From Liolophura sinensis (Eukaryota > Mollusca > Polyplacophora > Chitonida > Chitonidae), in contig NC_088303.1 of assembly GCF_032854445.1 (NCBI RefSeq), positions 31,503,501-31,567,500 of the forward strand: DNA of 64,000 bases. The letters run 5' to 3'. Under the pieces are notes generated by a model. The model was not told where the DNA came from. It did no database searches and worked only from the letters and a program-made list of their open reading frames with translations. Shown here piece after piece: positions 1 to 64,000 of this stretch. A program made the translations under genes and the position numbers. How positions within the stretch are numbered: the stretch's first letter is position 1; the number at the start of each line of letters is the position of its first letter.

Positions 1-387
1 ATAGTTTTATCATCATAATCTTAACGCATTAATAGGGTGCTGTGATATTGGTTGAGCAGGAGTTACCGTTCTTGTGTTGCGCTTTCTACACTTCGCCACC
101 AAAGAAAACCATTGACCGAGGGGACCGCAGGATGATAAATGGGCAAAACGTCAGAAACCGGACGTCAAGGCGGCAGTTGGGTCAATTCCATAAAACCAGA
201 TTTGACTTATGTCAAGATTTAAAATGTTATTTTTAAATTCGTTTTTTTACAGTATCGGATGAAGTTTCCTGTTGATTTAGATATTCTTTCCTGAGAAACT
301 AACAGCTATGTTAGTCCCACGAAATGAGCAGTGTGGAAGTCAATGAACCGGTAATAGAATTTAGCGATATATGGAGTTTTCGTTTGT

Positions 388-676
388 AAATCCAAATCCA
401 GCTCATGCTGGGCTTCCTCTCCGCTCGCACGTGAGAAGGGTCTTGCAGCAACATGTGGATGGACGTGGTTTTCTCTGGACTATCTGCAATAATGCTGATC
501 GCCGTCGTATGGGCTTAGTGAAATTTATTCTTGAGTAGGGTGTAAAACACCAATCTTTTCCTCCCGCCATAATGCTGGCCGCCGTCGTATACGTTAAATG
601 TTCATGAGTACGGCGTCAAACACCAATCAAATAAATAAGTAAATAAAACACCAGTAAAATAATAAATAAAAAAAGT
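388..676 (+). mobile_element. SINE family 1 (tRNA-headed), two 3' parts in tandem
   Basis: Contains CCAGCTCATGCTGGGCTTCC and ends CACCAATC near 555. A second 3' part (CATAATGCTGGCCGCCGTCG) then ends in CACCAATCAAATAAATAA. The tRNA-like head is missing. Confidence 0.7.
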
Positions 677-1127
677 AAATTGAAAGGGACATATAAGCTT
701 ATAGTGAAAACATTTCGCCAGGCGTTCATCTTTGGCTGCCATATAAAAGTCGGAATCCTGACCTCTAAACTCGGAATCCTTACCTCAAAACTAGGAATCC
801 TGACTTATACATTCGGAGGACTGAAATCAAATCTCTTGATTTTTTTTTTGTCAGGCTGTTTATACCTCCTGGCCTGTATAGGCTACTATTTAGACTCACG
901 TCTCAGGCACCAGTTTACCAGTAAGATCGCGGAGCTGGAGCTTTTTTTTTTTTTTTATTAAGTTCAATAGTTTCTTCTTCACCATGTCATCAATTTCACG
1001 GCTTGAATAGGCCCTATAGACCCTAGGCGACTCTTTAAACCCCATTCCTCGGTGTGTGCCACAAGCTTGAATGGTCGTAAATTCGCATAGAGGTCTTCGA
1101 CAAAAAATTAATTTGCTTAAAATGAAT

Positions 1128-1380
1128 CAATTTTAACAGACAGTCTGACTGAGTGATGTTAGAATGTATTCTGGTATTGCAGCAGATAATTTTGTTAACC
1201 ACACCACGTATGTATCAATTAATGCAACACACAGATTCTATCAGACTAACAGGATATAACTTTGAATACAACACAGTGTTATGTAATAATTACATATTAA
1301 TTATGTAATTAATTACAGAATAGGCCTACATTCTGCAGCCTCACTCAGACAAGACTTTCTGTTGTCTGAGATCGCGTTTT
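1128..1380. mobile_element. MITE-like element with imperfect terminal inverted repeats, copy 1
   Basis: The left end has GTTAGAATGTATTCTG and the right end an inverted relative near 1310-1380 (ACATTCTGCAGCCTCACTC). Related sequences lie at 9640-9860 and 16105-16305. Divergence is high. Confidence 0.45.
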
Positions 1381-2019
1381 TGAGTGACTCTAGAGAAGCT
1401 GAGCCTTCGTTGCCTGTGGCAGCTGGAGCCTCGCCTAATGTGCTAGGATAGACCTTAAATCTCAGGCCCCCGACTTGTGTTAAAAATCTTTTAATTTCAC
1501 TTCCACAGCTTCCAATCTGTAGGTGCCCTAAAATGGATCTCGTTCAAGGGTCGCCTATAAGCTGCCCCTGAACCTTCGCCTACTATATACATGTCTGCGT
1601 CTAATTTCCTTACGACACCACTGTCACTGTCTATCTATATGCATGTATCAATTATTGCCATGCATTATAGTGGTCTGTTAGTGCCATTGGAATTGTTTTA
1701 CAATATCTACTGACTCACTATGATTCACAGGTTTCCCTATTTACACAGGCCTATATGCAAAACCTTATTAAAACAGACAAAGAAAAAAATATTCAAAATA
1801 GATGAAACCTTAATTTCCACCGTTACACCACAAAGAAAACCTTTCCACTGTGGAGCAAACGGCTGCCATTTTATAGTAATATATCTGGGACCATTGTAAA
1901 TGAACTATAGATTTTCAGATGTTTGATTTGTTTCCTGACTCGGGACAACATCGGGTGCAGGTGTATGTAAGTAAATAAGGAGGTGTTTGATCAGACCTGG
2001 GATTAAGATAGACGAGCAG

Positions 2020-2110
2020 GAGCTGGACTTGAACTCACCACGACCGCACTGGTGAGAGGCTCCTAGGTCATTGCGCCGCGCCGGCTGGCTAACCACCACG
2101 GCAGCCAATA
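2020..2110 (-). mobile_element. SINE family 1 head fragment
   Basis: GAGCTGGACTTGAACTCACC through GGTGAGAGGCTCCTAGGTCA to the A-box region, on the minus strand. The 3' body is missing. Confidence 0.6.
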
Positions 2111-2883
2111 CCACTTTGTTCTTGTTGTTTGCCGTCTGTGTATTTTGCAGGAAATCTTCATTTATCATGATTTAGACGAATTGGCTGTTAGACAATATAT
2201 ATGACCCGCATTCGTATTTATGCATGTACATATCATTACGGAATGTTATACCGAGGATATCAAGCTTTACGTTGCAACTTCGCGTTCATAATCAATTTCA
2301 GCGAGCTGAAATCGTTGATTTACAAACAGAAATCGATGTCTTTCAGTCTGAAATTCAGAAACGTTGTGTAAACATGACATGTTTTATCCCTTATGTATAC
2401 AGTGAATATCTGCGTTTGATCCGGTAGTTTCAAAGTTTTCACCATACACGAAATGCCTTTGGTTTTCATTTCTTATTATGCAGTTAAGAATGTGTCCTGT
2501 AACATCAAAACGTATAGCACAGCTTCACAGCTTTTTTGTATGGAGTGTGAAAATGACTATAAAGTACAGTTTTCCCAAGACTCGAACTGTTAGTCCAGAA
2601 AATATTTCAGGATGCTGTATATGGCCAGTCATGACGTGAACATGTATGCAGTAATAACTGTCACAACAATTCTGCGGGGGGAAAAAAGAGAGTCTGAAAA
2701 ACCTTAGAGGAGATCCCAACGACTTTATTTTCACACTAAATGTCCCCCACACAAAATGTGCTATGTTAGTCTGTAAACTGCATTTAAAAAACTGTTCTGT
2801 TAACTAGTTCCATTCCAAAAAAGCCATTTAAGTTGGACCTTCTGCCTATCTTGTCGACCGCGGACCCCTGGTCGGGTGACATA

Positions 2884-3083
2884 NNNNNNNNNNNNNNNNN
2901 NNNNNNNNNNNNNNNNNNNNNNNNNNNNNNNNNNNNNNNNNNNNNNNNNNNNNNNNNNNNNNNNNNNNNNNNNNNNNNNNNNNNNNNNNNNNNNNNNNNN
3001 NNNNNNNNNNNNNNNNNNNNNNNNNNNNNNNNNNNNNNNNNNNNNNNNNNNNNNNNNNNNNNNNNNNNNNNNNNNNNNNNNNN
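2884..3083. other. Assembly gap of exactly 200 N
   Basis: A run of 200 N, a round number that suggests a placeholder rather than a measured gap. The 36 bp just before it (2848-2883) are repeated exactly at 3090-3125, just after it. Confidence 0.97.
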
Positions 3084-3129
3084 GATCCCATCTTGTCGAC
3101 CGCGGACCCCTGGTCGGGTGACATATGCC

Positions 3130-4330
3130 AGTAAGACCTGCCGGGGCTATGTATTGACAAGCCGTGCAATTAAAACATGGCCGACTCCATGCATTATATT
3201 CTATTTTTTAAGAGAGTCTTCTGTATTCTGCTCCCTGTAAAATCAGTCATACTCGCTAGCAAAACTTCCTTAGTCAGTGTCACGTAACAACCCAAGCTCT
3301 ACACAATGTTGTGTTGGACGTCCATATTATTATAAAGAAATTGCAGATCTAAATCTACCCACTGTGTGCTTTTCCAGAACCCATCCCGTGAGATTCTACC
3401 GTAGATGACGCAAACGCGCTTCCGTCTAGCTTGTTTGCCGGACACGAACTGGACATCCATCGAAATATGATGGTACCTGTGAAGAATATGGCGCGGTTTC
3501 GCAGTCCCCAGACTATAAAATTTTTAGCCAGTTCGAGCGATACCGGCAGCGATACCGATTGCGATACGAGGATCCATGTACTCGGGAGCAGCGTATTGTG
3601 AGTTGCAGTCACGAGAACACTCTGTCACTCAACACCGGTGAAACTATTAACAATCAAGGTTTTATGTAAAAAAGTATCACCGACAAAAATAAATAAGGCT
3701 TGAATTATATTGAATGGAAACAGAGATTGGTAACACATTGAGATGCAAATTTAAAGTTTGTCTGTAGCCTGGTGGCCGTTGTAAGGCAAAGACAAGCGGC
3801 TGCCTATAGTTATGTCACACCTTGCTATTTTAGACAAGCAAGTAGCTCTACATTCTCGCAGTGAAAATTTGGACATCCTTCCTCTTTCGTGGGGGGGGGA
3901 GGGGGCATATTATAAGGCTCGTCTTTCGGCCTTGTCTGTCAGAAGGTATAGCTATCGAGCCCCTCGTAATCAAAAGGTGTTTTCATGAGATCTGGTCCAT
4001 ATTTTCTCAGCCTGTGGCATTTTCACACCATGTATGTAACGTTACAATTGTGTTGCTACAGTCGCAAGTTACACTTGCAATGGACATGGAATAATCTCGA
4101 AATTAGCTGTGAAAGTATAGCGATTGTCTCTTATTGTCTGTGTTGTACACATACAGAGGGCATCAGCTGCCTGCAGCGAATGTCCTCACCGTGACGTCAC
4201 AAGGTCAGTAGTGGCTCGATCGCAGAGAAGTCGATTTTCTGATGTGTGCTCACCAAATTCTACCGTTCTTCTCCCGTTTTGGACGTTTTAAACGATCGGA
4301 ATCGATTCAAGGAACATCAATCCATCCACA
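3130..4330. other. No gene seen (3.1-4.3 kb)
   Basis: Apart from the repeat arm at 3225-3350 I see only a run of G near 3890 and short open frames without recognisable domains. Confidence 0.5.
3225..3350 (+). mobile_element. Solitary arm of the 40.7 kb inverted-repeat family
   Basis: TGTAAAATCAGTCATACTCG and TGTTGGACGTCCATATTATT match the arms at 40670-41475. Confidence 0.55.
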
Positions 4331-4428
4331 GGTTGGTGCCAGACCGGAAAGGTAGCCAGCATTAGCTGGACTTGATCTCACTGCGATTGCATTGTGAGTC
4401 ATTGTGCTGTGCTAACACGCTAACCCTT
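4330..4428 (-). mobile_element. SINE family 1 fragment, diverged
   Basis: CCAGCATTAGCTGGACTTGA followed by a head relic (TGCTAACACGCTAACCC). Confidence 0.5.
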
Positions 4429-4770
4429 CCATACGGTATATGTTTTCCAATGGAGAAACATGTGGGCTTTTAAGCTATCTCATGTAAAGTTTGAAGTTGT
4501 AATGCTTGCCACATAGCATGTGTAGAACTTGAAGTCAAGTCGGAAAATCCCCTTAGGTACCTCATTCGTATATCGTGGAGGCTGTCTTCTAAAGACAAAA
4601 GGCTCACCTGCAGGTCAGAACCTGCAAGAATGTTCAAGAAATGTTGGAATGATCATCATGATGGATATTATACAGGCCATGTATATACACTGCAAAGCAT
4701 GTGAACTGAATGGCCTCCTACCATCATAAATATTCAAGTAAGCTCAAGCCTTCGATTTTCAGCCCCACAC

Positions 4771-5480
4771 TCAATATTCTTCAGACACGGTTAGTCTCAC
4801 CGCTTCGTTGAACCCACCAATCCAGTGTGAGGCTAATGTGTCACAAGCTACAAAGACTACAACGCCCTCAGCATGATACACAGTCGATCCTTCTATCTGT
4901 AAATTAATTCCACCACAGGAAAGCTGGTTGACAGTACCGATGAAGTCTTCAAAGTAATAAATGCAGGCTATCATCTTTCAGGTGTAAAGTCTTTGCAAGT
5001 GCTGTTAGTTGTATACTAGAGAGTTCAGATCTCAGCTGTGGGGGAATGTTTCCAAGGGTAAAGAAGAACATAGAAACTTTAGGTTTTTTATGTGTTTTTA
5101 TCCTTTTCTCTGACAAGTTACATGTGCACTCACACATTATGTACGGCGATGGAACAAAAATTGTCAATTTCAAGTATCTTGCATACTTTGTGATGTTTTG
5201 GAATATTGTCCTTGTGAAAATGAGCCTCTGCCCCGCCAGGTGTCTGTTTCTCCACCAGAACATAGTACTCTGTTCCTGCGACATCTCAACTAGTTTTTGT
5301 TGTAGTATCTGGCCCAGTGTGGCATCCACCTCCCTGGGCAGCTGGGATTTTTTTTATGTTTCCAATGTCCTCACACAAGTTGAAAAAATAGGCAGCTATA
5401 CATGGCTTTCACATCCTAGTTCAATACCTTTTGAGCTTTCTTCTTGGTTTCCCTCTTTCAACCTTCTCTCTCAAACATGG
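4771..5480 (-). pseudogene. Decayed copy of a multi-copy transposon-associated protein
   Basis: Two adjacent frames hold parts of what looks like one protein. The first (5329 down to 4949) contains CNLSEKRIKTHKKPK, then MFFFTLGNIPPQLRSELSS and IQLTALAKT. The second (4974 to 4771) contains EDFIGTVNQLSCGGINLQIE and DTLASHWIGGFNEA. The order and wording (FYFtLGNi.pk.RS.L.sIQL, then D..ASH.iGGF.E) recall a repetitive, uncharacterised protein seen many times in fish and cnidarian genomes, probably transposon-borne. A frameshift separates the parts, so this is a relic. Family recall is from memory and moderate only. Confidence 0.4.
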
Positions 5481-6732
5481 CTTCAGTGAACTTTGCCTGG
5501 TTTATGCATATATTGAACTGGGATCTACCTAGGTGAGTGGGGTCTGCTAGCCGTTCAGCTTCCTCAAAGGCCTGACCAATCAGGTGCAGTTTTCCACTCC
5601 CTTGGCCGACGTAGAATGTCCATCATTGGTCTGGTACTACGCCATGACACATATCCCTCCAGCTCCCCGCCTCATCTATGTATGTACGGGCAGTTGAAAT
5701 GTCCATTTCTCATGCCCACCCAGGAATACCCAGTGTGGAACCTGATTACGGATGTAAATTCTCACTGATAATTTGAGGTTTTATGTGTTGTTACAGGTTA
5801 AAAAGTATAACTTTTTCCCTGTTTTTAGGTGCCTTCAACATGTCTGAATGATCAATGTGCATGTACTGTGTGGCTTTCTTTTTGTAAGTGGCAAATTCTT
5901 ATTTGTCCCCTCTATTTCTCTCTTGCAATTGGCAGCAACACTGGCAGCCTGAAACAACAACACAGGTGGTGGGATTCTTTTGCACTGTGAGTTGAAGTAA
6001 GCCAACCAACCAATGGCAGCCATGGGGGAGGCAGGGCAGTTGGGGTGGGGGTGGAGTGGGTGTTCTTTTAAAGGGTTTTATCATGTGAATCAGTTTGTAA
6101 AAGGGATACTAGTCTCTTCTTCAGCCCTATCCATGGAAACAGCGCCTATGAGCATTTCTATATCAATTTGGATATATGTTTACTTTGATGTTGACCAAAG
6201 TGGACTTTTTGTGAAATTTTGAAAATCCGTGTACAACTGTAAGTCAAATTTTGCACAAAGTTGCTAAAAGGCATGTCTTATATTTTGTAAGTGAATTGTC
6301 AAATAAATTACCTATCTTTTGATATATATTTTGACACTTTTGACCTGTAACTATTTTCTTAGCACTGCTGTAAGCAAGAAAATGTACTTGAAAATCCATA
6401 ATTTTCTAAATGTTTGTTATTGGAAAATGTAAAATACTTAATCGTTGAAATTTTTTCATTTTCCTTTCAGATAAACATGCCAGCTTTCCAAGACATTTGA
6501 CCTGGTTGAGATATTTTGAACGGTATGTGCACTACAGAGCTTTGAACTTCGTGCTTGAGAGCGGATAAACAGACACATTTCCAAGTTAAGGGTACCCCAA
6601 GTTAAATTCCTCCTACTCCAAAGTTTTTGCATGTATCAAGCCCTAACTTTGTGTGTGAGGTTGAGAGGTGGTAGGAATTATGTGGTGCAAAAATTATTGA
6701 TTTTGAAAAAAGCTGTCTGGTGTGATAGGACA

Positions 6733-7168
6733 CAGACCCCCATTACAACTTCCGTTTTTCGGAGGTCCGAATGTAATTTTGTGTATTTGAGGGTATATAG
6801 TCTTATTTTGCTGCCAGCCTGCCGGTTTTGGTGTACAGGTGCATGCTTGGTATCAAAATGATGGAAATTGTTTAAGCTTTGGGCAGGTATGAGTTTTAAT
6901 GATGAAAGTTTGAAATTCTGGGCGAGAGGACACAAGGAGATATGTGGTGATGAGGCCGCGAGTGACGTCCCCTTGGCGTTGTTAGGCACCCCTCCCAGCT
7001 GCCGGCATAGAAAGGTTCAGTTTTTGACTGTCAACCTATGTCAAGATTTTAATGGCTTCTATCTCACAGGCTGGGGCAGGTATACACCAAAGCTTACTGG
7101 CCACGGAATGTTTGGGGCTGAGCGCTAAACGTTAACATTGTCGCTTATGGAAAATTAATGGGGGTCTG
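6733..7168 (+). mobile_element. Non-autonomous element with CAGACCCCCATTA terminal inverted repeats, copy A
   Basis: The left end reads CAGACCCCCATTACAACTT and the right end is its inverted match (TAATGGGGGTCTG). The whole segment, including GGGCAGGTATGAGTTTTAAT, recurs inverted at 19925-20343. Two copies with matching ends mark a mobile unit of about 436 bp. No transposase is visible. Confidence 0.75.
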
Positions 7169-7786
7169 TTGCCATCTTCGACGTGCAGAGAAGTAAGAAG
7201 GGGAGATAACTTTACACAATCATTGTGACCACCTGTCACATTTCTAATAAACAATACTAAGCATATGGTTAATTAGAGAAAACTTAGTAGCCAACAAAAC
7301 ATTCCGATTAATAACTAAACATATACCTAAACATAATTATCACCAAGTAAACACTTTAACACAATAATAAATGTATAAAGTGTTATATAATTTATAGTAT
7401 ACTGCACGCTATACCCGAAAAATGCCAGTGTGTGGAGATACCCTTAACAGAAAGTCACAAACACAACATTGACAGCAACAAATATCACAGCCTCTTGCAG
7501 CCAAGCGTTGTCCTGGATCAAAATTCCATAAACTGCCTTTAGATACACAGATTGTGGCATGTTATCCCATGTTGGTGATAGCTGATCAAATAGGTGACCA
7601 TGGTGGACAACTCTCAGATCAGCTCAGCTCACCATTGCGCCTAGGAAAGGAGCCATGTAGCCTACTATAAAGGCCATGTCTGCATATGTCACTTCTTCCT
7701 ACGTGACCTGTTTGTAAACATTCCTTCAGTTTTGACGACCTCCTAACTGAGCATCCTTTTTTTTTCAAACCAACGTCACCAAAGAC

Positions 7787-7792
7787 TTTATT
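7787..7792 (-). promoter_or_regulatory. Candidate polyadenylation signal of the death receptor gene
   Basis: AATAAA on the minus strand, 436 bp after the stop codon, and the first such hexamer downstream. Position is plausible for a 3' UTR end; nothing else supports it. Confidence 0.35.
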
Positions 7793-8227
7793 CTGTTTGA
7801 ATGTGGTACTCTGGGCACGTGACCACGTCCTAAAGTTAAACTTTGTACACCCTTTTTTGAAAGAAATCTCCACATTAAATGTCAGGATGAAGTCCCATCT
7901 GCCGCAATAACAGACAGCATTCTAGTCTCTCCCAAGCAAACAAGAGGTTTTCTGTTAAATTTAACAAATTATTTTTGTGTCCATTTTGTTTTTGTGTCTA
8001 CCGTTGAGTCTATTTCAAGTGTACCAAGACTTATAAAAAAGTGTGGGTGCTCTATAGACTTATAAAAGCCTAAGTTAGGACCCACGGCTTGACAGATGAT
8101 AAGGCATGCACTCGTTATCGGACACGCAGGCGTGAAAAGAAATCTGTAGTCTGAAAAAGCGTCTGAACATATTAGATCGCACTCTCTCACTTGATGTTGT
8201 TGTTGTTGTTGCAGTTGGAGGTCAAAA

Positions 8228-8469
8228 TCAGTCCCGTTGTTCACGTGAATCAGTCAGTGTACCGCTATCAGTTGTAGTTTCACCGATCATATCTGATAGG
8301 TGTTCTCTTATCTCAGTGTAGTCACTTGATATGCAGTCTACGAATTGCTCCTTTGTCAAATTGACATGCCGATTAAATGCAAGTAAGCAGTGATGGATTT
8401 TTTCTCTCAAATTTCTCGGTTCAGCTTCCTCTGCTGCTGTTATGATAGGTTCAACTTTAGTTCCTTTCC
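8228..8469 (-). CDS. Death receptor last exon: second half of death domain, C terminus, stop
   Basis: Acceptor GTGTTGCAG|GG in phase 1; stop TGA at 8228-8230. It encodes NLREKIHHCLLAFNRH and then TKEQFVDCISSDYTEIREHL, matching death-domain helices 4 to 6 (LRE....L..w, ...f...L......i...L). A 15-residue Ser/Thr-rich tail follows. Joined to the exon at 9445-9543 it completes a domain of the usual 80-90 residues. Confidence 0.75.
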
Positions 8470-11400
8470 CTGCAACACAGCATTTCACAAATGAGTGGAA
8501 TGGAAAACCTTAATTTCATGGCCTCTTAATCTTATCCCTCATCTCCGTAATTTTGTTAAAGGAGAAGAAAACAAACAAAAAATGATGCCAAATCAGATGA
8601 AAGAGCGTCAAAACTTATTTACAAATATGTTAAAAATAAATAATGTTAAAAAATATTTAACATTTCGATTTTTTTTCTGGAGAAGAAATTATTTGAAAAT
8701 ATTTCTGTATGTAGGTATTTGGGACGACATTTTGGTTTTATAATTATGTTTTAAATGATGATGTTGTGCATATGTAATAAATTTATTTGAATGTAAATTT
8801 GTTGTTTATATCCAAACATGTGCATTTAATCTGAATTAGGATAATATTTATGAATATAATAAAAATATAAATATGATCAAAATCAAGGTTTAAGACATTT
8901 GTTAGCTGAAAAAATAAATAAATTGTCGTACAAATGTATTTATTAAACATGTGTTATATCCTCATTTATAACATTATTACAAAAAGACTATATATACCAA
9001 GAAGTGGTCCCAAATACCCGCCATACAAGATTATTTTCAAGTGATTTTCTCTTTTGAGAAAAATCGAAAAAAATATTGAAGACCTGATTTACAACTAATT
9101 TTTCGTACTTTTTCATCTGAACTTTATGCATTTTTAAAACCCCTAACATACATACATATCTCTGTATTTAACGTGGGCCACACATTGAGAACAACACCAT
9201 CTGGCCCTTGATTATCAAGGCTTTCCTTGTCTGAACCCATATATACATATCCACACGGATACATCACGGAATAAAAAGACAAAACTCCCATCGGACAAAA
9301 AACCTAACCATTACATGTTTAAAAAAAGATGGGCAAAACACCCACTCCTGAGGAACGCATAGGATTCAAACGTTCTAAATGAAATTACCAAAGAGTCTAC
9401 ATCTCGAATTTCATGGGTGCTCGTTAAACAGTATGCATACTTACATGGCAGGTGTCTAATAAAATGTTTCCAGTCATCTGTCAGGTTCTCCGATAGATAC
9501 AGAAACATTTCACGTTTTATCTCGACTTCGTCTTTAGGGTATTCTACAAATGAATGCATCAGGGATTGACCTCTGTGTTATTTACTTGCAGTGACTCTCC
9601 ATTTATTTAATTACAACCGTGAGTAAGCCGTTCAAAAATTATTCTGTTAATTTATCTGAGTAATACTAGAACGTACTCTGTTATTACAGCTTAATACCGT
9701 GCCATATTCAACAGAATATATATCCAGTTAGCCTAGTACAATGTTTATGTCGAATTGATAGAATATGTGTTATGTTAACAGAACAATCTGTTAATAACAG
9801 AACACATTCTAGCATTGCTCAAACAACAGACTTTCTGTTAAATTTATCAGATTATTCTTTGAGAGTACTAAAAGTAAAGTTTAACTGGGAATGGAACAAA
9901 TAAATTCAATAACAGTTTACTCTCTTCTGTATTGGAACAACTCGTTACCTCCTCCAGTTATGTCTTCCATAAGACATTATTTTTCATTTCTTTTTTTTTT
10001 CATTTCATAATTCAGCGTAAAACACCAATGAAATAAACATATATTCAGTAATTTCTTCTCAGTTTTGAACTGTTTTTTTTTTCACTTTAATAACTGAGTG
10101 TGCCGGTCAGTTACGCTTTTCCCGCCAATTTGTAGATTTAATTCAGTTTATCCGCATGTTTAGTTTATAGATATTACACTGAGCAATGTCTCTATGAAAA
10201 ACATTTAATTATTATTTTTTAATAACTTACCATGATGAACACTGTTGCCTTCATAATGCAACAATGTATATATGTATCTTTAAATTGTATAGGTGTAAAC
10301 ATTTAAAAGGTTTTACCTTCATGTTTATAACGGGCTTTCAACCTAGCCGAATTACCCATTTACACATTTACATGTACAAGATCGGGTACAAATCCCAGGA
10401 ATTACTGACAAGATTCATTTTCTGTAGCTTTCTTCACTTCTTTCTGGTTTCTGGACAAGTGCTACCTCATGGACTAAACCGCCTTGATACCGACTGGCTA
10501 CACTGGTGTATAGCTGAAAAATCGGCTAACGGTGTCAGCAAATATGTTTTTTTCTTTTTGGAAATTCAGCAATTACGCTTTGCCTACCAAACGAGGGGCT
10601 CTTAATACCAAAACTGTTCCATGCACAACAAGAAATTTTCGTTAAGACATTTTACCATAGCTGACAATATTGTTGTTTATCCGGTATTTCATCTATCCCT
10701 TTCTGGTGTGCATATCTGTACGTTACATGTAGGAAAGTTAGTCAGTTACATGCCGGAGGTCAGCGTTCTATCCCGGGAACTGCGGTTACCTCAGACCATG
10801 AAGCATTGTACAACTGAAAATTTCTTGACTACATAACGTTTTAAAACAGTCATACAATTCCTTTTTATATTGATCAAATGATTTCTACTGATTAGATTTT
10901 TTTTTAAATCCGGCATAATCCTGGTCATTTGCACTGAAAGTAGACTCATCCGATTCGGTTGACTACTTTGATACAGCATCTGAAACCAGCGTTAGCGTGA
11001 GCACATGGATGCCAGTCCACATGGGAAGGAGTATTTTGACTCTTTTGTAATTGTGTTAACTAGTGCATGCATTTTTGAAAAAGTTGAGCTATTTACCGAA
11101 TCAGTTTAATTTCTCTGTCACTGTTGAAGAGGACAATTTTCAACTCCATCTGAAAGGTCTACTGTTTCTTTTGGATCTGTCTTTTTAGTCTGAGACTACT
11201 GTTTCTTTTGGATCTGTGCCTCTGAATATCTTTCAAAATTTGCTTGATTCAGTGACGAGCCTTTGATTGTTCCTATTTGGGAGTTCATTTATGTGGTTAA
11301 GTGCATGAAGATTGAACATCTCTACTGCACGCTACAATTTTCCACTGGAAATATTTGCCTTTAGCTTTTGAAAGACTTTTTGGAGAAATTAAAAACATTC

Positions 11401-14400
11401 TTGATCTCGCGTGATAACAAGGCATTGTACTTACTTCCACTCTTTCCACTTTCACCTTCAGCCCGATCGCTGCAAAATTTTCATAGAAATGAAAAGGGGT
11501 TATTAGCCAGTATAGAGTTTTTATGCAAGTGTTTATCGGCACACTATGAATATGACAACATCGGATAGAGACCGTTACGCCCAAATACGAGTAATAAAAA
11601 CAGTAATAAGAAAATAATATCATGACAAGTGTCAGATTCATGACCTGGTTTAAAAGAAAAGACATACCTAAATCAAATGTACATATGCACTGATTTTACT
11701 ATCCCACAGGAAGTTTCAAAAGCATAACATTTTATTTTTGTGATGTCGCACAACCGAGCTACCGCAATGCGAAAATATGGTCAACGCAACACACTGGACG
11801 AGTGAAACGTAGATACAGTCTTTGTATAGTAAATAAGGAAATACATGTAAGTACACTTTTCGAGCATGTCCTGAAGAGATTTGAGGGGTTTTGTCGCTCT
11901 TGTCGAAAAATGCTCATTCAAAATGCACATATTTGTGGCCTGAAGAGATCTGAGGAGTTTTGTCGCTCTTGTCGAAAAATGCTCATTCAAATTGCACATG
12001 TTTGTGTTCTGAAGAGATTGAGGGGTTTTGTCGTTCTTGTCGAAAAATGATCATTCAAAATGCACACGTTTGTGGCCTGAAGAGATTGAGGGGTTTTGTC
12101 GCTCTTGTCGAAAAATGCTCATTCAAAATGCACACGTTTGTGGCCCGAAGAGATTGAGGGGTTTTGTCGCTCTTGTCGAAAAATGCTCATTCAAAATGCA
12201 CACGTTTGTGGCCTGAAGAGATTGAGGGGTTTTGCCGCTCTTGTCGAAAAATGCTCATTCAAAATGCACATGTTTGTGGCCTGAAGAGGTTGAGGGGTTT
12301 TGTCGCTCTTGTCGAAAAATGCTCATTCAAAATGCACATGTTTGTGGTCTGAAGAGATTTGAGGGGTTTTGTCGCTCTTGTCGAAAAATGCTCATTTAAA
12401 ATGCACATGTTTGTGGCCTGAAGAGGTTGAGGGGTTTTGTCGCTCTTGTCGGAAAATGCTCTCATTCAAAATGCACATGTTTGTGGCCTGAAGAGATTGA
12501 GGGGTTTTGTCGCTCTTGTCGAAAAATGCTCATTCAAAATGCACATGTTTGTGGTCTGAAGAGATTTGAGTGGTTTTGTCGCTCTTGTCGAAAAATGCTC
12601 ATTCAAAATGCACATGTTTGTGGATTGAAGAGATTTGAGGAGTTTTGTCGCTCTTGTCGAAAAGTATTCATTCAAAATGCACATGTTTGCAGTCTGAAGA
12701 GATTGAGGGGTTTTGTCGCTCTAGGCGAAAAATGTTCATTCAAAATGCACATCTTTGTGGCCTGAAGAGATTTGAGGAGTTTTGTCGTTCTTGTCGAAAA
12801 ATGCTCATTCAAAATGCACATGTTTGTGGATTGAAAGAGATTGAGGGGTTTTGTCGCTCTTGTCGAAAAATGCTCATTCAAAATGCACACGTTTGTGGCC
12901 TGAAGAGATTTGTGGGGTTTTGTCGCTCTAGGCGAAAAATGTTCATTCAAATGCACATGTTTGTGGCCTGAAGAGATTTGAGGGGTTTTGTCGCTTTTTA
13001 TGACAATGCTCACTCAAAATGCACGTGTTTGTGGCCTGAAGAGGTTGAGGGATTTTGTCGCTCTTGTCGAAAAGTATTCATTCAAAATGCACAGGTTTGT
13101 GCTTGAAGTGTTTGTCACATGAGTCGATGACTCAACAGTTCCCCTTCTTTCTTTGTCCTCGCATTTTAGAAGGAAAGAAGCGTTCCACAGTGCTTTTTCC
13201 TGTGGCCTTACATTAAATTCACTGCGGCCCACTTGTTTTCTGAGGTCAGCAGCTAGAGGTCACACAGGTGAGGAGGAGACACACAAGCCGGCATATATTA
13301 CACGTGTAGGGAAATGTCAGGACCCTCTTGACATGTATAGGTCTGCCAGATCCCTGTGTGCCAGAACCTTCTATGTTGACAGTCTTGGGCCTGCTACAAC
13401 CCTCTGTGTTAACAATCTTAGGTCTGCTACAATCCTCTGTGTTAACAGTCTTACGTCCGCTACAATCCTCTGTGTTGACAGCCTTAGGTCTGCCAGAGCC
13501 CTCTGGGTTGACAGTCGTAGGTCTGCCAGAGCCCTCTGTGTCAACAGCCGTAGGTCTGCCAGAATTCATCTGTGTTAACAGTCTTATGTCTGCCAGCGCC
13601 CTCTGTGTTAACAGTCATAGGTCTGCCAGGGTCCTCTGTGTTGACAGCAAAAAGTCTGCCAGGGTCCTCTGTGTTGACAGTCATAGGTCTGTCAGAACCC
13701 TCTGTGTTGATAGTCATAGTTCAACCCGATCCTCTGTGTTGATAGTCATAGGTCTATTAGAGCCCTATGTGTTGTCAATCATATTGGGAGCGGGGCTTGT
13801 CCTCTATTTTGTCAGTTTTTTTTATCTAGCTGTTATCATGTTTGAGATGACCACTGATGCTTAAATATACTCCAAATATATATCGTACCTCGTGCTATAT
13901 GTTCTGCAAAAGAAGAAGATGATCCCAATAATAATGACCAGGACGAAAAATCCCACCACCGGAGCCGCCACCCATGGCAGGGAGTTACCTGTTAAGCAAC
14001 ACCAAATCAAAACAGCATGAGTACTTAAGACTTCAGATAAAAAACTAAACAAAACAAAATCGATGAAAACCGACACCAAAATGGAGAACATATCCCAGTG
14101 ATCGCCTCAGTAACAGAATCAATTAAAAGGTCATGTATTACACTTCAATAACACGAATGCGCGATCAAGGTTTGAAACACGGGCGTTACACGTTGCTGTG
14201 AAATTTTTGTTCATTTAAGATTTCAAAAATGTGAGAAAATATTTTCAGGTCAAAACAAAGGTAAATTAAGTATAAAGAAATCAGTTTACAGTATTCAAAG
14301 TCAAATGGGAGCCTCAAATGTTGCCAGTAACAATCAAGTAACACATCACAATTCCGAGACGATAATAGGTTTGCCGGACGCCTCACCCGCAACACCAAAC

Positions 14401-16943
14401 AAAGTACATGTCAACCTCATAAATAAAACATGAAGTTTTAACCCATAAACAAAACCTGGGAATGGTAAAGTTTATGGTGCTGTTTTGTTTGTTATGGAGC
14501 CCCTTGTTTAGGTGTCCATTGAGAAAAATGACTAAATTTTTAATGCAACCGACGTCATATCTTCTGCCATATGACAAAACAGCACCATAAACCATAAACT
14601 ACTCCCTATAGTGGATTAAGCACTCGACAACATTACACCAGCACCATCTAAACATTAAGGGTATCCTGTTGTGACATTTGTCATAAATTTGTGCATGTCC
14701 GTATCTGACCGTATCTCTGTTTCTATCTCTGTATTTTACACAACACAACAAATAAACAATCAAAATAATTCCTCAGAACACATACAGTATACAGACCATA
14801 TCAAGCCACTGCACTGATTAAATCCTTTGCAATCATAAGGCATTGTCTTATAAGACAATGGCATGGGCAAGAACTTGCAAAACTTTCTAAATTTTTGACA
14901 TAATGACGCAGACTATGACACAAAACAAGCCTGATGAATCACCCTCGGGCACCCTACCCACATTTTTGGAAAGTTCCGACAATAACAGGGTTAAATTCAT
15001 ACTCCTGAATCGTCAGCTGGGTTTGGTTAAATATTACGGTTTATGTTGGTTACATTTCTTTAGCTGCTTACTATTAATTTATTTATTTATTTGATTGGTG
15101 TTTTACGCCGTACTCAAGGATATTTCACTTATACGACTGCGGCCAGGATTATGGTGGGAGGAAACCGGACAGAGCCCGCGTGAAACCCACGGCCATCCGC
15201 ATGTTGCTGGCAGACCTTCCAACTTAGGCCAGAGAGGAAGCCAGCTTGACTTGAACTCACAGCGAATAGCTGCTTAATAATATTAAATATGATATTTTCC
15301 AAAAACATATGTGGGGTGCCCTACATTATCACATGAGGGTTGTTTTACACGATAGTTTATATATGTATATGACAAGCACAAAGAGATATGCATGTTTTAG
15401 TTCACGACTTTTGTCTTTGATCCTAATTAGATTTATCTTAATTACTAGTGGTTTTACATATGTTGTTTATAGTCAGATTTTAATAACGATCATTTTTAAC
15501 CTATTATTGTTGGGCTTTGCTTATAGTATGAACCGAAATATGGTCGAAAACAAACTTGCAGATATATGACATCAGGAGACCCCTAATATTACCATGTGCT
15601 TTCTTTACCTTCAGCCTCCGTAGGTCCACAGATAGTGTCTGTTTCAGGGACACAGCTCTTCGTCACATACTCGCCGGGTTTGCACACAGAACACGGCTGG
15701 CATGGTTCCAACGCAGAGCTCATGTTGCTGTAGGTTTTGTTCGATTGACACGGCTCACACTTTGTGTCACTTGTGCTCGTCCCTGTATCATGTATACAAG
15801 TTCAAGAACACTATGTATATTCTTATGTCATATAAGTCGTAGTAGAAGTCTACTAACAACGGCCGACTGAAGTCCAGCGTATAATATTGAGCATGTTTCT
15901 GTCACAATTACTGACGTTGCTAATTATTTGTGCACACACGTAACAAACTATGGCATAAAGACTCAACTCATTTTGCGTCAAAAGCTCTGCATACACGAGT
16001 GTTTAAAGCTCGCAACTCACGAGAGATTAAAACCCGACTCAACTCAACTGGTCCCTAGTCGCAGATGGCCATACGACTTCGGATTAACGATTGGAGTACA
16101 ACTGTGTATGACTGATGCTAGAATGTATTCTGTATTTACAACATAATGCTGTGTCATATTCACCATAGTATCCTGTTAGTCTAATAGAATGGCTATGTTG
16201 AATTAATAGAATGTGTGTGTTATATTTAACAGAATAGGGGCCTAATATGTTGCTAATAGCAGAATACAACAGACTTTCTGTTAAAATTAACAGATTAATA
16301 TTTTCAGTGTATTTTGCTTACCACAGTGCTAGGACCCGACAGAACAGTCGGTTTGAGTTGAGTCGCGTCTTCAGCTCGCGTGTATATGCGACCCAACTCA
16401 TAAAATAAGGGTAAATAAAACCAACTGAGTTCATTGAGATTGGGGGTTGCATGTCCGAATCCAGCTGTTCCTAGGTAGTATCTGGATTTCTTTCAGAGTG
16501 TTTTTCTCTGGTAACATAGTTAGCTTACCATTAGATACCATTCCGTAACCTTCCTTGCAAGGGCTGTGATGTTCACACCTGTCATTCACGACATCATGGT
16601 GCATCCCGTCCTCGCAGACACATTTCCTGTCGGCTGTCGATGAACACGTTTGGATTTCTATTTCCTTCTGTCGGCATGTGCTACAGTCTGCACAAGTTTG
16701 CACGCTCTCTACAAAGTCAGGCTGAAATTGTTCATCCGGGCAACATCTGCAATGGTCAACTGAGTTCGGGGAACATTGTTTGCCTGGTAGGACATGAGAG
16801 CCCGGTGGGCATCGGAGGCAAACAACTCCGGACTCAGAGGTAAACGTTTCACTAGTGTCAACTCTGGAACCCAGATCACACACGGCATCTCCCAATACGA
16901 TAGATGTATACAAGGCCCAAAGAATGAACCAAGTCATCGCCAT
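8228..16943 (-). CDS. TNF receptor superfamily death receptor (NGFR/p75-like), incomplete model
   Basis: Type I membrane receptor expected to bind a TNF-family or neurotrophin-like ligand and signal through a death domain. Exons found on the minus strand are 16529-16943, 15609-15782, 13889-13988, 9445-9543 and 8228-8469. The first three junctions agree in phase 1, and the death-domain halves join in phase 1 to create a Trp codon. The protein has a signal peptide (residues 1-20), four cysteine-rich repeats (about 22-190), one membrane helix (about 202-224) and a death domain. The membrane exon ends in phase 2 while the next exon found starts in phase 1, so at least one juxtamembrane exon between 9544 and 13888 is missing from this model. 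Repeat layout (GYG..., DTKCEPC, TYS, C.PC..C) resembles TNFRSF16, but subtype is uncertain. Confidence 0.85.
8545..9155 (+). mobile_element. Foldback element with long inverted repeats, copy A
   Basis: The left arm (about 8560-8740) contains GGTATTTGGGACGACATTTT; the right arm (about 8990-9140) contains its inverted match GTGGTCCCAAATACCCGCC. The outer parts of both arms carry matching CAGATGAAA blocks. The same structure recurs at 61705-62285. It lies just outside the death receptor's last exon, opposite strand. Confidence 0.7.
9445..9543 (-). CDS. Death receptor exon: first half of death domain
   Basis: 99 bp from acceptor ATTTGTAG|AA to donor CCAT|GTAAGT, phase 1 at both ends. It encodes EYPKDEVEIKREMFLYLSEN then LTDDWKHFIRHLP. 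The L...L..DWK.F...L pattern is the first two helices of a death domain. Its donor phase fits the next exon exactly. Confidence 0.75.
9640..9860. mobile_element. MITE-like element, copy 2, in death receptor intron
   Basis: Left arm GAGTAATACTAGAACGTAC and right-arm complement GAGCAATGCTAGAATGTGT, both followed by TCTGTTATTA. It lies about 100 bp upstream of the exon at 9445-9543. Confidence 0.5.
11870..13112 (+). repeat. 68-bp minisatellite, about 18 units, in a death receptor intron
   Basis: Unit: TGAAGAGATTGAGGGGTTTT, GTCGCTCTTGTCGAAAAATG, CTCATTCAAAATGCACATGT, TTGTGGCC. Some units differ by 1-2 bp insertions or GAGATTTG versus GAGATTG. Because 68 is not a multiple of 3, the frame rotates and short ORFs recur in all frames; these are not genes. 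Confidence 0.95.
13334..13790 (+). repeat. 33-bp minisatellite, about 13 units, in a death receptor intron
   Basis: Unit: AGGTCTGCCAGAGCCC, TCTGTGTTGACAGTCAT. The 33-bp length keeps several frames open on both strands, producing 11-residue repeats. It ends 100 bp from the transmembrane exon at 13889. Confidence 0.9.
13889..13988 (-). CDS. Death receptor exon 3: transmembrane segment
   Basis: 100 bp from acceptor TTAACAG|GT (phase 1) to donor ACGAG|GTACGA (phase 2). It encodes NSLPWVAAPVVGFFVLVIII and GIIFFFCRTYSTR: one hydrophobic helix followed by basic residues, as expected of a stop-transfer anchor. It follows directly in frame from the ectodomain exon. Confidence 0.82.
14467..14595. repeat. 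Inverted repeat hairpin in a death receptor intron
   Basis: TTTATGGTGCTGTTTTGT and ACAAAACAGCACCATAAA are perfect complements separated by about 90 bp. Confidence 0.6.
15072..15275 (-). mobile_element. SINE family 1 copy in death receptor intron 2
   Basis: ATTTATTTGATTGGTGTTTT, TACGCCGTACTCAAGGATAT and ATTATGGTGGGAGGAAACCG read as the 3' end and body on the minus strand. The head is cut off at 15275. Confidence 0.75.
15609..15782 (-). CDS. Death receptor exon 2: last cysteine-rich repeats
   Basis: 174 bp between acceptor GATACAG|GG and donor GAAG|GTAAAG, phase 1 on both sides. It reads TSTSDTKCEPCQSNKTYS, then CQPCSVCKPGEYV and ETDTICG, a textbook TNFR repeat. It lies on the strand opposite to the longest open frame here. 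Confidence 0.88.
16105..16305. mobile_element. MITE-like element, copy 3, in death receptor intron 1
   Basis: Shares GCTAGAATGTATTCTGTATT with copy 1 and ends CAACAGACTTTCTGTTAAA as copy 2 does. It lies between death receptor exons 1 and 2. Confidence 0.5.
16529..16943 (-). CDS. Death receptor exon 1: signal peptide and first cysteine-rich repeats
   Basis: The ATG at 16941-16943 starts a signal peptide (MAMTWFILWALYTSIVLGDA) followed by cysteine-rich repeats. Cysteines at residues 42, 45, 57, 65, 67, 68, 84, 87, 90, 100, 108, 110, 123 and 129 give TNFR spacing such as CADCSTCRQ and CVCEDG. Another in-frame ATG 60 nt upstream would place a non-hydrophobic extension before the signal and is less likely. 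The donor is AATG|GTAAGC, phase 1. Confidence 0.88.
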
Positions 16944-17003
16944 TATGTTACAATGAATGGCTGTGAAACACTGTGTGTTCCGGGCGCTGTTGCATAGGGC
17001 CAT

Positions 17004-19924
17004 GTCATAGGGCCGGACGTAGGAGTTTAAATTAGACCTCAGATCACGAGTAGGCCTGTCACAGCTTAGGGCATGCTATGGTTAGCTTGTCGTTACAGTC
17101 GGTGTCGGTAGAATGGACTGATGGCTTGAACCCACACAGACGTGATCCACGGTCTAAAAGATCACACCACTGAAAACAGGCTGGAGAGAGGACGATAGGG
17201 CAAGCCAGAGCCTAGCGACCGGGTACACAGGAAGATGATGACACCATCAACGTAAATAACCGTGAGTCGACAGAAAACAGGGTCAAGTTGCTAGGCTTTT
17301 CTTGACTCGCCTGAAAAAGTAATAAAAAAAAACACATCATAATTATTGAATGAGTTGCTAGGTACTTCGACCGATATAAAACTATGCCTTTGTCTAAATA
17401 TCATTAATGTATGATTCGGGCAATTGAGTAAAACCCCTATAGCGACTAAGACGCAGTACCGTTATTAGTCAAAGTCGCCTATGGTTTCACTGTACCCGGA
17501 ATATGAGGCGAAGAGACAGGCAGGTGGAGAAATGACTATACATAAACTGGCAGGTGGCATGAATGAGAATAGCGACGTTGCAGACGCAATTTGTAATAAT
17601 TATCATTTGACAAAAAAGTATTGAGAGTGTTTATGGTGCTAAGGACCTAAAAGTTACTAGTTATTCTCATTCATGACATCTACCAGTTTAGTAATTGTCA
17701 TTTTAAATGAAATTTTCCATTGTCTTCTTGACAGGAATAAGTTATTACAAAAAGCCACACTGGCAGTTAAATTTTGTAATCATTATTACAAATTGAAGGA
17801 TCAAACATTTATTCTGTCCTCAATACATCATTCAATGTAACTGCATGCATGTCTAATAGTATGAAGAGTGAGCCTCAGCTCAGATCACCAGCTTTGACCT
17901 AATTTACACTGTCCAAAACATTTATACATGAGGAAGAGGCCAGCCAAAATCCTGATGTGTTGCATGAAGATTAAAGGATGGAACATATCAGCTTTGTGTG
18001 TGAACTTTCCTGCCTCTAAAATGCACCTGCCCTTTCTATTGTCACTACCATGGTTTCCGCTTTGCAACAATGTCTCAGTAAACAGAGGCATTTTCTACCC
18101 ACCAAAGCATATGGCATTTGTGACATGAATGACAGCTCAGGAAATTATACCAATAAATTCTCAGCTTCATGCACCCTCTGTGTGTTGGGGATTCTTTGAT
18201 AGCTTACATGAACAGGTTTAAAACAAAAATTTTCCGTTTTGATCATGTTACAGCAGGTATTATGATGCAGTAAGATCTCCGTTTCTCACCGTGATTATAC
18301 CAGTCTATGACTGAATTAATTTAATTCTCAAAAAAATAAATACGGGATCTACGTAAGTGGGTTATGGCTATAGATTGAACAAGTCCTTGGAGGTACAGGT
18401 TTGTGTCCACGTTTCGTCAGTGTTTGTAAACATTTCACGCCGGTTATAACCAGAGCCAAAATTCTCAACAATTCAATTTCGCGAAATTAGGTGTGTGTGT
18501 TTTAAAATATGGCGTGGGGGAAAGAATTAGATCACTGAGAATTCCATGTTTTGCCGTCGTAAGACGCTGACAGCTTCGATGTTCACAAGGTTTCCTAGAA
18601 CATTTTATAATGATTTTTTCACAAAATGAGTTATCTCGACTCCCAGTGGAAACACAATGACACTGGTCACTGGAGAGGAAATTTTATATCTGGAAAGAGC
18701 GCCCGTCACCTGTAAACAGTGATATTCATAACGACTGGCGACAAAAAAAGAGAACAAGTAATTAAATGAAATAAAATCAAATAACTGGCATGTGTAAAAA
18801 CACACTCAAAAAAAGAATTTCGGTCGGAGCCTTTTTGAAGGGTCGGTAGCGTAATATCAAACATATAACATTTCAATTTTGGCCCTAAAGAATTAATAAG
18901 ACAAGTGACATTACACCTTTCTAGAGGGTGACGCCCCCCCCCCCCCCACCCGATTACATAGAAGTAAGAAGAAACCCGTAGCTGATAGGCGACCGACAGC
19001 AGATATTATGATGGGATGATTGTCATACTGGCGGGAGTGCGTGGCGCGAACGCGTAATCAAAACAAAACTTTCAGACAGAACTGATAAAGACGTCCTGCG
19101 CTCTACATGTAGGTTGACGTGTATGAATCCCTGTAAATTGCTACGTACCTGTGTAGAGTATAAAGTTGATTTATTGATTAAAAACTTGATTTATAGAGTT
19201 GCCAGAAGCATGCCAGATAAACAGTGTGGTCGTTTAAGTTTTTTCCTAAACCTTTTCCAAAATAAGGAATATACTATTTGTCGGTTTTTTTTATAAAGGA
19301 TAAAATTGGCAACGTTAACATTTTCTCACTTAACCTAGAGGATATCCAAAATGAATAGGCAAAGCAGGCATCCGAGTGTCAGTATACTTGGCAAGTCAAG
19401 TTGTAGACTAATAAATAAACATGTCGGCCTTTGATTTTCTCATTATTTTGTATATATATGTAAACAAGAATACCTACAATTACGATCAGATTCAACAAGA
19501 AGTCAGATAACGTTACCACAGGTTTCGTCGTGATAATTCGAAGAAGACCCCCGGGTGCTCTAACAAAGCGGCTGTACCTGCACCTCAACACCACATGTAT
19601 ACTGGAGCCATTTGAAAGAATTACTGCATGTTACCGCACAGGGCACGTGTATATGAGTCACAGTTTGACTTACAAAAGGCGATTCAGTGATTTGTGCACG
19701 AAGGACAGAAAAGTGTGACCTGATTCATTGAAACACACCTGTACCTCAGCCATAAGCGTCCTCTGTTGTCCGCATATTACGGGGTAGGCGCGCTACAATA
19801 ACATATATTAACGGCTTGTACTTGCAGTCATTGATATGAGATATTACCAGCAGTAGCCTAGCCTAGTCAGACAGGCCCTTTATACGATATCAGATTGTCC
19901 TTAAGTATGCGTGTAAGCAGGCCA
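17004..19924. other. Intergenic stretch upstream of the death receptor
   Basis: Holds the inverted repeat at 17.5-17.8 kb and a C-run near 18933. No exon was recognised; the receptor promoter and any 5' UTR exon would lie here but are not identifiable. Confidence 0.5.
17532..17796. repeat. Imperfect inverted repeat, possible MITE
   Basis: CATGAATGAGAATA (17562 region) pairs with TATTCTCATTCATG (17663 region), and AATTTGTAATAATTATC pairs with ATTATTACAAATT. It lies upstream of the death receptor start. Confidence 0.45.
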
Positions 19925-20343
19925 CACACCCCCATTAATTTTCCATAAGCGACAATGTTAACGTTTAGCGCTGTAGCTCAGTCCCAAACATTCCGTTGCC
20001 AGTAAGCTGTGGTGCATACCTGACCCAGCCTGTGAGAAAGAAACCATAAAAACCTTGACATAGGTTGACCGTCAAAATATGGACCTTTCTATGCCGGTAG
20101 TTGGGAGGGGTGCATAGCAGCGACAAGGGAACGTCACTCATATCACCTGTCCCCTTGTGTCCTCTCGCCCAGAATTTCAAACTTTCATCATTAAAACTCA
20201 TACCTGCCCAAAGCTTAGGCAATTTCCATCATTTTGATACCAAGCATTCACCTGTTCACCAAAATCGGCAAGCTGGCAGCAAAAAGACTTTACACCCTAA
20301 AATACACAGAGTCACATTCCCGAAAAGTTGTAATGGGAGTCTA
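19925..20343 (-). mobile_element. CAGACCCCCATTA-end element, copy B
   Basis: Inverted copy of the unit at 6733-7168, about 419 bp. It begins CACACCCCCATTAATTTTCC and ends TAATGGGAGTCT. Several small indels separate the two copies, so the insertions are not recent. Confidence 0.75.
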
Positions 20344-20523
20344 TGTCCAGCACGTGCTGTGTGCGTGCGCGCTCGTGTGTGCCATTTCTCAACTAACATA
20401 CAATTCAAAGGGAGGACGTCAGCTACTACATCAATTCTGGTTGCATGACAACGAAGCAAAGTCAGAAATTCACTGTTGAGAGATGATCTGTTTTTCTCGT
20501 CTACATAGAAACGTAAGTAGCTA

Positions 20524-20795
20524 TTCTACCATAAGCAATATTTCTAACACAACTAGCAATACATGAGGAAGAGTGCTACCTTAAGCAATATTTCTAACAC
20601 AACTAGCAATACATGAGGAAGAGTGCTACCATAAGCAATGTTTCTAACATAACTAGCAATACATGCGGAAGAATGATACCATAAGCAATATGTCTAACGT
20701 AACTAGCAATACATGATTAAGAGTGCTACCATAAGCAACGTGTCTAACGTAACTAGCAATACATGAGAAAGAGTTCTACCATAAAGCAATGTGTC
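20524..20795 (+). repeat. Tandem repeat of about 52 bp, five units
   Basis: Units contain ACCATAAGCAATATTTCTAA, CACAACTAGCAATACATGAG and GAAGAGTGCT, with increasing divergence in the last units. Confidence 0.9.
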
Positions 20796-20799
20796 TTAC

Positions 20800-21872
20800 T
20801 TTACTCACTCTTTGTAGCTATATCCCAATTGAAAAGAAGCCATGTAAAACACTTGAAAATTGTTGTGTAAAAGGAAATTTAAAAATGATTTCACTTATAC
20901 CACTCGGAACACACAAGGCCAATGATGTTATACATACAAGTAATTTTATGCTTGTTTTTCTCAATGGTTACATCATTACATGATAGAAACGCCTTCTATG
21001 CCACTTATACCGGCTTGCGGTGACTGTTTGACAAGCATCAACATCACTACGTCTTCATTCATAAGGCGCCCTACACTGTTGCATCACGCAAAAGGAATGA
21101 CTCATTATTTCGTCCTCTAAATACCCGTACGAAACCAATCCGGCTAGAGGAACCAGATTTTTACGGCCCGAAAACACGAAACTGTTGTGTGAACTGAAAC
21201 AAACAGTCGTCCTTATCTTCACACCATCCAATGGTTGTCCACTTAAAAAGAAATATATTTGTTATCGACCGACTGACAACACAAAGGCTGGTCATCTATG
21301 GTCCACTCACAATGCAAAGATTGGTATGTATATGTGTATATGTATAGGTGTATATGGTGTTTGTTTTCATGACATATACGTGTGTGTTCTGTGTGTAGAC
21401 ATGTATACGAATATTTTGAAGGATGTATATGAATTCAAGCGTGTATGGATAGGTACATTTACTTTCGTACTGAATACAGGAGGGTTTATTTAAAGAACAG
21501 TTTTCACTGATCGCGATGAGGACTTTTTCTGTATATGTGCGATGTGCACCTGTTCTACCAACATGTTGCGCTTTATCCCTTTCCTTTTTTCCACCTTTCT
21601 TTGTTTTCATCAATTGTGTTTTTGTGAACTGTATATATGTAGTCCACATCTTCTTACTTGGTACAAAATGTCGACTTCCCACATACTTTTGTTAAATAAT
21701 GTATTTTGGAAAACACAGAATACTTTCACAAACCACAAAGATGATGAGTCTATGTATGCCAACTGCCTTTTGTGCTGTATTTACAAAGGCATTGCGTGCT
21801 ATAGGATGACAGGCGGAAGGATGAATGCTTGTATGACTGAATATGTGAAGTAGCACTTATATAATTCCAAAA
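20800..21872. other. No gene seen (20.8-21.9 kb)
   Basis: Contains a TGTATATG-rich simple stretch near 21325-21430. Open frames here look random. Confidence 0.5.
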
Positions 21873-23965
21873 ATGGCCGAGGCAGTGAACATAGTCTCCA
21901 TGAACTGCCAAGGATTGGAAGAGGAAGGATGTTTTCCATTTTTTTTTTAGAAAGGAAAAATACTTCATTATTTGCTTTCAGGATACACATAGTGACTTCT
22001 TAAAAGCGAATGGGAACACGATGCATGGGTGAGCCTTTTCACTTCTCAATCAAAAGGCATAATAATTCTTATAATTCCCAATTTTGACTACAAAATAAAT
22101 AGTGTAGATACTGACCCACATGGCATTTATAATATTACAGACCTAAATATCCACAATATACAGATGTTTGGAGGCAAATGCATGAAGGAGACAGACGATA
22201 CACATAACGACGCAAGAATAAAAAAAAAACAAGCTAGGCTCGATTTTTTCTTGGTGTCAAAGGATATTTTTCAATATCTCTACAAAAGCAGAAATCATCA
22301 CAGGTTATAGGAGTGACCACTCCTCAGTAACACTAAAGTGTAAAGTCGTAAAAAGGGATTGTGGTAAGGGTTACTGGAAATTAAGCTGTTCACTCTTAAA
22401 ATACCAAACTTACATCGATTTAATAAAAAACACCATTAACCAAACAATAGACGAATATTGTCCCCTGGTTTACAACATAGAAAATATAAGAAATATTCCA
22501 AAGAACAGTTTTGCATTAGTGACCAGTTATTTTTAGAAAAACTGCTAATGAAACTAAGAGGAGAATCAATAAAATATTCATCAACAAAACGCAAGAATGA
22601 ACACAGGAGAGAAACAGAACTGGAGAAAGAATTTGAACTACTAGAAAACGAAATTTAAGACAATTTTATGAATGTACCTGATTTACAGCTCGACAGAGTG
22701 AATAATCTGAAAATACAATGAGAAAAGCTGAGAGAAAAAGAGATGGAAGGTATATTAATCAGATCAAAGGCAAACAAAATTGAATGGGGGGAAAAACCGA
22801 CAAAATATTTTTTGGCACTGGAGAAGGGAAATTATACAAACAAACTGATTTCAAAATTAACAATTGGTGACAGAAAAGAAATATATCAACGACGGAAAAT
22901 TTAGCGGCACAAAAAATTATTACTTAAATCTGTACAGGAAAACAGGTAAAGAGAGAAATGACCTTAGGGTTTTTTTAAAAGATATAAAACTAGACAGACT
23001 CTCGAATAGGGAGGCAGCCAAATTAGAAGGCTTACTGACCTTCAAAGAGTTAACGACAGCCTTGAGAAATATGAAAAACGACAAAACTCCAGGAGTGGAT
23101 GGTTTTCCGGTTGAATTTTATAAAATGTTCTGGAAAGACGCTGAACAATTTGTTCTAAGATCAGGCAATGAAGGTTTTGCAAAAGGCGAAATGTCAATAT
23201 GTCAATATCTCAAAAGCAAGAATTATAACATGCTTACCTAACCCAAATAAATGAACAGACAACTTAAAAACTGGCGCCCCATTACTCTGTTAAACGTAAA
23301 TTATAAAATATACAGTGCTTGTATTGCGAATAGACTAAAACTTGTCCTTAATTACATCATAAATGAAGACCAGAAAGGTTTTATCTCAGGAAGATGTATC
23401 GCAGAAAATATACGTCTAATATACGACATCATCTTCGAAACCAAAGATAAAGGAATCCCGGGACTACTATCTGTCGATTTTGAGAAAGCCTTCGATTCTG
23501 TCTAATGGAAATTCATAGAAGAAGTGCTTATGATGTTCAATTTTGGAAATGATATGAGATCAAGGATTAAATTGTTTTATACAGATATCTCTGCCCGCAT
23601 TCTTCAAAATGGCACTGTGTTTAATATTGGCAGGGGCTGTAGGCAAGGCAATCCCGTTTTTCCATATCTTTTTCTCTTATGTGCCGAGATTTTGGGTTCA
23701 ATGATACGAAGCAATCATAACATAAAGGGTCTATCCATAAACGACACAGAACATAAAATAAGCCAGTATGCTGATGATACTCAGATACTTTTGGATGGAT
23801 CTGAAAAGTCACTTTCGGAAGCACTAACTTGCTTAGGTACATATTATGAATACTCGGGATTAAAATGAACATAGAAAAAAACCAAGGCTGCGTGGATAGG
23901 ATCTCTCTCGGGCTCAAATGTAAAATTATGTCACTTGGTTAAATTAGATTGGGTCGAGAAACTCA
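21873..23965 (+). mobile_element. Decayed L1/Tx1-like non-LTR retrotransposon (endonuclease plus reverse transcriptase)
   Basis: Starts with an endonuclease N terminus (MAEAVNIVSMNCQGLEEE at 21873) and continues in shifted frames. QARLDFFLVSKDIFQYLYK lies near 22230, after an apparent internal deletion. Reverse transcriptase motifs follow: NDKTPGVDGFPVEFYKMFW (about 23080), WRPITLLNVNYKIYS (23270), QKGFISGRC (23370), SVDFEKAFDSV followed by a stop (23505), GCRQGNPVFPY (23635) and QYADDTQILLDGSEKSL (23764). A KAAWIGS-like stretch near 23885 fits L1/Tx1 elements. Stops and frameshifts make it inactive, and the 3' third is absent. Confidence 0.85.
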
Positions 23966-24190
23966 CTGAATGATTCTTTTAACACCGACTTATCTCGAAG
24001 ATGTTAATTTAATATGAAAATAAAAATATTCAAAACCTTTAATTAAGGCCGAAAAAATTTAGAAAAAGAAATATCTACCTTTTGTATGTATGAAACATCA
24101 TCTGTACGTTTCTGTCTGAACGAGAACAATTTTGCATAGGGCCACACTCTCGGTAAGTAAAGGCATACTTTGTAAGCCTGTTAGTTACAT

Positions 24191-24437
24191 GGGGGCCTAC
24201 GTGGCCCGGTCGCAGCTCGGTTTTCAATAACTCAGGAGCCTCTCACTAATGAGTATAAGTCCAGCTCATGTTCGCTTCCTCTCCGGTCTTACGTGAGAAG
24301 GTCTATCAGCAACCTGCGGATGGTCGAGGGTTTCCCCCAAGTTCTGACTGGTTTCCTCCGATATTAATGTTGGCCGTCCTCGTAGAAGTGAAATACTCTT
24401 GAGTATATCATAAAACACCCATAAAATAAAGATATAT
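24191..24437 (+). mobile_element. SINE family 1 copy
   Basis: Head GGGGCCTACGTGGCCCGGTC, body and tail (GAGTATATCATAAAACACCC) all present but diverged. It lies just downstream of the L1-like relic. Confidence 0.65.
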
Positions 24438-24824
24438 GCAATGACACATATCACTGTGTGATCGCTTCGCTTGCCTAAGGTGTAAGAGATAGCGTCTTCA
24501 TAGCTCGTATTTTATGACAGATTGTGCTAGTTCAGGTTTTTATGTTAGCCGGGCCCTGTGCATGGTAAGACCTAGGCTAGAATGAGTAGTGGATGTACTG
24601 GAAATGTTCAGAGTATACTGGTAACTTCTTTCAGATTAAAGTTCGAGGTGATGGGTTGTGGACCTTCAGAATAAGCCCAGAATTGTGTTTGAACCACGAA
24701 TGCACGCAAGATTAAGTTTGAAGATCTCTGGTATAATTATAGAGAAGGCATGGATAAGAAATCACTGGTTAATATTATTGAGAAATAGAACTGAATATAG
24801 CGTTCGTGAGTACTGCACAACGTG

Positions 24825-24993
24825 CACATGACTGGGTGCGGTATCGTGTCTGGTGCATAAGGTATGATACTTCGTTGGCGGCAGCACTTTAGCGGCAAAG
24901 ACACAATACATGTACATACACCTAAGCTAATGACTCAGGTCGTCATATGAAACTGTTAAGTACGACCTGTGCGTTAAGTTAAACCCCAAGCAT
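24825..24993 (+). mobile_element. SINE family 2, 5'-truncated
   Basis: GTATCGTGTCTGGTGCATAA through TAAACCCCAAGCATACATAC. Confidence 0.55.
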
Positions 24994-25315
24994 ACATACA
25001 TATACATATATACCACTGTGTTGAAACTGCATATCGACAGTAAGTTTGTCAGCAGTGCACGCATGTTACCTTTTCTAGGCCAACGAGTAATACCGTCGGC
25101 AGCGTATATTGTAGCGCTTTACGCAGTCTTTCAAAAATTGTGTTATTAGAGCAGATCATGTCACTACATGTACAACTGAGGTCACCTTTATTTATTCGCC
25201 TATTCCGAGAAGACAATATCTGATTTCTGCGTAGATCGAGACACAATTTTACCCAACCTAACATTCTGTTTATACAGGGCATGCAGTTCTTAAAGAAAAT
25301 GTTGGGTAGGATAAA

Positions 25316-26320
25316 GGTTTAAACGGCTGGATAACTGTTGAAAGATGGTGTACCATTGCTGGCTTTGACATGTTACATTTCGGGCGTTTCAGGGCATCGG
25401 TGAATAGCAAAATTAAGGTAGGGTTCGAGCGGTTTTTTTTTTCTTTTTGGAGAAATTGTCCGCGTGGAAGTGTATATGACCAACGCTGGGCGTTACGGTA
25501 GGAACGTTCAGCTTAGCTTTAGGGTAGCATGTCTTGTGTTTTTTAACACAGTTGAACGATTTTTAGCATACAGTACATTTTTATATACAGTACAGTACAT
25601 ATATAGCCCATTTACACAGTTGTTACAGCTTTACGCCACAGGGCCAGCAAATATGGGGGAAATTGCGGTGATCGAAATTTGCGACAATAGGAAACATCGC
25701 ACGAAAAAAAAAAAGAACCGTTTCGTGATCAGGACGCTAAACTACGTAAGGTAACATGTTTAGAATCTCACATTCAAATTTTTCGTTTTCACATGACATC
25801 ACTTCTACTGTATCTAATTTGCATACACACTGCATTCTTTTTCCTTCCAAATAGCGCCCAGGGAACGCTTGTTATATTTACTAAATTTCAAGTTGATCGG
25901 ACATAGAGTTCTGGAAAAAGTGACTCCAAAATGTTTTCACTTCAACACATAATGGCCGCCAGGTCACTTGACAGGTCACCCAAAGTTACACTCGGTAAAG
26001 TTGTCTAAAGTTGTGGTACCTTTGATATTCAGTCCCTGAGCCTGCAAGAACTTTGCCGGGACTCGACGGATGTTCGAATTCAAAACAAGATGGACGTTGG
26101 TTCGACTTGTTCGATTCAAAAGTTTAAACGGCTGGACCACTGTTAAAGGATGGTTTACCGACGCTGGCTGTGACATAACTATACATACTGGTCGACTCAT
26201 AAAATCAGTGCATACCAAGTGTAAGGTAGGGCTTGAGCTGCTATTTTTAGTTAAATTGTCCGCGTGGATCCAGTATATGTGACAGTCGCCGGGCGTTACG
26301 TTATCGTGCGGAGTATCTTA
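25316..26320 (+). repeat. Direct duplication, about 200-bp units about 800 bp apart
   Basis: Unit 1 (25316-25525) and unit 2 (26121-26320) share GTTTAAACGGCTGG, ACTGTTGAAAGATGG, AAATTGTCCGCGTGGA and GGGCGTTACG in the same order. Divergence is about 25%. No protein match seen. Confidence 0.6.
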
Positions 26321-27049
26321 GCTAACTGAGCTAGCCTGCACCATGCGTAACCAGTAGAGAGCGGCACATGCGCTGTAAGGTGTACCGGTATGTCATGCAC
26401 ATTCATAAACAGCCTAGTCACGCTCCGCCATAGTGGGTCGTGCAAATATCTACATGTAAAACATGGAAAGTTAAGCTGACATCGTGCACTCCAATCCTTC
26501 GTCCGAACCTTTAGGAAAGGTAGGTTAGGCCTACTGGTACATCTATATTTCTAAACAAGACAAACTATCAAATCTTCCTGTTGTACTGCCATATAGCCTA
26601 CCCAGATCCACACTTAAAACCCAATCTCAGTCGGAAAATTCGATAAAATTAGCCCCATAATCCTCCGTCGTTTTCACCAAATCAGAGCGGCGATCTTGGG
26701 GGGGGGGGGGGGTGGGGAGGGGGGGCTGATTAGTTTGTAATAGCGTTTCCCCATCCATGTCGAATGATGCACGCCAATAACGAAACGTTGAACAAATTGT
26801 TTTCTCAAGTAAACTGCCAAATGAGGCTGCTTTACACAAATGTCCAGTACTCAAGAGAACTAAGCCTTTACACAGCTATAACAAAGAACACTGGTGGTAT
26901 AAGGATACACGCGTGGACAGTAAAGACGGGAAGTGTTAACACATTGAGTCCACAGAAAATGCTAGGCTTTGACCCTTGACAAATTACGCATGTTCAAGCA
27001 ACGATAGATAACATTTCAAGACATGCTTGGGTACACCGTTAAATACACA

Positions 27050-30000
27050 TGAGGAAATTGGCAACAGCCTGAAAAACTTTATTGTGATTTCTCACCTGTT
27101 TTAAAACCTTGTCTTCTGACGGGTTCCTAACACCAACACGAGTTAATTCTGTGTAAAATACGCGCCAATATGACGAAAAAGAACATGCGTAACAGTATCT
27201 TCTACAAAACATTCCTCACAAAAACCCGTGTCATGGAGATTGAATTTATGCACATAGCTGTTTGCTTCAATGTGACCAGACAAGAGTCTAAATACGAGTA
27301 TTTCGTCACAGCGACAGCTGAGAGAGAGATTGTAGCTTACAGAGATTTGAGGGTTGTGAGAATAAAAGAATCTTCCTGTAATAGAGTTATCCCATTCATT
27401 CCCATACTGGTATACATTTCGGTTTGACATAACTAATAGCTTGTTGTACAGACAACGGGATGGTGTGGGATATATTGGGTAGATCAAAGGCCTTTTTGGC
27501 CAGTTTGTCGGCCAACTCATTTCCGTCAACACCAATGTGGGCTGGCACCCATTCAAATGCCACAGATACACCTTGGTAGCCCAGTATAGTACAGATATAC
27601 AGTATTTCATACACAAGCGCTGCCGACTTATTCCAAATAAAGTTACCAAGTGCCTGTAAAGAAGTGTGTGAAAATAACAGCGCTAATCGGTCTTAACTCG
27701 AATAGATAGTTAAGACCACACAAGATTGCGGTAAGCTCTGCCGTGAACACGGAAACATAACCAGACAAGCGGAAAGATTTTTCATACCTCATTTCTGGAA
27801 AACACTTAGATGCGCCCACTTTGTTAGTGTCGGGGCATTTGGAAGCGTCGGTAAATACTTGTATGTACTTGTTCCACTTTGATTTAATGTGGTCCTTGAC
27901 ACATAACAACGATACATTACTGTTGTCCGTCTTTTTGACTTTAGAATGTAATTCCACAGAGACAAATGGGCTCGATAACTTCCAGGGAGGAAAATGAGGA
28001 ACACAACCAGGCTGAATAGAAATATCCCTGGCCTGACAGAAGTCAGAAATTTCGTTCGACCGTAAATTAAATGGCAACGCTTTCTTACTGTTTTTACTAT
28101 ATAACTGATCATAATATGAGGGTTTAAGTACAGACGTTGCAGAATTATTAATGGCAGACTTTAGCCTGAAAGTAAACTTTAGAACACGCAACCGACGACG
28201 TAAGTGGGTCGTCCCAAACTGGCCACCTCATTACAATACGCTGAGAGGAGTGGAGCGTAAGCCTCCAGTACAAATACGTAGTGCGGCGCACTGGATAGAG
28301 TCAAGTTTAGCTTTGAGACTGGCACACGCTGAACCATAGGCTTCGCAGCCGTAGTCAAGCCTAGGCCTAATTAAGGACCGGTAGAGTAGCAAAAGACATT
28401 GCCCGTCGGCTCCCAGATTCGCCCGGAAACACATCTCATCAAGTTAAGAACTTTCTTGCATCTAGTAATCGTATAATCTATGTGATTAAACCTATGTGTG
28501 GTAAGGCGCCTATCAAATATCACGCCAAGATACCGGAAAGACGAGGGTATTTTCACGGGAGAATTATTAAGAGAAACAGATACCTGCTTGATAGCTTTTC
28601 GTGTAAAGATGACAGCCTCGGTTTTAACTGATGAAAACTTAAAGCCCCATGTTAAGCTCTATTTCATGATGTCTTCCAAGCCCTGTCGAATGTACTTGGT
28701 GCAGAGTTTAAGACTCCTGGAACCATACCATACAGCTTTGTCGTCCGCAAATAATGTGCATGTCAGTTTTGGTGACAGTGCGTCCGGTAGGTCATTTATT
28801 GCAATATTAAAAAGAGATAAAACACTACCCTGGGGCACCCCATTCTCTACAGGTACTCGCCGAGAGTAGTCTCGACTGACTCTTACTTTAATAAAGCGGC
28901 CCGAAAGGAAGTTTTTCACCCACCCGAGCATTTTTCCGCCAATTTCCATTCTTCTCATTTTCATAAGGACACCAGTTTGCCACACCATGTCATAAGCTTT
29001 TTCTAAGTCTAGAAACACAGCAAACAAATATTCCTTATTACACAAGGCGTTTCTAATAGAAGATTCTAAACTGATGATATGGTCGGTTGTAGAACGTTTG
29101 TTTCTAAAACCGCTTTGAACTGGACTGAAAATATTGTGTTTGTTTAAAAACCACACCAAAAAAGCATTAATCATCCTTTCCATGACTTTACAAAAAGTGG
29201 CATTAAGCGTGATGGGCCTGTACGATGAAGGGGCAGTTAGATCCTTGCCGGGTTTAGGCACCGGTAGGCCTATGACGATAGCACTTTTCCACTTAAAGGG
29301 GAGTTTCATTTGGGTCCATTCCATATTGTATAACATTAATAACACCGTAAGCCACTGTTCAGGCAAGTTACACAACATAGAGTAAGCAAACCAAATCCTC
29401 TCCACGTGACGAGTCAGTGGATACTGAAAGAGCTTGCTTTAACTCTATTAGGGGAAAATCATCATGGATGGGCATTTCATCAAATGCAATATTTTCAAAA
29501 GAATGAGCGTTCTCTATTTCTTCCTTATGAGAGATAAATACAGGGCAATAATTCCTCGAGCTGGAGACATAGGAAAAGCTGTCAGCTAAAATGTTACATT
29601 TATCTGAATTGGTGACATATTCAGAATCGTTATGAACAATGGTGGGAATAGCTTTAGATTTCCCCTTGCCATTAATGGATTTAATTTGAGTCCAAACGTT
29701 TTTGACTGATGTATTCTCGGATAAATTACTACAAAACTACCACCAATGATCTTTCTGAGCTCGTTTGATTGTTCTTTGAGCTATTGCCTTTGCCCTCTTG
29801 TACAATGTAATATCATCGTAATGTCGTGTACCACGTGCTCGATTCTTGAGATGTTTACGTTCCCTAACGGCAGCAGAGCATTCGGTATTCCACCACGGAA
29901 CTGACATTTTGTATTTCATATCACCAGAGGATTTAGATATTGTCTTGATGGCTGCAGCGTTAATGGCGTCCACAATGTTGTCAGAAAATACATCCACATT

Positions 30001-30060
30001 ATCATCAAAAATCTCACAATTAAAGAATTTCCTACATTCCTTTTGATATATAAATGTACA
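27050..30060 (-). mobile_element. 5'-truncated non-LTR retrotransposon with RNase H (I/Nimb-like)
   Basis: Read on the minus strand. The linker between endonuclease and RT (VPWWNTECSAAVRERKHLKN) lies near 29880. The RT at 29405-28659 shows SYRPITLNATFCKVMERMI, SGFRNKRSTTDHI, FLDLEKAYDMVW, NGVPQGSVLS and LFADDKAVW. RNase H follows with FTDASK, SVFTAELTAI and WVPAHIGVDGNELADKLAKK near 27540-28000. A C..C....VTHVLFRH tail comes near 27170. The endonuclease is missing: sequence identity to LINE protein stops near 30060 at a short TA run. Several frameshifts break the frame. RT plus RNase H suggests the I/Nimb group; the clade is inferred. Confidence 0.85.
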
Positions 30061-33000
30061 AATATATATATATATATATATTGCAGCCATACAAGTATAC
30101 ACAAACAGTAAATTATATACACTTATCTATGAAGCAATCTCAGTGGCAGAGAAAAACAAGTGAGTATAGCTACCAAACACTGAGGGTGTAGGCCGATACC
30201 ATCCCATAGTTTTCTTCTGAGCACCACATGTACGTCTTTCTGTGTAGCCTTCTGGGCGATCACTGGGCGATCATGACCGACCCCTAGGTGTTTATATATA
30301 GGGCTTTTTCACCAATCAAAATAGCTCTCCTCCCGGCTTGTTTTGTGCCATGTCATCCATTCAGCCTTTATGTATAACCTGTTTACTGAAATCCTGTTGA
30401 AAGTTATATAAGAGCTGACCCCTCACTTAGTTTCACTCTGTTCGTGTCCACTTCCTCGTCGATACAAACTATCCATTGATTTGTCGGTTACTTATCATTA
30501 AATAACTTAACATACATAGGCTTAATTAAGCTACATATAGTGAACAGTCGTCGCCTATATTACGAGGAATAAAACCCACGTGATCTAACTCCTCTATGAG
30601 TGACGTGTTTTTTGCGCAGTTATGTTATAAGCCACAACGGTGTTCACTAAAGGATTTAAAATCTTTATGTACATTACCAAGAGCTGGTATATAATATATA
30701 ACCTGTGTACGGTACAGTACGTATACACTACAATAAATTTTGGAATAATAGGCCTATACTGAATTACTTATGAACTCTTTTTGATCATCTTGGAAAACTT
30801 AAACATGTAAGTGATCCTTACCTGTATTGTCGATGTATACTTCGCAGCTACAAATAATCACTGTCGTTTTGAAATAAATCACCACAGCTCGCTCGGCACC
30901 TTGGCCCTGTCTCCCCCAGATTAATCATAAGGGCCCTATATACAGGCCCTCGTATCGATCCAGTTGTGTATACAGTGCACAGTGGTATGACTGGTCTCTC
31001 TAGGCCGACATCGTGATCTTTTTGGGGCTTTCCGTTAAAAAGGGGATTACCAAAATTAACATTAGCTTATATCGCAGCCATCAATAGACAAGCTTGACCT
31101 ATGGAGCCTGTGAGACACGCGTACGCCTGTTTAAGCTTAGCCTCACCCCTCGTGTCATCGCGGGGAACTACTTAATAGGCATTTACGACTAAATTCATCA
31201 ATAAAATTATTTTAGGTTTTGTTTACAATCATGTTGTACATACTTACTGCATTATTACAAGCAAAAGTTGAGACGGATTGCTTGTGTTTTCCAGGGGCGT
31301 AGGAAGTTACGTGGGGCAAGAGGGCCATGCCCCCCAAGCATATCTTTTGCCCCCCTCCCCTCCCCCCCCCCAAAGCTTTTCAGGTTCCGGAAATTATATA
31401 TACTTATAACATAAACACAGGCCCCTTCGCCGAACAAAACATCACACTGTTGCAAACATATTTTCTCGGTAAACTAAACATGGTAAACCGCAATTTTCCC
31501 AGTGCACATTACTATTAATATAGGGCCTACATGTTTTTTTTTCTGTCCTTGGTCCTACATATTTATGTATGTTTATGAGTTGGCTCCCTTAGATGGGACT
31601 CGTCAGTCGATTCAAATGGAGCCGCCTGACAAACTTCGTCGAGTTCAACTTTAAAATAAATTCAACCACCGGGACATTTTTCATGGAGTTTGACATATCG
31701 TTCATTTTATTGTTTTCCTTTCTTTTTATGAGAGTTACTAAGCTTAGGCGGTTTTTGAAGTACAAATGTTCATGCGACATGTACTGAAATAATGGCCTTT
31801 TTAATAACAATTTTTCTCCAACGTCGATTTCGTATTTTCTGCATCAATGCAACCATGAATGCAATTGTCATAAGGTTGTGAATTTTGATTATTTCTCAAA
31901 GATTTTGCTCTTCCAGACCACATGATATAGTGTCACGAAGTTATGTATACCTGTTTGTCCAAACTGATAATGTGCCAAAATTACATAGGTTTATGTAGGT
32001 TTGCTTGTTTTAGCTTTCAGTACACAAATAGAAGTAGCACATATTAATATATACAATTCTCCCACGGAAGGGCAAAATCATCTACAGTGTAATTTGACAA
32101 AAAAGTTGACTAATTTGTCTCAAAAAACAATCTTTTCTCTAATATAGTGACTGTGTTTTTAAATGCGATGACGTCGCAATTCTATTCAGCCCAAAAACCA
32201 GAATAATTAATATATTTGTACAATATATGCACTCATCGGTGCTGAGTTATTTATTTCATTATGGTTTATCGTCACTCCAAGATCACTTCACTTACGGGTT
32301 GCAAGATTCATCAGTGAAGGAAAGATAAGTAACCGTTGTAATCACCGACTTTGGCGCTTTACTGACAAATCAGACGCACGCCATTTTTCTGAGTCAAAGG
32401 CCTGATCAAAAACTGTATGTATACATGTGAATTACATTGATTTCAATCGAAAGCAAGCCAGCGTGAATAGGCCAGCAAGTTTACCACCAAGGCCCAGTAA
32501 AAACATAGATGTTTCTTTCCACCGATTCTCTTCCATGCGAGTTAAATGCTTGTATTAGTCAATCAATAACAACCTTTCTCCGACATGCATAAATTTAATG
32601 TTGAATTCTGGATAAATTGTTACAATGTTCTTTATTGACCCATGGTTCTCCGGGCGAAACCGTCAACAATTGAGCTAAACGTCTATTTCAATTTTTTCAG
32701 GAAGGCATAAATAGTCAATAACACCTCAGTTAGCATATCTAAGATACTGCAAAGCTTCCCAGGACCCTCGCCTTTTTTCTTGAGATGTCTCCTTGAGATG
32801 ATCTGCTGGATTTCTAAACTGAGTGCATTTTTCCTTTTGAGTCCTCATACCCTTGGGGTCCGTCCCGCCTTCTGTCGGCCCGCCTGTGTGCGAGACGTAC
32901 AGACAGACAGATGGACATCTGTCTGTCTTTACGTCTCTCGATCTGTCCCCATGTCTTCTCTGAACCTATTACAAAGAAATTCTTGAAATTTTTCAGAAAT

Positions 33001-35028
33001 GGCCACGGTAACTCATAGATGTGTCATCTTAAATCTATCCGTACATAAATTTGCATATGAATCAGCATAATTTGCATAACGATCACTTTGTCATCGTGAT
33101 ATATCTGGTTCAGAACCTGTATTTTGAAATGAAATCCATGATGGTTTGTAGGGACTGTCACTCGTGGAGATGGCTTTTAGGCCATTTTAAATCTAACCAT
33201 ACAATATTTGGCATATAAATGACCATTATTTGAAACATGTCAGAGGAGATTCCCTGGTGGCCAATTGGTTGTGGGTTATCATCATTAAAAAATAAATAAA
33301 GAAACAAATTAAATTAAATTAAATCTGAATAACTGTCAGTTCTTGTGTATCTGTAAATTTGTGGTTATCGGGCTGAAAATAAAAAGTTGTGTGGTTGTTT
33401 ATAACTGACTGAACCATTAAAAATGCTTGACCCAACTTATTTTTCTCGCTCACTGTTTTCAGACAAATGGTACAAGTGCACTCCAGTCGTCTAAAGTATC
33501 TCTTTTCATTGGAAAAGTAGGACAGGAATACTACTCTTGTACCTTGTTGGTGCAAAGGGTAGGCAAATGATGGCAGAGGACGAGTCAACCGTATGAATGT
33601 CAACCAATATAGACGCTCCAGATCAATAATTACAAGGGCAATTGCCAAAACAACGTTTATTGGGCCGTAATCGTGCAAAGGGGTTAGAAAGGCGCAAGGT
33701 ATGTTCTAAGCGAATGAGTACAAACTGTATTTAAACCGCATATACGAAACAGCACGACCTTACTAGCAATTCAGAATTGATCTCACGCTCTAATTCATGT
33801 AGAAAATCGTGTGTTTATGTACTTTTTCGGTGCGTTATGAATCCGTGTGTTTATTTCATTTTGTTGTGAATTCCAATATAGTAATCGCAGCAAATGTTCC
33901 ATTCACGGCAGTACTCTTTTACACTTGCGGCTGTGGCATTGGCTAAGTGTAAAAAGAGAAATTTTCAGCCCCCGGCTTATGCAATTTTTAGCACCGGGTC
34001 ACAGTTCCTTAGTCTAGAGAACAGAATGCTCTCTTGGCTGTGTAATCTGTATTTAATAACTATAGATGTAGGATATTTGTGAAGTGGAGGTTTTCATCGT
34101 GTTTTAGATCCAGGGCATTCTGGCTCTACAAGGGTATATATATATATACACAATGTCTATGGATAACACTTTGGTAATTATCCAGTCCAACACTAGACGA
34201 TGCATCGACAACGCCCGATGTACATGAGATGTTAAGCCGTCATCATGAAGTACGCGTATATCTCTTGCAGTGTAGGCACCACGGAAGGCATAGTTTATTT
34301 AATAAGTATTTATTTATTTATTTATTTATTTAACTGGATCGTTGTTTAACGCGTTACTTAAGAAGTTTTCGCTCATACAATCAGTTTTATGGGTTGAGGA
34401 AACCGGTTTGCCGGGGCTAAACCACCGACCTTCGGCAAGATATGCGCTTCTGACGAGTCACTCGCGCCTTTTATGAACCATATTGATATTCACATACGTG
34501 AATATGCATTCAACTATCATAAGCTAGTCAGTGTTAATCTGGTTTATTGGCAGGGGTACGCCCTTTTTTAAGACATAAGTGGATTTGACAAAAATATACT
34601 TGAAAAAAAAAAAAAACAAGAACAAAATTAACTTGGCAGCATGATGATTCTGTATGTAAAATGCAGGTAAGGTAGGCTGTTATACAGGCAAAAGAATTAT
34701 AATGCTAATCACATATTTTTGGATATTGTGGAATTCAGTTGTGAATTATGTTTCGGTGACGATATATTAAAGAAGTTATCTGCATTGAACTACATGACTT
34801 CATCATCATGGAATATATGTATATTGCACTGTTTACATACAAGTAACTAAGTAAATAGCACTCTGAGTAAATGGCTCTTCTTACCACATATACAGCATGG
34901 GGCATAAGTTAGCTTTGACACCATTTTCTTGAACAAAGTTCTTAAAACTGTTGTAGTTTACAAAAAAAGTTAATACAAACAAAACATATGCCACCTAGAG
35001 CGAATTACATAATTCCATATTATGTGGA

Positions 35029-35320
35029 TGAAGTTACTCATGGTTTTTACGTTTAATTCGCACACATCATGCATATAAACAATGGTGCTCATAGTTTTAT
35101 GTTTAATTCGCACACACTACGCAAATATCATGCATAGAAACAACGGTGCTCATAGTTTTTACGTTTAATTCACATACAATACCCACATATCATACATATA
35201 GACAATGGTGCTCATAGTTTTTATCTTTGATTCGCACACACTGCGCACATATCATACATATAGACAATGGTGCTCATAGTTTTTATGTTTGATTCGCACA
35301 CAGAACGCACATATCATGCC
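35029..35320 (+). repeat. Tandem repeat of about 60 bp, five units
   Basis: Units carry GGTGCTCATAGTTTTTAT, GTTTAATTCGCACACA and CATATCATACATATAGACAA. Confidence 0.85.
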
Positions 35321-35454
35321 AAGGCCTATACGCAATACTGCTCGTAGTTATTATATTGCCCGCATTACATATAAAAGGCACTTTTTACAGATGACGTAAT
35401 TATACGTCACACAAACACAACTGGTTACTTAAATTTTGTTATAACTTATGTTGC

Positions 35455-35690
35455 ATATATTCAGCTATCTGTAAAATCAGTGATTCTCACTACCAAAATT
35501 GCCTTTGTCCGTGACAAGTAACGCAGCAAGCCTTACGCATAGATGAGCTGGATGTCCATGTTATTCAGAACTCAGAAGAAAATTGAGAATACTTTTTCAA
35601 ATTCATAATGTTAAACTTCATAAGTTTGTTTTCGACAACAAGAACGCATTGGCTCGGTGACACCATAATTATTCAAAAACAAGTGGCATA
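35455..35690 (+). mobile_element. Solitary arm of the 40.7 kb inverted-repeat family
   Basis: Contains CTACCAAAATTGCCTTTG, GATGTCCATGTTATTCAG and GTTTTCGACAACAAGAAC, in the same order as the arm at 41233-41472 read inverted. Confidence 0.55.
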
Positions 35691-36792
35691 AAAGAATTAT
35701 AAATCACACAAATAATATTTTGCGTGACAAAATATTTAATTTGCACGCATTACAATTATTTCAAAATCATATACAGGTATGCCACACACTTACCAAGACA
35801 TACATGTTACATGTATTACATCTGTCGTCACATTCATACACATTAAACTACTAACGTTACTGAAAATCCATCTAAGATATCGTCATTTATACAGATATCA
35901 CATTAGGTCTGTTTTTATCATATTAGATAAATAAGTAGTAATATCAAAGCATTTCAGAAGTTTAAGTTTCACACGCACAGCGTAAGGCTCAAGTAATTTT
36001 GATAAAAAAAAAGCTGTCAGCCTTTTTAAAAACATTTTTAACAGTATTTGGGCTTTTTTGGCTCAAAGAAGGAGCGGTTTTGTTCCATAAAATGTATAAA
36101 TTAAATCATACACTCTCTACAGGCAATTGTAAGCAAACCAATACACATGATGTCTATCAAAGGTACACATATGTGTACGTTGCATACATCATCTCGTCTA
36201 CACTTTAGCTATGTACCGAATTGTGTACCTCTTGCATTTACATTGCGAGCACATGTACAAAAACACATGTACAAAATGGTACACATTTGCATTTTGGGCG
36301 CAGTCCATTTTCCTCCAGGTTAACAGACTTTGGGTCCTCATTTCCGCGTTTATAGTCAAAGTGAACACATTTTCCAACAAACATTACAGCTGCCTTTTAC
36401 CATTTTTTTTCTACAAAAATCCCTTTCTACCATACTCGACATGGTTGTTTAACAACTTCTTTTAAGTATGTATATTTTTAAGTATGGGCGGTCTATCTTT
36501 CACACTTTTTTTTTCAAATTAGAAGCACTTTCTTTCACACATGGATACCAAACACTCATCCATATAATCAAAAAGAAGAATATGCAGACACGTCGATTGG
36601 CCTATATAAATGAAAATGACAAAGGCAATAAAAATTTATAAATAAACGCATTTTCTTCCGCTACCTTAGAGAACATTCTATATCACAGCTTTGGGACAGT
36701 CGTTTTGAATGAAAACGGACAAATGGGACATGTTTTCTTAGTGTTGCTTTAAATGCTAACCTTACAAGATGTAGCAGATGTCTCCAAATCGG

Positions 36793-37118
36793 CTAAGAAT
36801 TGGTAGGCATGGGGTTGACATCCGCTTTCGTGACGTCTTCACATGGTCCTGACTTGAGATCTGCAGCGCTGACGACATTTTCTGTATCCACCACGCATGC
36901 GTCAAGTTCCAACTTATTATTGTCTGCGCCGTCGTCTAGATAAACTATACTATCTCTGAAAGCACTGTTCACATAACAGCCGGAATCCATACTGGGATTT
37001 TCCACACAGGGATCTTCTTCACTTTCAGTCCGTGCTGGTATATCGTTTACCAAACTACCAGAGATCACCGATATGTTGATATCTTGTGGTTTTGTGGAGG
37101 GGCCGCAGGACCTGTTGC
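36793..37118 (-). CDS. mGluR-like receptor exon 9: cytoplasmic tail and stop
   Basis: 326 bp after acceptor TTTTCACAG, phase 1, ending in TAG at 36793-36795. It encodes an acidic, Ser/Thr-rich tail of 108 residues after [11 protein letters not shown], ending NPMPTNS. I see no Homer-type PPxxF motif. No clear AATAAA lies within 500 bp downstream, so the 3' end of the mRNA is not placed. Confidence 0.85.
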
Positions 37119-40100
37119 CTGTGAAAATTACATGTATAAAAGTATTGAGGAACAGTTCGGTCACTTTCGTCATGTTGGAAATGCTCCAGTGTATATAAAA
37201 CTTGTATATGACATGTCTTTTATTCGAAGCTGCAGATCTTACATTTTTGCTTCAAAGATATAGAATAAAAAAATTAAAAAAATAAATGAATAAATAAGAT
37301 AAATAAATAAAAGCAAACCAATGACCCTTGGGATGCTTAAGCCAAGTTGAAGCTAACCTTTTTTGCTACGTTCCGTACTCCATGGGTAAAAGCCAGAATA
37401 TAAGAAAAACCTACTTCAGGCATTATATCTTATCAAACCCTCTCTATGACATGGAAGGTGGCTTGAAGACCAAATCATATCAATAGCCATTTTGGGAAGT
37501 GGTATTCGTTTTTTTTTTAATTCGAAATATGTTGCAGTCGATCGTATTCACTTCCACAATAGAACACTCTTTTTGGTTTCCTTCTTGTGCGCACACGATC
37601 TGTCCTTTAATAAGGCTATGACCTTCTGGGGCACCTTGGGTCAAAAACCATTCTCCACAGCTTCGTTATTCTCAAATATTCCCGATCTGAATATCAAAAA
37701 TGCCACCAGATATCACTATTAGTGTGTTATTCAGGATGCTTCTATTCGATGGAACGCGTACACAAGCGTCAGGCGTGCACGCATCTTGAAACCAGTAGGC
37801 CCTAGTATAATACGGCGTAAAAAGTAGAGATAAATCGTGGCGTAAAGTTACCTGGCATTTTAAAAAAAAATAACCACAGGACAATAATCCGTCAGCAGGA
37901 GGGCAAAGCAGTTAAGTGCCAAACGTTTGGAAATAAATAATGAAGGCTGTTAGGTTTGCTGCCATTAAACACTAAATCGTCATCCGCAAATTACTGGGTG
38001 TAGATTCTTATTCTTAGTCATGATAAGTGTACCAATGTTCATCACGCGAAAACAATGCGATATGGTTTGAGTGAGTGCTTGGGGTTTAACGTCGTACTCA
38101 ACAATTTTTCAGTCATAAGGAATCCTTAGGGTACATGTACGTGTAATGTACGTGTAGCAGGACGGATTTCCACCGTTCTTTTATCTAGTGCCGCCCCGCT
38201 CGAGCCATTATACTGATACGGGTCAACCAGTCGTTGCACTATCCCCTTCATGCTGAACGCCAAGCGAGGAAGTTACAACTTCCTCTTTTAAAGTCTTAGG
38301 TGTGACTCGATCAAGGATTGATCCTGAATCTGCCGGTCCCGAAGCGGACGCTCTACCAACTGTGCTATCCGGTTTGACATCATTCGCTGGTAAATACAGT
38401 TGCAAATACAAAGCTTATTTTCATAATGCTGTGACTCCTTAAACAGATGTCACTGATTCTCCCATGTTTGCCTGTTTTATTTATGCACAATGTTGTATAT
38501 AAAAAGACACCAAGAAGATGAGTTTGAATTTACCTTTGTGGTCATCAGAGTGTGCTCGCCTGGTACTGGAGTGTTCGTCACTGCTTTTTGTCGTCACACT
38601 TCTGGCCATGACGGCCTCTCTGGTGTTCTTATATGGCCGCAGAATGACGATGTATACCTTAGGAAGGAACAAGCAGACTAGAATGACTGTCCCATTGACC
38701 GACAAGGACAACGAGAGAGTGGCCACCCTTAAGGCGTGATTACCATTGGTGAAGTAGATTGGCACGAAGGACAGCCACAGAATACAAGCGGAGTAGGCAC
38801 AGAAGGCTATATACCTAGCTTCGTTAAACCCGTCGGGGGTTTTTCGGGTTTTTACAGCATAAAATGTACACAATACGACCAAGAGAAAAGGATAAATCAA
38901 CCCGATCAAATAGGAAGCGTCATCGGACTGAGCGCAGATTCGGATATTGTCCGCCCTCGTCGGATACAGATGGTCCACATCCGGTAAGCGAAGAACCATC
39001 CAGGCGACGAGAATGATCAGCTGTACAGACGTTAGAGAGAGCAGGAACACGAGTTGTGACCGAGGAGTGATGTACTTTGTCTTTACGGTTCCCTTCTCTC
39101 CACCGTGGAATATCCGGGCAATACGGTTTGTCTTGATCAAAATGGCGGCATAACAGACGGTGTAAGAAAGTCCGAAAAGAAACCTCGTAAAACCACAAGC
39201 CACTGGCCTAGGCTCTGCGACGAATGCAAAAGTTGCTGCATAAGATAATGCCACTCCTGCCAACAACACAAAGCTAAGTTCTGTACCCGAAGCCTTAACA
39301 ACTGGCGTGTGTCGGTACTTGTAAAATATTACACCCATCAAGAAGCAGACGATCATACCAGCCAGTGAAAAGGCGGACAGGCCAATACTCAGTCCCTGGC
39401 CATGCGCCATATAGACTTCCGGTATGGACACACACGCGTTGTAGGCTGGGTTAGGTTTGTGCCCCATGGGGCAATCATGGCACTCGGACTTGGTCGGTAA
39501 GTATTGGTAAGACGTACAATTTACACACACCCAGCAGCATTTGTCCTGATCCGACATTTTCTTAGCTTCATTGCTCAAACATTCCCTTGAGCACACTGAT
39601 GAAGGATATTCCTGTTTTACCAAACTGAAGAGGTCAGCGGGCATGATCTTTTCCTCTCCATTTTCATCTGGCAACAGAAAAGACGGGAATCTAAAATCTA
39701 ATTCCTTGAAAATAATAAGAAAAATGACAGATGTGCGGTAAAAACCTGCTGCGCATGCGCTTTTGAAACATGCACCTATCCTGCGATCAAGAACAAGAAG
39801 AACCCCATGCACAACAACAACAAGAACAACAACATTCATTTTAAAGAGTGGCTTGTAGAAGATAAAAAAGTGAAATATAAAAATCCGCCACAAGCTCCAC
39901 GGTCAAAACACTGACCTTGTCACGGCTAACTTTGCCTTCTCACAGGTCGTGCAAATTGACAATGTTGATAAAAGCGTAATTTGGATAACTTGTTTTACAC
40001 TAGAATTTTTATCCGATATATTTCAGCTAGCGTGTAGTAAATTTGTGAAAGCTTTCCACTCACAGGTGTAATTCCCGATTTCAATCCACCTGTGTTGGCC

Positions 40101-41973
40101 ATTTTGATACCTGTAGCTCAGCAGACTGTATCGTGGTGGTCCATCTACCCTGTTCACAAAGGCGAAATCCTGACCATTGCTCCCTGTAGGTAGAAAATAG
40201 CTCAGTTATCAAGGAAACAAGATTGTTCAGTTCTGAAGAAAACCTCTTCCAAAGCTGGAGCTGAAATAAAAGGCCAGTGGAACGCGGGCATGTAGCTGAC
40301 AACTCCATATTGTTATCACATGCGAGGACTGACGAAGTTTCTGTGGTCCACGCAATATTCCCAATCTCACTGTAACTGCATTAACAGGTTAAGTCATATA
40401 AAATGTGTACCGGTGCTGTGAAAGGATGTGTACTCTTTAACACTGTGGTGTGTTTCTTCTCACTTGTCTCCTGGTCTCGGTTGTTCAAAGTAGGTTTGAG
40501 TCTTCAGTTTCTACTTATCCTAAAAACAATTTAAATATGAACTAAAACTGCTGATGTTATACTTTGACTTTAGAGAACAGCATTAGTTGCTGAGTTTCGC
40601 TAAAAATTTAAATATAAAATATGACTTAATACCAGGATTAGCTAATACACTTTCGAACAACCGGGCCCTGTATTCAGCTTTCCGTAAAATTCGTAAAAGT
40701 CATACTCGTTACCAAAATTGCCTTTCGTTAGTGACACCTAACGTCACAAACTCTATACACTGATATGTTGGACGTCCACATTATTGTAAATAAAATGCAG
40801 TTAGAATACTTTTTCTATTTTATATGATAATGTTGAACTCCTTCAGGTTGTGTTCTAGAGGAAGACTCTCGAGTGATGCAACAATTATTCAAAAAATAAG
40901 TGGCAAGCTGGCTAATGGGCGTGAAGATATATTTGTTTTAGAATAGCTGTACAGCAAAGGTTAGACCAAACTCAACGCAATAACAAAGCGTTGAGAACAG
41001 TCTCCACGAATAGACTACACTGTATTTCATAGCAGAATTTCATAACATCTCTCATGATATCGTATAGCTACAAAAAAAGATAAATTTCATTTATTACGGA
41101 TATATTATACTAAAACTTGTAAACAATTTCCCACATGGCCGTGTTAGAGACATGGTTTAAGGTAAACTCGATGACACTTCGTGTAAGATATCACTCTCCG
41201 TCAAAACATACTGAACTTCGCCCAATATGATCCAGCATGCCGTTGGTTATTTCATTATTATGACGTCACCCGGAAGAATGAGTTCTTGGTGTCGAAAACA
41301 AGCTTATGGGAGTTTAACATTATGAATTTTAAAGTGTCTTACCTGCATATTCTTTACAATAATATGGACGATCAGAGTATCAAAGGCTGGAGCTTTGCGT
41401 GTTACGTGTCACTGACAACAGGCAATTTTGGTAGCAAGTATGACTGATTTTACATAGAGCTCAATACAGGCGGCATACTAAACGAAACAGACTATAATAG
41501 TTGCTGGGATGGCACAATTAAAAGGTTCAAGTAGATTAAAATGTTCAAGTAGATTTAACTACATAACGCCAAAGTAAATGAAGCTATTATTTTTGACACA
41601 TATCTCATCTTTATCTCTATACTATATAGAGACTACACGTGTACGAAGCATCTAATCCGACCTCTGTTATGATGAAATATGGTAAATAATATTTCCTGGC
41701 ACATTCACCCAAAAGTCTAAATTAAATGTTAATTTAATTAACTTTATCACTTTATTCCAAAGATACCTGTGAAAGTGACATTCTCCATGTAGGCCAGCAG
41801 ATCTTCGCCTGTGATTTCTGACACGTCCATTGCCGGACACAAACCCCGAGTGTTTCCGCATTTGTCAGCATGCATGTTCTTCAGCGCATGTGCATACACC
41901 TGAACGGCATTTCTTACGTACGTCAGGGCTAAAAACTGACGATATCCTGTCAAAAGAAGACGTCACAAAATGA

Positions 41974-42057
<84 letters not shown>

Positions 42058-45000
42058 CTACCTTAGTATAGAATTTCACCTATAAACTTACCAATTTGCA
42101 TATATGGTAGAAATGCCGATATTATTTTAAGTTGGTTTAAAACGAAACAACCAAAGAAAAACCATCAACTTGTATTTATCGGCTGAAAATCGGTTGAAGA
42201 CAAGAGCTGAAGACAACTTGTTGTCCATAAATATGGTGTGCATACATTTATACGCCTCAAGTGTGTCAGTAACTGCCCAAAGGTCTGTCATTTTCCCAAT
42301 AAAACTCGGGGACATGGCACATGTATAAGTAAAAATGTCTTGACTATGGCGCTAAATAAATAAATAAATAAATAAACATAGACAAACGTCAGTTCTAATA
42401 TTGTAAAGAAGAGTAAAACATGAAGGATTATATAGACTGGCCCATGCAAAAAGCTTTACATTTCTGGCTTCGAAGGGCTTCTCGAATTTCATTGGTTGTT
42501 CCATGTATCATTTTATATTTACCGTTTTCTGCATCCAGAAGAACGTTTTCGGTACACTGTTTTGGGTATTTAGCCCTCAAACCGTTTGAAATGTCAGGCC
42601 AATGACACTGGAAATGGGATGCCCAAAACTCGCGAAACCATGGGTTCCGTGAATTTGACGTTGGTGTGAGGCTGGAAAAGAAAAGATTTTAATTATATTA
42701 ACTGGGAATAAATCCGTGTGTTGCGTTGTGCTGGATTCAACTCAGTGTCGAAGTTTTGCTATTTTTGCCTGTCTATCTTGTAAAACACAGTTATCGACGA
42801 GATAAGAAACTATTTCTCGTGTTAAATATGTATATATATATAAACCATATTTTGTTTTAACACGAGAAATAGTATATATATATACTGTAGATGAAACATG
42901 ACAAACTCAACTTGTTGATTTAGCTTACTAGTTTCACCGTATCACGACGGTTCTTCAAAGTTTTTTCAAATTTTTTTTTCTATTTCTTCAAATATATATA
43001 TATATGTATATATTACTTTCAACAACACGGCTTGGTGCAGTTAACTTAGGTCGTTTTTAGCACATAATAATTGTTCGGTGAAGTTCACCTTGTAAAATAC
43101 TGATCAAAGCCCTTAAGTTTTTTCCCCAGTGGTTGCACGGTGATGGCATTGCCAGCAATATGCTCTAGGCCCTTCACGACCGATTCACGACCGCTCCAAC
43201 CGTCACTGCCGATCCATATCAGTCCGCTAGCTTCTTCATTGCGATTGGCTGCCTCGAATAACTTCCGGGCTTGGTTGTAATTTGATATCACAACCACGAC
43301 TACAAAGTAATACAAATATTCTTAGACAAATATAAAGTCAAACACGATTACAACTATAAAGTCAACCAAGACTACAAAGTTATACAAATATTCTTAGACA
43401 ACTATAAAGTCAACCAAGACTACAAAGTTATACAAATATTCTTAGACAACTATAAAGTCAAACACGACTACAACTATAAAGTCAAACACGACTGCAAAAT
43501 GATACAAATATTCTTAGACAACTATAAAGTCAAACACGACTGCAAAATGATACAAATCTTCTTAGACAACTATAAAGTCAAACACGACCACAAAGTAATA
43601 CAAATATTCTTTAATGCAACTATAAAGTAAAGCATCAGATGAACAACATGAATCAATATTTTTTTAACCGAGTTTTGTCATCAATGAAAAGCACAGTAAG
43701 TCTGATGGCTGATTTCGGGTATAGTCTGAACTTTAACCAGCACTCCTGTCATTCACGTTCCATTAATAATAGTTGTCTATTTGAAAATATTTCATCGTGG
43801 ATTCCAGAAGAAAAATTTCATTGTCCCATTGAAGACTTTTGGGCGCCATTATCGGATATAGAGAGTAGGACGGTTAGAACGCATGCAGTTGGCAACTATT
43901 TTTCACCAGTGTTCCAACTTTAACAAATATGGCAATACATGTAAACAAACGTTTGTTTCGTGTGTATGTTTGTTACTTGAAGTTTTTGGTAACGTTGTAA
44001 GCCTACTATGGCGTCTTGTGCGTATATTCATTTTTGGGTAACATCCTAGTTAAACTTTCTTTGTTATGCCCCCCCCCCCCCCCATTTTTTTTTTTTGATG
44101 ACTTCACCTGCGGTGAGTTTTATTGGTGGAGTCAAAATAACAGTCCCGGGCAAATGTTGTGCACAACGCCAAGTACTGCATGGCAAAGGCCAGCACGTAA
44201 AGACGCACTCCTTCCTGATTGACAAAGCTGTCCACATCTATGACCTCTTTTGTTCTTTTCTTTAGCACCTTTACATGGACGTTCCTCCCACCATAATGCT
44301 GGCAGCCTTGGTATAAGTGAAGTATTCATGATTGTGGCGTAAAACACCAGTGAAATAAATACATAAATACATTTTAGGATCACGTGTGCTCATAAAACAC
44401 TTGAGTGGTACATAAGCTGTGCATCATACTATCAGAGAATGATCCATATGCTTTTGCTACGATTCAGACCTGAAAGCTCTTTGTTACAGGCTGTCAGAGC
44501 ATTCACTAACATACTGTTACAATATCCCTCGTGTCGTGTCATTAGAACAGGAGAAAGTGAAATATTAACCCCGAATATTGAACTTTTAAAAGAATTCTAG
44601 AAGAAATATTTGTTGCTAAACTATGAATTCTAATACAAAGCACGGAATGTTAGAGAAACGAACAACAGATCACCCAGTTTAAAGAATCGCTTTTGGTGGG
44701 AATTTGAAATTCTCACCTCGGGAGTTTTTCTTGCTGGTCAAATCTTCGACCACATGTTCCATTTCCAGATCCAAATCGTCTGTATGAGAGGAAGGATACC
44801 GTCGAATTTTTCTGGTCAATGCAAAACAAATGCCATGCTGAACAGCGAGCTTCTCTACCTCTCCGAACAACTCCGATCCGTACGTGGAGTCGTCATACAC
44901 CGCAGATACGTAACTCCAGCCAAACCGACTGCCAAACACAAGGTCAAGATTGACTTTTAAACAAGATTAAAAAAAACCAAAAAAACAACAACAACAAAAC

Positions 45001-48000
45001 AAAACCAAAACAGAAAAACGACACAGATGAAAGTGTAGAAAGGTGAAGGGTATCACGCGAGACAGACAAAACAGTGGACAGATGAAGGCAAAAAGACGAC
45101 ACAGATGAAAGTGAAGAAAGGTGGAGGGTAGATATACGAGACAGGTGGCATAGTAGACGGATGGAGGACAGAAAGGCGACACAGATGACGGTGAAGAAAG
45201 GTGGAGGGTACACAAACGAGACGTGTGACATATCAGACTAATGAAGGAAAGAAATACGACAAAGATGAGGGTGAGAAAGGTGGGGGTAGACATACGAGAC
45301 ATGTGACATATCAGATTAATGGAGGAAAGAAATACCACACAGATGAAGGTCAGAAGTGGAGGGTATAGATATACAATACAGGAGAATCAGAAGACTGGTG
45401 ATAGGCAGACAAGACAGATGGAAAAGCAGAGGATAGACAAACGCAGTAGATGAAATAAAACACAAATGTAGAGGATGGACATAAGAGACAGATGCAAAAA
45501 AACCTGATAGGTGGAGGATACAGATGCTGCAAATGAAAGAGCGGAAGGATGAGGGTATAAACAGATGAAAAAACATGTAAAGTACAGGTGCAACGACACA
45601 TATATGAAAAGACACACGGGATGGCAGAAATGAAAGACTGATGGTAACTCGTATGGAAGGACAGAGACAAGCACATACACTATCCCATACATACCAAAAC
45701 TTCCCTACACTCTTCAGACGTACCTCAATATCTCTATTATTGCCATGGCTTGAAATGTGTCAGACGGAACCGTTCTTGTGAAGAATGCATAACGCTCTTT
45801 GTTGCTTAGGTCTGGAGTAGTAGACAGGTAACTTACCTGAAGAATACAATTAGAAACGGAATGATTGGTTTTTTTTTAAATATCCAATATTGCTGTGGAT
45901 ATTGTTACCCTCCACTTTTCACTTAAATTTGGGCATGGGATTACGATGCATTTTCGTTTATTTATTTATTTGCTTGGTGTTTTACGCCGTAGTCAAGAAT
46001 ATTTTATTTATACGACGTCCAGGATCCAGGTCGCTGGGAGACCTTCCTACTTTGAGGAAGCCAGCATGAGCTGAACTTGAACTCACGGCGACCGAATAGG
46101 TGAGGGGCTTTTGAGTCTTTGCTGGCACGCTAACTATGCAGCCATGGAAGCCCCGATATAATGTTGATAACAGCACTTTCATTTTATGAGAAAACTCAAG
46201 AACCCGGTAACAAAAGTTAAGGTTATGCACTCAAAAGTTCAGATGATCAATCCCTGTGTACTTATATGAATGGGATTCATCTTTTTTGTTATTATTTTAA
46301 CAAATATTTATTTATTTATTTGTGTTTCACGCCGCACTCAAGAATATTTCACTTACGTACGACGGCTGCCAGCATCATTGCAGTCAGCTGATGCAATGTC
46401 AGGTAGGTTTTCAACAAGTCAAACAGACGGTCTCAACAGAGCATTTCACAGTGCTAGACCGGAAGTGCAAAATTGTAACCTTGCTCAAGTGAACTACGCT
46501 ATTTCCTGTATGGTGGACCGCTGGGAAATCAATCACTATCTTTCTCAGTAGTGTCAGGTTTTATTTGTGCACATCCGAAGAACATTTCGATTTACTGGCG
46601 ATCTCTAGCACAAGCGCTATAACGTTTCCACACGTACATACACAATCAGACAAAACAGGACAGGTTACGGGAGGGTGGGTAACTTCGACAGGTAATGCAC
46701 CAGTCTAGCTAACCCAAACTTCAGCAAGTAAACAATAAATAGGCCTAAATTGAGATCAGTTCACGGCGTGCTTTATTTTTCGAATTTGCGTCATGATTTC
46801 TTTGGGTAAATGTAAATTCTGTCACAATTTCATATATACAAACCTAGTTTGATACATGTAACATATATAGGAGTCTGAAACACCCACCTGCACGAACAAA
46901 AACTATTATCGCGAGTACACAAATGATGGATTTCGGACACACAAAACTGTAGCAGTTTATTCTATAACAGATCAAAGTTTAAGCGGACTAGTATTACCCT
47001 TTACCTGATCCTCAACACAAGTGTGCTTCCATAGTTCGTTAGTATATGGGTCATACAGAATATTAATCCAGTTATATGCTATATGTCACGCCCCTTTTGT
47101 AGGCGCAGTGACTATCTGTGTGGACTGCTGGCTGGCCTCTACAGTGCATCTGTAGAACTAGTAAACAACATTAGTCATTGATAAATCACTGGTTGGATGT
47201 GTATCAGAAATTGTTAAGGGAAAGTCAACGGTACTTACACTGAAGCACTGTGACTAAAGTACAACATCAACACGGTATAGACATCGCCTCACTAGTACTG
47301 AGTTATAATTTGAAAATATTTAAAACAATATTCTGACTTCATTAAAAACATCTTTGTCCAACAGGTACAAGTAACTAAACAAAGAACGTGATTTTTAATA
47401 GCACGCTGTTTTAATTTCGAAGTCCTTTAGCTGTATTTTCTTTTAACAGACCTCCTAATCGCAGATCTTAAGCTAGTCATAAGCTAGTCTATCCATTTTA
47501 ACTTGTGAGGTACAATAATAGAATTTTTACACGAGATTTTTATTTTCGCTTTCCGCCATATTGGGCAGACAGCTACAGTAAAGTAGTGCAGGCACATGTA
47601 CGCCCACCACAAATACAGCCTAACACGGTATACAACAGGCCTATGTACGACGCGTATGAGAGATAGTAATAAACAAGTACCCTAAATGACCTCAAATTTC
47701 GCCGGCAAAAGTTCATGTTTAGACGCAAATAAATGTCACAAAATATTATTTTTGGTGCTAAAACTTACAGTTTTCCAGTACAACATCACCCCATGTTCCA
47801 AGCAAACCTAAAAAAAACTTTTCTATACTGAGCAGAGCTCTCAGAATGAGGAAAAATGGGCAAGGTAGTCATGGACGAAATTTAAGGTCATTTAGGGTAC
47901 CATTTAAACTATACTACTCACAAAAAACGCACATTTTGTTACACGTGAGGCTATACATATCGACAGCCGATACTAACTATTCTCAGTATTACGCTATTTG

Positions 48001-51000
48001 CAGGTTTTAGCCGAGTGCTTTGGAGCATTATTTATTACTGTATAGGTCTATAAACAAAATCCGGTACGTGCTGTTCACTACATCTGTGTTTTCTACGTGA
48101 ATGTTGAAAATAAACAAGATTATCAATGTTGAAAAATCGGGTTCTTATCCCCCGAGACCGAAAAGTGAATTAACAATAACCTAGACACCATTTTAGTGAA
48201 ACTGTATGCGAGGGTGTGTGATGGGAGGCAAACAAAAGTTAATTTTTGTTAACAGTTTTTAAAAAACAAAGTTGTTATTTACACACCAAACGCTATATAT
48301 CTAGTCTGAATCACGGCAACAAATATGACATCTTGCTGGTACACGGTGGCTCTCAGTGTAATCCGAGCCAAGCGCTGCCGATCCAACTGGGCCGGGCTTT
48401 GGGAGGTACACACCGACACAGTTACCGGGCTTTGTTTGTCAACGTGACCCAACGCGTCAACAACACAATACACCTGTTTACCACAAACTATATCCCTTTT
48501 ATTTGCATATTTGCATATCTCATGTCGGCTTTTCTACACTTAAAACAAATAAGTTCGTTCAGTGTGTCGGCCTCTACAAAAGACGACTGGCCAAAACTAT
48601 ATATATATATGAATTCATTTGTTTTGCAGATTCTTTACGTTGCCCGTATGTTAACAGATTTGTGTAAAATATGTATAGGCTTACACGTCATTAACGTTTC
48701 AAAACCAGCACGTTTGGAACATTACTAATTTACCTTTGATCATGGATATCAAAATGCAGCCCATACATCAAACACCTCCTACTTATCCATAAACTTGACT
48801 AAGTTGATATTTGTGCTAAAATCGCTTATGAAAAAGAAGTCTGGGTGTAACTTCACAGGTGTGCTCTTGAAAAAAAAAAGGAAGAATTATTTATGAGTAA
48901 GTTTATGCTTGAACGCTGTGAGAAAGGGTAGAGTGGACTAGGGAGTGTATGTAGGCTTTGGATTTTCCGTCAGATAAAAGCAATCTTTCAATCATATGAC
49001 TTGTCTTCTTATGGCAGGGAGAGTTTATCACGCCTAAGTACTGCAGCCACTGAATAATCCACCGAAGACACCAGACATGACACCCTACCCAGTCTCATTA
49101 TACTATGCTGCTTCCTTGCTTTAACCACTGACTGCTGAGCGCTAAGTGGTGTAGCAACAAGTACCATTTTAATCTTTGGTACATGTATATATAGTAAAGG
49201 TGAACTACTCAGCGAAGCGGAAAAGCTGGTGCATGAGGTATGTAATATACTTGGCACAAAAAACACTTTTAGCTAGACGCGCAGACAGCTTTGTGTAAAG
49301 TTAGTGAGTCTGTGATTTTGTCGGTCCATAGCAAAGACCTGCATATTCATGGGCCCCATAATACAGCCCGGGTTCTCGAGACTACCATCAGCTTCAGAGA
49401 AGTCACTGATTATCTCCAGATTTTGTCTGTTGTGCCTTTTTGATACATACATACAAATAAAGGATAACAAAGTACATATATATAGGCCTATATATATGCA
49501 CACACTCGTACACAGAGGCTATTACCTCCCTACATGTAGGCCTGTTGAAAATCTCGTAAAGCACAATGTATCTCTTGGAGTGATGTCCGAAAATGAAAGT
49601 GAAACGACAAACTTGTTTGGTATGACTATTTGCTTCGTCGTATTCCAGCCTTTTTATCAAACATCTAATTATAATAGTCGAGACATTAACCTTCATTGAT
49701 AATTCGTTACTATAATAGCGTTTATTAAGGATTTAAGTCAATTTCAGTTTTATTTCCGTCATATCACCAAGATGTGTTTTTACAGGCTGGATCAAGTCCC
49801 ATGTTATTGTTCAGACCCTTATAGTAATGATGCTGCTTTAATGAAACACTACGCCCAAAACACCAGACATGACGTGGCGTCCGAGACAGCATATATATGT
49901 ACATCTACTGACAACAGCCCACATTTCATCATGCTGAGCATAAAACAAGGAAGATTGCCAAATCAAAGTCCAACGCACTCCCAAGCTTGGAATTGAACCC
50001 GGATGTGCCCGCTTACGATATGGACACTCCGCTCACTCAACTATCGCAAGGTGGTCAGCCTTGTATAAATTGCAGTTAACTTCATCGTACTTTTTTCAAA
50101 ATCTAACTGTGCATAAGCCATGTTGTTATGGGGCGTGTAATTTGTTACAGTTAAAATTACGGTTAGAATAAAACGGCTATCGGAGTGTTCCTTAGACGCC
50201 ATGTATAAGAACATACTCGTTCTGTCTTGAGGCGTTCTTGTGAGCTCAGCTTTAAAACACAGGTAAGTGTTTACACAAGTGGACCGGGCGTGTGCAGAGA
50301 TAATGGCATTCCGTTAGCACAATGGATATTATGAATGATCTGAGCGACATCTGGACATAATACACGTCAGAACTGGATTAGCGACAAGGGCGCTAAAGTC
50401 TGTATTTACAACATACATAACGGCACATGAGGAATCCTCTATCGATCGCTCTTTCCAAAACTGGATCAATATTTCCAAATCTCAAGGCTGATGCTTTGTA
50501 GAAAATTTGCAGTTTCCTGATATAACCAGCGTGCAGCAAAATTTCACACCCACGTCCCTGTCCGGTGTACACCCTGGATGCATACCCAATTTATGCCCTT
50601 TACTTTCAAACCAACAGATTTTTGTGTGCCTTGCACTACAAATTAAAAGTCTTTGAATGTGTATTTTCTTTCCTGAGATTCCAATACAATGTAAGGGTAA
50701 CGTTATTTTAAGCAAAATTTACCCTTAGATAAAAAAAGAGGATCTCCAACGAGCGACCCTGTAGTATCAAATTTATTAGACGCGAGTAAGAAAAATTTCG
50801 TTTGTTTCGAACCTCTGACAAAAATCTTGTGCCAAAAGTAAAAGGAAAAATCCTTTTTGTGAAAAAATGTCTCTTGATTAATAAATTTGATACTCCAAGG
50901 TCACGAGCTTGGAAATTATGTTTATCCCATAAAATGAACATCGCAAAAAAGTACAAAATTATGTCTCACATCAGCGCGATTATTTTGTGTTGTGGCTCTG

Positions 51001-53130
51001 TGTTACAGAAGGGCGTGCAGAAGCGCGGAGCAATTTAAGGATGCGACGAGGCGAAAGATGATGGAGGTTATGGAGAAATGAACAACTTCTGATGATAGCC
51101 AGAAATTAAAGTTTGTCAGAGAAAAGAACAATCTGTACACCACATGTTAATTTGTGAATGTCAATAAAACCCGGTTTTGGACTTGTGAGGCCCTGATACA
51201 GAGTTTTGCATTAAGTCTCATGTTTTGGGAGCAAGTCAAGCATGATGACACCAGTGGCCCGGATGTCCGCCTTCTCCACTAAGGACATCACATTTGCGCG
51301 GGGTGGACCAGTATTCCACAGTAACGCAGTGTGGAAATTGGAGAGGTTGGGGTAATATATCTGACGTCATTGGCGTTTGTGCTTGGTTGCATTCCACACA
51401 AACTTGATTGTAATTACACCATGGCAACATATGTCTTTTTGCTCTTGATATGTTTACAATCAACTTTTCCTGTGATATAGCTTTGTGCAATGAACTACCA
51501 GTCCCCAAAGCATATAGCCGACACATAATTTGGAAATTGCACACATTCAGTTAAAGATCCCTGCATGGATGGTCTCGCGTCGTAGTTTATGATGCGAACA
51601 AAATCGTCGATAAAATTATCTGCACCTTAATTAAGCAATGCTCTTACAGATCAATGGTACCGACAGGAATGGTCGGTTGGTTAATTGATTCTGTGTCGTT
51701 AAGGATAAAGAGGACGCTTGTGCAGGATGCCATAAAATAGAGACCCATTTAGACAATATTTATTTACACTTACATTTTTAATGGAACGCTTTGATGGCAG
51801 AATGGTTGGAGCGTCCGCCTCGAAGTTAGGAGACCTGGGATCAAATTCGGGTCGGGTCATATCAAAGACATTAAAAAAGGTAGCTTGGCGCTCAGCAGTG
51901 AGAAGTTAGAGCAAAGAAAGAGTTGGCCCGGTGTGAGTATAATGTGACTGGATTGGGTCTCATGTCTGGTGTTTTCGGCACGATGCTTCATTTGCGGCAA
52001 CACTACGGCGACATTGATTCGCCCTGCCACAAGAAGACACAATATATATACACGCACTCAATGATACCGCGCCGATATATGACTGTAACACTGCCCAAGT
52101 ACGACGTAAAACCCCAAGCATAAGTACATGTTTAAAAAAGTAATGATTCCCAGTACTATACTTCTGTGCTGTGTTATCATGTTGGGTCTTACTGCGGATC
52201 TCCTTTATTACAAATAGTCTCATCGAACTGAAAAGTGCTATCCCTTAACGGACATGGCTTGTATAAAAACAGAATAGTAATTAGATATGACAAATATGAC
52301 GATAATGATGATGTAAATGATGATGAAGATTAGTGGCTATGGTGATGATGCTTTGAAGATGGTGATGATGGTTATAACATTTGTCACACTTCTAAAAACT
52401 ACGATAATGATGATTTGAGACATATGTACACGATTTAATGATAATGAAGATATATAGAATGATAATGATTGTGTAATGATGCATATATACGGAGTGAGTG
52501 ATGCATATGAGTGCTTGGGGTTTGATGCATATATACGTCACTCTAGAACCCTACCTGTGGAACTTTAAACAGCCTTAGGAAGCTGGCTACCTGTGTAGAG
52601 ATACTGCTTGCAGCTGCGCCCACCACTCCTACCACCCGGTCAAGGTTCCCTGTGCCCATCCTCCGGGGAGGGGAACCATCAGAGCACTGAAGTGGCAACT
52701 GCCCCGGGAAAGTTAAAGTTTCCGTCAAGTCACGCACAAACTCCACGGAGCGCTCCAGGGCGACTGTGGCGCTGTCGCAGGTATCGGCGATCAGTGCCCC
52801 AAGGGTGAAGCCCGGCAGAAATCCACTGGAATTGATCTCATCCAAACTAAACATCATGGCTTCCATCATCTGGATTCCGTCTTGATCTTGAATCGATCCA
52901 CAGACCTTACTCTCGTGATTGTAGCCGTGGACGGGGAAGAGACCGCCGAGAACGACATCGCCGCTGTAGTTGGCCAGAGTCCCGACAAAGCGGTCGGCAC
53001 CTCTTCGGCCCACGGTAGGCAACGGGTACATCCATAAGCAAACAACAAGCAAGTAAACATTAGAAGCAAGCCTCTCTGTTGTCACAGCGATGACAGGTTT
53101 GCCAAAACTCAATGACAGGATACTGGCCAT
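36793..53130 (-). CDS. Metabotropic glutamate receptor-like class C GPCR, complete nine-exon gene
   Basis: Plasma-membrane G-protein-coupled receptor with an extracellular Venus-flytrap amino-acid-binding domain. Coding exons on the minus strand are 52555-53130, 45724-45836, 44717-44928, 43089-43299, 42523-42671, 41767-41946, 40064-40183, 38534-39667 and 36793-37118. They total 3021 nt, giving 1006 residues, and every GT-AG junction agrees in phase (0,2,1,2,1,1,1,1). The order is a signal or hydrophobic segment (about residues 24-41), the flytrap (to about 540), a nine-cysteine domain (C546-C599), seven membrane helices (about 610-866) and a 140-residue tail. Family hallmarks include [37 protein letters not shown] and FVPIYF. 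The start ATG at 53128-53130 has an in-frame TAA just upstream. Residues aligned to mGluR1 Tyr74, Arg78 and Lys409 are Asp84, Met88 and Ala427, so glutamate is unlikely to be the ligand. The gene resembles insect mXR receptors in this respect; exact orthology is not established. Confidence 0.93.
38066..38375 (-). mobile_element. SINE family 2-type element, with tRNA-like head, downstream of receptor exon 8
   Basis: The + strand starts GAGTGCTTGGGGTTTAACGT. The minus-strand head is ATAGCACAGTTGGTAGAGCG followed by TCCGCTTCGGGACC. It lies in the last intron of the mGluR-like gene. Confidence 0.65.
38534..39667 (-). CDS. mGluR-like receptor exon 8: cysteine-rich domain and seven-helix domain
   Basis: 1134 bp encoding residues 521-898. 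It starts in phase 1 after TGTTGCCAG and ends at AAAG|GTAAAT. The cysteine-rich domain has the family's nine cysteines, including CCWVCVNC. All seven helices lie in this single exon. Conserved stretches are [28 protein letters not shown] in the second intracellular loop, [19 protein letters not shown] and [17 protein letters not shown]. The reading frame is intact throughout, so the gene looks functional. Confidence 0.96.
40064..40183 (-). CDS. mGluR-like receptor exon 7
   Basis: 120 bp, phase 1 at both ends (ACCTACAG|GG and ACACCT|GTGAGT). It encodes [20 protein letters not shown], then [19 protein letters not shown], the end of the flytrap domain. It corresponds to the mGluR stretch with G..V.F...GD.P.RY.I..YQ. 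The correct reading frame is not the longest one in this interval. Confidence 0.88.
40670..41475. mobile_element. Long inverted repeat of about 800 bp within receptor intron 6
   Basis: Left arm about 40670-40915 and right arm about 41233-41472, inverted, separated by about 310 bp. Shared blocks include ACCAAAATTGCCT, GTCAGTGACAC and TCCATATTATTGTAAA. Relatives of one arm occur at 3225-3350, 35455-35690 and 59478-59583. This is probably a foldback or MITE element. It lies between exons 6 and 7 of the mGluR-like gene. Confidence 0.65.
41767..41946 (-). CDS. mGluR-like receptor exon 6
   Basis: 180 bp, phase 1 at both ends (TTTTGACAG|GA and ACAG|GTATCT). It encodes [20 protein letters not shown], then [16 protein letters not shown] and MENVTFTG. 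It matches the helix that carries Lys409 in mGluR1; Ala427 occupies that place. An exact TA microsatellite lies 33 bp from its acceptor, inside the intron. Confidence 0.92.
41979..42055. repeat. (TA)n microsatellite in receptor intron 5
   Basis: About 38 perfect TA repeats, 33 bp beyond the acceptor of exon 6. Confidence 0.97.
42523..42671 (-). CDS. mGluR-like receptor exon 5
   Basis: 149 bp, acceptor TTTTCCAG|C in phase 2, donor AACG|GTAAAT in phase 1. It reads [20 protein letters not shown], then FQCHWPD and [13 protein letters not shown]. The motif RNPWF..FW..F.C is typical of mGluR flytrap domains. The frame stays open for about 90 nt past the donor, but the phase match to exon 6 favours splicing at 42523. 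Confidence 0.9.
42806..42875. repeat. Perfect hairpin with TA-rich loop in receptor intron 4
   Basis: ACTATTTCTCGTGTTAAA and TTTAACACGAGAAATAGT are perfect complements around a TATATA-containing loop. Confidence 0.7.
43089..43299 (-). CDS. mGluR-like receptor exon 4
   Basis: Acceptor CTTTGTAG|TC in phase 1, donor CAAG|GTGAAC in phase 2. It encodes [20 protein letters not shown], then [12 protein letters not shown] and KGFDQYFT. Asp333 of GSDGW matches mGluR1 Asp318. A tandem repeat array abuts the acceptor and repeats the splice-site sequence (see findings). Confidence 0.93.
43292..43628 (+). repeat. Tandem repeat of 46-60 bp abutting receptor exon 4
   Basis: Units carry TACAAATATTCTTAGACAAC, TATAAAGTCAAACACGACTA and CAAAG. 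The first unit overlaps the exon 4 acceptor and the first bases of the exon. Confidence 0.85.
44278..44372 (+). mobile_element. SINE family 1 3' fragment in receptor intron 3
   Basis: CTCCCACCATAATGCTGGCA through GCGTAAAACACCAGTGAAAT plus AAAT-type tail. Confidence 0.65.
44717..44928 (-). CDS. mGluR-like receptor exon 3
   Basis: Acceptor TTTGGCAG|T in phase 2, donor CGAG|GTGAGA in phase 1. It begins [19 protein letters not shown]; Tyr246 of STYGSE matches mGluR1 Tyr236, an alpha-amino-group contact. The exon ends TSKKNSR, just before the VVVVIS beta strand. The mGluR1 Lys286 position appears to be Asn298 here. Confidence 0.92.
44960..45690 (-). repeat. Degenerate purine-rich tandem repeat in receptor intron 2
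   Basis: Period of roughly 80 bp around GACACAGATGAAAGTGAAGA, AAGGTGGAGGGTA and GAGACA on the + strand. It is pyrimidine-rich on the transcribed strand, producing long Ser/Leu/Cys-rich spurious ORFs. Confidence 0.75.
45724..45836 (-). CDS. mGluR-like receptor exon 2
   Basis: 113 bp, too short for a simple ORF listing. It reads [13 protein letters not shown], then [20 protein letters not shown], and ends in phase 2 at GAG|GTACGT. It carries the equivalents of mGluR1 Thr188 and Asp208 (Thr198, Asp218), both alpha-group contacts. The acceptor is TTCTTCAG followed directly by GTAAGT, so the exon starts with a donor consensus (see findings). Intron 1 upstream is 6.7 kb. Confidence 0.9.
45956..46154 (-). 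mobile_element. SINE family 1 copy with internal deletion, receptor intron 1
   Basis: Starts (TTTA)n and GGTGTTTTACGCCGTAGTCA. The middle (GTGGGAGGAAACC...) is lost. The head relic ends CATGGAAGCCCC. Confidence 0.7.
46304..46379 (-). mobile_element. SINE family 1 3' stub
   Basis: (TTTA)n, then GTGTTTCACGCCGCACTCAA and TACGACGGCTGCCAGCATCA. It is truncated after 76 bp. Confidence 0.6.
49014..49160 (-). mobile_element. SINE family 2 body fragment
   Basis: AAGACACCAGACATGACACC and TGACTGCTGAGCGCTAAGTG match the bodies at 49800 and 56700. Confidence 0.5.
49795..50055 (-). mobile_element. SINE family 2 copy
   Basis: ACACCAGACATGACGTGGCG in the body. The minus-strand head spans the B-box-like TTCAATTCCAAGC region and the complement of ACTCCGCTCACTCAACTATC. 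Confidence 0.5.
50745..50914. repeat. Short foldback element in receptor intron 1
   Basis: GTATCAAATTTATTA (50763) and TAATAAATTTGATAC (50880) are exact complements; the match extends to about 36 bp imperfectly. Possible small MITE. Confidence 0.5.
51785..52125 (+). mobile_element. SINE family 2 (second tRNA-headed family), full copy in receptor intron 1
   Basis: The head TGATGGCAGAATGGTTGGAG (A box) and GGGATCAAATTCGGGTC (B box) are followed by GTGTTTTCGGCACGATGC. The 3' end is AAGTACGACGTAAAACCCCA. It ends in AGCATA without a long A tail. Confidence 0.65.
52270..52480 (+). repeat. GATGAT-rich imperfect microsatellite
   Basis: GATAATGATGATGTAAATGA, GATGATGAAGAT and similar over about 200 bp, near the 3' side of receptor exon 1. 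Confidence 0.75.
52555..53130 (-). CDS. mGluR-like receptor exon 1: signal region and lobe 1 of flytrap
   Basis: Encodes residues 1-192. The exon ends KVPQ at donor CAG|GTAGGG, phase 0. A possible GTG start 12 nt upstream is in frame, but the ATG at 53130 directly follows an in-frame TAA region and is preferred. The hydrophobic stretch sits about 24 residues in, so the signal peptide has an unusually long N-terminal part. The segment [16 protein letters not shown] aligns with the part of mGluR1 that carries Tyr74 and Arg78; both are replaced here (Asp84, Met88). GAAASSIS keeps the serine equivalent to Ser165 (Ser175). Confidence 0.92.
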
Positions 53131-53479
53131 TGTAAATCTCACTTATTTCTCACAACAATTTTTTAGCCCAAGAATATCGAAATGATCCCACATCACCATG
53201 GCAACGTGTTTGTACTCACAACATGTTGGATATCCAGGTTTCATAATAACTGTCAGTTAGGGTAAACGGGAGAAATATCTAGGACAGTGCCTCAGGCCAT
53301 ACACTTTGGCATGGTTTTTGCCTCTAGTAAGGTCACTAGTATATATACCACTACGAACTTTAGGCCGGCTGAAAAGTCGAAATATTCAAGCTGTCTTCAA
53401 ACTACGTGAGTATGAAAACTAATGAAACAGCTTGGGGTTAGGCGTGCATCTACCCCCATCTATAGAAATGTTGTAAAGG

Positions 53480-53930
53480 TTTAATCTGTGATGTTCTATG
53501 ATCAAGAACGCCTGCGAAAAAAAAAAAAACCCTGTCAATATTCGGTTTACTCAGGCTACAGGTGAAGTCCGTGGAGACCACTTTGACACGCCCACTTGAG
53601 ACGTCTACAGTAGCAGCACCGCTGGACACCTTGTGTCCCTAAGCTACCAAAGTTCCATTTGAGACAGGCTGCTGACAGGCATCGATATCTGTCTCATCTA
53701 TCTTCAGCTGACGGGCCTGTATCGCAGCAGTATCAACCTAGCTGCCAGCAAGGTGATCTTCTTGTAGCCTGAACCACCATGCCCGAACGACATGCAAGTC
53801 CTTATGGCACAGGATAACTAACAAAGTTCTCCATATTTAGGCCTCCGTATCACAATCACACCATGCGCAACATCGGTCAGTTCAACACTTTCAAAAGAGT
53901 GTGGCCTACGTAACAGGAATTTGTTAATCT
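53480..53930 (-). pseudogene. Possible decayed coding sequence, unidentified
   Basis: On the minus strand one frame reads VDTAAIQARQLKIDETDID, then CQQPVSNGTLVA, stop, GHKVSSGAATVDVSSGRVKV and VSTDFTCSLS. Composition looks protein-like, interrupted by one stop. Upstream pieces in other frames (HGGSGYKKITLLAA) look similar. I do not recognise the family. It may be a relic or chance. Confidence 0.25.
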
Positions 53931-54491
53931 GTAGCAATGATATTCACGCGATGCAGAAGTGCATCAGAGCGTTACGAAGGCAGATTTGTCTCCGGTATGT
54001 ATCAAGCTAAGGCCTACCTGAGCAACACTGATTAAAACGCATCAGTCAATCAAGCGTAATCACCTAAGCGCAGTCAACGTTGTCTTTCCGAAGGAAAATC
54101 CACGCTCCTTTCGCGCTTCATCCTCGCAAGTAGTCATACTGCGAGTGTTGTGATTCTTGCGAGACCTGAAGCTGTGTGGAGAACAAAGGTTTGGATCTAA
54201 CCAGCTCATGATGATATTTTGTGGCAGTATGTAACTCGAACTGCCAGTTTATGTCAGGTAACGCCTCCAGGCATAAACTGGGATAATTCAGGTACAGAGG
54301 TCCACACAGTTGCGACAGGTAACCCTTTATGCCTGACACCGATGTAAACAAACAACAGCTAACCAGCTCTGATGACACCGAGCTAGCCTTCCTCATGTAC
54401 AGATATCCGCCAATATGTGCGTATAGATTTACATATACTCCGATACACTGCACATTACCCTTAACCTATTCTATACTATTTAACCTATCCT

Positions 54492-54716
54492 CCATGGATC
54501 AGTTGCTTAGCACGCCGGCTCCTGACCCAGGAGTCTCTCACCAATGCTGTTGCTGTGAGTTCAAGTCCAGCCCATGCCAGCAACCTGTGGATGATCGTGG
54601 GTTTCCCCCGGGCTCTGCCCGGTTTCCACCCACCATATTGCTTGCCGCCGTTGTATAAGTGAAACATTCCTGAGTACGGCGTAAAACACCAATCAAATAA
54701 ATAAATAAATAAATAC
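54492..54716 (+). mobile_element. SINE family 1 copy
   Basis: Head CCATGGATCAGTTGCTTAGC, B-box-like GAGTTCAAGTCCAG, body TTTCCCCCGGGCTCTGCCCG and tail CACCAATCAAATAAATAAAT. Confidence 0.75.
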
Positions 54717-55529
54717 TGCTATCAGATATTTCTTAACGATATTGTAAAAGTGAGCATGTCACGGCAATCAGACATTCCTTATAAGGCATCATTCGGATGG
54801 TCAAACTACATATCTCACTATAAGTTGCGAAGTGAGGTAACTAATTCCAAAAAGTTAGAAAAGTTACGGTGTGAAACACACCCAAATGTGTCGGATTAAC
54901 GGTAATGAACATTTACCGCTGTTCACAAGTGATTAAAGACTTCCCTTCACACCATAACTCTCGTAACTGCCATGCTCGAAATAGGATAGTTACCCCACTC
55001 CACAACTAATCTCTCCCCAAAACTGTTGTGGGCTGGCGCCGAATCTATAAAGCCGTTTGTATCTTTAGTGAAAATTTAATAGATCAGACTTGATTTGAAT
55101 TTTTTTTACACATTTGTCTCAAGATATCATTTATGATGTGCTCAAAATGTAAATCCTTATTTTACTTTATTCAGAAAATCGGGTTTATAGCGACTCTGCC
55201 CATGTGTTACTGACTGAAGAAGCAGGGAGTTATACTAATATATTGCAAACTGTATATGATTAAAGAATGACGTTTTTATATCGACACACAACAAAACATA
55301 GGAAGTTTTTTAGAATTGGCATTAGATAGCCTACTTGTGAAATTAAGTGTTTCTTCGATGCTATAAAACTGCAGTTTTGAAACTCCATAGTTCGTTAGTA
55401 ACATGTAGTAAATTTGTACATTTGTTGAGGTTGAAAAAAACTTCAACCTCAAAAATATACATCCCCTAACTTCGCGTGGTACTATGTCATAACACCACAT
55501 GCATCTTGCAACGCAGCAAACTGGTACAC

Positions 55530-55798
55530 CATGGTTAGCACGCCAGCGCGGCGCAATGGCCCAGAAGCCTCTCATCAATACGGTTGATGTAAGTTGAAGT
55601 CAAGCTCATGCTGGCTTCCTCTCCAACCGTACGTGGGAATCGTACCGTACGTCTTCCAGCAAGATGCGGATGGTCGTGGGTTTCCGCCGGGCTCTGCACG
55701 GTTTCCCCCCACCATAAGGCTGGCCGCCGTCGTATATTAGTAAGTGAAATATTCTTGCATGAGTATGGCGCAGAACATCAATCAAATAAATAAATAAA
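55530..55798 (+). mobile_element. SINE family 1 copy
   Basis: Head from ATGGTTAGCACGCCAGCGCG, body GTGGGTTTCCGCCGGGCTCT, tail ATCAATCAAATAAATAAATA. About 10% diverged from the copy at 56391. Confidence 0.75.
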
Positions 55799-56344
55799 CT
55801 GACAAAAGGAGAAAGTTCGATCGCTAATGCTCTGTCTGCATATTAATTACCGTTAATTCTCAAATTCACACCTTTATTTTTTGCATCCATGTGTCTCCTA
55901 CAGCCGCGCCACCAAATCTAAGTTTTAGCTGAGGTTGGTGGAAGCGATACCATAGCATTTTGACACCTTGGTAACCTCCAGGGAAGTGGGCAAAACGTCT
56001 TCAGTTCGATCCGAAATAGACAAAATTCTGATATATTTTAACTAGGTGCGAAATAACTGTACAGAAATTTATGGTTTGTGGTTTATCCAATCAATGCCTC
56101 CTTCATTCTTCAGTTTGGAGGCAAATCATCGGCCAAATAGCATGAATTACGCATGTGTCACGTATGAAATACTCTGCTGCATGCGTGCACATTGGATTTA
56201 TTGATTACTAAATAAACAGTCCAGCCTTACTGTACAGCGAACACATATTTTACGTGCCCGGGGGAAACCCATGACCGTCCGCAGGTTGCTGGAAGACGTA
56301 CTCTTATGTCAAAGTCTCTTACGTACTCTTCTCTCATGTTATGC

Positions 56345-56890
56345 CGATGTAAGCATCTTTGGGGTTTTACGTCGTACTTAAGTTTTCCGGGGCCTCCGTG
56401 GCTCAGTCGGTTAGCGCGCTAGCGCAGCGTAATGACCCAGGAGCCTCTCACCAATGCGGTCGCTTTGAGTTCAAGTCCAGCTTCTGCTGGCTTCCTCTCC
56501 GGCCGTAAGTGGGAAGGTTTGTCAGCAACCTGCGGATGGTCGTGGGTTTCCCCGGGCTCTGCCCGGTTTCCACCCACCATAATGCTGGCCGCCGTCGTAT
56601 AAGTGAAATATTCTTTAGTACGGCGTAAAACACCAATCAAATAAATCAAATAAATAAATAACTTAATTTTTCAGTCATATGACGACGAGGAGAAATCAGA
56701 TCCCTGTCGCCATGCACTGAAGTATCATGCCGAAGACACGGGACATGACACCCTATCCAGTCACATTATACTGGCACCGGGACTAACCTCTTAGTGCTGA
56801 GCACCAAACGAGATAGCAAAACGTACGTTCTATTTGTAAAGTCTCTGGTGTGCCCCGACACGGGTTTGATCCTTCGAGCGCTAAAACTTT
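56345..56890 (-). mobile_element. SINE family 2 copy split by a family 1 insertion
   Basis: Left part 56345-56390 (GGGGTTTTACGTCGTACTTA), right part 56662-56890 (TTTTTCAGTCATATGACGAC, then GAAGACACGGGACATGACAC). The intervening 270 bp is the family 1 SINE. Confidence 0.7.
56391..56661 (+). mobile_element. SINE family 1, best full-length copy, nested in SINE family 2
   Basis: The tRNA-like head begins GGGGCCTCCGTGGCTCAGTC. It has an exact A box (TGGCTCAGTCGG) and a B-box-like GAGTTCAAGTCC, so RNA polymerase III promotion is plausible. The body holds TGCGGATGGTCGTGGGTTTC and the tail CACCAATCAAATAAATCAAA. It is flanked by ACTTAAG-TTTT and ACTTAATTTTT, an approximate target duplication. Confidence 0.85.
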
Positions 56891-57234
56891 AAGAACTGAT
56901 AAACTTGTCAATTAAGCACAGCCATGTGTAAATATAAAGACAAAAGAAAGTGTACTGGATACGAACTCCCTGGTCAGGGACTATACAGTAGACCTGTATA
57001 GAATTTGCTATTGGTCACTTGGTCCAAAAGGGACCAGACCAACAAGGTGGAAAATACTTCATGCATTCCATAATAAGCTACATGTATACATGTTATGAGC
57101 CATCTCGCCATTTATCGGATTGCAGTCATGTAATGTCTGATATCAATCCCACACCAGCGTATCAGTGGCGTATTGCTCACGAAGAAAAATCAATATTTAC
57201 AATGACAATGCCTATTTGATTTGTTTTGTCTTTT

Positions 57235-57415
57235 TTTAAATTTTATTTTATTGGAGTTTTACGCCGTAATATTTCACTTCTACGACAGCGGCCAGAATTA
57301 TGGTAGGAAGAAACCGGGCAGAGCCACGGAAATCCACGACCATCAGTAGGTTGCTGATATACCTTCCCATGGACAACCAGAGAGGAATCCAGCATGAGCT
57401 GGACTTGAACTCAAA
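57235..57415 (-). mobile_element. SINE family 1 copy, head missing
   Basis: ATTTTATTGGAGTTTTACGC then AGAATTATGGTAGGAAGAAA, ending CATGAGCTGGACTTGAACTC. Confidence 0.7.
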
Positions 57416-57419
57416 ACTG

Positions 57420-59190
57420 ACAATATCAGTATAATATACTTTCACGTCTAACCTATATTTCCATCGCAACTTATATCAGTTAAATTTCCCTGTACCTTAT
57501 AATTCTTCTTCAGTAACAGAAATAACTCCGGAACAATATTCATATTTTTTGAAGCCATAACACAGAGTGAAAAGTTAAACTATCATTTTCTCGGTGAATA
57601 CAGACATATTGATATCTATTTATCATCTCACTGCACGTTCAAGCTCTCTCCTTTAAACATTTACTTCAAAAATTCTTCACAAACGAGTGTTAACAATGGT
57701 GAAAACTATACCGTTAATATAGTATACCACGACACGTACCTAAAACAAGTAAATGAAAATCATTTTTCCATAATTAAACAACCTCAATATATCACAGGCA
57801 CTTCTACTGACCCATGCACATTTGCTTGCCAGTACATCTGGTCTAATTTTTAAACAGTGCAGAAAAGTAAAATGTGTCACAGTATATAAGCTAGCCGAAA
57901 ATTTCCAAGCAACCAAGCTTGGTTTACACTTTGCAAAGAATTTCAGGTATGTGAAGTAGTTATTACAACACATAAAACTCCAGTATAATATGTAGAAAGG
58001 GACCTCTACGTCGAGCATTTAAGTTTCTTGCACCAGGTACCCACAACCACGATCCATGCCCGTCAGTTTATTGCTGCTCAAGCTCAAGTCAGAAAACCCA
58101 AACATCTTCATCTCAATGAATTCCTGTGCTGGGACACAATTGAACCTTTCACCGATTTCACTCCTTATAGCGCATGTGTTGCTCACTATATGCTCCCTTA
58201 ACATCACACTTACCACTAGACAAGCATGCCCTTTTGAAACTATTCAATCAGCATTCATCAGTAAATTTTCAGATGTTGGTTTGAATCTCTGTGTGCACAC
58301 TTCAGATAAAGAGAATGCCTGCGTATAAATTAAAATCAGAGAGAGAGTTTTCTGACCACTTCCTTCATCACCCTGACCCCAGTGACCTGGATGCTGTTTA
58401 AGATTTCTGTACAAATTTTGCTAGTGGTAGCAGTAAAGTAAAGAGACGGTAAGGTAACGTAGGCAGCAACGCAGGCGCTGTAAAGAGTACCGTATGCTCA
58501 TTTGTAGTCTTCAGCATGGATGACCAGTATATGTGAACAGTGGTGTGATTCGTCCTCATAGTATCGCGGTTTACTTTGGATATTGATAATTTAAATACAA
58601 ATAACATATGAAGTCCTTAGAGTGATCAGTGCATGCAGTCTACAAATAAAAACCACATAAATTTTATAAAAATGACCACATAAACAAATTCTATCTGTAT
58701 ATAATATAAGATGTATAGATAAAGATATGTTGCGTATTGAGATAAATGCAACCCAACGTCAGAGCAATCTCGGACTTCAAAAACCCTTTGACAAAACTTT
58801 TACTTTGACAAAAACAGCTTCTGTGGTTCAGTCTGCATATCAATCATTTAAACAGAGAACATGAGTCTTTAGAGTAAACAGCCTACAAATAACAACCATG
58901 ACAGTATAATAAAAATCATCACATAAACAAATTCTGTCTGTATATAATTCACGATATGTGGGTATGGAAGTACAAATGACAGAAAGGATATAGGAATAAC
59001 ATGTATAAACATGAAAACGGAATGAATCGTTTTACAACTATCACATTCACGCTGGTTTATGGATAAATAGCGGGTATGCGAAATCTTAACTCTGCTTCAT
59101 CAAATCAACTTGTATTACGTGTGTACTACTTAAACGCAAAAGGAAATCTTGTTTATTCGAGGAAATCACATGTATTTTCCAATACATCGA
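57420..59190. other. No supported gene (57.4-59.2 kb)
   Basis: A + strand frame near 58000-58205 reads about 65 codons with protein-like wording (VRKPKHLHLNEFLCWDTIEP) but has no recognisable domain or splice context. Otherwise AT-rich sequence. Confidence 0.4.
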
Positions 59191-59193
59191 TGG

Positions 59194-59466
59194 ATTTATT
59201 TATTTGATTGATTAGTGTTTTTATGTCGTACTCAAGAATATTTCTCACGAATATGCTGGCGGCCAGCATTATGGTGGGAGGAAAGAGGACGCACTTAACT
59301 CAGGGGAAACAAAAGACCATCCGAAGGTTGCTGGCAGAGCTTCCCACGCTCGGCCGGAGAGGAAGCCAGCATGAGCTGGACTTGAACTCACAGCGACCGC
59401 ATTGATGAGAAACTTCTGGGTCATTACGCTGCGCTAGCGCGCTAACCAACTGGGCCACGGAGGCCC
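59194..59466 (-). mobile_element. SINE family 1, full-length minus-strand copy
   Basis: Runs from TTATTTATTTGATTGATTAG to GCTAACCAACTGGGCCACGG, so both tail and tRNA-like head are present. Confidence 0.8.
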
Positions 59467-59470
59467 TGTG

Positions 59471-59583
59471 AAATAGGCCTATGACTTAATACCAGGATTA
59501 GCTAATACACTTTCGAACAACCGGGTCCTGTACTCAGCTTTCCGTAAAATTCGTAGAGGTCATACTCGTTACCAAAACTGCCG
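59471..59583 (+). mobile_element. Fragment nearly identical to 40617-40726
   Basis: About 105 bp matches the left arm and its flank at 40.6 kb with only a handful of differences (GACTTAATACCAGGATTAGC and onwards). It sits between a full SINE and a SINE head remnant. Confidence 0.6.
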
Positions 59584-59596
59584 AGTGATTGAGGAA

Positions 59597-59631
59597 CGCT
59601 GCCGTGCTAACCACTTCGGCCACGGAGCCCA
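59597..59631 (-). mobile_element. SINE family 1 head remnant
   Basis: GTGCTAACCACTTCGGCCAC then GGAGCCC, head only, just after the 59471-59583 fragment. Confidence 0.5.
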
Positions 59632-60667
59632 CAATACATCTGTGAAGGTGAATGTACTAGCACACCTTTGTTCAACTGTAACTGCATTGTACCAAAATAT
59701 TGAAGGTTTGGCTTTGTTACTCAGATGGTAGTTGATTAAAACAGGAAAAATCCATGCCTTAAATCAGGAGTTAATATGTACTTGCCTGCTTTATCAATAC
59801 TCATCTGGAACTGTTTTATCTTTGGCCGTGTTGCCATTACTCGTTTATCTCGAATTAGTCCGAGATTGATCTGACATTAGGTTTGGCAAACATTTTGTTC
59901 AGCTAAGGATGGTTCCAATGTGGCCGGACAAAATTTTGCCAAATCAAACGTCAGTTCAATCTTGGACTATTGGAACTGATGCAAATTTGTCAGTATTGCC
60001 AGGATGGGTGCTTAATTATCAAGAGCTGACGGTATTGTAAGTACTTGTTAATCGCCTGTGCAACCAATATTCTGAAACATTTTGAGAGACCTATTGGGTG
60101 TAGAGAAATAATTCGCAGTTTTAGGAAGCTTGCATTTTTGGTCACACAAATCATTTTAGCGTTATTTTCAAAATATTTGTGTGAATAAAATCCTTTGAAA
60201 AACTGATCTAGAGGTTAACAAGGTTGATGATTTACAGCCCTAAATCCTAAACAAATTCGACCAGACATATAGAGCATATTTTGGCATATTACAGGCATGT
60301 TACCCGTTATCTGGACAGGTTATTATATAATCTGTGAAATTCATTATGTGCCCCTACCTGCACAATACATTTTATTCAGCAAAGTCAAATGAATTTTTTT
60401 TCCAGATGGCATCAAAAGTTATACGTGTACTTCACTGGTCGAATTTGTTCGGGGTTTAGGGTGTTTTCAAGACTTAGTCCGCCGGAATTTGATATTTGGC
60501 TGCGTTGACAGTAGTTCTAAGAACTTATTTTATAACTGGTAGCGTACTATTCAAGGTTTACCAGGCTTTTCAAGGTTTTCTAGGCCTTGTCCAAAGCCTT
60601 CGATGTAGCCTACACCCATTACAGTTTTGCACTTTTATTTTGGCATTAATACCAACCAAATTTTGAC

Positions 60668-60960
60668 GTCATATGACGACGAAGGAATCCGTAGGGTGTA
60701 AGTGATAAGCCTCGTTGTTGCAGGACAGTTTCCACCGCTCTTTTATCTAATGCTGCTTCACTGAGACGACTTACCGAAGGCAAGTAAGCCGACCCGCCTG
60801 AGCCATCACGGGTCAACCAGTGGTTGCTCTATCCCCTTCATGCTGAACACCAAGCGAGGAAGCTGCAACTTCCTCTTTTTAAGTCTTAGGTGTGACTCGA
60901 CCCAGGACTGATCTTGGATCTACCACTCCCGAAGCCGACACTCTACAAACTCAGCAGCAG
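60668..60960 (-). mobile_element. SINE family 2-type element fragment
   Basis: TCATATGACGACGAAGGAAT, CAGTTTCCACCGCTCTTTTA and GTCAACCAGTGGTTGCTCTA match the element at 38066-38375. The first part is missing. Confidence 0.65.
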
Positions 60961-61315
60961 AGATGGTGAAATATGGTTCATAGATGATCAATGAATACAA
61001 AAACTCTACACCTGGTGACAAAATAAAAATGAAAATGTGTACAGTGTGTCTCACGCTGGATACTGATCATCTTTCAAATGTGGCTCTATGGGTATGGCAC
61101 ATTCAAAACAAAAAGATACAATTTTCAATACATATTAACTTATTGAAAGATGATGAAATATATAAATGATTCACATATTACTAAACACCCAAAAGAAAGC
61201 TATATTTACTCCTACCTATTGAATTACATGTAAATAATAGGCCCCTATTAAATATTTAAAACTGTCACTGTCAGATCTGTTCCTTAGCCTTAAGATATAT
61301 ACAACATATTTACTG

Positions 61316-61490
61316 CATTTATTTGATTGGAGTTTGACTCAGTACTCAAGAATATTTCACTTTATGGTGGGAGGAAACCAGGAAAAACCAGGGCTTAAAA
61401 CCCATGACTATCTGCATGTTACTGACAGACCTTCCCATGTATGATCGAAGAGGAGCAGCATAAGCTGGACTTCAACTCACAGCAATCAAT
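61316..61490 (-). mobile_element. SINE family 1 copy, diverged
   Basis: TTTATTTGATTGGAGTTTGA, then TTATGGTGGGAGGAAACCAG and AGCTGGACTTCAACTCACAG. Confidence 0.65.
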
Positions 61491-61704
61491 ACATGTTTTC
61501 TCCACAACTTATTTACAAGCGACCAACATAGGATCATTTTGATATCTCTTTATTTAACTGTTGTACAAGGAATACTATGTGTTTTCACTATGTCTATTTC
61601 CTGTACCTCTAAGCTTTATAACAGTGTGAAGGAGTTGCCCTGTTGGGGTCTGATTCAAATACATAGGCATATTAAATCACAAAAAGGATTGGATGTCCCA
61701 AAAT

Positions 61705-62285
61705 TGACAAAAACCTATAAAGAAGAAAACAAAAAAATGATGCCAAAATCATCAGAAAGAGCATCAAAAATTATTTGCTAATATGATTTTTGATATTTTT
61801 TTTTTTGAAGAGAAAAGGGTATTTGAAAATATTTTTTGTATGGTGGGTATTTGGGACCAACTTTTGGTATTTATTGTTGTTGCATAATAATGTTCTAAAT
61901 AAGGATGTGATGCTTGTCTAATAAATTTAATTGAAAGTAAATCTGTTGTTTATATTGAAACATATGCATTTAATCTAAGTTATGATAATATTATATTAAT
62001 ATAACCTATTAGAAATATAAAAATGATCCAAATAGAGGTTTAATACATTTGTTAGCTGAAAAGAACAAATTCTCGTGCAAAAATATTTATCAAACCTGTC
62101 TTACATCCTCATTTATGACATTATTTAACAAAGACTATAAATACCAAAAGGTGGTCCCAAATATCCACCATACAAAAATTATTTTCCAGTGTTTTTTTCT
62201 TCTTAAGGAAAAATCGGAAAGAATATTGAAGACCACATTTAGGAATAACTTTTTACACTCTTTCAACTGAGCTTTATGTCATTTT
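61705..62285 (+). mobile_element. Foldback element with long inverted repeats, copy B
   Basis: Same orientation and order as the copy at 8545-9155. It carries AAAAAATGATGCCAAA at the left, GGTGGGTATTTGGGACCAAC in the left arm and GTGGTCCCAAATATCCACCA in the right arm. No coding capacity is apparent. Confidence 0.7.
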
Positions 62286-62581
62286 TATGTTTTATCCACC
62301 TTTAAATGGCCCTAAGGAAGAATAAACAGGATCAAGGGAAATGTGTCACTTGAAAAAAGCTAAACTTAATTATTTACTGACGGCAATTTGGACTGGATTG
62401 TGAAATGCTAAAGCGCCTGTCATATATTTAAAATATAGCATCAACTTTAAACTCACTGAACTAGATGCAGTTGGTAAAATAGTGAACAAGCGCCGACAGG
62501 AAATTAAGAATCCAGCATGTCCAGTGTAACTGGCCAAAACTGACCAGCATCAAAAACAGTTCAGAACCCAATTTCTCACAT

Positions 62582-62806
62582 TATTATTTATTTATTTATT
62601 TGACTGGTGTTTTTTGCCTTAGTCTAGAATATTTCACTTATACGACAGCGGTCAGCATTATGGTGGGTGGAAACCGGGCAGAGCCCAGGGGAAACCCACG
62701 ATCATCTGCAGGTTACTGACAGACCTTCCCATGTACGGCCGGAGAGGAAGCCAGCATGAGCTGGACTTTAACTCACAGCGACCGCATTGGTGAGAGACTC
62801 CTGGCA
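62582..62806 (-). mobile_element. SINE family 1 copy
   Basis: Tail TTATTTATTTATTTGACTGG, body GCCCAGGGGAAACCCACGAT and GGAGAGGAAGCCAGCATGAG, head cut after GGTGAGAGACTCCTGG. Confidence 0.75.
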
Positions 62807-62819
62807 TTATTTATTTAAC

Positions 62820-64000
62820 TGGTGTATATAACATAGCAGGTAGCTACTAAGTTCTGAACTTCTGGCAGATAAAATGCTGACAAAACTGAGACTTAATGAG
62901 CCTGCCAGTGAAAGTAGTGAGTTAGTCTTCATGGCTCGACCAATAATTGACCACCAAAGGTGGGCTGGAGAGGTCTAAGATGGCAAAGAGTTTATACACA
63001 TGACAGAAATGGATTTTCATTGAGGTGGGTCGACTTGTGAGTCACAACGCCCGAGTTTATCTACACGGACTACCCCAGATGGCTATTTTAACGTCTCTCA
63101 ATATACTGAACTGGCGGAGTATGCCCTACATCACACGATATTCCGCAAACGCAGTTGGTTATATAGGATCTAAAATATCCACCTAAATAGGCACGTGACT
63201 ACACCGGGCTGACTTGCTTTCAATTTAAGTACCATGAAGATGGCACATTTTTCAAATAGCTGCAGATAAAAAAACATCCGGAGAAGGTTCATATCATGAT
63301 TATTTACCGGTACAAATGTGCCGGCCATCGATCGAAAGTTGAAAAAAAAAATTCTGTGTGTTGTTGTTGTTTTATCATTTATGTTTCTGAAGTTTTTAGG
63401 CCCTATTTTGCTTCCGACTCTGACCTCGGGCATTACGTGCTGCCTGATCACTGCGTAAAGCCACCGTTTATGCCCAGAAAAATAAGTGAGCTAAAGGTGC
63501 GGTGGTCAACTAGGCAGTGTTCAACAAAGAACGTGACCTCTGCGAGACAGAAAATCACGCACCATTGATAATCCCGACATTGGGCCTTGGTCCAAATCAT
63601 GTATTCTCGTCAAGTCACGCAGTATCACGCGTTACCTGCAATCCAACACTTGTGAGAGAGAACACATGGGTTAAAGTCGTCTGCTGGCAGTAAAAGAGAC
63701 ATGTTTGCAAGGGCGGGTGTTACTTTGTCAAATTCATCTCATCGTCGAATACGAACACTTTGTGCATCACCAGTTATTTGGAGGGAATATGTCTCAGTGT
63801 CATCCTGTGGAAATTGTCAATATTTGCGTTCAAAACTCTCCAGTCGGAGTAAGTCTTTACAACAACAACGCCGCTTTCCTCATTTTTAAAGTTAAGCTAA
63901 GTTCACGATGCCAGTATGTCTGATGTATAGATAATGTGGAAGTTACACTGCTGTTATATTCATTACCTTATACGTCCGAGCATTTAGCAGATAAGGTAGA
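62820..64000. other. No gene seen at the right end
   Basis: Only short frames without domain features; the window ends in unique-looking sequence. Confidence 0.45.

Follow-up and report, generated by a model that had tools for sequence, protein, structure and literature searches.

A predicted class IV metabotropic glutamate receptor in the chiton Liolophura sinensis that keeps the amino-acid core of its pocket and lacks two basic side-chain contacts

The window analysed here is a stretch of 64,000 nucleotides from the chiton Liolophura sinensis (NC_088303.1, positions 31,503,501 to 31,567,500), and its minus strand carries a complete nine-exon gene (53130-36793) predicted to encode 1006 amino acids in an uninterrupted reading frame with a TAG stop codon at 36793 (Table 1). 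All introns are GT-AG and the exon phases are compatible. Every junction between the exon 2 donor and the exon 9 acceptor, both included, was reproduced by a spliced alignment guided by the same 1006-residue protein; its DNA input began just upstream of exon 2, which left the exon 2 acceptor and all of exon 1 outside this test. Because one of two tandem-repeat arrays crosses the 3' splice site of exon 4, look-alike acceptors are present in several of its repeat copies. Elsewhere in the window there are an open reading frame with a tumour necrosis factor (TNF) receptor repeat and two reverse transcriptase fragments, and an Rfam scan of the window at gathering thresholds gave 0 matches.

Table 1. 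Positions of the receptor exons and of other features in the window
Feature	Position	Strand	Content
Exon 1	52555..53130	minus	Start codon, N-terminal segment, lobe 1: Asp84, Met88, Asp119, Cys149, Ser175
Exon 2	45724..45836	minus	Thr198, Asp218
Exon 3	44717..44928	minus	Tyr246, Asn298
Exon 4	43089..43299	minus	Asp333, Arg338; acceptor inside tandem-repeat array
Exon 5	42523..42671	minus	Flytrap segment
Exon 6	41767..41946	minus	Ala427 (Lys409 position)
Exon 7	40064..40183	minus	End of flytrap domain
Exon 8	38534..39667	minus	Nine-cysteine domain and seven transmembrane helices
Exon 9	36793..37118	minus	Intracellular tail, stop codon
Tandem-repeat array	43291..43628		Spans 3' splice site of exon 4
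Tandem-repeat array	45010..45365		Lies between exons 2 and 3; repeat period about 80
Open reading frame	16434..17075	minus	TNF-receptor cysteine-rich repeat (PF00020, 2.8e-9)
Reverse transcriptase fragment	28662..29438	minus	PF00078
Reverse transcriptase fragment	23506..23865	plus	PF00078

The gene product is a class C G protein-coupled receptor of the metabotropic glutamate receptor (mGluR) type, in which a flytrap domain (PF01094, residues 88-504, 3.1e-67) is followed by a nine-cysteine domain, a seven-transmembrane (7TM) domain (PF00003, residues 611-857, 2.2e-68) and a tail. The NCD3G profile reached 38.2 bits at residues 542-592, below its cut-off of 38.9; all nine cysteines are present and align in 11/11 of the receptors compared. 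Cys149 is likewise a cysteine in mGluR3, mGluR5, mGluR8 and the calcium-sensing receptor CaSR, and is absent from the same-genome models A, B, E and F. Among the best 60 of 109 matches to solved structures, mGluR3 (8tqb) ranked first with 643 bits and an E-value of 6.5e-192, which excludes chance resemblance, and mGluR4 (617 bits) and mGluR1 (E 1.5e-166) were also found. The domain order is common to the other vertebrate mGluRs and to mGluR3, with which identity is 39% in the flytrap and 41% in the cysteine-rich domain and 7TM; however, the positions diagnostic of glutamate side-chain binding are Arg and Lys in mGluR3, whereas they are Met and Ala in the window gene.

Pocket residues were compared in an alignment of 11 rows, comprising the window protein, six receptors of the same genome (A-F) and the solved chains of mGluR3, mGluR5, mGluR8 and CaSR. 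It was the mGluR5 chain and not mGluR1 that was aligned, and the offset of 10 residues follows from the mGluR1 numbers of the original prediction; the 8t6j chain index differs from the mGluR5 numbering by a constant 5. Against mGluR5, mGluR3 and mGluR8 the alignment is gap-free beside residues 84-88, 175, 198, 218, 246, 333 and 427, while gaps adjoin 298. The residues named beforehand (Asp84, Met88, Ser175, Thr198, Asp218, Tyr246, Asn298, Asp333 and Ala427) all lie at those numbers in the assembled protein. The contacts to the alpha groups of the amino acid (Ser175, Thr198, Asp218, Tyr246 and Asp333) are retained, as had been proposed; the Ser165, Asp208 and Tyr236 positions are identical in 11/11 receptors, and the Thr188 and Asp318 positions are kept in 9/11, the window gene among them. 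Two further mGluR1 ligand contacts, Ser164 and Ser186 (PMC5372683), correspond to Ala174 and Leu196 and vary in mGluR3 and mGluR8 too.

On the side-chain side of the pocket, the proposal that every glutamate contact had changed is borne out in part. The Arg78 position is Met88 in the window gene and Ala in its paralogue A, and the Lys409 position is Ala427 and Gln, respectively; both positions are basic in 5/11 rows (B, D, mGluR3, mGluR5 and mGluR8) and neither is in the window gene, so that the split between a retained amino-acid core and the loss of Arg78 and Lys409 stands. The substitution of Lys286 by Asn298 is present but not diagnostic, and was dropped as evidence of lost glutamate binding since mGluR3 and mGluR8 have Asn there, as do the own-genome class I receptor and paralogue A. 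Because the Tyr74 position holds Tyr, Arg or Lys depending on class, its change to Asp84 (Gly in paralogue A) is notable only for its acidic character. The Arg323 position is still Arg in both genes, as Arg338 in the window gene, which we take to be the counterpart of mGluR1 Arg323 in number and role. At the Trp110 position, where the mGluR1 side chain presumably faces the pocket, both genes have Asp (Asp119 in the window gene). Elsewhere in the genome, a class III mGluR (C7:46594000-46630200) retains Arg78 and has Leu at the Lys409 position, within an exon.

The retained Arg338, found in both genes, raises the alternative that the receptor still binds glutamate, with this residue and perhaps other basic residues in lobe 2 holding the side-chain carboxylate. 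The own-genome class III receptor, with Leu in place of Lys409, still groups with mGluR8, which would be in keeping with such tolerance if that receptor binds glutamate. Arg78 and Lys409 are both lost in the window gene, however, the Tyr74 position has become acidic, and the Drosophila receptor DmXR, which by description has the same split, reportedly gives no glutamate response (PMC2695807). We therefore consider continued glutamate reception quite improbable, and a receptor for an alpha-amino acid other than glutamate, or for an analogue of one, the most likely reading.

The same genome holds clear members of the established classes, namely receptor B in class I (mGluR5, E 1.4e-299), receptor C in class III (mGluR8, E 6.5e-250) and receptor D in class II, which clusters with mGluR3. 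Paralogue A is a second divergent receptor on the same contig as the window gene; a preliminary, partly wrong model of it matched mGluR7, mGluR4, mGluR8 and mGluR3 about equally, and a later, revised model was used in the tree. The models of the paralogues are predicted and locally uncertain, an assembled receptor at C3:13.39 Mb was excluded from the 11-row tree, and receptor counts in this genome are lower bounds, with hit lists that hold scored candidates only (46/95 in one). In the maximum-likelihood tree, where a single solved structure anchored each class next to a single own-genome receptor, the window gene fell outside classes I-III and paired with paralogue A (support 100/99). The class I, II and III pairs are starred (100/99, 95/94 and 100/98, respectively); the fork at which the window gene and paralogue A meet class III, at 88/91, is unstarred. 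Receptor E is long-branched and loosely placed in the tree, and joining it to the window gene and paralogue A was disfavoured in an approximately unbiased (AU) test (p 0.015, for groups named after the tree had been seen).

The original prediction had left two options, an orthologue of the insect mXR receptors or an independent loss of glutamate binding. Such a loss by a member of class I, II or III would fit mGluR3 being the best solved-structure match (643 bits against 617 for mGluR4, among the best 60 of 109 matches) and the unstarred class III fork. However, trees constrained to place the window gene in class II, I or III are worse by 42, 41 and 33 log units, respectively, and AU tests, whose groups were chosen after inspection of the tree, disfavoured all three placements (p 0.0007 for class I, 0.0002 for class II and 0.0009 for class III), so that independent loss within those classes is unlikely; the genome also has a separate receptor for each of these classes. 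We regard this alternative as extremely improbable. The mXR-like option is favoured, since the gene and a similar paralogue both lie outside classes I-III, which matches the description of class IV.

Other observations were made in the course of the genome survey. The receptor at C12:11522359-11530149 is mGluR-like and long-branched, with Tyr in place of Arg78 and Ser in place of Lys409; its 734-residue open frame covers the flytrap, the cysteine-rich domain and some of the 7TM. At C10:24604500-24622800 and its neighbours in 24.52-24.65 Mb, arrays of about five flytrap domains, each array followed by one 7TM exon in the same orientation, appear three times among the hits. In the one array that was read, the first flytrap is split and the other four each occupy a single open frame of about 490-535 residues; by eye, each exon seems to continue the last strand of the preceding one, and no signal peptide is obvious. 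The arrangement suggests either a class C receptor bearing several tandem flytraps or flytrap cassettes spliced to one 7TM; no such tandem-flytrap array was found by title among the literature matches listed. Contig C99 has seven COX1 matches, one of them partial, at intervals of about 15.5 kb, resembling a concatenated mitochondrial contig, and C632 has one; each match contains 7 or 8 in-frame TGA codons.

Taken together with the residue pattern, exclusion from classes I-III is the basis on which we assign the window gene, with high confidence, to class IV of the mGluRs, the bilaterian class that includes insect mXR/mangetout, as one of at least two such genes in this genome; class IV proteins are known here by description, and we would also infer orthology to DmXR itself. 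Class IV mGluRs have been reported in all bilaterian phyla examined except vertebrates, insect receptors included, and are described as lying outside classes I-III and marked by a split in which backbone contacts are retained and Arg78 and Lys409 replaced (Ramos-Vicente et al. 2018, PMC6307864). The window gene, compared by description only, does not depart from this account with its Met and Ala; the Gln of paralogue A at the Lys409 position is one small departure from a published summary that gives non-polar or acidic residues there (PMC6307864). The gene itself is thus expected from published work on class IV. DmXR, again compared by description, keeps the amino-acid core, lacks the gamma-carboxylate contacts and is activated by L-canavanine, an agonist of plant origin with low potency (EC50 0.5 mM, PMC2695807). 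In fly taste neurons DmXR requires Galpha-o, and canavanine taste is also attributed to GR8a/GR66a (PMC3646046); DmXR has further been described as responsive to an amino-group ligand of insect heads, and ascidian receptors without gamma-carboxylate contacts have been described (PMC9138782). The planarian GSMD001419, with conserved alpha-group and changed gamma-group residues (PMC3261222), by description resembles the window gene in this split.

The receptor would sit in the membrane as a dimer; its flytrap would close on a non-glutamate alpha-amino acid, or a close analogue, held by Ser175, Thr198, Asp218, Tyr246 and Asp333, and closure would be relayed through the cysteine-rich domain to the 7TM. 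Coupling to Gi/o is probable by analogy to DmXR and classes II and III. Class C receptors can function as unequal dimers, and two divergent paralogues on one contig could accordingly be read as receptors with no ligand of their own, acting as heterodimer partners or being constitutively active; yet the contacts that hold the amino acid are retained in both paralogues, and we judge this very unlikely. In a ligand-binding receptor, side-chain choice would be set by the distal pocket, formed by Asp84, Met88, Asp119 and Ala427 with Arg338 retained. It is possible that Asp84 and Asp119 favour a basic side chain, an idea that is weakened by Gly at the place of Asp84 in paralogue A and by the retained Arg338, and weakly helped by the Asp common to both genes at the Trp110 position. 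A broader proposal, which we put forward tentatively and think rather unlikely, is that the distal pocket is acidic in class IV receptors of this lineage, through Asp119 in both paralogues and additionally Asp84 in the window gene, and that these receptors detect a basic amino acid or some other ligand that bears an amine, each paralogue being tuned to a different ligand of this sort.

The open-access literature searched yielded no ligand of a class IV mGluR outside insects, and no class IV ligand beyond canavanine. An intact class IV pair, if the assignment holds, in a genome that also has clear receptors of classes I, II and III, would offer a clean set for pocket comparison and for a ligand screen.
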